Shown: piece by piece, positions 1 to 44,168 of the stretch
How positions within the stretch are numbered: the stretch's first letter is position 1
How the letters are laid out: each line of letters opens with the position of its first letter
Assembly: GCA_902609285.1 (NCBI GenBank)
Contig: CACLRL010000001.1
Location: 79,636-123,803, forward strand
Reading direction: 5' to 3'
DNA: 44,168 bases
Source of the DNA: an uncultured Candidatus Actinomarina sp.
GTDB taxonomy: Bacteria > Actinomycetota > Acidimicrobiia > Actinomarinales > Actinomarinaceae
Program-made: the position numbers and the translations under genes
Notes under the pieces: model-generated
The model's input: only the letters and a program-made list of their open reading frames with translations
Database searches by the model: none
What the model was told of the DNA's origin: nothing

Positions 1-2
1 AG

Positions 3-149
3 ACGATAGTAATGGTTACTCATGATCCATACGCAGCTTCTTTTGCTGAAAGAGTAATAATGCTGAAAGATGGGGAAGTAGCAAGTGACATGGAGGAACC
101 TACTCAAGAAGAGATTATTTCAAGAGTTACTTCTTTAAGCGATATTTAA
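3..149 (+). CDS. ABC transporter ATP-binding protein, C-terminal fragment (partial at window edge)
   Basis: Frame from position 3 reads TIVMVTHDPYAASFAERVIMLKDGEVASDMEEPTQEEIISRVTSLSDI*. It has the H-loop 'VTHD' and a typical ABC ATPase C-terminus. The stop overlaps the ATG of the next gene (TAATG). Confidence 0.85.
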   Translation, partial: TIVMVTHDPYAASFAERVIMLKDGEVASDMEEPTQEEIISRVTSLSDI

Positions 150-2800
150 TGTTTGGATTTACTAAAAGACCACTTTTATTAATTGCCTGGAAAAACCTTA
201 AGACCTATCCGGTAAGAATTTTCCTAACAACTTCTTCAATTATTCTTGGAGTTTCCGTAATCATCGCAGCAAATATTTTTTCTGAAAGTAACAAAAACGC
301 CTTTGATAATTTATTTTCTGGAGTTTTTGAAGGAATTGATTTAGTCGTACAACCAGTACAAGAAGATTTCGCAGAAGGGTTTGGGGATGATGGCGGCCAA
401 GGTCCTATCTCTTTTGAATTTAGAAAAATTTCAGATAAAAAAATAAATGAAATAAAGAGTATTGAAGGTGTAAAAGACGCTTGGGGTGATGTTTTGGGAT
501 TTGCTCAATTTATAAAATTTGGACCTAGAAAAGATTGCCATGCTTTCAACCCAGAATGTGAAAGAGAAACTATATTAATACAAAATGGTTTTGCGCCTAC
601 TTTTGGAGCAGCATGGGATACATCTCCTTTTGCGTCTCAATGGGAAATTATCGACGGTCAACCACCTACAAATAATAAAGAAGTAGTCATGGACTCAACT
701 ACTGCTGAAGGAAATGGTTTTAGTGTTGGGGATAGAGTTACGGTTCTTGCTGGAGCTATTCCAGCTACATTTACAATCGTAGGTATTGCAGAATTTGCTA
801 ATACAGGGTCTCCAGGAGGTGCCTCTTTTGCTCTTTTTGACTTTAGAACAGCTCAAATTCTTTTGGACTCAATTGGAGAAGTTGATTTTATAAACGTTGT
901 TGTTGACGAAAATGCAGATATAAATTCAGTTCGTAATGCGATAGCTAATATTGACGACCAAGGCTTGGAAGTCATAAATGCTCAAGAAGCAGCAGCTGAA
1001 CAAGCAGACTCAATTAAACAAGGCTTAGATTTTTTCAATACGATATTGAATGTTTTTGCAGGTATAGCAATATTTGTTGGAGCTTTTATCATACAAAATA
1101 CCTTCAGAATTCTTCTACTTCAGAGAACTAAAGAACTTTCTTTATTGAGAGCACTTGGTACTTCAAAACGCCAAATCTATAGACTTGTTGTTTCTGAATC
1201 ATTATATATGGCAGTAATTGGTTCAGGCTTGGGTGTGGCTTTAGGAATTGGTTTATCAGTACTTGTCAAAGAGGGACTAAAATATTTTGACTTTGGTTTA
1301 CCAGAAGGGCCCTTGGTATTAACCCCTACCGCTGCAATCACTGGAATTGTCATAGGTGTTGTTGTTACAATACTTTCTTCATTATTGCCCGCAAGAAAAG
1401 CATCTCAAGTTAGTCCTCTTGAAGCAATAAGAGATAGTCAATCTACACCTAAAAGAAAATCCCTCCTGATAAGACTGCTAGTTGGATCTTTAGTTTCATT
1501 AACTGGTTTAGGAGTTTTATTTGGTGTTCTATATTCCTTCTTAAGACTTCCAACTTTATCAGTTCTACAGCAAGTTGGTTTAGGTGCCAGTATAATTTTT
1601 ATTGGAATATCTGTCATTACCCCATCTATTACAAAACCTTTTGTGTCTATCTTTGATTCAATTTATAAATCCACATTTGGGATTCTTGGAAAACTCGCAA
1701 CAGAAAACTCAAAAAGGACCCCACGAAGGACAGCTTCAACAGCTTCAGCTTTAATGATTGGATTAACTCTAATTTCTCTTGCAAACGTTCTTACCACCTC
1801 ATTCAAAGCACAGGCAGAAAAAGTTGTTAAAGAAGTTGTTCTTGCTGATTATCAAGTAAGTGCAGCTCAAATTTTTGCTTCACCTGGTATTCCAACTGGT
1901 TTATCAGAAGAACTTATTGCCCTTGACGAAGTTACAGAACTTTCACGTACTAGGGCGACAGTTGTTGGATATAACAACAGACCATTAATTTTAGGTGCTG
2001 TTGACAAAGAGGTTTTTGATCTAATTAAAACTGTCGATATTGCTGGATCAAGAGAAGACTTTTATCAACAAGACGCAATTGGAGTATTAAATTTTAAAGC
2101 TGAAAACGATGATATCTCATTAAACGACAAAGTAACTTTGACAATTCCAGAAGTAGGAAAAAAAGAATTCGTTGTTAAGTATATTTTTGATTGGACGACC
2201 CAACCTCCAGCTGAATTCTTTCTTCTATTAGAAAATCATGAATTTTTTTCAAATGAATCCCTTGATACAGAGCTTTACTTTAATGTCATAAATAAAGACG
2301 AAGCAACTAAAAATAAACTTGATGATATAGTGGACCACTATCCAGGTGTTACTTTACGTGACCAAGATGCTTTGATTGAAGAAGCGAATAGTCAGATTCA
2401 ATTACTACTTAATGTAATTTATGGATTTTTATCTATTTCAATTTTTGTTGCACTGTTTGGGATTACAAATACTCTTTCATTATCTGTTTTTGAAAGAACA
2501 AGAGAAATAGGACTAATGAGAGCTATCGGAACTCTTAGAAAACAAATCAGAAATATGGTGTTCATCGAATCTTCAATTATCGCAATTTTTGGTGCATTGC
2601 TTGGAACTGGGCTTGGAATCTTTTTTGCTTGGAGTCTAATTCAAGCATTGGAAGACCAGGGCTTTACAGAGTTTGCAGTCTCAACTCAACAAACACTTTT
2701 GTGGATAGGTATAGCAATATTTTCAGGAATAATTGCGGCAATAATTCCTGCAATTAGAGCGTCTAGACAAAATATTTTAGAAGCTATTTCTTACGAATAA
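149..2800 (+). CDS. ABC transporter permease, FtsX/MacB-like, with two FtsX domains
   Basis: 883 aa. N-terminal 'AWKNLKTYPVRIFLTTSSIILGVSVIIAANIF', two FtsX-like blocks ('LLLQRTKELSLLRALGTSKRQIYRLV' and 'SVFERTREIGLMRAIGTLRKQIRNMV'). Coupled to the upstream ATPase. Confidence 0.9.
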   Translation: MFGFTKRPLLLIAWKNLKTYPVRIFLTTSSIILGVSVIIAANIFSESNKNAFDNLFSGVFEGIDLVVQPVQEDFAEGFGDDGGQGPISFEFRKISDKKINEIKSIEGVKDAWGDVLGFAQFIKFGPRKDCHAFNPECERETILIQNGFAPTFGAAWDTSPFASQWEIIDGQPPTNNKEVVMDSTTAEGNGFSVGDRVTVLAGAIPATFTIVGIAEFANTGSPGGASFALFDFRTAQILLDSIGEVDFINVVVDENADINSVRNAIANIDDQGLEVINAQEAAAEQADSIKQGLDFFNTILNVFAGIAIFVGAFIIQNTFRILLLQRTKELSLLRALGTSKRQIYRLVVSESLYMAVIGSGLGVALGIGLSVLVKEGLKYFDFGLPEGPLVLTPTAAITGIVIGVVVTILSSLLPARKASQVSPLEAIRDSQSTPKRKSLLIRLLVGSLVSLTGLGVLFGVLYSFLRLPTLSVLQQVGLGASIIFIGISVITPSITKPFVSIFDSIYKSTFGILGKLATENSKRTPRRTASTASALMIGLTLISLANVLTTSFKAQAEKVVKEVVLADYQVSAAQIFASPGIPTGLSEELIALDEVTELSRTRATVVGYNNRPLILGAVDKEVFDLIKTVDIAGSREDFYQQDAIGVLNFKAENDDISLNDKVTLTIPEVGKKEFVVKYIFDWTTQPPAEFFLLLENHEFFSNESLDTELYFNVINKDEATKNKLDDIVDHYPGVTLRDQDALIEEANSQIQLLLNVIYGFLSISIFVALFGITNTLSLSVFERTREIGLMRAIGTLRKQIRNMVFIESSIIAIFGALLGTGLGIFFAWSLIQALEDQGFTEFAVSTQQTLLWIGIAIFSGIIAAIIPAIRASRQNILEAISYE

Positions 2801-2803
2801 ATA

Positions 2804-5800
2804 TTAAGGATTGCCAGGAGGAGTCTCTCCACCTGGAGGCGGTTCATTTCCACCTGGAGGCGGTTCATTTCCACCTGGAGGAGGTTCATTTCCACCTGGA
2901 GGAGGTTCATTTCCACCTGGAGGAGGGTTGTTACCTTCTCCCTCAGGAGGTGGTCCTTGACCTTCTTGTTCAGGTTGACATCCTGGAGCATAAGGATTGT
3001 TTGCACAATCTTCTTGATCTTGCTGTCCACCAGGAGGTATATCCCCACTAGGAGGATTATCTTCACCACCAGGAGGAGGGTTGTTACCTTCTCCCTCAGG
3101 AGGTGGCCCTTGACCTTCTTGTCCACCACTTTGAGGACAACCAGGTGCATATGGATTGTCATCACAATCTTGGTCTTGTATTACTCCATCTTGAGGAGGT
3201 GGAGGGGCAACCTGTGAACATGTAGGATCATCTGGATTTTCATCGCAATAGTTTCCTGCAAATTCGGTAAAATTATCTGATTGATTTTTAAACTCACCTG
3301 CTTTTTCAGCATCTCCCCAACCACCACCTGGTGCAGGTTGTGTCCCAGGGGCAAAACCTCCCTCAGGAGGCGGACCAAAAGCATTGCCTTCACCGGGCTC
3401 TCCACCTTCTATTGGTTGAGCATAACAGAGAGGATCTTGAGGATTGTCCTCACAAAGTGAACCTACATCTTCAGGATTAAATGCTTCAAATTCTTTTACG
3501 CCTTCTTCTCCAACTGCTAACAATCCTGATTCTGATGGATCAAAACCTTCTTGACATCCTGGTTCATTTTGATTTCCAGGAGCCGAGCAATCAAGAACAA
3601 AATAATCATCATGATTACCGTATCGCTGAGATGCTAAATCATCTGCTCCTTCAATGGAATTATAGAAAACTCCTTGCTGAGCTAAGTCAACATATGAATC
3701 ATCACTAAACATATTGCCTAGGAACGCACCTTTATCTAAATTACCTTCTCCGTAATAATCTCTAAAACATTCTGGGTGGTTAGGATCTTCTGTACAGAAA
3801 TTAGGCTTTTCACCAGCGCTTGCATTTGGATCTGGAGCCGCGTATTGAGCTAGCAACCCTCCTGTCAAAGGACCTTTCAGCCCTCCTTGTTGTCCAAAAC
3901 CTGAATCACACTCTGGTGCGTCAGGTGTTTGATCACAATATGCAGGTGCTACATATTCCCCTTCTGAGAAAACATCAGCTGGCCTATAATTATCTCCACA
4001 TTCAGTAGCTTCAGGATTTTCTTGACAGAATTCTTGTGGTGGACCAGTTAATTCTTGAGGGCCTCCATAAATATCAAACATATCATTTCGATCTAGCGCA
4101 AGCCCAGTAGCATTGCCAACAAACTCATGAAAGAAATCACCTTCACCTGCACACATTGGGTCATCCGGGTATTCTTCACAATTCACTGGTGCCCACTCGT
4201 CACCCAATACATCCTCGTCATAAACATGGAAAAACGTATAAACAGCTTGTGCATTACCTCCTACACATTCAGGATCTTCAGGATTATCTGCACAGAAAGA
4301 ATTTTCATTAGCACTTTTTCCAAAGAAAGCATTTCCGGGATCAATGCCTCCATCTTCACAATTCTCAGGACTAGCTTCACAATATGCACCACCTTCTTGA
4401 AAAGCATCTCCAACAAACTGTGGACCATCTGAACATTCTGGTAACCAAGTCTGCTCGTCACAATAACCTGGTTTAATGTCATTTGTTGTAAATGTATATT
4501 CAAATCCCATTCCCTGGACCATATCCTCAACAAAATGATTACCTGCAAATGCTTGAGCTAGAAATTCTGGAGGAGGTGCTCCAGCTGCACATTCAGGATC
4601 ATTAGGATTATCTGCGCAATAAGTACCTTCAACAAAATTATCTTGACCTGCGTTAACAAACATATTTGCAGCTGCCAGAGCCATAGCTGAAGCAACATCA
4701 CCTGTGTTTGCTAGCTCATTTACGGCATTTGTATCTGCTGAAATGAATTGCATCATTCCATGTTGTGCACGAAAGTTTCCATTTTCATTATGGTCAAAAC
4801 CTAAATTTTGAAATTTTTCATTTTCATGAACAGTTACAGCATCTTCAAACGTTCCAATGAATTCTGATAATGGAGGTAGTTCTTGAGATGGACCATCTTC
4901 TGGTGCTTCTTGCCAGTTTGCGGATATAAATTCCTCAACAACTTCATCTGGTACAGCTACTTCTTGTACTACTTCAGCAAGCACTTCTACAGAATTTGTT
5001 AGTTCATCCGGTGCTCCTGCGGCAACCAAAAGAGTTTGAGCCAAATCCATTCTCTGAGTATCACTTTCAGTAAAAACTGCATTTACTGCTACATCTGCTG
5101 TTAATTGTTCACTACCCTCAGCAAGACCTTCCTGTGTTTCAGCTTTGCACGTGTAGCTACATGCCCCTTCCATGTTTGAAACAAATTCATCAACAATTAG
5201 TGCAACAGTTGATGAGTCTTCGTCTGTCCAACCTGAACCCCCTGTTGTTGCACTTCCAAGTTCTGTTCCCGCAGTTTGAGAAACAGCTACTAAAACCGGT
5301 ACCCCTTCTTCGTTAGGAAGCAATTCACTAAACACAGCATCATCTGCTTCCTCCCCACCTTCTAAGACGGTACTTTTTGCTGAAAGACTTGTTACATCAT
5401 ATTCAAATACACCTTCGGTTCCATGAACAGAGAGCTCTGCAGTTGGAGTAACTATTTTTGCAAGAGATGCTGATAGCCCTTCACTTCTGATATCGTAAGC
5501 AATACTTCCAGAAATTACATCTACTGTTAAAACTCTTGCATTTTCCTCCTCATCATAATCAAAGCTTCTAATATTGATTACAGAATTTCCTCCCATCAAG
5601 AGAGCAGATCCGTCTTCAAAAGTCATTTGAGCCGTACCATTATCAGCTGTTCTTATTTTTACACCCATATCAAGTGGAACGATTTCACTAACTACTTCCC
5701 AGTCTTCAGAGGTGCTGGTAAGTATCCCTGTTGCACCAATTAATGGCTTTAATAAAATTGGAGGAACGACTAAATCTGCTTCGTTATACACTTCTCCGGA

Positions 5801-5968
5801 AGACGTTTCTACATCTGCAGCTGTAGTTGTTGTGGTTTCTTCAGTAGTTTCCACTGTTTCATTAGATGTGTCGTTTGAACCCCCACATGCAGAGAGAATT
5901 AAGAAGAGAATAATTAAAATAACAAAACTTTTTCTTTGTTTCATGTCTACAGTCCTAATCCTAGACAA
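2804..5968 (-). CDS. Large secreted lipoprotein with N-terminal FecR domain, multiple C-x(n)-P-x-C mini-motifs and a Pro/Gly-rich C-terminal tail
   Basis: 1054 aa. Lipobox 'LILSACGGSND'; FecR-like segment 'GVKIRTADNGTAQMTFEDGSALLMGGNSVINI...GTEGVFEYDV'; repeated motifs such as YCADNPNDPEC, FCADNPEDPEC, LCEDNPQDPLC and YCDENPDDPTC; tail (NEPPPGG)n. Confidence 0.85.
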   Translation of the reverse strand: MSRIRTVDMKQRKSFVILIILFLILSACGGSNDTSNETVETTEETTTTTAADVETSSGEVYNEADLVVPPILLKPLIGATGILTSTSEDWEVVSEIVPLDMGVKIRTADNGTAQMTFEDGSALLMGGNSVINIRSFDYDEEENARVLTVDVISGSIAYDIRSEGLSASLAKIVTPTAELSVHGTEGVFEYDVTSLSAKSTVLEGGEEADDAVFSELLPNEEGVPVLVAVSQTAGTELGSATTGGSGWTDEDSSTVALIVDEFVSNMEGACSYTCKAETQEGLAEGSEQLTADVAVNAVFTESDTQRMDLAQTLLVAAGAPDELTNSVEVLAEVVQEVAVPDEVVEEFISANWQEAPEDGPSQELPPLSEFIGTFEDAVTVHENEKFQNLGFDHNENGNFRAQHGMMQFISADTNAVNELANTGDVASAMALAAANMFVNAGQDNFVEGTYCADNPNDPECAAGAPPPEFLAQAFAGNHFVEDMVQGMGFEYTFTTNDIKPGYCDEQTWLPECSDGPQFVGDAFQEGGAYCEASPENCEDGGIDPGNAFFGKSANENSFCADNPEDPECVGGNAQAVYTFFHVYDEDVLGDEWAPVNCEEYPDDPMCAGEGDFFHEFVGNATGLALDRNDMFDIYGGPQELTGPPQEFCQENPEATECGDNYRPADVFSEGEYVAPAYCDQTPDAPECDSGFGQQGGLKGPLTGGLLAQYAAPDPNASAGEKPNFCTEDPNHPECFRDYYGEGNLDKGAFLGNMFSDDSYVDLAQQGVFYNSIEGADDLASQRYGNHDDYFVLDCSAPGNQNEPGCQEGFDPSESGLLAVGEEGVKEFEAFNPEDVGSLCEDNPQDPLCYAQPIEGGEPGEGNAFGPPPEGGFAPGTQPAPGGGWGDAEKAGEFKNQSDNFTEFAGNYCDENPDDPTCSQVAPPPPQDGVIQDQDCDDNPYAPGCPQSGGQEGQGPPPEGEGNNPPPGGEDNPPSGDIPPGGQQDQEDCANNPYAPGCQPEQEGQGPPPEGEGNNPPPGGNEPPPGGNEPPPGGNEPPPGGNEPPPGGETPPGNP
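2829..2930. repeat. 21-bp tandem repeat, about 4 full copies plus a partial (encodes PPPGGNE repeats on the minus strand)
   Basis: Units beginning CCACCTGGAGG at 2829, 2850, 2871, 2892 and 2913 (period 21), followed by [CA]GGTTCATTT. Confidence 0.9.
2927..3178. repeat. Imperfect ~100-bp intragenic duplication (offset about 152 bp)
   Basis: 'gttgttaccttctccctcaggaggtgg[t/c]ccttgaccttcttgt' occurs near 2928 and near 3080. Both are followed by related DC(D/A)(D/N)NPYAPGC-encoding sequence. Confidence 0.75.
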
Positions 5969-6053
5969 TATTTTGCTGAGGTTCTACATTTACCGAGGCA
6001 ATCTTTGCCACACTCTTTAGTAAAAAACTAATTATCTTTTACAATGAATATGT

Positions 6054-7346
6054 ATGAAAAACCCTAATATAACTGAATTATTGTCAAAATTAGTAGAAAT
6101 CCCCTCTATCAGCTCTCTTGATGAAAACCATAACGATGTTTTAGATTCAGCAAATTATATTGCTGACTTATTCAAGGGACTGGGCCTAAAATCTAAGGTC
6201 ACTTCAAGTAAAAATAGTAAACCTGCTGTACTTGCACAGACTGAACTAGACCCATCTAAAAAAACTGTTCTTCTTTATGCACATCATGATGTCCAACCAG
6301 TTGGTGATAGAAATAAATGGGCTACAGATCCGTTTAAACCAGAAATTATTGAAGGAAGACTTTTTGCAAGAGGATCAGGAGATAACAAAGCAGGAGTTGT
6401 AACTCATTATGAAGTGGTTAAAAATCTAATTGAAACTCTGCCTGTGAATATAAAAATTTTTATTGAAGGTGAGGAAGAAATCGGTTCACCATACATGACT
6501 GAATTTATTGAAGAAAACAGAGGAGATCTTGAAGCTGATGTAATTGTTATTGCAGATTCAGGAAATATTAAGTCAGGCGTTCCAACAATAACGACATCCT
6601 TAAGAGGACTAGTTGATGGTGTCATAGTTGTTGATCAACAAATGGAACCTGTACATTCTGGATTGGGTGGAGGCGTAGTTCCAGATGCATTTATGATATT
6701 AAGTCGCATAATAGCTTCTTTTCATAATGAAAAAGGAGAACTCCTTATAGAAGGACTTACTCCAACTGAACAAGATGTATTTGAACTATCTGATGAATTT
6801 GTAAAGAGTTCACTCTCTTCTAAGGGAGTTGAGCTTTTTGAAATGGATAGTTATTCAAAAAGATTATGGTTGGAACCTGCATTAAGCATACTGGCGATTG
6901 ATGCTCCTCCCGTAGCCGAATCTGTAAACTTACTTATTCCTAAAGCAAAAGCAAAAGTAAGCTTAAGGCTTCCTCCAACTGAAGATCCAGATCATGCAAT
7001 GAATATGCTTGAACAACATATAAAAGAAAATACTCCTTTTAATGCAAATGTTGAATTTATACCTGAAGCAAAAGGAAAAGGAATACTAGTTGATCCCAAA
7101 AATGAATTCAGTTCAAAACTTATAGAATCATTTAATAAACATTGGGAAAATGACGTTGCATATATGGGGGTTGGAGGGTCAATTCCTTTTGCAAATATCT
7201 TTATAAATGAGTTTCCAAATTCTGAGATAGTTTTAGTAGGTGCAGGCGATGAAGAAGGAAATGCTCATGCCCCTAATGAAAGCGTAAACCTTAGTGATAT
7301 CCAAAGACTTATTGATAGTCTTACAGATGCTCTTTCAAGTTATTAA
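6054..7346 (+). CDS. M20 family metallopeptidase/dipeptidase
   Basis: 430 aa. 'VLLYAHHDVQPVGDRNKW', 'LFARGSGDNKAGV', 'FIEGEEEIGSP' are hallmark M20 motifs. Confidence 0.93.
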   Translation: MKNPNITELLSKLVEIPSISSLDENHNDVLDSANYIADLFKGLGLKSKVTSSKNSKPAVLAQTELDPSKKTVLLYAHHDVQPVGDRNKWATDPFKPEIIEGRLFARGSGDNKAGVVTHYEVVKNLIETLPVNIKIFIEGEEEIGSPYMTEFIEENRGDLEADVIVIADSGNIKSGVPTITTSLRGLVDGVIVVDQQMEPVHSGLGGGVVPDAFMILSRIIASFHNEKGELLIEGLTPTEQDVFELSDEFVKSSLSSKGVELFEMDSYSKRLWLEPALSILAIDAPPVAESVNLLIPKAKAKVSLRLPPTEDPDHAMNMLEQHIKENTPFNANVEFIPEAKGKGILVDPKNEFSSKLIESFNKHWENDVAYMGVGGSIPFANIFINEFPNSEIVLVGAGDEEGNAHAPNESVNLSDIQRLIDSLTDALSSY

Positions 7347-7348
7347 CA

Positions 7349-7379
7349 AATTGTTAAATTTACTTAAAATTTAACAATT
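7349..7379. terminator. AT-only perfect inverted repeat just after the M20 peptidase stop (possible terminator)
   Basis: AATTGTTAAATTT (7349-7361), ACTTA loop, AAATTTAACAATT (7367-7379). 13-bp perfect arms. Confidence 0.5.
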
Positions 7380-7405
7380 ACCGACACGCTCACGTTTTTG
7401 TTTAT

Positions 7406-7422
7406 ATACTCGAATTGAGTAT
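7406..7422. promoter_or_regulatory. Candidate operator: ATACTC-GAATT-GAGTAT inverted repeat upstream of the membrane/ABM gene cluster
   Basis: 6-bp perfect arms with 5-bp centre, in the 128-bp intergenic region before the 7475 CDS. Confidence 0.4.
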
Positions 7423-7474
7423 GAGAGTAGTTCATATTTGTACAAGTTTATAAAAACTTAAGGAAGGAAGTTTT

Positions 7475-8050
7475 ATGAAAGCATTTTTTACACAGCCTAT
7501 TGGGCAACTTGCAAGACAAAATGCTCTTGGATTTATTGGTTGTAATTTATATCTAATAGTTATAAATTTTGGATCATTTGATTCGGTAGACGCCGTTGAC
7601 AAAATATTTAATTTTGCTTGGGGGTTTACACTTTTAGCATTGATTATTGCAGGTTATAGCTTAGTAGAAGATCAGGTACCTGAATATTGGAGAATGGCAA
7701 CTGGAATTTTAGCTGCAGTCATTATTACTGGAACTCTTATTGAATTAGCGATACCAGAGTTTCAGGAAAATGGATTTGTTCCAATGTATTTTTTATGGGC
7801 ATTCAACTCATTAACTTATAACTTAACGAACAGGGGGACAGGAGTATTTCGACCAATCTATGAAAATCTAAGTATTCTTGGTTTCCTCTCAATACTCATT
7901 GGCACAGGAGCAAACATATTTTTCGACTACACACCACCTGAATCTATTCAACCTATTTTTGGGATTGGCTGGATTGCAATGGTTATTGGTTTAGGTTACG
8001 GAAGCTATGTTGCTTGGGGGGACAAGTTAGCCTCAAGTACAAATGAGTAA
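7475..8050 (+). CDS. Small polytopic membrane protein (paralogue of the next gene; 'VPEYWR' motif)
   Basis: 191 aa, several hydrophobic segments, SD-like AAGGAAGG upstream. Shares 'NFGSFDSVD..FNFAWGFTL...EDQVPEYWRMATGILAAVI' with the 8090 ORF. Confidence 0.8.
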   Translation: MKAFFTQPIGQLARQNALGFIGCNLYLIVINFGSFDSVDAVDKIFNFAWGFTLLALIIAGYSLVEDQVPEYWRMATGILAAVIITGTLIELAIPEFQENGFVPMYFLWAFNSLTYNLTNRGTGVFRPIYENLSILGFLSILIGTGANIFFDYTPPESIQPIFGIGWIAMVIGLGYGSYVAWGDKLASSTNE

Positions 8051-8089
8051 AAAGTTTAAAGTAAGAAAAATAGAAGAATAGGAGATAAA

Positions 8090-8620
8090 ATGAAAAAATT
8101 TTTTGTGCAAGATGTTAAAGAAGGATCACAACAAGCAGCTTATTTGTTTATAGTTATAAATGTTGTTTTTTTTGTTGGAGGAGTTGCTGAAATTGATTAT
8201 GGCAATTTTGATAATGTACTTCAACTATTTTGGACCATCTCGCTTGTGCAAATACTCTTAGGATTGAAGGACCTCCAAGGAGATACGGTTCCTGAAGATT
8301 GGAGACAAGGTTATACAATGATAGCCGCAGCAGTTGCTGTTGCATCTCTTTTAGGCATTAATGAAGATATAAATACCTCAGGAATTTTTACTTTATTCGC
8401 ATTTGTAATTTTGGGTCTGGGTGTAACCACAGAAGGTGTAATTGACAATATTTGGAGATATGCGGCGATTCTTGCAGGTTTGTTTGGAATTGTTGGAAGT
8501 GGAAGTGAATTTATTACAGGAACCAACATCATTGCGGATACTCCTCTTGGGTTCGTTGCTTTCTTAACATTTATTGCTGGTGTTGGAGTAGGACCCTTGC
8601 TTGCTTGGAATAAAAGATAG
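8090..8620 (+). CDS. Small polytopic membrane protein (paralogue of the 7475 gene; 'VPEDWR' motif)
   Basis: 176 aa, 'YGNFDNVLQLFWTISL...GDTVPEDWRQGYTMIAAAVAV'. SD 'ataggag' upstream. Confidence 0.8.
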   Translation: MKKFFVQDVKEGSQQAAYLFIVINVVFFVGGVAEIDYGNFDNVLQLFWTISLVQILLGLKDLQGDTVPEDWRQGYTMIAAAVAVASLLGINEDINTSGIFTLFAFVILGLGVTTEGVIDNIWRYAAILAGLFGIVGSGSEFITGTNIIADTPLGFVAFLTFIAGVGVGPLLAWNKR

Positions 8621-8667
8621 GGATTTGTAGCAAACTTAACTATCGCAAAAATTACGTTAGGAGAAAA

Positions 8668-9309
8668 ATGTATGTAAGACTTGGGTTAGCAAACCCTAAA
8701 GAAGGCATGACTGAAGATGCCCTGAACTATTTCAAAGATGTAGCAATTCCAGTTTACGATCAGGTAAGCGGAATACTATCAGCTGGAGCTTGTATAAACA
8801 ATGAAGGACAACTTATGGCTTGGACTATGTGGGCTAATCATGAGGCGAAGGAAGCTGCAATGGATGAATTTCAACAAAACCTTTCTGGTTTGGCAGACTT
8901 AATAACAGAACCACCAACAATTTTCGAAGGACCAATGATTGCCGCTCAACAGTATATTATGGTTCCAAAAGATGGAGGAGAATCTTTCTTCGCAAGATTT
9001 GTCATGGGAGGTGGCATGCAGGATGATAAAACATATGATGATGCTGGTGCTTTTATGACTAGCACTGTTTACCCAGCATATGAAAATGTCAATGGAATTT
9101 ATGCATCTGCTGCTTGCAAAGTAGATAATGACACGGGTTTTAGTTTTAACTTTTGGACTGATCATGAAGCCGCACATTCAGCATCTGATGTAATTACAGA
9201 AGTTGTAAAAGACGCAATTGAAAATTTAATTAAAGAAGCACCCCAAGAATTAACCGGAGAGTGTAATGTATGGAAAAATTACGTTGACTTTCCTGTAGGA
9301 AAATTATAA
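8668..9309 (+). CDS. Tandem ABM-like (dimeric alpha/beta barrel) two-domain protein
   Basis: 213 aa with an internally duplicated pattern: 'LMAWTMWANHEAKEAAMDEF' and 'FSFNFWTDHEAAHSASDVI'. C-terminal 'GECNVWKNYVDFPVGKL'. SD 'aggag'. Confidence 0.7.
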   Translation: MYVRLGLANPKEGMTEDALNYFKDVAIPVYDQVSGILSAGACINNEGQLMAWTMWANHEAKEAAMDEFQQNLSGLADLITEPPTIFEGPMIAAQQYIMVPKDGGESFFARFVMGGGMQDDKTYDDAGAFMTSTVYPAYENVNGIYASAACKVDNDTGFSFNFWTDHEAAHSASDVITEVVKDAIENLIKEAPQELTGECNVWKNYVDFPVGKL

Positions 9310-9327
9310 AAACAGAAAGGAGTATAA

Positions 9328-9981
9328 ATGTTATTTTTTAGATTAACACTTGTACCTATTCAAGAAGGAAAAATGGAAGATGCGATGTCATTCGCAGAAG
9401 AAAAAGTCGACGAATTTATAGGCATACCTGGATTATTGCAAGTTGCATTATGTGAAAATAGTGATGGTCAACTTATGTCTTGGTCAACCTGGTTGAGCGA
9501 AGATTCAATGAACGGATCAAGTGAACAATTAGCAGAAGCTCTTGGAGGTCTAAAAGACTTTGTCACGGGACCACCTGAGATTTCGTTTGGACCAATGACG
9601 GCTGGTCAGCAATACGTAAATATTATGAAAGGCGATAGAGAAGGGCAATCTTTTGTTGTTCGAATTGGATATGGATCAGAATATATTGAAGAAAAATATG
9701 ATGAAGGCATGGATTGGCTGCAAAATACTGTTTATGCAGGATATGAAGGAACCGAAGGTTTACTTGGCGCATTCGCAGTTGACGTTGGAGGAAAGTTCGT
9801 TACTTTAAGTAACTGGGACAGCCAAGAAGCACTTGATGCATCGTTAGAGTCATTTCAACAAATTATGGCTGATGCACAAAACTACATTAAAAGTCCTCCA
9901 ACAATCGTTACTGGCGAATGTAGTATTTGGAGAAATATGGCGAGTTTCCCTGCGGGAAAACTATCAGATTGGAGTAAATAA
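9328..9981 (+). CDS. Tandem ABM-like two-domain protein, paralogue
   Basis: 217 aa, 'LMSWSTWLSEDSMNGSSEQL', 'VTLSNWDSQEALDASLESF', C-terminal 'GECSIWRNMASFPAGKL'. SD 'aaaggag'. Confidence 0.7.
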   Translation: MLFFRLTLVPIQEGKMEDAMSFAEEKVDEFIGIPGLLQVALCENSDGQLMSWSTWLSEDSMNGSSEQLAEALGGLKDFVTGPPEISFGPMTAGQQYVNIMKGDREGQSFVVRIGYGSEYIEEKYDEGMDWLQNTVYAGYEGTEGLLGAFAVDVGGKFVTLSNWDSQEALDASLESFQQIMADAQNYIKSPPTIVTGECSIWRNMASFPAGKLSDWSK

Positions 9982-9985
9982 GAAA

Positions 9986-10600
9986 ATGATTACAGCAAAA
10001 GAAAGAGAATTAGGAACACGATTTACCTATATAAATATTGTGGCAACATTAATTAACTTTGTATTTTTAGCATTTATTATTGGTCCTGATGAAATAGGAT
10101 ATAACGAAAGCTTTGGAGCACTGCTTGGTTTAGTGGGCTTAGCTCAAGGGGTAACATTTCTTGGAATTATAAGGCTTTCAGGAAAATTATTTAATTCTGA
10201 TGAAAATCCACTTCTAGCTGGTGCTGTAGCTGTAACTTATGGAGTAGCGATAGTAGGCTTAATGTTTGCTTTAACTCCAACCTTTATAGCTAATGGATTT
10301 AGTGTTCGTGGAATATCAGCAGACACCGTAAATGATTTAAGTTTTTATTTAAACTTCACACAATTTTTGTTTGCAGCATTTTGGATTGGACAGGTAGTTA
10401 GAGCAGATGATGGACAATTGCCTTCATGGGGCAAAACTGTTGGAAATGCTCAAGCATATGGATCAGCTGCTGTATTGTTCGCTTTTTATTTTGGTGTTAT
10501 TGGTCAGTCTTTGTTTGTTCCGGCATTAGCATTGTTTGGTATTGTCCTATACCCTGCTTTTATATATGGAATGTCACAAGCTTTTTCGAATACTAATTAA
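9986..10600 (+). CDS. Polytopic membrane protein (paralogue of the 38185-38802 gene)
   Basis: Start assigned to ATG 9986 rather than 9872, which overlaps the upstream CDS. MITAKERELGTRF...IIGPDEIGYNESFGALLGLVG...LPSWGKTVGNAQAY...ILYPAFIYGMSQAFSNTN. Confidence 0.8.
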   Translation: MITAKERELGTRFTYINIVATLINFVFLAFIIGPDEIGYNESFGALLGLVGLAQGVTFLGIIRLSGKLFNSDENPLLAGAVAVTYGVAIVGLMFALTPTFIANGFSVRGISADTVNDLSFYLNFTQFLFAAFWIGQVVRADDGQLPSWGKTVGNAQAYGSAAVLFAFYFGVIGQSLFVPALALFGIVLYPAFIYGMSQAFSNTN

Positions 10601-10603
10601 AAA

Positions 10604-11248
10604 ATGTATGCTGTAGCCATTACTATTTTATTTAAAGAGGGAAAGCTTGATGAGCTCAAAGACTTTTTTGAAACCTCCGGGTTCCCGGCTTTGGAACCAC
10701 TTATAGGTGACATGTATTCTATTGCATTCTTTAACCCAAAAGATAATGTAAATCTTGGTATTGCATTTATGAAAGATAAAGAGACTGCAGATAAATTTGC
10801 AGAAATTAGAAACGAAAACTTAATGCAAATTCAAGATATTCTTGATAGTCTTCCCAGAGTCTATGAAGGTGAATTGATTACCGGTAAGACTTTAAAAGAT
10901 TCATTAATTGAAGACTCAAAAGAGACAATGTTTTTAGCATTTGCAAAATTAGATGTCAAAGATGCTGATGAGTACATGAATCTTCAAAAGGAAATCTACT
11001 TACCAAAACTTGAAGAGGATGATGGTATTATCTCTTACGGAGCTTTCAAATCTGATGAAAACAATTTAGTGTTATTTGAATTTTGGACTTCTCATGACGC
11101 AAAGCATGATTTTGACGAAAAACTTAATGCTGATGGAAATGTGTACGAACAATTTATGCCATTGATGAATGGGTTTGATGATTATTATGGAAATCCTTAC
11201 GCAATAAAGCAATTTGTTGACTTTAAGTCCGGTGAATCAATAAATTAA
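10604..11248 (+). CDS. Tandem ABM-like two-domain protein, divergent paralogue
   Basis: 214 aa, 'LVLFEFWTSHDAKHDFDEKL' and the shared mid-protein '.VYEGELITGKT'. C-terminal 'IKQFVDFKSGES'. Confidence 0.65.
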   Translation: MYAVAITILFKEGKLDELKDFFETSGFPALEPLIGDMYSIAFFNPKDNVNLGIAFMKDKETADKFAEIRNENLMQIQDILDSLPRVYEGELITGKTLKDSLIEDSKETMFLAFAKLDVKDADEYMNLQKEIYLPKLEEDDGIISYGAFKSDENNLVLFEFWTSHDAKHDFDEKLNADGNVYEQFMPLMNGFDDYYGNPYAIKQFVDFKSGESIN

Positions 11249-11270
11249 ATAGTCTTTTAAAATCAATTCT

Positions 11271-12386
11271 ATGTTCGACGAAAGAAGACACGACATAGAT
11301 GCACTTAGATCTATTGCTCTTTTTCTCTTAATTTTTTATCATTTGGCTGTATCTTTCACATCTGTCGCTAAGTGGATCCTTTTTGTTCCGAACAATAAGC
11401 CAATAGATAATATATGGAGTTTGCTTAGCATATTCAATATATGGAGGATCCCGCTACTTTTTATAATTGCTGGTATTGCATTAAGATTTTCCTACCAAAA
11501 CAGAGGTGTTGGTAAACTTTTTAAAGAAAGATTTAAAAGATTAGGAATTCCTTACCTCTTTGGAGTAGTTACATTTGTTCCTTTATATATAATAATTTCT
11601 GCTCAATTCATTTATGGAGACATGAGCTTAGATGACAACATAGGGGTGTTGATCACTTCCATATTTACTGGGGGACATTTATGGTTTTTGATAAATATAT
11701 TAATTTATTGTTTACTTTTTATTCCAATAATTGGTTTCATATCAAACAAAAAAAGAGGATATAAATTTGTTGATTCAATTTTGAAAATACGAGGGGGTGT
11801 TCTCTTATTTTCAATTCCAATAATTTTAGAAGGATACCTTTTAGATCTTACAGCTTATAAAGAAGATATAGGTTATGGCAATAGTTATTCAGAATACTAT
11901 GGAACAGACCATGGCCTATTACTTGGTTTCATATGGTTTCTTATTGGAATAGTTCTGACTTCTCAAGGTGATACTTTTTGGGAATACAACATAAAAAATA
12001 TAAACACACATGCACTTATTGGTGTACCACTTCTTATTAATAGGTTTGTAAACGAGTTTGAGGTTGCAAATACGTTGATAGCTTTCGAATCATTTAATTT
12101 TATATTTTTAATTTTTGGGATTGGAGCAAAATATTTAAACAAAGATTCTTCTCAATTGCAATATTACAAACAGGCGGTATTTCCTGTTTATATAGTCCAC
12201 ATGCCAGTGCAAATGGGTATTATGTATCTTTTCTCAGATTTAAATATCCCCTTTTTAATAAAATTTCCTTTGGTGTTATTTTTAATCTGCTTCGTAAGCC
12301 TCACAATTTACCATGCTGTCAAAAATTTCAGACTTCTTCGACCACTGTTTGGATTAACAAACAAAAAAAATAATGAATCTAAATAA
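11271..12386 (+). CDS. Acyltransferase family 3 membrane protein
   Basis: 371 aa, 'RRHDIDALRSIALFLLIFYHLAVSF' plus many TM segments. Confidence 0.88.
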   Translation: MFDERRHDIDALRSIALFLLIFYHLAVSFTSVAKWILFVPNNKPIDNIWSLLSIFNIWRIPLLFIIAGIALRFSYQNRGVGKLFKERFKRLGIPYLFGVVTFVPLYIIISAQFIYGDMSLDDNIGVLITSIFTGGHLWFLINILIYCLLFIPIIGFISNKKRGYKFVDSILKIRGGVLLFSIPIILEGYLLDLTAYKEDIGYGNSYSEYYGTDHGLLLGFIWFLIGIVLTSQGDTFWEYNIKNINTHALIGVPLLINRFVNEFEVANTLIAFESFNFIFLIFGIGAKYLNKDSSQLQYYKQAVFPVYIVHMPVQMGIMYLFSDLNIPFLIKFPLVLFLICFVSLTIYHAVKNFRLLRPLFGLTNKKNNESK

Positions 12387-12501
12387 AGTACCTTACAGAC
12401 TAATTTTTATTCTGATATTTATATTTTTTCTAGTATTTTCTGATTCTTATATTGCAAAAAGACTGGTTCAATTACCTTCACTTTTATTAAACTATTTTTA
12501 A
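12373..12501 (+). CDS. Putative 42-aa single-TM small protein overlapping the acyltransferase 3' end
   Basis: ATG 12373 to TAA 12501: MNLNKVPYRLIFILIFIFFLVFSDSYIAKRLVQLPSLLLNYF. Lies between two collinear genes. Confidence 0.4.
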   Translation: MNLNKVPYRLIFILIFIFFLVFSDSYIAKRLVQLPSLLLNYF

Positions 12502-12503
12502 TT

Positions 12504-12875
12504 ATGGAACTATTAGATTTTGCTGATCATGAATACATAAATCTAGTTACCTATAAAAAAGACAATACATCAGTAAAAACTCCTGTATGGGTTGCTGAAT
12601 ATGATAATTACCTAGTAATCACATCCAGTAAATCGGCAGGTAAAGTAAAAAGAATTAAAAATAATGGCAAAGCAACTATTTATATCACAGATCAAATAGG
12701 AAGTAGCACTTTATCAGAACCAGTTAATGTAAAAGCTTCATTAATAGAAGATGAGAAAACTAAACAGGCAGCATTAAATACTATAATTAAAAAGTATGGT
12801 TCAATGTCAAAGATGTTTATACGGGGCTCAAACAAAAACAGATCAATTATTAGAATTGATGAGATAGTTAGTTAA
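12504..12875 (+). CDS. PPOX-class (pyridoxamine 5'-phosphate oxidase-like, probably F420-dependent, Rv2061-type) protein
   Basis: 123 aa, 'YINLVTYKKDNTSVKTPVWVAEYDNYLVITSSKSAGKVKRIKNNGKATIYITD'. Confidence 0.75.
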   Translation: MELLDFADHEYINLVTYKKDNTSVKTPVWVAEYDNYLVITSSKSAGKVKRIKNNGKATIYITDQIGSSTLSEPVNVKASLIEDEKTKQAALNTIIKKYGSMSKMFIRGSNKNRSIIRIDEIVS

Positions 12876-13368
12876 TCTCAGAAAACCATTTATGGGTTCC
12901 AAAATGATTTCTTGGAACCGGACTATTGTTGATTAAGAAATACTCAATACCTCCAAGCACAGAATCTAAATAGTTACTTAATTGAGGATTTATTTGAAAT
13001 ACAAACGGTATCACGTACAGTGGACCAGGAAAATTTTTTAGAGGATATGTGTTTACTTGAATTGATAATTCAGATTCTTCATCATTACCAAACAATCTCC
13101 ATCGAACCTTAGATTTTCTTCCATTTGCCGTACCAATTATTAAATCATATCCGTTTTCATCCCAGTGTGTAAATTCTCTTTCGAAGGTCAATCCGCTTAA
13201 ATATTCCAATGTATCTTTAGAACCGACACCCGGCCAAGAGATAACATTATTAACTTTACAAAAGGGATGGGTTTCATTTAGATAATTTGGAGTAGTAATT
13301 ACGTCCCAAACCTCATCCTTTGAAAAGTTCATTTTCTTACTTCTTTTTACAGATAAAATTTTATTCAT
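12868..13368 (-). CDS. SRPBCC/polyketide-cyclase-like family protein
   Basis: 166 aa, N-terminal 'SKDEVWDVITTPNYLNETHPFCKVNNVISWPGVGSKDTLEYLSGLTFEREFTHWDENGYDLII'. Confidence 0.6.
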   Translation of the reverse strand: MNKILSVKRSKKMNFSKDEVWDVITTPNYLNETHPFCKVNNVISWPGVGSKDTLEYLSGLTFEREFTHWDENGYDLIIGTANGRKSKVRWRLFGNDEESELSIQVNTYPLKNFPGPLYVIPFVFQINPQLSNYLDSVLGGIEYFLINNSPVPRNHFGTHKWFSEIN

Positions 13369-13383
13369 AAGATTATATTAAAG

Positions 13384-13450
13384 CATAGGCTAACTACTTT
13401 TGGAAGAGTGTTTGAGTGACGCAATAACGCATACATGAAGTTAGCCTATG
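13384..13450. repeat. Long inverted repeat: 12-bp perfect arms, 43-bp spacer
   Basis: CATAGGCTAACT (13384-13395) and AGTTAGCCTATG (13439-13450). Confidence 0.85.
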
Positions 13451-13470
13451 AGATAATTATAGATTTTGAT

Positions 13471-13506
13471 TCACAAACCTGCAAGATTGTGATAATTTTT
13501 TCACAA
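13471..13506. promoter_or_regulatory. Cluster of alternating TCACAA / TTGTGA half-sites
   Basis: TCACAA 13471-13476, TTGTGA 13487-13492, TCACAA 13501-13506. Confidence 0.4.
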
Positions 13507-13525
13507 GTTGATTATAAATGTGAAA

Positions 13526-13612
13526 TTAAAGCATTAAATAAAGAAATCCAACAAACATGGGTATTAGTAATGTGAAGGCAAGTGCGACGATTCTTTTTAC
13601 ATCCATATACAT
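13526..13612 (-). CDS. Putative 28-aa small TM protein (sORF)
   Basis: Minus-strand ORF MYMDVKRIVALAFTLLIPMFVGFLYLML*. Hydrophobic and collinear with the neighbouring genes. Confidence 0.3.
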   Translation of the reverse strand: MYMDVKRIVALAFTLLIPMFVGFLYLML

Positions 13613-13632
13613 TAGATTAACTACGATCCAAT

Positions 13633-14796
13633 TTAAAAATAAATTACAAGAAAGATTCCAAGCGTCCCACAAAAGACTAATCCATAAATTGAGATCATAA
13701 CCGAGAATATTCTCTCAGATTTTTCAAGTCTGATAACACATAAATTTGTGATTAAATAGTATATCAAAATAAATATCGCACTTAACTTTACAGCTGGTAG
13801 AAGATCAAAAGTTAATATACCTGCTGCAACCAATAAGCCACAAAAGATATCGGAGATATAGGCAGAATTTTGCTTTGGATGAATTGTCTTAAAATAATCT
13901 GGAATTTTTTTATCCCTAGACATTGCAACTAACACTCTACTTATTCCAGGCAAAAGAGCGAGCAACACAGAGCCTGTTGCGATTGTGGAAGCAATCACTA
14001 TTAGATATGAAAATTCAGAAAAACGACTTAAGTCGAAAGCCACTTTTAAAGGCGTAGAAGAATTTTCAATGATACTTGGACTAACGATCCCAAGTGTTGC
14101 ATAAGATGTAGAAACATATATAAATAATGCTATCCCTAAACCGGTAAGTATTGCTTTTGGGATGATCTTTTCTGGATTGCTGACCTCCTCACCAAATGTT
14201 GCAAGTCTTGAGTATCCTGTAAATGCAAAAAACCATATGCTTGCACTCAAAATTAATTTCTTTATAGATAGACCTTTTGTTATTGGTATGTTCATTGAAA
14301 AGTTTTCAGAACTTGTCACAGATATTAAATAAAAGACAATTATGAGAATGATTGTGTATGTGAACCATTTAGCAATATCTACAGTTTTTGAAATTCCAAA
14401 ATAATTAATTAATGTAACTGAAAAAATAAACAACAACGCGATTATTTTTGGATTCTCTGGATATAAATAATTGCCAAGAGTCAGAGAAACCGCAACACAA
14501 CTAATTAATTTTCCGATTATAAATGCATACCCTGCAATTAAGGATGGAAAGTTTCCAAGAACATTCTTTGCGTAAAGGTAGGTTCCTCCAGCTTGAGGGT
14601 AAATTCTTGCAAGTTGTGCGGATGAACTAGCATTGGCATAAGCCACCGTCCCAGCAAATAGCAACCCTAATATTGAGGAGTAAGAAGCAATTTTTGATGT
14701 TGGTGATATGTTGAAAAACAGGCCAGCACCAATCATGGAGCTTAAACCTAACAAAATTGAATTTTTTAGGGTTAAGGTTCTTTTGAATTTATCCAT
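13633..14796 (-). CDS. APC-family amino acid permease
   Basis: 387 aa, 'LGLSSMIGAGLFFNI', 'YPQAGGTYLYAKNVLGNFPSLIAGYAFIIGK', 'WFFAFTGYSRLATFGEEVSNPEKIIPKAI'. Confidence 0.9.
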   Translation of the reverse strand: MDKFKRTLTLKNSILLGLSSMIGAGLFFNISPTSKIASYSSILGLLFAGTVAYANASSSAQLARIYPQAGGTYLYAKNVLGNFPSLIAGYAFIIGKLISCVAVSLTLGNYLYPENPKIIALLFIFSVTLINYFGISKTVDIAKWFTYTIILIIVFYLISVTSSENFSMNIPITKGLSIKKLILSASIWFFAFTGYSRLATFGEEVSNPEKIIPKAILTGLGIALFIYVSTSYATLGIVSPSIIENSSTPLKVAFDLSRFSEFSYLIVIASTIATGSVLLALLPGISRVLVAMSRDKKIPDYFKTIHPKQNSAYISDIFCGLLVAAGILTFDLLPAVKLSAIFILIYYLITNLCVIRLEKSERIFSVMISIYGLVFCGTLGIFLVIYF

Positions 14797-14863
14797 TTTC
14801 TTATTTTATTAACTACAAAAAATACAAACGAAAATTTAAATTCTTTCATGATAAGATATTTTT

Positions 14864-15853
14864 ATGTTCAATAAACTGGCTCCTCTTCCTATCACTGAAC
14901 CAAAATATCGCAGGCTAATGATCTTTGCAATGCTTTGGATGTTTATTGGAGCATGGGTTGACGCAAGTGCTCATAGATATATTATTGACGAACTCGAGTC
15001 TTTCTTTACGCCATGGCATGGAATTTTATACTCTGGGTTTGGTGTCGTTGTTTTATCGGCACTCTATGTTAAAAACAAAATGAGAGATTTTAAATTTGAC
15101 GTTGGAATACTTGGTGCTTGTATTTTTGCAGTTGGAGGTGGATCCGACGCAATATGGCATTCACTTTTAGGAATAGAAGTTGGGATTGAACCACTAATTA
15201 CACCCTCTCATTTAATGTTATTCTTAGGAGCTTTCTTAATGCTTGATCATGTTTTTGCATCTAGACCAAATAAAGAGATTCTAGATACTGCATCATTGTT
15301 TGCCCTAGCATCAAGCTACGCACTGATCGTTTACATAACGCAGTTTGTAAACCCATTTTTTGAGCCATATATGTTTTTTCAAAATAATGAATTTATTTAT
15401 CAGGCGTTTTCTGCATCTTCTGTTTTTTTTCAAGCAATGTTGAGTTCGGTTGTTTTTGTATACGCTATAAGATTTAATGTCTTACCAAAAAATATGGCAT
15501 TAATTTATCTTATTTCTTTTATGTACCAGTCTCTAATTTTTCTATTAGGAGATTCTCAACTTTTATTTGGAACACTTATGGCTGGTGGATTTGTTTCCTT
15601 ACTTATCTATCAAATATCATCATGGTATTACAGGTCTAATCATGATAGAAAAATCCAGATATCTACTTCCTTAGTAGGTGCAATCTATGGCTTAACAGTC
15701 GTTTTGTACATATTACTTATTGCCACAAATGGGGGATATGATCTTTCTTGGAGATTTTATGGATTAGGAGGATTGATAACAACTCCCTTGTTGTTTGGAT
15801 ATATGGTTGGTAATTTAGGTGTTAGCCCGACAACTGGCGAAACAGTCTCCTAA
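14864..15853 (+). CDS. Hypothetical polytopic membrane protein
   Basis: 329 aa, many TM segments. -10-like TAAGAT sits 6 nt before the ATG. Confidence 0.8.
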   Translation: MFNKLAPLPITEPKYRRLMIFAMLWMFIGAWVDASAHRYIIDELESFFTPWHGILYSGFGVVVLSALYVKNKMRDFKFDVGILGACIFAVGGGSDAIWHSLLGIEVGIEPLITPSHLMLFLGAFLMLDHVFASRPNKEILDTASLFALASSYALIVYITQFVNPFFEPYMFFQNNEFIYQAFSASSVFFQAMLSSVVFVYAIRFNVLPKNMALIYLISFMYQSLIFLLGDSQLLFGTLMAGGFVSLLIYQISSWYYRSNHDRKIQISTSLVGAIYGLTVVLYILLIATNGGYDLSWRFYGLGGLITTPLLFGYMVGNLGVSPTTGETVS

Positions 15854-15855
15854 AG

Positions 15856-16662
15856 TTATTTTTTTAAAGAGTCAGATAATTTCTTTAGTTGTTTGATTGC
15901 ATCATCATCATTTTCAGGTAACTGATTCCTAGAGACTGGTTTTCCGATAACTATCTTCATTTTTTTATTCTTTTTATTTAATAGTTCATTTAATTGTGTG
16001 ATATCTCTTAATTGTTTATTTATTACTGAAGCAAAATAAAAAAACCATGAATTTCTACCAACTATGTACGCTGGAACTAATAAGCACTCATGTCTTTCGG
16101 CGATGCTCAATGGAGTTTTTTGCCAAGCTCTTTCTTTAAGTCCAAATAGTGTAAATTTTGATAATCTTCCAGACGGAAATAAAATTCCTATTCTTTCTTC
16201 AGAGAAAAAAATCCGCATCCTTTCAATAGTTTTTTTTGTAGCTGTGTGAAGTTGACTCTCTTGATCCCATACAACAGGAGCCATCATATTATCAAAAGCT
16301 CCAAGTAGATAAACGAATATTTCATTTGCAAAAAAGAAAGCATCTTTCCTTACCTTAGAAACAGAATGATACAGAGCAACTGCATCTGCTGGGCCCATTG
16401 GATGATTTGATACTATTAAACACTTCCCTTTTTTTGGAATATTGTCCAATCCATCAATCTCACACATTTTTGTATATGTTTCTCCTAGCCACGTAAAAGC
16501 TTCTGGTCCCGACATACTTTGAATATGATCACCAACATAAATTGATTCTTTAATTCTCAAATACTTTGATAAGAAATTGAATATTGCTTTAGATAAAATA
16601 TTGTTTTTTAAGAACCATGGTCCTCTACTTTCAATAAGGTTGAAGATTTTTTCTTCCATCAA
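15856..16662 (-). CDS. PlsC-like acyltransferase
   Basis: 268 aa, 'LIVSNHPMGPADAVALYH' and 'GILFPSGRLS'. Confidence 0.75.
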   Translation of the reverse strand: MMEEKIFNLIESRGPWFLKNNILSKAIFNFLSKYLRIKESIYVGDHIQSMSGPEAFTWLGETYTKMCEIDGLDNIPKKGKCLIVSNHPMGPADAVALYHSVSKVRKDAFFFANEIFVYLLGAFDNMMAPVVWDQESQLHTATKKTIERMRIFFSEERIGILFPSGRLSKFTLFGLKERAWQKTPLSIAERHECLLVPAYIVGRNSWFFYFASVINKQLRDITQLNELLNKKNKKMKIVIGKPVSRNQLPENDDDAIKQLKKLSDSLKK

Positions 16663-17327
16663 GCTCTAAATATTTTTTTTCTACCCTTTATACCATCGAA
16701 TTCTAATCGGATTCTTCTGATGATTTCATCCTTTTCTCCAGCCATATTGAACGATGGCAAAAATTTTAATTGCTTATTCTTATAATCAATTTGAACAGGC
16801 ATAACCTCTGCTTCAAGCTCTTTTGCAAGATATACAAAACTTGATCTGAATCTATCAGCATCAAACCTACCTTCCGGGGTTATAATCAATAAAAAATTAT
16901 CAATTTTCTTGAGTTCTTCAATCACTGAATCATATTGACCAGAACCTTCTTTTCTATCAACGGGAATTGCACCAAATCTTCTGAATAGCTTTTCTTGGAG
17001 CCAACCGAGTGGCCATCTAAGACCCTGTTTATCAATATCGCAAGACTTAATAAATGGATTTGGTAGTTTGCGCATTGTCCATTTAGCTGATAAATACCTT
17101 ATTTTAATATCCATAGCAAGAATCATGAGAATCATGAGGTACTCGTCTTTTGCTGACTGATGGGGTGCAGCAACAATTATGACTCTTTTTTTATCTAAAA
17201 AACTACCAACCGCTCTAATGTCCTCAAAAAGTAGTAAAAAATATGCTAGTTTCTGAAGGAAAAATCGTTTTTTTCTGGGAGTATTTGAGGGTATTACTAC
17301 CTCAGGGAGTATTTTTGTATACGGCAT
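16659..17327 (-). CDS. PlsC-like acyltransferase
   Basis: 222 aa, HX4D 'AAPHQSAKDEY', 'FGAIPVDRKEGSGQYD', 'IITPEGRFD'. Overlaps the downstream gene by 4 bp. Confidence 0.75.
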   Translation of the reverse strand: MPYTKILPEVVIPSNTPRKKRFFLQKLAYFLLLFEDIRAVGSFLDKKRVIIVAAPHQSAKDEYLMILMILAMDIKIRYLSAKWTMRKLPNPFIKSCDIDKQGLRWPLGWLQEKLFRRFGAIPVDRKEGSGQYDSVIEELKKIDNFLLIITPEGRFDADRFRSSFVYLAKELEAEVMPVQIDYKNKQLKFLPSFNMAGEKDEIIRRIRLEFDGIKGRKKIFRA

Positions 17328-17352
17328 ATAAAGAATTTTATTACTTAAATTT

Positions 17353-18060
17353 TTAATATGTTTTTTCTTCTTCAGAATTTAAAAACGAGACATTATTGAA
17401 TTCCTTTAGTCGAAAAAAATGTCCTGAAGAAATTTCTGTAGATTTTAATGTAGTATGACCAGCGTGTCTTGGTAGAAATTTTCTCCAAGTCCAAGGATAA
17501 AGGGGCATATTCAAGAAATATGAAATTAGAACAGACATGGTTCCTGCATGGGAGATAATTATAATTTTCTGTAATTCAGAATTATTTAATTCAAAGAGCC
17601 TATCGTATTCATTACCTAAAGGGGTAATATTTCTTTTTTTTAATTCGGATTCAAGATTTAAAATTATATTGTCTCTAAATTTTTCCATATATTGGCCATG
17701 ATTACCACCAATCCATTCTTCAAAAGATTGAGTATTTCGTTTTTCGAAAAAATCCATAACTTCCTCTTGGCTCTTACCAAATAATGCTTTTTCTTCTTCA
17801 TCTTCCATTTCTTTAAGCCACTCAAAGACATGATTGTCTTTAGAAATACTTCTATCTTTAAATGGATTATGTGTTTCTTGTGCTCGTGTAAGGGGCGATA
17901 CCCAAAGTTCATCAACGCTACTTTTATCAAAAACAGCTGATGATTTTTCTGATTGAATTCTTCCAAGCTCAGTTAATTCTGGATTGGCAGTGTAAGCATT
18001 AACTCCACTTCCCCAGTCTGGTTGACCATGTCTGATAAGTACAATTTCCATATTAAACAA
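17353..18060 (-). CDS. Histidine phosphatase family (phosphoglycerate mutase-like) protein
   Basis: 235 aa, 'MEIVLIRHGQPDWGSG', 'LWVSPLTRAQETHNPF', 'IIISHAGTM'. Confidence 0.88.
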   Translation of the reverse strand: MFNMEIVLIRHGQPDWGSGVNAYTANPELTELGRIQSEKSSAVFDKSSVDELWVSPLTRAQETHNPFKDRSISKDNHVFEWLKEMEDEEEKALFGKSQEEVMDFFEKRNTQSFEEWIGGNHGQYMEKFRDNIILNLESELKKRNITPLGNEYDRLFELNNSELQKIIIISHAGTMSVLISYFLNMPLYPWTWRKFLPRHAGHTTLKSTEISSGHFFRLKEFNNVSFLNSEEEKTY

Positions 18061-18100
18061 TAACTATACTTGAGTATTCTTGTAGTAATAAGATTAATTT

Positions 18101-18556
18101 ATGGAAAAAAAACTTTTTAGGTACAAAAAAATCTTTGTACCACAATTTTTGAGTGGAGTATTCCTGTCTTATTCAGCACTAGATAATATTCTTGAGGGGC
18201 CATTAAGGGAGCTATTTAAACAATATTTTGATATTGAAGAGTTTGGTTCCAATGCAAGAGAAGAAAGTTTATATTTTATAATTTTATTTTTTGGGATATT
18301 TCAAATAGTTATTTCTCTGCAAAATCTTTTTCAACCCGTTATTGAACTTAAAAATGGAAAAATTGCGTTAAAAACCAAACAAAAAATATTATCTGTAATC
18401 AAACCCATCAATGAGATTATCGAAATAACAGAAAGTGAAGATTTCATTCTTACCTTCGTATTCGAAGATAGTTCTTATAATGTCATTTCAAAACATTTGG
18501 AAAATAACGAACTAAATCTTATTTTGAGTGAAATAAGAAGAGAAAATAGACCATAA
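18101..18556 (+). CDS. Hypothetical protein with N-terminal hydrophobic segments
   Basis: 151 aa ORF. TAAGAT -10-like hexamer ends 6 nt before the ATG. Confidence 0.6.
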   Translation: MEKKLFRYKKIFVPQFLSGVFLSYSALDNILEGPLRELFKQYFDIEEFGSNAREESLYFIILFFGIFQIVISLQNLFQPVIELKNGKIALKTKQKILSVIKPINEIIEITESEDFILTFVFEDSSYNVISKHLENNELNLILSEIRRENRP

Positions 18557-18614
18557 AGTTCGCGAAAAATACATTAGTAATTTTCTTGCGTATAAACTAA
18601 AACTGCCGTATATT
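18555..18614 (+). promoter_or_regulatory. sRNA-A promoter: upstream TTCGCGAA palindrome, -35 TTGCGT (18586-18591), 17-bp spacer, -10 TATATT (18609-18614)
   Basis: All blocks are conserved at identical spacing in copy B (offset +1468). AAAGTTCGCGAAAAA (18555-18569) is identical in both. Confidence 0.7.
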
Positions 18615-18620
18615 TATATG

Positions 18621-18706
18621 AAACTATCGGAAAAGACATCGCAAGATGGAAAAGAAGATAGAACAGAAAATCCCGAAGGGTCGCAAGATCAATCGGGATT
18701 TTTGCT
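18621..18706 (+). ncRNA. Predicted ~86-nt small RNA, copy A
   Basis: CTATC (18624-18628)/GATAG (18657-18661) stem encloses CATC-GCAA-GATG (18637-18648). It is followed by an intrinsic terminator whose stem encloses GGTC-GCAA-GATC. 52 nt at the 3' end (18657-18708) are identical to copy B. Confidence 0.7.
18667..18705 (+). terminator. Intrinsic terminator of sRNA-A
   Basis: AAAATCCCGA...TCGGGATTTTT hairpin with T-run; inner GGTC-GCAA-GATC hairpin. Confidence 0.8.
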
Positions 18707-18740
18707 TTGTACCTTCAATTTATCAATCTAAAATTAAACT

Positions 18741-20009
18741 ATGAAAGCACCAGTGGCTGGAAGCCCGCCAATAGTAGGTCACTCAATACAATTTAATTAT
18801 GATGCACTTTCCTTAATACAAAGGCTTCAGCAATCAAAAGGAGATGTATTTGAGCTAAATATATTAAATGAAGATGTACTTTTGTTTTTGACGCCTTCTG
18901 CCACAAAAAAAATCTTTTTGGATCCTAACGACAATTTTTCATCGAAACATGGATGGGAGTTTTCTATTGGTCCAACTTTTGAAAATGGTTTAATGCTCAG
19001 AGACTTTGACGATCATAAGTATCACAGATCACTGTTACAGAATTCATTTAGAAGAGATGCATTAGAAAAATATTTGCACATTATTCAGCCAAGAATAAAT
19101 TCTTGGATAAAAGAAGTAAGACAAAAGAAAGAATTTTATCTTTATAAATCAATAAAACAACTTATGTTCAATGTTGCTGTCGAATTATTTTTTGATGAAG
19201 TTGACGATTCAAAATTGAATTATCTAAATCAGCTATTTATAAATTCAATCAAACCTGCGACAACAATTGTAAGGAATCCTTATCCACTTACAAGAATGAA
19301 AAAAGGTTTAAAGGCCCGAGAAGAGTTGCTGGAATATTTTCAAGAGAAATCAAGTAGCATTGACCTCTCAAAGGAAACATTATTTTCTGATTTAGTAAAA
19401 ACAAATAAGGAGGAGGCAGGACTAACAAATTTTGAAATTGCTGAGCATATGATATTTTTACTTCTTGCTGCACACGACACAACAACAAGCACTTTAACTT
19501 CATCAATTCATTTTCTTGCTCGTGATATAGATTATCAAAATAAAGTCAAACGAGAGTCTTCTAACTTGTCAAAAATAGATATATCTGATCTGAAAAATGG
19601 AATTATTGGAGAAGCGATATTTAACGAGGCAATAAGAAAATATCCCCCAGTTCCTTTCTCTCCAAGACTGGTTGTTAATGACACAGAACTTGAGGGTTAT
19701 GAAATACCCAAAGATACATACATCGCTGCTGGTCCTTTGGTATTACACAACGATAAAAGATATTGGGATGATCCAATAAGCTTTAATCCTGCAAGATTTG
19801 AAGATCCAAACGTAACGCATGAAGCTTATTTTCCTTTTGCTGGTGGTGCCCATACATGTCTTGGAAAGTTTTTTGCTAGTTATTTGTTTAAGAACGTAAT
19901 TTACAAACTTGTTGATAATTTTGAGCAAATTACAACAGATGAAGACCTAAAAATAAATCCTGCGCCTATACCAAATCCAAGAAAAGATGTGAAAATTCAA
20001 GTTTTATAG
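18741..20009 (+). CDS. Cytochrome P450
   Basis: 422 aa, heme-binding 'FPFAGGAHTCLGKFFA', I-helix 'LLLAAHDTTTSTL', ExxR 'NEAIRKYPPVPF'. -10-like TAAAAT (18729-18734) 6 nt before the ATG, with TTTGTA 17 bp upstream. Confidence 0.95.
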   Translation: MKAPVAGSPPIVGHSIQFNYDALSLIQRLQQSKGDVFELNILNEDVLLFLTPSATKKIFLDPNDNFSSKHGWEFSIGPTFENGLMLRDFDDHKYHRSLLQNSFRRDALEKYLHIIQPRINSWIKEVRQKKEFYLYKSIKQLMFNVAVELFFDEVDDSKLNYLNQLFINSIKPATTIVRNPYPLTRMKKGLKAREELLEYFQEKSSSIDLSKETLFSDLVKTNKEEAGLTNFEIAEHMIFLLLAAHDTTTSTLTSSIHFLARDIDYQNKVKRESSNLSKIDISDLKNGIIGEAIFNEAIRKYPPVPFSPRLVVNDTELEGYEIPKDTYIAAGPLVLHNDKRYWDDPISFNPARFEDPNVTHEAYFPFAGGAHTCLGKFFASYLFKNVIYKLVDNFEQITTDEDLKINPAPIPNPRKDVKIQVL

Positions 20010-20022
20010 CGTTTTAATGCCA

Positions 20023-20082
20023 AAAGTTCGCGAAAAAAACAATCTAAAAATTTTTGCCAAAATATAGATTTGGATGTAAATT
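20023..20082 (+). promoter_or_regulatory. sRNA-B promoter: TTCGCGAA palindrome (20027-20034), -35 TTGCCA (20054-20059), 17-bp spacer, -10 TAAATT (20077-20082)
   Basis: Identical layout to copy A at a constant offset of 1468 bp. Confidence 0.7.
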
Positions 20083-20088
20083 AAATAC

Positions 20089-20174
20089 ACACTATCAAAA
20101 AAGAAGTCGCAAGACCGAAAAAGAGATAGAACAGAAAATCCCGAAGGGTCGCAAGATCAATCGGGATTTTTGCT
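20089..20174 (+). ncRNA. Predicted ~86-nt small RNA, copy B
   Basis: CTATC (20092-20096)/GATAG (20125-20129) encloses GTC-GCAA-GAC (20106-20115). An A-U pair in copy A becomes G-C here. 52-nt 3' block (20125-20176) is identical to copy A. Confidence 0.7.
20135..20173 (+). terminator. Intrinsic terminator of sRNA-B
   Basis: AAAATCCCGA...TCGGGATTTTT hairpin plus T-run, identical to copy A. Confidence 0.8.
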
Positions 20175-20193
20175 TTATTGGTATACTTTTCTT

Positions 20194-21417
20194 GTGAAGC
20201 AGTATTTCTACCTATCACTAGTAACAATTTTTTTTGTAGCATGCGGAAATAGCTCTAGCCCTGGTGAAACAACATCTTCGGATCAACTAACCGAAATAAT
20301 TTCAACTGAAGAACCAATATTAAATGATCAGCCTATGAATAAAGAAATTCAAGAGGGATCTGTTGAAGATATAATAAAAGAGTTTCCTGATGGAATTCTA
20401 TCTTTCTTATCTACGAAAGAAAAAAAATGTCTCAATGAAAACGCAACTTTTGATATGCTGAGGCAAATAGAATTAGATTTAATTGGAGGAAGACCGTTTT
20501 CAAAAGATGCTATAAAGTATTTTGATAAGTGTAATATTCCTCCACCTCCATTGCCAGGTGAAGGTGAATCAAATGTACAAGCATTTCCTGAGGGGAATGC
20601 TCCAAAAAATGTAGAAGAAAATGCCAAGTTAGTAGATATAAAAAGTCTTGATCAAGATGGTGTTAGTCCACATCTTGAAATTGTAGATAACACAACACTT
20701 AGATTATTTTATTCAAGCTTGTCAGCGAATGGCTTAGCTGTTGATTTATGCGATTATGATTTAAATTGTGTTCGCCAAGGTGCAATTGAAAGAATTCAGG
20801 ATTTAACCATAATTGAAACGACTGATGGTGTAAGAAGAGGCTATTTTGTTGAATTTAACCCAAACACTAAATCAAAAGAAATTATGACAGCTGTTTTTAG
20901 TGAAGACGGTTTATCCTATACAAATCAAATTTCACTTGGAATATCTGATGGAGGTAGTATTGCCTGGGGTGTGCCAGATGCTGTAGTTATACCGGACGGA
21001 CGAATAAGAATTTACTGGGTTGATGAGTCCTCTGGCATAAGGGGTGAAAAAATAGTTAGCGCAACTTCAAATACTACAGATGGAATTTCTTTTACAAAAG
21101 ATCCTGGATATCGATTTGAAAATGGATATGTAGACTTTGAAGTACTTACAGCTGAAGAAAACAATTGGAAAGCAATATTTTCATTTTCACCAGAGGGATT
21201 ACCAAAAATCCCACAGAGTTTATTTGTAGCTACCTCAATTGATGGTCTTGACTGGAGCTTTACAGGAGTACCTATATCGCCATTAGATGTAAGTTATTTA
21301 GATCCAACCGGCATTTTGTTAAGTAATGGTGATTATTTAATTGTTTCTGCTGTCGCACCTAATGAATTAGGAGATCGTGACTATGTTCTGTATGAAAAAA
21401 TTCTAAAACTTCCTTAA
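20194..21417 (+). CDS. Secreted lipoprotein, hypothetical (possible beta-propeller/glycosidase-like repeats)
   Basis: GTG start at 20194 is preferred over TTG 20170, which lies inside the sRNA terminator. MKQYFYLSLVTIFFVACGNSSS lipobox. Extended -10 TGgTATACT (20179-20187) sits 6 nt upstream. Confidence 0.75.
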   Translation: MKQYFYLSLVTIFFVACGNSSSPGETTSSDQLTEIISTEEPILNDQPMNKEIQEGSVEDIIKEFPDGILSFLSTKEKKCLNENATFDMLRQIELDLIGGRPFSKDAIKYFDKCNIPPPPLPGEGESNVQAFPEGNAPKNVEENAKLVDIKSLDQDGVSPHLEIVDNTTLRLFYSSLSANGLAVDLCDYDLNCVRQGAIERIQDLTIIETTDGVRRGYFVEFNPNTKSKEIMTAVFSEDGLSYTNQISLGISDGGSIAWGVPDAVVIPDGRIRIYWVDESSGIRGEKIVSATSNTTDGISFTKDPGYRFENGYVDFEVLTAEENNWKAIFSFSPEGLPKIPQSLFVATSIDGLDWSFTGVPISPLDVSYLDPTGILLSNGDYLIVSAVAPNELGDRDYVLYEKILKLP

Positions 21418-21569
21418 AAAAAGTAAAAAGACTCCCCTGTGGCTGTTTTTTTGTTTTATCACACTTTTAGCAGTGGCTCAAAGTACGAAAGGAAGTCCTA
21501 ATACCATTTTAATTGATTTGAGATATTTCTTCTATTTTCAAACAATTTATATGTTTTATAATGAAAAAC

Positions 21570-22337
21570 ATGAATATTGGCGCACATATACCTTCAAAAA
21601 ATGCAATTGATGAAATTTCTTATAGAAAAGGAGAAACTTTTCAGATATTTATATCAAGTCCACAGATGTGGAAAAGTCCAAAACCTAGAGAAGATATCGA
21701 GATTTTGCAAGATTTCAAAGGAAACATATATGTCCATGCACCATATCTCATAAACGTAGCCACTCCCAACAATAAAGTTCGTCATCCAAGTAGAAAGCTA
21801 TTAAAAGACACATGCAAGGTGGCCGCTACTTTTGGAGCGAAAGGCGTTATTGTTCATGGTGGTTCGGTTGGAGAAGGTGGTGATATAGGACAAGGATATG
21901 AAAACTGGGGTAAAGCAATAAAAGAAGTAGAAGACATAGGTGTAAAGGTTCTTGTAGAGAACACAGCTGGAGGAAAAAATTCAGTGGCAAGATATATGGA
22001 CTCAATTGAAAGACTTTGGGAAGTAATTGGTCATTTAAATGTTGGATTATGTCTAGATACATGCCATACCTGGGCAGGAGGTATTCCTACTATTGAAGCA
22101 GTAAAAGGATTTAAAAAGCTTGTAAAAAAAATCGATTTGATTCATTTTAATGATTCAAAAGATGGATTTGAGAGCAGTAGAGACAGACACGAAAATCTTG
22201 GTAAAGGACAAATCCCAAAAGAGGAATTGGAATACGTAATTAAAAATGCAAAAACTGATATTATTGTTGAGACTCCAAACGGTCCTGATGCTCAAAAAAA
22301 AGATATTGCATGGATAAAAAGACGTTTAAAGAAATGA
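21570..22337 (+). CDS. nfo: Endonuclease IV (AP endonuclease)
   Basis: MNIGAHIPSKNAIDE..., 'GVIVHGGSVGEG', 'VLVENTAGGKNS', 'VGLCLDTCHTWAGG', 'IHFNDSKDGFESSRDRHENLGKGQI'. Start 21570 preferred over 21561 (TATAAT at 21557-21562). Confidence 0.93.
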   Translation: MNIGAHIPSKNAIDEISYRKGETFQIFISSPQMWKSPKPREDIEILQDFKGNIYVHAPYLINVATPNNKVRHPSRKLLKDTCKVAATFGAKGVIVHGGSVGEGGDIGQGYENWGKAIKEVEDIGVKVLVENTAGGKNSVARYMDSIERLWEVIGHLNVGLCLDTCHTWAGGIPTIEAVKGFKKLVKKIDLIHFNDSKDGFESSRDRHENLGKGQIPKEELEYVIKNAKTDIIVETPNGPDAQKKDIAWIKRRLKK

Positions 22338-23602
22338 ATTATTTACCAGAAAATCTAAAGTTTGAGGAAGGAGTAGCCTTTATAAATGACTTTTCCTTAT
22401 TAGATATTTCATCAGAATATGGAACTCCTTTGTATGTATACGATTGGGAAAACATAAAAAATAATATTTCAGAATTTTCTACTTCTTTTGGTGATGAGAC
22501 GTTGTATAGATATGCTGCCAAGGCTTTTATTTGTAAAAAACTAGTCACATTATTAAATGAAAATAATTGGGGTGTCGACGTTGTCTCAGGAGGTGAAATG
22601 GCTACTGTATTATCTGCACTTGATACATTGGAAAACACACTTTTTAACGGAACATATAAAACTAAAGAAGAAGTAGATTATTTCATTTCAAATAGTGGTG
22701 GGCATATATCAATTGATAACTTAAATGAGATTCCTTTACTTCAAGATATTGCATCGAAAAACAAAAGAAAGCAACCTGTAATTCTAAGAATTAATTTAGA
22801 TTTAGGTGCCGAAACCCATCCAATGGTATTGACAACAGGATATGATCAACAGTTTGGTCTTTCAATTGACGCTGCAGAAACTGCATTAAAAGAAGTTTAC
22901 AACGCTGACTCACTTCTCTTCTCTGGAGTTCACGTTCATATTGGTAGTCAAATTAAAGATCCTGAAAGATTTAGAAAAGCTATGGAGGAATGTTCATCGT
23001 TTTTAGAAAAAAATAAAGCTAGCGTCGAAAGAGAGATTGTTTTTGATGCTGGGGGTGGGTTTTTCTCTCCCTATGAAGGTGATGAAGATGGGCAGGGCTT
23101 AGAGGTTTATGCTGATTCAATTAGATCTGGCATTGAGGAGAATTGGGACACAGACTATAAAATAATGATTGAACCTGGAAGAGCAGTTGTAAATAATTCT
23201 GGAATAATTCTTTACACAGCTGGTGCTATAAAAGAAGACAGAGGAGAGAAACCCTACATATTGGTTGATGGAGGTATGTCAGACAATCCAAGACCAGCTT
23301 TATATGGTAGTGAACACAAGCTATTTAATATATCAGAAAACAAAAAAGAGGAAGAAAAAATTTTTGCAGTATCTGGAAGACATTGCGAATCAGGAGACCT
23401 TTTAGTTGAAGAAGCAAGTCTTCCAACAGACACAAATCCAGGTGATATATTAATGTCAACATCTACCGGAGCTTACACATTTGCTATGGCCAGTAATTAT
23501 AATCGGGTTCCAAAGGCTAAAGTCATTGGTATATCAAATAATGAGCTTTTCGACTTAGTTAAAAGACAATCTTTTGAAGACACTCTTGCACAAGATACTT
23601 AA
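22334..23602 (+). CDS. lysA: Diaminopimelate decarboxylase
   Basis: 'YRYAAKAFICKKLV', 'GVDVVSGGEMATVL', 'HVHIGSQI', 'IEPGRAVVNNSG', 'VSGRHCESGDLL'. ATGA overlap with nfo. Confidence 0.93.
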   Translation: MNYLPENLKFEEGVAFINDFSLLDISSEYGTPLYVYDWENIKNNISEFSTSFGDETLYRYAAKAFICKKLVTLLNENNWGVDVVSGGEMATVLSALDTLENTLFNGTYKTKEEVDYFISNSGGHISIDNLNEIPLLQDIASKNKRKQPVILRINLDLGAETHPMVLTTGYDQQFGLSIDAAETALKEVYNADSLLFSGVHVHIGSQIKDPERFRKAMEECSSFLEKNKASVEREIVFDAGGGFFSPYEGDEDGQGLEVYADSIRSGIEENWDTDYKIMIEPGRAVVNNSGIILYTAGAIKEDRGEKPYILVDGGMSDNPRPALYGSEHKLFNISENKKEEEKIFAVSGRHCESGDLLVEEASLPTDTNPGDILMSTSTGAYTFAMASNYNRVPKAKVIGISNNELFDLVKRQSFEDTLAQDT

Positions 23603-24591
23603 TTCTTTATCAGACCTCGAGCAATAAAGAAATTAATTGTATCAGTAATTGTTTCAATAAAAGGTCTATTTTTGTGACCAAGTTCATTTTTGGCGAGTGT
23701 GCAAGGTATTAATTTGTGCGCAGTTTTTATTGTATGAATAGTGTCAATCGTCATAAGTCTTGGTTTCTTTGTAAAGCTTGACTTTACTATTTCGAATGGA
23801 ACATTGAAATACATTGAAGATATCGGCAAAGCAGCAAACAAGGTTCTTCTGTCTAATAATCCACCAATCATTTTTGCAATCTCCGGAAACATTAAAAACT
23901 CCCCACCGACGAGATAATTTTGACCATTAACTCCTTTTATTGAACAATTAATTGCAGTTTTTGATAAATCTCTAACATCTACATAGTTGTATCCAAAAGT
24001 TATGTTCAAAAGTCTCTTTTGGTTTGCAATATCGATCATCGATTGACAATTTAGCCCAGGTTTAAAATCATTGGGACCCATTATTGATGTTGGATGAATA
24101 ATGCTTGCATCTAGATAATTTTTTGTAAAATCCAAAACGATTCTTTGACCGTCTGCCTTAGAAAGATCATATGGAATTGACTTAGGATCAGATACAAGAT
24201 TCCTAGATTCATATAAGGGTTCATCCATTGGTTCTCTTTGAAATGCATCAATAGAAGAAAAATGAATTAATTTTTTTACATTTGCATCCACACATGCTTC
24301 ACACACATTTTTTGTTCCTTCAACATTTATTTTTCTTATTTGATTCTTATATCTTTTATCAAGACTTATAAAAGCAGCTGTATGAAAAACTATCTCAACA
24401 TCTTTAAAAGCTGGCTTCAGAGAATCTTTATCTGTAATATCAGCCTCGACCAATTCAATATCTAAATTTTCAAAGGCCCGATAATCTCTATCAAAATCAA
24501 TGCATCGAACTTCATAACCCTGTTCAAGTAGTTCTCTTGTAAGATTTGCACCAACATGTCCAGAACCACCAGTTATTAATGCACGAGTCAT
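23599..24591 (-). CDS. NAD-dependent epimerase/3-beta-HSD-like SDR
   Basis: 330 aa, 'ALITGGSGHVGANLTRELLEQGYEVRCID'. Confidence 0.9.
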   Translation of the reverse strand: MTRALITGGSGHVGANLTRELLEQGYEVRCIDFDRDYRAFENLDIELVEADITDKDSLKPAFKDVEIVFHTAAFISLDKRYKNQIRKINVEGTKNVCEACVDANVKKLIHFSSIDAFQREPMDEPLYESRNLVSDPKSIPYDLSKADGQRIVLDFTKNYLDASIIHPTSIMGPNDFKPGLNCQSMIDIANQKRLLNITFGYNYVDVRDLSKTAINCSIKGVNGQNYLVGGEFLMFPEIAKMIGGLLDRRTLFAALPISSMYFNVPFEIVKSSFTKKPRLMTIDTIHTIKTAHKLIPCTLAKNELGHKNRPFIETITDTINFFIARGLIKN

Positions 24592-24606
24592 ATTATCATT
24601 CTAAAT

Positions 24607-24870
24607 ATGGATAATGATGAAAAGCTAATTAGAAAAGCAAAAGCTCGCATTGGATTTAGAGTACATAGTGCAGTTTATGTTGTTGTTTGTTTAGCTCTAA
24701 CTTTATTTGATATCTTTATTGATTCTACCGGTGCAAATTGGTGGTATTTTGTCGTTGGAGGTTGGGGTATTGGACTACTGTCACACTTTGTTGGTATAAC
24801 TAGCAATAGTCTTTTTTCAGTTGAAAAAGAAGTAGAGAGATTAAAGAACGATAGTAAAGATAGATACTAA
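24607..24870 (+). CDS. 2TM-domain small membrane protein
   Basis: 87 aa, two hydrophobic segments, 'ARIGFRVHSAVYVVVCLALTLFDI...WWYFVVGGWGIGLLSHFVGI'. Confidence 0.7.
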   Translation: MDNDEKLIRKAKARIGFRVHSAVYVVVCLALTLFDIFIDSTGANWWYFVVGGWGIGLLSHFVGITSNSLFSVEKEVERLKNDSKDRY

Positions 24871-24875
24871 ATTTT

Positions 24876-25061
24876 TTAATCGTCACCAAAAAACATTTGA
24901 TTTCCACCGTATGGAATTTCTTCGTCTTTTGAATAGATTTCTACAAAACGCTGCCTGATTTCTTTAACTTTGTCAATAAGTCCAATTTTCTTTAAATAGT
25001 TATAAGGGGCTCTAAAAACCCTATCTTCAAACTCTAAGAATTTAGTTACTTTTTCACTCAT
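24876..25061 (-). CDS. Hypothetical 61-aa protein
   Basis: MSEKVTKFLEFEDRVFRAPYNYLKKIGLIDKVKEIRQRFVEIYSKDEEIPYGGNQMFFGDD. Complete ORF in a gap between genes. Confidence 0.5.
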   Translation of the reverse strand: MSEKVTKFLEFEDRVFRAPYNYLKKIGLIDKVKEIRQRFVEIYSKDEEIPYGGNQMFFGDD

Positions 25062-25187
25062 CGTTTTAAAAATAATAGCATTTAGCTGAATTTAATAAAA
25101 CTTTTAGAATATTAATTTTTGGTAAAGATCCTTGTTTACTGGTTATTTAATCGAAAACCCAATACTTATTGGGTCTATAATTAACTT

Positions 25188-26363
25188 ATGAAAAAATTTA
25201 TAATTTTTATATTATTTTTATCTTTCTGTGGAGGAAACTCAGATTCGCAGCAAACCTCAGAACAATCAGAAAGCAATGAAGCTATACAGCAATCAGAAAG
25301 CAATGAAGCTACACAAAATGAAGAAGAAATAATAGATCATATGACTTTAGTTGACTACCCAGCAAAACTATATTTTGCAGGTGATATCCCAACCGAGGTA
25401 CATGGTCGAGCAGAGTTTGCCTTTTCAATAATTCAAGAAAAGCTTGGAAAATATCCAGTTGAAGTTTACTTTGTAGGAACTGATGAAAACGAAAAAGACA
25501 ATCTATCTAATCTTTTTTGTACTAATCGAGAAAAAGCAGGAAATTTTGACCCAAATGACCTTCGTCTAAATTTTCGAGATTTTGACGATTGTATGAACTT
25601 TATCGATGAAAGATATTTTTCAGAGTATCTTAGAAGTGGTCTTGAAACTGAACAAAGAGGATTTCAAGCCAGTGGTAACAAAGGTCATAATGGTCAAGCA
25701 CACCAGAGATATCACTTACTTGTTTGGTCAAAACCAATTGGGTTCGAAGTAGAAAATGGTGAGGGATACCAGATAGAACTTAGAGGGGTATTCCATGAAT
25801 ATTGGCATGTATTTCAAATTGCTCATATGGATTTTTATGATTGTTCTGATAAAGATGTTCGATCAACATGCGAATACAATTTTGATCCACCTGACTATCT
25901 TATTGGGGGTACGTGGCTCCAAGAAGGAACGGCAGTATTTAAAGAAATAACGATTTTACAAGAGCAGATTAAAATAGGAAATCTTAAAAATATTCAAATA
26001 GACATACTTCAAGAATTTAATAATCAATATTTTGATGGACAAAGAGTAATGGAGCAGTGTCCCGGAATGTCAATAAGAGATATAACCCATAGTGATCCAT
26101 GCAGACGCGCTGTTTATGGATGGGGGGCTTGGGCAGCTGCTTATCTAATTCATAAAGTAAATGATCCTTATATTTTTGAAAATGTTTATTATCCAGAATT
26201 AAAAAAATTAGGCGATCCAGAACTTGTATTTGCTAATACATTTGGCATGACTAGAGATGAATTTTTTGCTGAGTTTGATTCATGGATCTATCTTTCGGAG
26301 GATGAAAGAAAAATTGTAATTCCTACTGTGGAAGAAAATACAGGTAGGCTGTATTACCCTTAA
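25188..26363 (+). CDS. Lipoprotein with HExxH (peptidase-MA-like) motif
   Basis: 391 aa. Lipobox 'LFLSFCGGNSD', 'GVFHEYWHVFQIAH', 'TWLQEGTAVFKE', C-terminal 'YGWGAWAAAYLIHKVND'. TATAAT ends 6 nt before the ATG. Confidence 0.75.
   Translation: MKKFIIFILFLSFCGGNSDSQQTSEQSESNEAIQQSESNEATQNEEEIIDHMTLVDYPAKLYFAGDIPTEVHGRAEFAFSIIQEKLGKYPVEVYFVGTDENEKDNLSNLFCTNREKAGNFDPNDLRLNFRDFDDCMNFIDERYFSEYLRSGLETEQRGFQASGNKGHNGQAHQRYHLLVWSKPIGFEVENGEGYQIELRGVFHEYWHVFQIAHMDFYDCSDKDVRSTCEYNFDPPDYLIGGTWLQEGTAVFKEITILQEQIKIGNLKNIQIDILQEFNNQYFDGQRVMEQCPGMSIRDITHSDPCRRAVYGWGAWAAAYLIHKVNDPYIFENVYYPELKKLGDPELVFANTFGMTRDEFFAEFDSWIYLSEDERKIVIPTVEENTGRLYYP
25263..25311 (+). repeat. 27-bp-period repeat, 2 copies, in the lipoprotein N-terminal linker
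   Basis: CAATCAGAAAGCAATGAAGCTA at 25263 and 25290. Confidence 0.85.
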
Positions 26364-26366
26364 AAC

Positions 26367-27641
26367 ATGAAAAGAATAGTAATTTTAATTACATTATCAT
26401 TAGTCGTCTCAGTTTGTGGAGGAGAAGGTTCAAGTAATCAAGTAAATGAAGTAGTAGACGAACAACCTCAAGCTACTCAAGATAACTCATCAGTCAGTGA
26501 AAATGAATCAAATGATAATTCATCTAATGAAGAAACAAATGAAAAACCTCTTACAAAAGAAGAAAACATAAAATGTGATATATTCACAAACTCTAAACAG
26601 ATTGATCCGAATGATTTTTTCAGTGAACTACATGACAATTTTAGAGACTTGGAAGAAAATTCAATATACAACTATAATTTTGAAGTTAGAAATGGGCCAT
26701 TTATCCTTTGGCAATATGATGCTGCTGTTGAACTTCTAAAAGAGATAGTCCCAGAGGATAATTTTAGAACTCTAAAAGAATTTGGAAATGAAATTACTTG
26801 GGAAAAGTATCAAAACTTTACGGATGCTTTATGCGAAACCTACACAACTGGAAAAAATATTAGAAACGTAACTATTACAGGTGCCTCATTAGTTGGACAT
26901 ACAGAACTTAAAGCATTTGCAGGAAATTGGGACCGCTTTCCTTATATTGAAACCGGTCAAGAGGTTATTGCATCTCCAAGCCCAAGTGGACTTGAATATT
27001 ATACGAAATACACATCTACGTCTGGAGTAATTATAGTGGGTGGTGAAAATGTACCCGACAAAGCTATGTTGGCGGCTAGAAGGGCTCTAGAATTTCAATT
27101 ATCGGCTAGACCAGACTTTCACTCAATTCTTGAAGAAAGCAATGTAAGAGTTTCTTTATTTGGAGGAGATCCCAACGAAGACTCATGTGTTTTACCTGAG
27201 TACACAGATCATTGTGAACCAGCAGGATTTGCAATGATGAATACTGATGTTTCCTATACTGCAAACGCAAGTTGGCTTTGTTATGAAGGGAACATGGACA
27301 TGGGTGGAGACCCAGTCATTCATGAGATGGCACACACGTTAAACCATATAGTTTTTGAACAAATTGGTGAGTTATATTTTTATGAAAATATCTTTAAATT
27401 GGCAGTGGATGGTCTTGAAAGTGGAGATTGGGAAACAGGTAATTCTGCTCTTCAAGAAGGTGTTTCAAAAGATGATATGATAGGAGAATTTTTTGCAATC
27501 AGTACAGAGCGATGGTTTCAAAACGATCAACCTGATACAAAATATGGAACTAGAGAAAATATAGAAAAAAACAACCCAGCATTATATGAACTTATGTCTA
27601 TGTATTATCCAACAGAACCTTGGACATATTGTGACACTTAG
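26367..27641 (+). CDS. Lipoprotein with HExxH metalloprotease-like motif
   Basis: 424 aa. 'SLVVSVCGGEGS' lipobox, 'VIHEMAHTLNHIVFEQ', 'DDMIGEFFAISTERWF'. Confidence 0.7.
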   Translation: MKRIVILITLSLVVSVCGGEGSSNQVNEVVDEQPQATQDNSSVSENESNDNSSNEETNEKPLTKEENIKCDIFTNSKQIDPNDFFSELHDNFRDLEENSIYNYNFEVRNGPFILWQYDAAVELLKEIVPEDNFRTLKEFGNEITWEKYQNFTDALCETYTTGKNIRNVTITGASLVGHTELKAFAGNWDRFPYIETGQEVIASPSPSGLEYYTKYTSTSGVIIVGGENVPDKAMLAARRALEFQLSARPDFHSILEESNVRVSLFGGDPNEDSCVLPEYTDHCEPAGFAMMNTDVSYTANASWLCYEGNMDMGGDPVIHEMAHTLNHIVFEQIGELYFYENIFKLAVDGLESGDWETGNSALQEGVSKDDMIGEFFAISTERWFQNDQPDTKYGTRENIEKNNPALYELMSMYYPTEPWTYCDT

Positions 27642-27679
27642 AATATATTTGCTTAGAATATTTTAATTTTAATCAATTT

Positions 27680-28345
27680 GTGAAAGACATAAGCATAACT
27701 GAAAATCATCCTGTAAAAAAAAGGTTTTTATTAGGACCTTTAGGAAGGTTAATTTTAAAAGTAATTAATTGGGATATTGTTGGTGATCTTCCAGACAACA
27801 AAAAAATAATTATTGCCTCGGCGCCACACTCATCTTCTTTTGATAGTATTTACGCATTTTTTGTTTGCTTGGCATCTGATCTAAAGTTCTACTTTTTAGG
27901 GTCTATATCTATGTTTACAAGAATTGTTGTTCAAATCCCATTTAAAAAGAATCCAGATAAATTAGGAATTCCACATCCTTTTGGCCTAATACAGAAAAAA
28001 ATTATGGTAAATTTTGGTGGTATACCTGTCTGGAGAACAAAATCTACAGGAGTAACTCAACAAGTGATTGAGGAATTAAAGACAAAAGATAAATTCATTT
28101 TATATTTAACCGTTGAAGGTTTAATGCATACGAACAAAACAATTAAAAGTGGTTTTTATTATATTGGCAAAGAGTTAGATGCAATTGTTGTTCCAACAAA
28201 AATTGACTACAAAAATAGAAGATTTGAACTTATGGAAGAATATAATCTCACAGACTCGTTAGAAAATGACAAAAATGCATTGATGGAAATATATCATATG
28301 GTTGAAGGTAGAAATAAAACATTTTACAAACCAGAGAGTAACTAA
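27680..28345 (+). CDS. PlsC-like acyltransferase, divergent
   Basis: GTG start. HX4D 'SAPHSSSFDSIYAF', 'FGGIPVWRTKSTG'. Related to the 16659-17327 product. Confidence 0.7.
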   Translation: MKDISITENHPVKKRFLLGPLGRLILKVINWDIVGDLPDNKKIIIASAPHSSSFDSIYAFFVCLASDLKFYFLGSISMFTRIVVQIPFKKNPDKLGIPHPFGLIQKKIMVNFGGIPVWRTKSTGVTQQVIEELKTKDKFILYLTVEGLMHTNKTIKSGFYYIGKELDAIVVPTKIDYKNRRFELMEEYNLTDSLENDKNALMEIYHMVEGRNKTFYKPESN

Positions 28346-28346
28346 A

Positions 28347-28484
28347 TTGTTAGTCATTTTTCTAGTAATTATTGCTTCTATTTTTTTGATAGGCAATTTC
28401 CCCAATCTTTCGATTTTTATTGGTATTATTGGTGTAGTTTTAGGAGTTAATTGGTTAATAAAAAACAGCAAATATTACGAATAA
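28347..28484 (+). CDS. Putative 45-aa hydrophobic small protein
   Basis: TTG 28347: MLVIFLVIIASIFLIGNFPNLSIFIGIIGVVLGVNWLIKNSKYYE. Starts right after the acyltransferase stop. Confidence 0.4.
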   Translation: MLVIFLVIIASIFLIGNFPNLSIFIGIIGVVLGVNWLIKNSKYYE

Positions 28485-29542
28485 ATAAATTTACAATATT
28501 TCTTTTAATTTTCTCTCTTTGTGGAGGAGGGTCTGAGACTCTTGAAATCGTAGAAGAAGCTCAAGACACAACTACAACTACTCAAGCTGAGGACACAACT
28601 ACAACTACTCAAGCTGAGGACACAACTACAACTACTCAAGCTGAGGACACAAGCACATTTGGATCCTGGGCAAATGTTAAAGGTCCTCCAATGATTTACG
28701 CGGCTTCAGATGTTTCTCAATCAACTATTGATAAAACTTTAGAGTGGTACCAAATAGCTTCTTCAGCCTGGGGAGAATTTGGCCCAGCCGAAATTTGGAT
28801 TGTTGGGAACAGTAAAGATACAGTCTCAGATTTAGAAGATCGTTGGTGTGATATTAGAACAGAAAAAGATACAAAATGGAACAAAGAATGGGATTGTGCA
28901 AATGAGTATTGGTCACCATTTGCCAGGTATGTTGATGATGGAGGAGCAGCTGTTTCAACATATTATCGAGATTATATTGATTACCATTTCTTTCTTGTAA
29001 CCATGGGTCCAAAATATCCTTCACCAGACGAAGATGATTATAAAGTTGTAACTATGCATGAGTATTTTCATATCTATCAACATGCGCATATATCAGATAT
29101 TGACGATGAGGGCTCTAGTAGTGCTATACGTGATGAAAAAATGGGTGGTGTTGATAAACCATGGTTTGCAGAGGGTGGGGCAGAGTACATGGCACAACTT
29201 TTGTATTCAAGGCAACCTAATGTCAGGTCTAACTATTTAAAAGAAGTTATGGATAGAAAAGCTTACAGTATTGAAGAGTATCTTAACTATGGAAAACCTC
29301 TAAAAGACCTTACTTATAGTGACCCAGTACAAACCTACGATATAGGTACTTGGTTAGTTGCATATATAGTGGATAAAGTTGGAGAAGAAACTTTTAGGGT
29401 CAATTTTTACACAGATCTTGATAGTCTTGGATTCGAAGATTCATTTAAAAAACATTTTGGTATAGGAAGTGATCAATTGATTAGTGAATTTGACGAATGG
29501 ATTAAGCAACCTGTAGATGAATTGTTAAAAATCATACCCTAA
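28451..29542 (+). CDS. Lipoprotein with HExxH (peptidase-MA-like) motif
   Basis: 'IFSLCGGGSE' lipobox, 'VTMHEYFHIYQHAH', 'PWFAEGGAEYMAQLLY', 'YDIGTWLVAYIVDKVGEETF'. Exact start uncertain. Confidence 0.75.
   Translation: MVNKKQQILRINKFTIFLLIFSLCGGGSETLEIVEEAQDTTTTTQAEDTTTTTQAEDTTTTTQAEDTSTFGSWANVKGPPMIYAASDVSQSTIDKTLEWYQIASSAWGEFGPAEIWIVGNSKDTVSDLEDRWCDIRTEKDTKWNKEWDCANEYWSPFARYVDDGGAAVSTYYRDYIDYHFFLVTMGPKYPSPDEDDYKVVTMHEYFHIYQHAHISDIDDEGSSSAIRDEKMGGVDKPWFAEGGAEYMAQLLYSRQPNVRSNYLKEVMDRKAYSIEEYLNYGKPLKDLTYSDPVQTYDIGTWLVAYIVDKVGEETFRVNFYTDLDSLGFEDSFKKHFGIGSDQLISEFDEWIKQPVDELLKIIP
28565..28645 (+). repeat. 27-bp tandem repeat, 3 copies (DTTTTTQAE linker)
   Basis: GACACAACTACAACTACTCAAGCTGAG at 28565, 28592 and 28619. 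Confidence 0.95.
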
Positions 29543-29760
29543 CGATATTTGTCAAAAAAGCCTTTTTTATAAGCATAGAAAGCAGCTGCACTCAAAATTA
29601 TTCCAGAAAAAAATGGGGGGATTCTTACAAGAAATAAAAGAAAGGCGATACCAGCAATTGCGTAATCAACATATCTCCAAAATTTTTTAGATAATTTTGG
29701 AATAAGATTAAACGTCCTTAATACAAGAATTATCGATACAGCAACTATTAGGTAATACAT
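29539..29760 (-). CDS. Hypothetical small membrane protein (73 aa)
   Basis: Hydrophobic complete ORF filling the gap between convergent/divergent neighbours. Confidence 0.55.
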   Translation of the reverse strand: MYYLIVAVSIILVLRTFNLIPKLSKKFWRYVDYAIAGIAFLLFLVRIPPFFSGIILSAAAFYAYKKGFFDKYR

Positions 29761-29800
29761 ATTATAAATTAAAGCACTTCACGAATTACAATCAAGTTAC

Positions 29801-30646
29801 ATGAGTAAGGTTGTTGTTATAACGGGTGCAAATTCAGGGATTGGACTTGCCGCTGCAAAATTATATGAGAGTAATGGTTATTTTGTAGTTCTTGGTTGTA
29901 GAGATGAAAAAAAAGGTCTAGCAACAGAGAAAGAAATTGGAAAAAAATCAAAATTTTTAAAAATAGATATGACTGACTATGAAAGTATCAACAACTTTTA
30001 TAACAATCTAAAAGCAGAATTTGATAAAGTAGATACTTTTTATAGCAATGCAGGAATCATGTATGTTCCTTTTTCAATAACTAAAGAAGGACATGAATCA
30101 ACCCTTGGTACAAATTATTTTGGCTCTTCATATTTAACCCTTAAAATGTTAGATCTTATGAAAGATGTAGATAATTCAAGAATTATTCAAATTTCAAGCA
30201 TCGCAATGTATTTTATAAAAGAGATGAAATACAAAGGGCTAGAAGATGAAACTATATACAGTCCGTGGACTTGGTACAACTACTCAAATCTATATAGAAC
30301 AATGTTTTCATTTGAGCTTGATAGAAAAATAAATAAACTCAAAACAGACGTTGTAGTTGTACACCCTGGTGTTACTAGATCAAGACTTTACAGACGAAGT
30401 AAACCAACATTAGGTTATAGGATTATTGATAAACTTAAAACTAATGTGTCAACCGGTGTAGCTCCTGTTATCGAAGCCAGTACAACTCGTTCACTAAAAA
30501 AAGAAAGAGTTTATGCACCAAGAATAATCCATCAATATGGAAAACCTTCAACCTATAAGGCAAACAAACTTGCCTATAACCTTCAAGAGAGAGAAGCATT
30601 ATGGAACTATACTCTAGATAAAATAGGGATGAAAGACATCTTGTGA
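29801..30646 (+). CDS. Short-chain dehydrogenase/reductase
   Basis: 'VVVITGANSGIGLAAAKLYESNGYFVVLGCRDEKKG', 'FYSNAGIMYVPF'. Confidence 0.92.
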   Translation: MSKVVVITGANSGIGLAAAKLYESNGYFVVLGCRDEKKGLATEKEIGKKSKFLKIDMTDYESINNFYNNLKAEFDKVDTFYSNAGIMYVPFSITKEGHESTLGTNYFGSSYLTLKMLDLMKDVDNSRIIQISSIAMYFIKEMKYKGLEDETIYSPWTWYNYSNLYRTMFSFELDRKINKLKTDVVVVHPGVTRSRLYRRSKPTLGYRIIDKLKTNVSTGVAPVIEASTTRSLKKERVYAPRIIHQYGKPSTYKANKLAYNLQEREALWNYTLDKIGMKDIL

Positions 30647-30948
30647 TAATAATTCAAACAACAATTGGATCAGAAGAGGACGCAAGAGAGTTAACAAATT
30701 ATCTTGTCAACAAACAACTTATTGCATGTGGGACCTTTACTAAGATTCAATCCATTTACAAATGGGAAGAGGAAATCCAACAAGAATCTGAATATGAAAT
30801 TAATCTTTACTCAAAAGAGTCACTACATGATCAGTTGATTGAAACATTAAAAGAAAAGCACACTTATGAACTCCCAAAGATTACTTCGATAAAACCCACT
30901 TATACCTTGCCTGAATATGATGATTGGGTAAATAAAGAAACTATTTAA
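30643..30948 (+). CDS. cutA: Divalent cation tolerance protein CutA
   Basis: 101 aa, 'QTTIGSEEDARELTNYLVNKQLIACGTFTKIQSIYKWEEEIQQESEYEI...YELPKITSI'. Confidence 0.9.
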   Translation: MIIIQTTIGSEEDARELTNYLVNKQLIACGTFTKIQSIYKWEEEIQQESEYEINLYSKESLHDQLIETLKEKHTYELPKITSIKPTYTLPEYDDWVNKETI

Positions 30949-31427
30949 TTATTGTCTCGAAGATATCCAAAAATACTATATTCATCGAGATTTATACTTC
31001 TCTCGTTATTTTTATCCAAAGCAGCAACTATTTGAGCTCTATGTTCTGTGGCATGAAATATCATCATAGATAATATAACTGAGACTTTTCCAGAACTTTC
31101 TCCCTTTGACGTCTCAAACGTAACCTCTTCATCTTCTCTATAAACTTGTTCAATTAAACTTTTATCAATTTTTTCAAGTTCTGACATTAGGTCATCAATT
31201 AAGTTAGGATTATCTAAGTCAAATTCAAATTTTGAAAATGGTTTACCCATGAGTCTCTGACTATAAAGATAAGAAGCAGCAACTATATGGACCATTATTG
31301 TTTTAACTGTCCATTCTTTATCAATAACGAAATAGTCAAGGACTCCAGAGTCAAGGTTTTTTACTTCTTTGTAAATTTCTTGATTTGCCCATGCCATGTG
31401 TTTTGCTAAAAGTTCAAGAGATATCAT
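30945..31427 (-). CDS. DinB-family protein
   Basis: 160 aa, 'LLAKHMAWANQEIYKEV', 'EWTVKTIMVHIVAASYLYSQRL', 'MMIFHATEHRAQIVAAL'. Confidence 0.8.
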   Translation of the reverse strand: MISLELLAKHMAWANQEIYKEVKNLDSGVLDYFVIDKEWTVKTIMVHIVAASYLYSQRLMGKPFSKFEFDLDNPNLIDDLMSELEKIDKSLIEQVYREDEEVTFETSKGESSGKVSVILSMMIFHATEHRAQIVAALDKNNERSINLDEYSIFGYLRDNN

Positions 31428-31723
31428 TCTTCTGACTCAAGTCTATTTAGTCTTGTCTGAATATCATCTATTTTTTTGGAAAGTTCTTGAATGTCATCAA
31501 CATTTTTTGCAGACCTTAAATATCGATCATTTTGCCACTTTAAACCCCATTTAGTTAGACCGATACTAAAAGCACCAAGTGGGACTACAACAAACAGGCC
31601 AGAAAGTTCACGACTAAACGCTACACCTAAAAACATAAATCCAAAAAGTAAATACATAAATGTCATGACTACTCTTTCTAACGTTCTAGTAACTTTTTCT
31701 TCTTTTGTTTGTTCAGAACTCAT
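31424..31723 (-). CDS. Hypothetical membrane/coiled-coil protein
   Basis: 99 aa, TM segments followed by a predicted amphipathic C-terminal helix. Confidence 0.6.
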   Translation of the reverse strand: MSSEQTKEEKVTRTLERVVMTFMYLLFGFMFLGVAFSRELSGLFVVVPLGAFSIGLTKWGLKWQNDRYLRSAKNVDDIQELSKKIDDIQTRLNRLESEE

Positions 31724-31756
31724 ACTTAAAGAATACTCATGATTTAATATAGAATC

Positions 31757-32161
31757 ATGAAAATTATTGTCTTGTGTACAGGGAATTCATGTAGGTCTCA
31801 AATTGCTGAAGGATTGCTCAAATCAAAATTTCCAGCTTATGAGATACACTCTGCAGGAACAAAACCAGAAATCAATGTAAATCCTTATGCAATAAAAGCA
31901 ATGAAAGAAATAAATATTGATATATCAGACAATTATCCAAAATTAGTAGATGACTTTGTTGATCAAGATTTTGATTATGTTTTAACAGTTTGTGATTCTG
32001 CAAATGAAATTTGTCCAACATTCCATAATGTAAAAAATAAAATACATAACTCTTTTGAAGATCCGAGCAAAGAATCATATGAATCAGAGACACACGCCAT
32101 GGATATCTACAATCAAACGGTTAAAGATATAAGTACTTGGATTGATCAATTAGATTTTTAA
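31757..32161 (+). CDS. arsC: Arsenate reductase / low-MW protein tyrosine phosphatase family
   Basis: 'MKIIVLCTGNSCRSQIAEGLLK', 'IHSAGTKPE.NVNPYAIKAMKEI.IDISDNYPK', 'VLTVCDSANEICP'. Confidence 0.88.
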   Translation: MKIIVLCTGNSCRSQIAEGLLKSKFPAYEIHSAGTKPEINVNPYAIKAMKEINIDISDNYPKLVDDFVDQDFDYVLTVCDSANEICPTFHNVKNKIHNSFEDPSKESYESETHAMDIYNQTVKDISTWIDQLDF

Positions 32162-33129
32162 GTCAAATATTTTTCAGTTCTGTAAAGTTTGAAAAATGAA
32201 AACGTAGCAGCTGAACATAATAAATGCCATATCATATGAGCTTGCAACCATGAGTCGGGGTTACACCAGGGATGATCTGGAACTCCTGTTTCCCAAATAA
32301 GCAACGCACCAAAGAATGAGAGAAATCCTAAGAAAAACCAAGGAGAGTACTTTATCTCTGAGGGCTTTTTTAAGTTTGGAATTAATGCAGGAGAAAAGTA
32401 TAGAAGCATCTCCCAATTATTTTGGAAGTCTTGAAAAGAATCTAATACAGGACTGCCAAATAGTTGTTGAATAATTAATACAGAAATACCTGAACTGATT
32501 CTTCCATATATGTTTGGAAATTTTACAACAATCTCTGTGGCAATCCAGAGGCCAATGCTCAATTCAAACAAACTAATTCCAACACCAAACCCTCCGCCTA
32601 AAAACCATGAGTCAAGGGCATATAACGTTACTAGTAAGAAATAAATGGTCAAATATGTTCTTGTTGAAAAACCAATTAGTTTTTTTAAGTTGTAAATCCA
32701 TAGAATAATTATGTACATTATCATTGATAAATTATCGAGCCATGCACCAAATTCAGTATTGGTACCATGCATTGCCATCGAACCAGGACCTAGAAAAGTT
32801 GAAGCTGCAGCATATATCATTGCAATACTTGGAGACCCAAACATTGAAATTCCCTTATCAGAAGTTGCATCTTGCGATAACTTATAAAACATATATAAAC
32901 CGACAAAAATAAAACCAAGATTTCCTAATGTGTTTGAAGGTTCTCTTAGTAGACCATCACTAACTCGCTCACACCATCTTGAAATTTCACCAATCGCATT
33001 TTCATTTGTAGCTCTTGATCCCCATCCATCTAATCCGAATAAAATATAAATTATAAAAAATATAAATATTGAAAAGGAAGCTATTTTGAAAGGCAAAAAG
33101 TTTTTTTGTTTATTTCTTTGTTTCATCAA
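32158..33129 (-). CDS. Polytopic membrane protein, candidate CREST-superfamily (ceramidase-like) hydrolase
   Basis: 323 aa. 'WCERVSDGLLREPSNTLGNLGFI', 'MHGTNTEFGAWLDNLSM', 'QAHMIWHLLCSAATF' (HxxxH). Confidence 0.6.
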   Translation of the reverse strand: MMKQRNKQKNFLPFKIASFSIFIFFIIYILFGLDGWGSRATNENAIGEISRWCERVSDGLLREPSNTLGNLGFIFVGLYMFYKLSQDATSDKGISMFGSPSIAMIYAAASTFLGPGSMAMHGTNTEFGAWLDNLSMIMYIIILWIYNLKKLIGFSTRTYLTIYFLLVTLYALDSWFLGGGFGVGISLFELSIGLWIATEIVVKFPNIYGRISSGISVLIIQQLFGSPVLDSFQDFQNNWEMLLYFSPALIPNLKKPSEIKYSPWFFLGFLSFFGALLIWETGVPDHPWCNPDSWLQAHMIWHLLCSAATFSFFKLYRTEKYLT

Positions 33130-34297
33130 GCGATTTTATAGCAGCATTGAGTGATTTATCCATATCACTAATCAGGTCTTCAATATTTTCTAGTCCAACT
33201 GAAATTCTTAGAAGTTCTTTTGGAGCTGCAGCGTCTGTTTCGGATGCACCATCATGAGTCATTAATGCTGGGAGCTCAATCAGAGTTTCAACTCCGCCTA
33301 AACTAACAGCTAATTTATAAAGGTCTAGAGATTCAAAAAGCTTTTGATTATCTATGTGATCTTCAGTACAGAAACTTAACATGCCACCAAAATAATCCAT
33401 TTGTTTAATAGCTATTTCATGATTTTGGAAATCAGTTAATCCTGGATAATTTACTTTTTTAATATGGTCAGATTTAGATAAGTATTCAGCTAGCTGATGT
33501 GCATTTTTTGAGTGCATTTGCATACGAGGTCCTAGAGTATAAAGACCTCTTTGAGCAAGATATGCGTCGAAAGGTGCCATTATTCCACCACTAGCTTTTT
33601 GTACAAAATGGAGATACTCATGAACTTCAGGTTTGTTGGTTATTACAACTCCACCAAGAGTGTCGCTATGTCCACCAATATATTTTGTTGTGGAATGCAT
33701 TATTATATCAACACCATGCTCAAAAGGCCTTGTAATAAATGGTGTTGAAAATGTGCTGTCGGCAACAAGTAAAGATCTTTTGTTATGTACTATTTCTGCA
33801 ATTAATGAAAAATCATAAAGATTTATATTTGGATTAGAGGGGGACTCTATCCAAACTAACTTAGTTTTGTCATTTATAAGAGTATTTAATTTATCAGTAT
33901 CATAAAAATCACAAAAATAAACTTCTATTCCACGCTTTGGTGCAATTTCAGAAAAAAATCTAGTTGTTCCACCATAAACTTCTTTGGTAATAATAATATT
34001 TTCACCGGGCTTAATTAACTCAGCAATCATAGTTACAGCCGCCATTCCTGAGGCCATAGCAAATGCATGTAATTTTTCAAAATCTTCAATACCCTCTAAG
34101 GACGCCATTGTTCTTTCAAATATTTCTCTCGTTGGATTGTTGATTCTTCCATAAGAATATTCAGATTCCCCTGGTTCACTATGCTTGTAGGTAGTAGACA
34201 TATGAATTGGAGGCATGACATCTCCAGTCGGGAGCTCAAATTTTTTTTGAGTGTGTATAGCTCTTGTATTCATGCCATATTTTTTTGATTCAGCCAT
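33110..34297 (-). CDS. Cys/Met metabolism PLP-dependent enzyme (cystathionine gamma-synthase/lyase or methionine gamma-lyase type)
   Basis: 'YSYGRINNPTREIFERTMASLEG', 'HAFAMASGMAAVT', 'DIIMHSTTKYIGGHSDTLGGV'. Confidence 0.93.
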   Translation of the reverse strand: MAESKKYGMNTRAIHTQKKFELPTGDVMPPIHMSTTYKHSEPGESEYSYGRINNPTREIFERTMASLEGIEDFEKLHAFAMASGMAAVTMIAELIKPGENIIITKEVYGGTTRFFSEIAPKRGIEVYFCDFYDTDKLNTLINDKTKLVWIESPSNPNINLYDFSLIAEIVHNKRSLLVADSTFSTPFITRPFEHGVDIIMHSTTKYIGGHSDTLGGVVITNKPEVHEYLHFVQKASGGIMAPFDAYLAQRGLYTLGPRMQMHSKNAHQLAEYLSKSDHIKKVNYPGLTDFQNHEIAIKQMDYFGGMLSFCTEDHIDNQKLFESLDLYKLAVSLGGVETLIELPALMTHDGASETDAAAPKELLRISVGLENIEDLISDMDKSLNAAIKSLDETKK

Positions 34298-34348
34298 GTT
34301 TAAATTTTAGATATGATTTATGCTCTATGCACCAACAATTATTTCTTT

Positions 34349-35554
34349 TTAACTAATAGAGATACTAATTTCTTTAAAACCTCTAATACCAAACGCCCCA
34401 GTTCTTTTGGGATCTTCATTCAAACTAATATTATTTTGAAATAAATTTTTAAATGATACTTCTAGTTCCAATCTTGCTAAATGAGCACCTAAGCAGTAAT
34501 GTACTCCTCCACCAAAACTTGTATGGTTCAAATTACTTCTTTGAAAATTTATTTTTTCAGGATCCTCAAAAGCTTCTTCATCTCTATTTGCTGACCCTAA
34601 AAGAATCGCAATTTTTGAATATTTAGGTAATTTTATTCCAGAGATCTCTGTTTCTTCCAATACCCATCTTTGAAAAAATTGTAAAGGACTGTCCCAGCGT
34701 ATCAGTTCTTCAATAATATTTTTAATATCGTGGTCCCTGTCTAAATTCTTAGTAGGAATATTATTTTGTAATAAGGCAACTATGGAATTACCAATTGTAT
34801 TAACAGTTGCTTCGTGGCCAGCATTTAAAAGTAAGATCACTGTACAAATTATCTGGTCTTTAGTTAGTTTTTGATCATTTTCTGAAACTTGGGATAATCT
34901 TGAGATCATGTCATTTTGAGGATTTTTGTTTTTCTCATCAATTAAATTGTTCATATAAACATAGAATTCTTTGGCAGCTGCTTCTGCCTCTGATGCACTT
35001 TCATCAGAAACTTTTAGGTCATACATTTTTACTATGGCGTGTGACCAGTAAAGAAACTTATCATAATCTACTTGAGGCACACCTAAAAGCTCTCCAATTA
35101 CAGCTATTGAATATGGTTGCGCATAATCAGCCAAGAGATCAAACTTATCGTTATTAACACCATTAAGAAGCTCACTTGACTTTTCTTCCATGAATGGTTT
35201 TAGCTCTTGTACTTGCCTATTTAAAAAAGCTTTAGCAACTAAACCTCTCAGTTCATCGTGAATATTTCCCTCAAGATTTAATAAATTAAATTCTTCAGTC
35301 TTCCAAAAATAATCATAATTTTTCGGATTAATTAATGATTCCTTTGATTTCTTAACATAGCCTGTTGGTTCAGAAGAAGAAAAATTTTTACTTTTTTGTA
35401 TATCTTTTACGTTTTCAAAATGTGTTACTAAATTTAATCCCGATAATTTGTCATAATGAATTGGCGATTCATCTCGCAAGTCTTTCAAATAAGGGTAAGG
35501 ATCTTTTATAAACTCTATATCTTCATTTGGAAACGTAATTTCTGGAATACCCAT
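34349..35554 (-). CDS. Cytochrome P450
   Basis: 'LLLNAGHEATVNTIGNS', 'EELIRWDSPLQFFQRWV', 'TSFGGGVHYCLGAHLARLE'. Confidence 0.96.
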   Translation of the reverse strand: MGIPEITFPNEDIEFIKDPYPYLKDLRDESPIHYDKLSGLNLVTHFENVKDIQKSKNFSSSEPTGYVKKSKESLINPKNYDYFWKTEEFNLLNLEGNIHDELRGLVAKAFLNRQVQELKPFMEEKSSELLNGVNNDKFDLLADYAQPYSIAVIGELLGVPQVDYDKFLYWSHAIVKMYDLKVSDESASEAEAAAKEFYVYMNNLIDEKNKNPQNDMISRLSQVSENDQKLTKDQIICTVILLLNAGHEATVNTIGNSIVALLQNNIPTKNLDRDHDIKNIIEELIRWDSPLQFFQRWVLEETEISGIKLPKYSKIAILLGSANRDEEAFEDPEKINFQRSNLNHTSFGGGVHYCLGAHLARLELEVSFKNLFQNNISLNEDPKRTGAFGIRGFKEISISIS

Positions 35555-35644
35555 AACAACAAAGTATCAGTTTTAGCGAATTTTTCTAGAGATTTATAAA
35601 AAATATTTAGTGACCATCTCCAAATACATTGATAACATAAAATC

Positions 35645-36409
35645 ATGATGGAAAAGAAATCAATGCTTGATGGTGAAAAACAATATCACATACAGTTAAA
35701 AGAAGGTGATATCGCTGATTTTGTTATTCTTCCTGGTGATCCAGGTAGAGTTGATTTTATCGCCGAACATTTTGATAATGCAAAAGAAATAGCGTTCAAC
35801 AGAGAGTATAAAACTGTTACCGGCACCTATAAAGGCAGACCTGTTAGCGTTACATCAACGGGAATAGGTTGCCCCTCTGCTGCTATTGCGATTGAAGAGT
35901 TGGCAAATATTGGTGCTAAAACTTTAGTAAGACTCGGTACTTCAGGAGCTATGCAGGATCACACAAGAATTGGTGATTTAGTCATTGCAAATGGTGCCGT
36001 TAGACAAGAAGGAACATCTTTACAGTATATGCCAATAGAATTTCCTGCTGTTCCATCTTCAGAAATGGTTTCTGCTTTAGAATCTGCCGCTATCGAAAGC
36101 GAATCAAAATATCATATCGGAGTTGTTCAATCTAAAGACTCTTTCTATGGTCAGCACGATCCAAATTCAATGCCTGTTTCTTATGAACTTAATCAGAAAT
36201 GGGATGCATGGGTAAAAGGTGGAGTTTTGTGTTCTGAAATGGAAGTTTCAACTTTATTTGTTGTAGGTAGCTACCGAAGAGTAAGGACAGGAGCTTTACT
36301 TGTAATATATGGTGATCAAAAAAAACAAGAAGCTCTGTCTAAAGAAAGTTACTTAGAGTCAGTTAATAAAGCTACAAGTATCATTCTTGAATCAAGTTTG
36401 AAGATATAA
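35645..36409 (+). CDS. udp: Uridine phosphorylase
   Basis: 'YHIQLKEGDIADFVILPGDPGRVDFIAEHFDNAKE', 'VTSTGIGCPSAAIAIEEL', 'RLGTSGAMQ', 'EMEVSTLFVVG'. Confidence 0.9.
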   Translation: MMEKKSMLDGEKQYHIQLKEGDIADFVILPGDPGRVDFIAEHFDNAKEIAFNREYKTVTGTYKGRPVSVTSTGIGCPSAAIAIEELANIGAKTLVRLGTSGAMQDHTRIGDLVIANGAVRQEGTSLQYMPIEFPAVPSSEMVSALESAAIESESKYHIGVVQSKDSFYGQHDPNSMPVSYELNQKWDAWVKGGVLCSEMEVSTLFVVGSYRRVRTGALLVIYGDQKKQEALSKESYLESVNKATSIILESSLKI

Positions 36410-36416
36410 TTATTTC

Positions 36417-36635
36417 ATGGATACTGGAAATTTAATCGCATTTATTAAAAAATTTAGTTTTGGAAGATTAATTGCTTGTGGAATCTTACTTAGGATCGCA
36501 GTAGCAATCGTTGATGGTGTTTTTGGGTTACAAATAAATGAAATACCGAACTTTAATATCTTTATCTTTGCCATCGCATTAGCTTATACAATTTTTTGGA
36601 TGTTTAACAAGAGTTATTCTGAAGAGGACGAATAA
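36417..36635 (+). CDS. Hypothetical small membrane protein
   Basis: 72 aa, two hydrophobic segments. TATAAT at 36405-36410 overlaps the end of udp and ends 6 nt before the ATG. Confidence 0.55.
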   Translation: MDTGNLIAFIKKFSFGRLIACGILLRIAVAIVDGVFGLQINEIPNFNIFIFAIALAYTIFWMFNKSYSEEDE

Positions 36636-37492
36636 GAAGACTGAGTGCCTTTTCTCTGAACAGAAGAACTCGCTTTTTCAATTGCTAGCTTTATTGATTC
36701 CTTTGCAGTTAGATTCTCTGACAATCCATGTACGAATGTGCCAACGAAGGCATCACCAGCACCAGTAGTATCTGCCACTTTTACAGTAGGTGCTTCAAAT
36801 TCTATAAGATTATTATCTTCGACTAAATAAGCACCTCGTTTTCCAAGGGTAACAATTAAATTTGAATAAATTTTAGAAGAGAATTCTAAAATATTCTCTT
36901 TTGATAGTTTTAGCCCACTGATAATTTCAAATTCATATTCGTTTGGTATTAGCCAATCTACATTATCTAGGAACCTATCTTCTAATTCCATTCCTGGTGC
37001 TGGATTAAATATTGTTAATATGTTGTTGCCTCTTGAATACTTAAATACCTTATCATTTACTATCATTGGTATCTCCGCTTGCCCAACTAAATAAGAAACA
37101 TTTTCAATTTTCTCTATTGAATTTATTGCATCTTCAGCATTGATTTTGTTATTTGCTCCTGGGATAACAACAATTTTATTTTCACCGTCTGAATCTACCC
37201 AGATAGGTGCGACACCACTTGAAATATCAGCTCTTTGTATATATTCTGTTTTAACTTTATTTTTTTTAAAATTATCAATTGTTGATTCTGCAAATATATC
37301 ATTCCCTAAACATGAAATAATATATACATCAGAACCAAGGATTCCTGCCATTACGGCTTGGTTTGCTCCTTTTCCACCAAATCCAGTTTTAAAAGTTTTG
37401 CCAATTATCGTTTCGCCCTCTTGAGGAAATTTATTAACGTATGAAAATTGGTCAATGTTAGAGCTCCCAATTACGCAAATTTTTTTGCCCAT
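36614..37492 (-). CDS. rbsK: Ribokinase (PfkB family)
   Basis: 'VIGSSNIDQFSYVNKFPQEGETIIGKTFKTGFGGKGANQAVMAG', 'VADTTGAGDAFVGTF'. Confidence 0.9.
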   Translation of the reverse strand: MGKKICVIGSSNIDQFSYVNKFPQEGETIIGKTFKTGFGGKGANQAVMAGILGSDVYIISCLGNDIFAESTIDNFKKNKVKTEYIQRADISSGVAPIWVDSDGENKIVVIPGANNKINAEDAINSIEKIENVSYLVGQAEIPMIVNDKVFKYSRGNNILTIFNPAPGMELEDRFLDNVDWLIPNEYEFEIISGLKLSKENILEFSSKIYSNLIVTLGKRGAYLVEDNNLIEFEAPTVKVADTTGAGDAFVGTFVHGLSENLTAKESIKLAIEKASSSVQRKGTQSSYSSSSE

Positions 37493-37499
37493 TAAAGAA

Positions 37500-38099
37500 T
37501 TACTCGTCTCCCCAAGTTTCCTTTAGAAAGCCTTTTCTACCACTTGCTTCGGCATAAATTTGGTATCGAGCACTTTGTTTTTTATAAAAATCCTGATGGT
37601 ATTCTTCCGCAATATAAAATGTTGGTGCTTCCGTAATTGCTGTGACAATTGGTTTATCAAATTTTCCAGAGTTTTCAAGGTCTGTTTTTGATTGAAGTGC
37701 TTCTTCCATCTGTTGGGATCCAACTGTAAAAATTTCTGTTCTATATTGTGATCCAACATCAGCGAACTGATAATTTAAAGCAGTAGGATCAATATTTCTC
37801 CAAAACACTTCAAGTAATTCTGAATACGTAATTATATTTGGGTCAAATTCTATTTCTACGACCTCTACATGGCCAGTATTCCCCATACTTACTTCTTCAT
37901 AAGTTGGATTTTCTGTTTCTCCTCCCATATAGCCAGAGGTTGCCTCTATTACACCATCGAGAACTTCAAAAGGCGGTTCCATACACCAGAAACAGCCTCC
38001 ACCAAAATAAGCTTTTTCAGTACCCTCAGACATATTGGAGGTTTCTATGTTTATGCATGAAAACAATAGTACTAGAAATATAAACTTTAAATTTTTCAT
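37500..38099 (-). CDS. msrA: Peptide-methionine (S)-S-oxide reductase with lipoprotein-type signal
   Basis: 'KAYFGGGCFWCMEPPFEVLDGV', 'TSGYMGGETENPTYEEVSMGNTGHVEVVEIEFDP'. N-terminus MKNLKFIFLVLLFSCIN. Confidence 0.93.
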   Translation of the reverse strand: MKNLKFIFLVLLFSCINIETSNMSEGTEKAYFGGGCFWCMEPPFEVLDGVIEATSGYMGGETENPTYEEVSMGNTGHVEVVEIEFDPNIITYSELLEVFWRNIDPTALNYQFADVGSQYRTEIFTVGSQQMEEALQSKTDLENSGKFDKPIVTAITEAPTFYIAEEYHQDFYKKQSARYQIYAEASGRKGFLKETWGDE

Positions 38100-38153
38100 A
38101 ATTCGTAAGTATAGGAATTTCTAAATTTACTTATGATCGTTGGGTTTTTTTTA

Positions 38154-38179
38154 GTAAGAGCCAGAACTCTGGCTCTTAC
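38154..38179. repeat. Perfect 11-bp inverted repeat, 4-nt loop, between msrA and the membrane-protein gene
   Basis: GTAAGAGCCAG-AACT-CTGGCTCTTAC. Confidence 0.85.
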
Positions 38180-38184
38180 AGATT

Positions 38185-38802
38185 TTAATTATTTGTTGTA
38201 GTAAAGGCTACGCTTATTCCAAATATAAAGACAGGAAATAAAATCACTCCGCCTAATATAAAAATTGGAACGGCTGCACCAGTAGGTACTAGTCCAAACA
38301 AATTTCCTAAGCTAACTCCAATAACTAGATAAGCAGCTGCTTGGCCAGAAATCTTTCCCCATGAGGGGACTAGGCTATTTTCATCAGCACTCAATAGACA
38401 TAATGCCCAGATGCCAAACAAAATAAATGTCCCTAGTTGTCCTACATTTGCTATTTCGGATACTTGATTTGGATTTAAAACAGTCTCAAACACATTATTT
38501 GCGTTAGCTGTTGGTGCTAATGAACCTGTTAATTGAACAACTGCAGCTACAAATGTTATTGCACTCACAATTCTAAAATAAGGATTATTATCACCGAATA
38601 GTTTTTGAGTCAAAGAAATTGTAAATAATAATGCAAAGCTTTGAACAAAGCCAACGATATTAAGAATCCCTCCAAATTGCTCGTTATAGCCAACTTGATC
38701 AGGTCCAACAAGTAACGCAATTATTGCAAAAGAAACGATAGTTCCTAAAGCAGCAATTCTTGCCATTAAACTTCCAAGTTGAGCTTCTTTTGTTGTTAAC
38801 AA
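38185..38802 (-). CDS. Polytopic membrane protein (paralogue of the 9986-10600 gene)
   Basis: TTG start at 38802 behind GGAGGAA. MLTTKEAQLGS...LLVGPDQVGYNEQFGGILNIVGFVQ...LVPSWGKISGQAAAY...ILFPVFIFGISVAFTTTNN. Confidence 0.78.
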   Translation of the reverse strand: MLTTKEAQLGSLMARIAALGTIVSFAIIALLVGPDQVGYNEQFGGILNIVGFVQSFALLFTISLTQKLFGDNNPYFRIVSAITFVAAVVQLTGSLAPTANANNVFETVLNPNQVSEIANVGQLGTFILFGIWALCLLSADENSLVPSWGKISGQAAAYLVIGVSLGNLFGLVPTGAAVPIFILGGVILFPVFIFGISVAFTTTNN

Positions 38803-38836
38803 AATTCCTCCTAAATATTTGCTTTTTTTATTGTAC

Positions 38837-38866
38837 AAAAAAAAGAGCCCACAAGGGGGCTCTTTT
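38837..38866 (-). terminator. Strong intrinsic terminator between the ABM-like gene and the membrane gene (minus strand)
   Basis: Minus strand reads AAAAGAGCCC-CCTTGT-GGGCTCTTTTTTTT: 10-bp stem with a T8 tract. Confidence 0.85.
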
Positions 38867-38880
38867 CAGTTAATAATGAT

Positions 38881-39516
38881 TTAATTTGGGCTTTCACCCT
38901 CGTTGAAATCAATAGATGAAGTAAATGCATAAACCGGTCCCATATACGCTATTGTACTTCCATCAAACAAATCAGATTCTGATTCACTATCTAAAGCTGT
39001 TTGTAATTTTTCTACAGCTTTATCCATATCTTCTTGACTATCCCAAAAATTCCAACTTATTGCACTATTTCCATCAAAGATTGCACCAGTCAATTGAAGA
39101 CCATCTGATTCTTCATAAATTGGTTCAACTTTTTCTTTGAGAAAGTTAAGAACAGCATCTGTATCCTCAGCAACACCTACAACTATTCTCATATAGCTAG
39201 GTTTTGTTTCACCAACAGCAATTGTTTGATACATTTTGCCAAATACTGCCTCACCTTCATAAATGACAGGTGGAGCTGACATTAGAGGAGCAGCCTCAGC
39301 AAGTGCTGACTGAATTTTTTCAGCAGCAGCTTCGCTAGCTTCTTTGTTTTCCCATGCAGCCATATTTACTCCAGAAGTATCTCCAGTAATAGCAGCTGTC
39401 AAAGACAGAAGTCCAGGTGTCCCTGAAAATTCAGGCATAACCTTTTCTTTAACATAGGAAATAGCTTCATCCTTTTTTTCTTCCTGAAAAGCAGGAATTG
39501 TTATTCTAAAATACAT
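38881..39516 (-). CDS. Tandem ABM-like two-domain protein (paralogue of the 8668/9328/10604 products)
   Basis: 211 aa, 'MYFRITIPAFQEEKKDEAISY', 'VNMAAWENKEASEAAAEKI', 'AISWNFWDSQEDMDKAVEKL', 'FTSSIDFNEGESPN'. Confidence 0.7.
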   Translation of the reverse strand: MYFRITIPAFQEEKKDEAISYVKEKVMPEFSGTPGLLSLTAAITGDTSGVNMAAWENKEASEAAAEKIQSALAEAAPLMSAPPVIYEGEAVFGKMYQTIAVGETKPSYMRIVVGVAEDTDAVLNFLKEKVEPIYEESDGLQLTGAIFDGNSAISWNFWDSQEDMDKAVEKLQTALDSESESDLFDGSTIAYMGPVYAFTSSIDFNEGESPN

Positions 39517-39666
39517 TGTTTCCTTTCTTATAATCTCAATCTTAAAAAATTTGCTAAAGTCATGTCGAAATAAATTGTAAATTATTTGTTAACGGGAAAT
39601 GAGTTGTATTAAAGAATTTTTTGTTTAAAATTAAACTAATCCTTCGACCAAAAGGCGGAGAGAAAA

Positions 39667-40530
39667 ATGAAAATAACAGTACCTAAAATAATTAAATTAA
39701 AAGACGAACGCGTCATATCGATGATGACTGCGTATGATTATCCTTCGTCAAAAGCAATATCTGATGCAGGTATAGACATCATTCTTGTAGGAGATTCGCT
39801 TGCCCAGGTAGTTTTAGGTTATGATGATACACTCTCAGTTACTGTTGATGAAATCCTTCACCATGTCAAAGCTGTTACAAGAGCTAATCCAAACTCACTT
39901 GTTGTAGCAGATATGCCTTACATGAGTTATCACATTTCTGAAGAGGAAACAATAAAGAACGCTGCAAGATTCATTCAAGAAGGTAAAGCCGACGCTGTAA
40001 AAATTGAAGGTGGAAAAAAAAGAGAAAAAATGATAAAAGCATTAATCAATGCTGAAATTCCTGTAATGGGTCACTTAGGATTAACACCACAATCAAAAAA
40101 TATTATGGGTGGATATAAAGTTCAAGGAAAAACATTAGAGCTTGCAAAAGAATTATTAGAAGATGCAATTTTATTAGATTCCCTAGGCTGTTTTTCTTTT
40201 GTTCTTGAAGGTGTACCAAAAGTAGTCGCTCAAACAATAACAGATAATGTTTCAATTCCTACTATTGGAATAGGTGCAGGAGTTCATGTAGATGGACAAG
40301 TCCTTGTTTACCATGATCTACTTGGCATGAAATCCAAAGATTATATTGATGCAAAGTTTGTAAAAAGATATGACAATCAATATGAAAAAGTTGTAGAAGT
40401 AATGAAAAAATTTAAAAAAGATATTGAAAACAAAGATTTTCCAACAGATGATCATTCTTATGATTCAGGGGACGCTTTACCTGAAAGCCTAAAAGAGTGG
40501 AAAAAAGAAGTTAAAAAAATTCTGTCATAA
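39667..40530 (+). CDS. panB: 3-methyl-2-oxobutanoate hydroxymethyltransferase
   Basis: 'MMTAYDYPSSKAISDAGIDIILVGDSLAQVVLGYDDTLSVTVDEILHHVKAVTR', 'VMGHLGLTPQS', 'TIGIGAGVHVDGQVLVYHDLLGM'. Confidence 0.95.
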   Translation: MKITVPKIIKLKDERVISMMTAYDYPSSKAISDAGIDIILVGDSLAQVVLGYDDTLSVTVDEILHHVKAVTRANPNSLVVADMPYMSYHISEEETIKNAARFIQEGKADAVKIEGGKKREKMIKALINAEIPVMGHLGLTPQSKNIMGGYKVQGKTLELAKELLEDAILLDSLGCFSFVLEGVPKVVAQTITDNVSIPTIGIGAGVHVDGQVLVYHDLLGMKSKDYIDAKFVKRYDNQYEKVVEVMKKFKKDIENKDFPTDDHSYDSGDALPESLKEWKKEVKKILS

Positions 40531-40561
40531 CCTATATCTAGTATTAAATTAATAAGTACCT

Positions 40562-40575
40562 GCTTCAAAAGAAGC
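40562..40575 (+). promoter_or_regulatory. Small hairpin in the rpsF 5' leader
   Basis: GCTTC-AAAA-GAAGC, 27 nt upstream of the rpsF ATG. Confidence 0.35.
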
Positions 40576-40601
40576 CACGTACAAGTGTCCATAGGAGAAA
40601 T

Positions 40602-40889
40602 ATGAACAAATATGATCTAGTCTCAATCATGAGACCTACCGCTGATGATTCAGTTGTAGAAGAACTACATAAAACAATAACTGATTTAATTAGTTCAAAT
40701 GGTGGAAATGTTTCTGAGCAAGGTGTCTGGCAAAGAAGAAAACTTGCTTATCAAATCGATACCTTTAAAGAAGGGATTTATACGATTACTTCATTTGAAG
40801 GTGCTGGAAATATACCTGGAGAGTTAGATAGAGTGCTAAAAATATCTGATGATGTCATTAGACACAAAGTATTAAAGATGGAAAGCTAG
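40602..40889 (+). CDS. rpsF: 30S ribosomal protein S6
   Basis: 95 aa, 'YDLVSIMRPTADDSVVEELHKTI'. Gene order and SD AGGAG. Confidence 0.92.
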   Translation: MNKYDLVSIMRPTADDSVVEELHKTITDLISSNGGNVSEQGVWQRRKLAYQIDTFKEGIYTITSFEGAGNIPGELDRVLKISDDVIRHKVLKMES

Positions 40890-40899
40890 AGGTAGACAA

Positions 40900-41325
40900 A
40901 TGGTAGACAATACAGTAACAATAATTGGAAATTTAACAGCTGATCCAGAAGTAAGAGTTACAGATTCTGGTGCAACATTAGCTGAGATTAGAATGGCTCA
41001 AAATAAAAGAAAAAGAAATAGTGATGGTTCATGGGATGAAGGTGAACCAATGTTTTTTCAAGGAACAGTTTGGAATGATATGGCTGAAAATGCTGCATCG
41101 ACACTCCAAAAAGGAATGAGAGTAATTGTAGTTGGGCGTTTAAATTACCGATCATGGGAAACTCAAGATGGACAGAATCGATCTGTAGTAGATATAGCTA
41201 TTGATGAAATTGCTCCAAGCCTAAGATGGGCCAGAGCCAATGTAGAACGAACATCAGGTGGTGGAAGTGTTTCTGAAACTCCAAAAGTTAGAGATAATTT
41301 TGAAGAAAACGAAGCACCGTTTTAA
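40900..41325 (+). CDS. ssb: Single-stranded DNA-binding protein
   Basis: 141 aa, 'NTVTIIGNLTADPEVRVTDSGATLAEIRMAQNKRKRNSDGSW'. Located between rpsF and rpsR. Confidence 0.93.
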   Translation: MVDNTVTIIGNLTADPEVRVTDSGATLAEIRMAQNKRKRNSDGSWDEGEPMFFQGTVWNDMAENAASTLQKGMRVIVVGRLNYRSWETQDGQNRSVVDIAIDEIAPSLRWARANVERTSGGGSVSETPKVRDNFEENEAPF

Positions 41326-41334
41326 GGATTAATA

Positions 41335-41619
41335 ATGGGTAAATCAAATAATAGATCAAGCAAGCCAAAACTTTCAAAATACGAAGCTCCGAAGCAGAGA
41401 AGAGTATCAAAAGAACAAATTCAGAATGCTACTTACAAAGACGTTAAGCTTTTAGAAAAATTTTTATCAGATCGTGGAAAGATTAGATCTAGTTTAATTA
41501 CTGGTATTACAAAGCAAGAACAAGCCAAAATAGCAAGACTTGTAAAAATTGGTAGGGAGCTAGCTTTATTGCCATATGTAACAACAAGTTCTTACAAGCA
41601 ATCATACAATCGAAGATGA
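41335..41619 (+). CDS. rpsR: 30S ribosomal protein S18
   Basis: 94 aa, 'ATYKDVKLLEKFLSDRGKIRSSLITGITKQEQAKIARLVKIGRELALLPY'. Confidence 0.93.
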   Translation: MGKSNNRSSKPKLSKYEAPKQRRVSKEQIQNATYKDVKLLEKFLSDRGKIRSSLITGITKQEQAKIARLVKIGRELALLPYVTTSSYKQSYNRR

Positions 41620-42062
41620 AAGTTATTTTAAACCAAGATATAAAAAAACTTGGGAAAAAAGGTGACGTTGTAGAAGTTGCTAAAGGTTACGCCAGAAATT
41701 ATCTATTACCAAAAAACTTAGGCATAAAAGCAACTGAAAAAAATATCTTAATTGCTGAACAAATCCAGCAAAAAAGACAAGCGTCAATTGAAGAAAATAT
41801 AGAGCTTGCTAACTCAATTAAAACTGGTTTAGCTGATGCAAAAATCGTTATTGCAGCAAATTCTACTGACGAGGGAACGCTTTATGCTTCAATATCAAAT
41901 GATTTAATTATTGAGGCAATTGAAAAATTTTCAGGTTATAAAATTAATGAAAGTCAAATTTCAGATAATGCAATTAAAGAGATAGGTCTTCACGATATCA
42001 CAATAAATTTAAGCGGGGATGTATCTTTTGAAGTTACATTAGAAATAGTTCCAGAGACATAA
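41616..42062 (+). CDS. rplI: 50S ribosomal protein L9
   Basis: 148 aa, 'MKVILNQDIKKLGKKGDVVEVAKGYARNYLLPKNLGIKAT'. Confidence 0.95.
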   Translation: MKVILNQDIKKLGKKGDVVEVAKGYARNYLLPKNLGIKATEKNILIAEQIQQKRQASIEENIELANSIKTGLADAKIVIAANSTDEGTLYASISNDLIIEAIEKFSGYKINESQISDNAIKEIGLHDITINLSGDVSFEVTLEIVPET

Positions 42063-42064
42063 AA

Positions 42065-43423
42065 ATGGCCGGACCTGAAGCATTATCAAGTAGAGATATA
42101 GAAGGTTTACAAAAGTCTCCACCAAATAGTATTGAGGCAGAAGAAGCTTTATTAGGTAGTGCTCTTTTATCTAGAGATGCTTCCAATAGACTAATGGAAG
42201 CTGTAAAACCATCTGATTTTTATAGTCCTACCAACCAAACAATATTTGAAGCTATGAAAGATTTATTTGATTCCGGAAGACCAATTGATAGTGTTACAGT
42301 TTCTGAGACGGTATTTAAAGATAAGAAAAATACGACAAGTTTGAAAACTTCATCAATTGCCAGACTTATTGAGAATGTCCCAAGTTCTGCAAACTTTGAA
42401 AGATATATTGAGATTGTCCTTGAACATTCAAACAGAAGAAAACTCTTGAAAGCAAGTGGAAGAATAGAACTCTTAGCTTATGCCTTAGACAAAGACATAT
42501 CTAGCGTGATGGATGAGGCAGAACAATCTATATTTACAGCATCTGATGATGCTATTGGCGATGGACTAATTGGCGTTTCAGATGTACTTAACGATGCCAT
42601 TGAGAAAATTGAAGAAATAGAGAATATAGGAACTGGACTTTCCGGACTTGCGACAGGTTTTGCTGATCTTGATTCAATACTTGCGGGACTACAAGAAGGC
42701 AACTTAGTAGTAATAGCTGCCAGACCAAGCATGGGTAAATCTTCTTTAGCTTTAAATATTGCAACAAATGTATCTAAAGAAAATAAAATCACTGCTTTCT
42801 TTTCACTTGAAATGACCAAAGAAGAATTAGTTCAAAGAGTTTTGTTTTCAGAGGCAAAAGTTACTTCGGGTGATGCTAGAAAAGGGCAACTTGGTCCAGA
42901 GAAATGGTCAAGAGTAGTTGAAGCAGCATCCAAAGTAAACAATATGCCATTATATTTTGATGATGCCTCTGTAATTACGGTTACAGACATTAGAGCAAAA
43001 TCAAGGAGGCTAAAAGCCTCGAAAGGACTAGATTTAATTGTTGTTGATTATCTACAACTAATGCAGGGCCTATCTGGAGACAACAGACAACAAGAAATCG
43101 CTGAAATAAGTAGAAACTTAAAAAATCTTGCTCGAGAGTTAAAAGTTCCAATAATTGCTTTGTCACAGTTAAATCGTGCTGCTGAGGCAAGAGAAGATAA
43201 AAGACCAAGATTAGGCGATCTTCGTGAATCTGGTGCAATAGAACAAGATGCTGACATTGTAATGATGCTTTACAGAGATGACTATTACAACCCTGCCACA
43301 GAAACACCTGGAGTAGCAGAGGTTAATATTGTAAAACATAGGTCAGGGTCAACAGGTAGAATAGATTTATATTTCAGTAAAGAATATACACAGTTCTCAA
43401 ACTATTCAAGACAACAAGATTAG
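42065..43423 (+). CDS. dnaB: Replicative DNA helicase DnaB
   Basis: 452 aa, 'PPNSIEAEEALLGSALL', Walker A 'AARPSMGKSSLALNIA', 'DLIVVDYLQLM', 'GDLRESGAIEQDADIVMMLYRDDYY'. No intein. Confidence 0.96.
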   Translation: MAGPEALSSRDIEGLQKSPPNSIEAEEALLGSALLSRDASNRLMEAVKPSDFYSPTNQTIFEAMKDLFDSGRPIDSVTVSETVFKDKKNTTSLKTSSIARLIENVPSSANFERYIEIVLEHSNRRKLLKASGRIELLAYALDKDISSVMDEAEQSIFTASDDAIGDGLIGVSDVLNDAIEKIEEIENIGTGLSGLATGFADLDSILAGLQEGNLVVIAARPSMGKSSLALNIATNVSKENKITAFFSLEMTKEELVQRVLFSEAKVTSGDARKGQLGPEKWSRVVEAASKVNNMPLYFDDASVITVTDIRAKSRRLKASKGLDLIVVDYLQLMQGLSGDNRQQEIAEISRNLKNLARELKVPIIALSQLNRAAEAREDKRPRLGDLRESGAIEQDADIVMMLYRDDYYNPATETPGVAEVNIVKHRSGSTGRIDLYFSKEYTQFSNYSRQQD

Positions 43424-44168
43424 TGAAAAAAAGTCTTGGGGCTTATGCTGCAATCACAGTATTAGCTATCTCTTGGGGCACAATCCCAATAATTATCAAA
43501 ACATCTCAAATTAGCCCTTTAAGTTTGGTTGGTATAAGAACATTTATTGGATCTATTTTCTTGTCTCTTTTCTTCATTAATAAAAAAGTAGATTATAAAG
43601 CATTAGTTAAGCCAGGGATAATTTTGGGTCCGTTACTTGCTTTACACTGGACAACAATGTTTGAGTCAATAGAAAGAAATAGTGTTGCAGTTGGTATCGG
43701 ATTAGTTTTTTCATATCCAATTTTTGTCCTTTTGATTGAAGGCGTAAGAGGAAAACGATTAACAATTATTCAAACTTCTATAATTATTACGGGCTTTATA
43801 GGTTTGATTGCTCTATTAGAAATTGGAAATATAGATTCAGTAAGTGGAGTTGTATTGGGAATAATAAGTGCAATAAGCTTGTCTTTATTAATAACCATAG
43901 GTGAACATTACACAAATCAATTTGGCGGTTTAAATATTGCCTTTGCACAATTGTTATCTGCAGGACTGGTTATGTTCTATTTTGCTGTTCCCGGATTTCC
44001 ATGGATGATGGAAAATATTGTCGTAAGTCTATTTTTAGGAATTTTCTTAACGGCAATAGGGTTAACCACTTATTGGTATGTGGTAAAAATAATAAAACCA
44101 CTTTCTGTAAGTACAATTACTTATTTAGAGCCAACATCTGGAGTTATTTTAGGAATTTTCATATTGGA
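43423..44168 (+). CDS. EamA/DMT-family transporter (partial, runs off the window)
   Basis: GTG start overlapping the dnaB stop. VKKSLGAYAAITVLAISWGTIPIIIKTSQISPLSLVGIRTFIGSIFLSLFF... multi-TM. Confidence 0.85.
   Translation, partial: MKKSLGAYAAITVLAISWGTIPIIIKTSQISPLSLVGIRTFIGSIFLSLFFINKKVDYKALVKPGIILGPLLALHWTTMFESIERNSVAVGIGLVFSYPIFVLLIEGVRGKRLTIIQTSIIITGFIGLIALLEIGNIDSVSGVVLGIISAISLSLLITIGEHYTNQFGGLNIAFAQLLSAGLVMFYFAVPGFPWMMENIVVSLFLGIFLTAIGLTTYWYVVKIIKPLSVSTITYLEPTSGVILGIFIL

What the first reader, a model, noticed from the sequence alone, without database searches (positions are those of the whole stretch)
7475..11248. Six-gene cluster of tandem-ABM-like proteins alternating with small polytopic membrane proteins: candidate undescribed system
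Order is TM, TM, ABM2, ABM2, TM, ABM2, all co-directional, mostly short gaps and good SD sequences. The soluble proteins (213, 217, 214 aa) each contain two copies of an ABM/dimeric-alpha-beta-barrel-like pattern ending in W-x(2)-x-[ED]-[AS] style helices (TMWANHEAKEA, FNFWTDHEAAHS, LSNWDSQEALDA, FEFWTSHDAKHD). They share a mid-protein '[FE]GxxxxxxQY' region and a C-terminal 'xxFxxGxx' tail. The first two membrane proteins are paralogues with VPE[YD]WR motifs. Obvious partner genes for a known pathway are absent. Co-expansion of soluble and membrane partners suggests a membrane-associated complex binding a small hydrophobic or redox ligand, but function is inference.
Basis: partly seen in the sequence, partly recalled or inferred. 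Interest (0 to 1): 0.75.

Follow-up and report, generated by a model that had tools for sequence, protein, structure and literature searches.

The report
Shuffling cassette of barrel–membrane protein pairs
A tiny-genomed marine bacterium (Candidatus Actinomarina) and its close relatives carry an undescribed gene array that pairs soluble two-barrel-domain proteins with small six-helix membrane proteins, and single genes of this array are swapped between strains like cassettes, which suggests a membrane-linked function under strong selection.

Summary
Window 7475-11248 encodes TM1, TM2, ABM1, ABM2, TM3, ABM3, all intact; a second pair, ABM4/TM4, lies at 39516-38185 on the minus strand. The ABM proteins are tandem ABM-fold proteins (AlphaFold pLDDT 93.5; PDB match E 1e-10). 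The TM proteins have six helices (pLDDT 90.4), no family, and no significant fold match. The host is Candidatus Actinomarina: 33 of 42 genomes of the genus carry ABM homologues, and the TM-ABM pairing was found in no other genus searched. 54 of 57 ABM genes share a locus and strand with TM genes. The main site is syntenic but its content is mosaic: against genome G017 the 44-kb window has median identity 96%, yet TM3, TM2, TM1 and TM4 are the four lowest genes (37, 39, 70, 76%), and the TM3 swap begins and ends at gene boundaries. All genes are under purifying selection (dN/dS 0.05-0.11). Biochemical function is not shown. I favour a membrane-docked module for a small lipophilic, probably redox, ligand, with exchangeable membrane parts; rivals are surface/defence variation and loosely linked oxygenases.

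The parts
7475..8050 (+). TM1, 191 aa membrane protein of the TM1/TM2 clade (VPEYWR)
   Evidence: alignment A4; maps
8090..8620 (+). TM2, 176 aa, paralogue of TM1 (VPEDWR)
8668..9309 (+). ABM1, 213 aa, tandem ABM-fold protein
   Evidence: AlphaFold model pLDDT 93.5; Foldseek best 3f44/3mcs
9328..9981 (+). ABM2, 217 aa, 33% identical to ABM1
9986..10600 (+). TM3, 204 aa, six-helix membrane protein; the gene swapped at its boundaries in G017
   Evidence: model pLDDT 90.4; no PDB match E<=0.001
10604..11248 (+). ABM3, 214 aa, tandem ABM-fold protein
38881..39516 (-). ABM4, 211 aa, tandem ABM-fold protein at the second site
38830..38863 (-). terminator-like stem and T run between ABM4 and TM4
   Evidence: read directly
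38185..38802 (-). TM4, 205 aa, relative of TM3; TTG start after AGGAGG
6054..7346 (+). M20-family peptidase: conserved upstream border of the site, not part of the module
11271..12386 (+). acyltransferase-3 family protein: downstream neighbour present in some genomes
12504..12875 (+). PPOX/F420-type small protein: conserved downstream border of the site

Best explanation
It is a lineage-specific, membrane-associated two-part module. The soluble part is a cytosolic pseudo-dimer of two ABM/Dabb domains (no signal peptide seen), which forms a ligand-binding barrel. The membrane part is a small six-helix protein, probably with both ends inside, that docks the soluble part at the cytosolic face and delivers, shields or selects a small lipophilic compound, most likely a redox-active one such as a quinone, isoprenoid or aromatic. 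The basic unit is one TM plus one ABM gene; most strains carry several. Within the array single genes, TM genes above all, are exchanged between strains by recombination at gene boundaries, so strains differ in membrane specificity while the soluble core changes less. Shown: folds, genus-wide conservation, co-occurrence, mosaicism, purifying selection. Inferred: physical interaction, topology, ligand, chemistry.
For: Tandem ABM fold at high confidence, matching the solved tandem 'putative monooxygenases' 3f44/3mcs with TM-score 0.71-0.74. Six-helix TM model. The TM1/2 and TM3/4 clades are related (hhalign probability 85%, E 6e-6). 54 of 57 ABM genes have a TM gene on the same strand in the locus, 49 within 150 bases. 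In 22 of 22 arrays with both borders the first gene is TM, and in 21 of 22 the last is ABM; the smallest arrays are TM+ABM (G025, G027); a second site has the same pairing. Some arrays add short proteins with weak Dabb-clan similarity (NIPSNAP E 0.0013; DUF1428 E 0.016). dN/dS 0.05-0.11. Gene-boundary swaps. Flavin/F420-type enzymes border the site: LLM TIGR03858 above its cut-off in other genomes, PPOX downstream.
Against: No ligand, catalytic residue or complex was tested. Apart from one Trp and one Glu, the invariant ABM columns look structural (G, L, P). The flavin-type neighbours may be unrelated border genes. At two second-site loci ABM4 stands without TM4 (L044/L087 and L061). Several incomplete same-genus genomes lack the genes. 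The ACYL and LLM border genes also come and go.
Confidence: 0.4

Rival explanations
1. Surface or defence variation: the TM proteins are exposed to phage, competitors or toxins, and the cassette swapping reflects escape; the ABM proteins are sensors or effectors of that system.
For: TM genes are among the most often replaced genes in the syntenic 44 kb. TM1 is 97% identical to a distant lineage whose flanking M20 is 65% identical (dS 0.33 vs 1.52). A glycotype island of this order also varies by small cassettes (PMC7771536).
Against: No PADLOC model matches any of the eight proteins. Predicted outer loops are not the most variable part of the TM3 family: mean entropy of outer loops is 1.38, 1.90 and 0.85 bits against 1.35-1.95 for helices. 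Low dN/dS within alleles. Presence is genus-wide rather than sporadic.
Confidence: 0.2
2. The ABM genes are ordinary oxygenases of an unknown small-molecule pathway, and the membrane genes are unrelated neighbours kept together by genome streamlining.
For: The genome is highly streamlined with short intergenic gaps (PMC7771536). Single-domain ABM relatives in other Acidimicrobiia stand alone without such TM genes.
Against: Co-occurrence at two separate sites and across dozens of rearranged arrays, with the pairing restricted to the same genus.
Confidence: 0.25
3. The TM proteins are substrate-binding S-components of ECF vitamin transporters (small, six helices, interchangeable) and the ABM proteins process the vitamin.
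For: Size and helix number fit; an EcfT (PF02361) gene is present elsewhere in the genome.
Against: Foldseek of a 90-pLDDT model finds no S-component among the listed matches and nothing at E<=0.001 in the PDB; no Pfam S-component family hit; no ATPase gene within either array.
Confidence: 0.04

Closest known systems
Tandem ABM-fold 'putative monooxygenases' 3f44 (Lactobacillus acidophilus) and 3mcs (Fusobacterium nucleatum)
   Same: Two ABM-like domains in one chain of about 210-218 residues; TM-score 0.71-0.74
   Different: About 10% identity; whether these have a membrane partner was not examined here
Pfam ABM family PF03992 (includes ActVA-Orf6, IsdG and YgiN type proteins, from general knowledge)
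   Same: Sequence similarity in 22 of 36 members and the domain fold
   Different: Window members fall below the gathering cut-off; tandem duplication; regular membrane partner; no conserved His as in IsdG
DUF998 / TMEM45A membrane folds
   Same: Weak structural resemblance of TM3 (DUF998 phage protein prob 0.94, TM-score 0.43-0.47, E 0.26; TMEM45A prob 0.82)
   Different: Not significant by E-value; no sequence relation found
Flexible genomic island fGI1 (glycotype) of Candidatus Actinomarinales (PMC7771536)
   Same: Fixed location, content varying by small cassettes
   Different: That island is 43-79 kb of polysaccharide genes; this is a 2-9 gene array. The paper's main text does not mention monooxygenases

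Membership tests
ABM (PF03992) / dimeric alpha-beta barrel fold | beta-alpha-beta-beta-alpha-beta ferredoxin-like domain pairing into a barrel | tested here: met
   AlphaFold secondary structure of ABM1 shows two such repeats, pLDDT 93.5; Foldseek matches to tandem ABM structures
ABM (PF03992) / dimeric alpha-beta barrel fold | score above Pfam gathering cut-off | tested here: not met
   Window proteins score 13.0-22.6 bits against 23.1; best E in the wider family 1e-7, bit score not shown there
ABM (PF03992) / dimeric alpha-beta barrel fold | oxygenase activity | not testable with these tools
   needs biochemistry
IsdG-type heme oxygenase | conserved Asn-Trp-His catalytic triad (from general knowledge) | tested here: not met
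   Only the Trp (W163 of ABM1) is invariant among 36 homologues; no invariant Asn or His
ECF S-component | S-component fold | tested here: not met
   No PDB match at E<=0.001
ECF S-component | use of a shared EcfT module | tested here: inconclusive
   EcfT exists in the genome but not at these loci
Known anti-phage defence systems | match to a PADLOC-DB model | tested here: not met
   no match for eight proteins at E<=1
TspO/MBR (PF03073) | match above cut-off | tested here: not met
   TM1 11.5 bits against 24

The most novel reading that the evidence does not exclude
An undescribed class of modular membrane system in which an orphan family of six-helix membrane proteins and cytosolic tandem-Dabb proteins form interchangeable pairs, diversified by single-gene cassette exchange in one of the most streamlined free-living lineages.
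Probability: 0.5. Interest if true: 0.75.

Novelty: categorically new. Interest (0 to 1): 0.6.

Why it matters
Actinomarinales genomes are about 1.1 Mb with very few paralogues (29-48 in the genomes tabulated), and only one order-wide flexible island was reported (PMC7771536). A lineage that sheds almost everything keeps eight paralogous genes here and swaps them gene by gene, so the locus probably matters for fitness in the surface ocean. Natural swaps, such as G017 TM3 against window TM3 between nearly identical ABM neighbours, make its specificity directly testable. The TM family is an orphan membrane family with a confident predicted structure.

Tried and rejected
Known families for the TM proteins: Pfam, NCBIfam, PADLOC, PDB by sequence and by fold, and the viral fold library gave nothing significant. 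Phage origin: no phage record matches ABM1; two scans of viral contigs returned no answer from the machine, so viral contigs remain untested. TM genes outside the genus: one weak hit among 156 non-genus genomes of the class sample (E 6e-4), none beyond the own genome in 398 of the phylum. Tandem ABM outside the genus: four genomes of one actinobacterial genus; the three loci read show no TM-family neighbour. Single-domain ABM relatives in other Acidimicrobiia: no such neighbours. ECF S-component idea: rejected by fold search. Empty-site test in genomes lacking the genes: most also lack the M20 and PPOX border genes, so the test was uninformative. The designed-TPR and katanin PDB hits are short helix matches, not relatives. 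Paper searches on such gene pairs found nothing.

Full report
What is there. The six genes exist as described. TM3 starts at 9986, five bases after the ABM2 stop; the longer frame from 9872 overlaps ABM2 and is not needed. The run TM1-TM2-ABM1-ABM2-TM3-ABM3 has gaps of 39, 47, 18, 4 and 3 bases and is followed 22 bases on by an acyltransferase-3 gene. ABM4 and TM4 lie between PanB and MsrA.

Whose genome. Close homologues named in the genome collection are almost all Candidatus Actinomarina / OCS155 single-cell genomes and MAGs. The genome held is 928 kb in 37 contigs, 79% complete.

The soluble proteins. Single window proteins hit Pfam ABM (PF03992) just below the cut-off, but 22 of 36 family members hit it at E<0.1, best 1e-7, and 10 hit DUF1428. 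AlphaFold with the 36-row alignment gives pLDDT 93.5 and pTM 0.88, with two beta-alpha-beta-beta-alpha-beta repeats. The best solved matches are the tandem ABM proteins 3f44 and 3mcs (E 1e-10 to 8e-10, TM-score 0.71-0.74). Invariant columns are G35, L72, P83, G88, E139, G143, W163 and G197. The Trp is the usual Trp of the ABM pattern (general knowledge); no His or Asn is invariant, so an IsdG-type triad is not present.

The membrane proteins. Two clades (TM1/TM2 and TM3/TM4) are joined by profile comparison (probability 85%, E 6e-6 over 169 columns). TM3 is modelled as six helices at pLDDT 90.4. Charges at the ends suggest N-in/C-in (my reading of the sequence). Nothing in the PDB or the viral library matches at E<=0.001, nor by sequence. 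The faint resemblances are DUF998 (prob 0.94, E 0.26) and TMEM45A (prob 0.82, E 0.57).

Distribution. In the class sample 33 of 42 genomes of the genus, own genome included, have ABM homologues. TM3/TM4 relatives occur in 34 of them and TM1/TM2 relatives in 30. Outside the genus, class members have only single-domain ABM proteins, and the ten such loci read stand without these TM genes. TM3/TM4 homologues are absent from 398 sampled genomes of the phylum apart from the own genome. Genomes without hits are mostly incomplete. Two of them (G013, G022) still have a TM1-like gene on a short contig, so absence is not proved.

Linkage. Of 57 ABM genes in the genus loci, 49 have a TM gene within 150 bases on the same strand and 54 have one in the locus. 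Of the other three, one is at a contig edge and two (L044, L061) are second-site ABM genes without TM. In 22 arrays with both borders visible, all begin with a TM gene and 21 end with an ABM gene. The smallest array is TM+ABM. Additional members include a 180-aa membrane ORF and short soluble ORFs of 107-120 aa, two of which show weak similarity to NIPSNAP and DUF1428, so the pairing theme extends beyond the two main families.

Mosaicism. The site is fixed: M20 peptidase, sometimes an LLM luciferase-like monooxygenase (TIGR03858, above its cut-off), then the array, sometimes the acyltransferase, then the PPOX gene. The array content differs even between genomes whose M20 proteins are 93-99% identical. 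Between the window and G017 the DNA is about 95% identical over 8619-10004 and 10603-12900, but between these the TM3 gene is replaced by a paralogue of 37% identity; the break lies at the gene boundaries. Across the syntenic 44 kb the median protein identity to G017 is 96%, and the four lowest of 41 matched genes are TM3, TM2, TM1 and TM4. TM1 instead is 97% identical (dS 0.33) to TM1 of G009, whose M20 is 65% identical (dS 1.52): one gene appears to have moved between distant lineages. In G104 and G012 ABM1 has no close counterpart, so ABM genes are lost or replaced too. These comparisons cover the syntenic region only, not the whole genome, and LysA, a neighbouring SDR gene and MetB are also recombined (79-83%), so recombination is not confined to the array. 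Replacement by deep paralogues, rather than by diverged alleles, is what marks the array. For G104 and G012 the rank test for TM genes alone is not significant (p 0.25 and 0.07), while G017, G006 and G011 give p 0.0007, 0.007 and 0.014.

Selection. Within orthologue pairs dN/dS is 0.05-0.11: these are working proteins, not decaying copies.

Explanation. I take the array to be a membrane-associated module of exchangeable pairs. Fold, conservation, linkage, mosaicism and selection are shown. Docking of ABM on the cytosolic face of TM, a lipophilic ligand, and redox chemistry are inferred from the ABM fold class and from the flavin/F420-type border genes, and are weaker. The main rivals are surface/defence variation and coincidental linkage. 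The outer loops of TM3 relatives are not more variable than the helices, and no PADLOC model matches, which counts against but does not exclude the first. Repetition at two sites and through dozens of rearrangements counts against the second.

Literature. The genome paper of the order (PMC7771536) reports few paralogues and a single order-wide flexible island, for envelope polysaccharides; a term search of its main text finds no monooxygenase. Its supplementary tables were not read, and few other papers were available, so prior mention cannot be excluded. The label 'categorically new' applies to the pairing as a system; the ABM half is a member of a known fold.

Noticed in passing
window 2804-5968 (-): 1054-aa putative secreted protein with a FecR domain followed by many short repeats of the form C-x-x-N-P-x-x-P-x-C and a Gly/Pro-rich tail; not found in the fetched G017 region.
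   Followed up: partly
window 25188-29542: Three putative lipoproteins with HExxH motifs (HEYWH, HEMAH, HEYFH), interrupted by an acyltransferase-like gene (27680-28345).
   Followed up: no
window 22310-24591 and 33110-34297: LysA, an SDR gene and a MetB-like gene are only 79-83% identical to G017 while neighbours are about 96%: separate recombination events.
   Followed up: partly
L067 (BOWN01000001.1): A contig labelled Cryomorphaceae carries the Actinomarina M20-LLM-TM-ABM array; probably a misnamed or mixed MAG.
   Followed up: partly
L112 452-1483: LLM-class luciferase-like monooxygenase (TIGR03858) sits between M20 and the array in many relatives but is missing at this place in the window.
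   Followed up: partly
L135 3879-4412, L136: Solitary TM1-like genes away from ABM genes in G020 and G008; in G020 next to a cytochrome b561-like gene (by eye).
   Followed up: partly
L132-L134: Tandem ABM genes of another actinobacterial genus (5.1-5.6 Mb genomes), two adjacent copies, without TM partners.
   Followed up: partly
L077 2358-2714: Cupin-like 118-aa gene between the array and the acyltransferase in some relatives (by eye).
   Followed up: no
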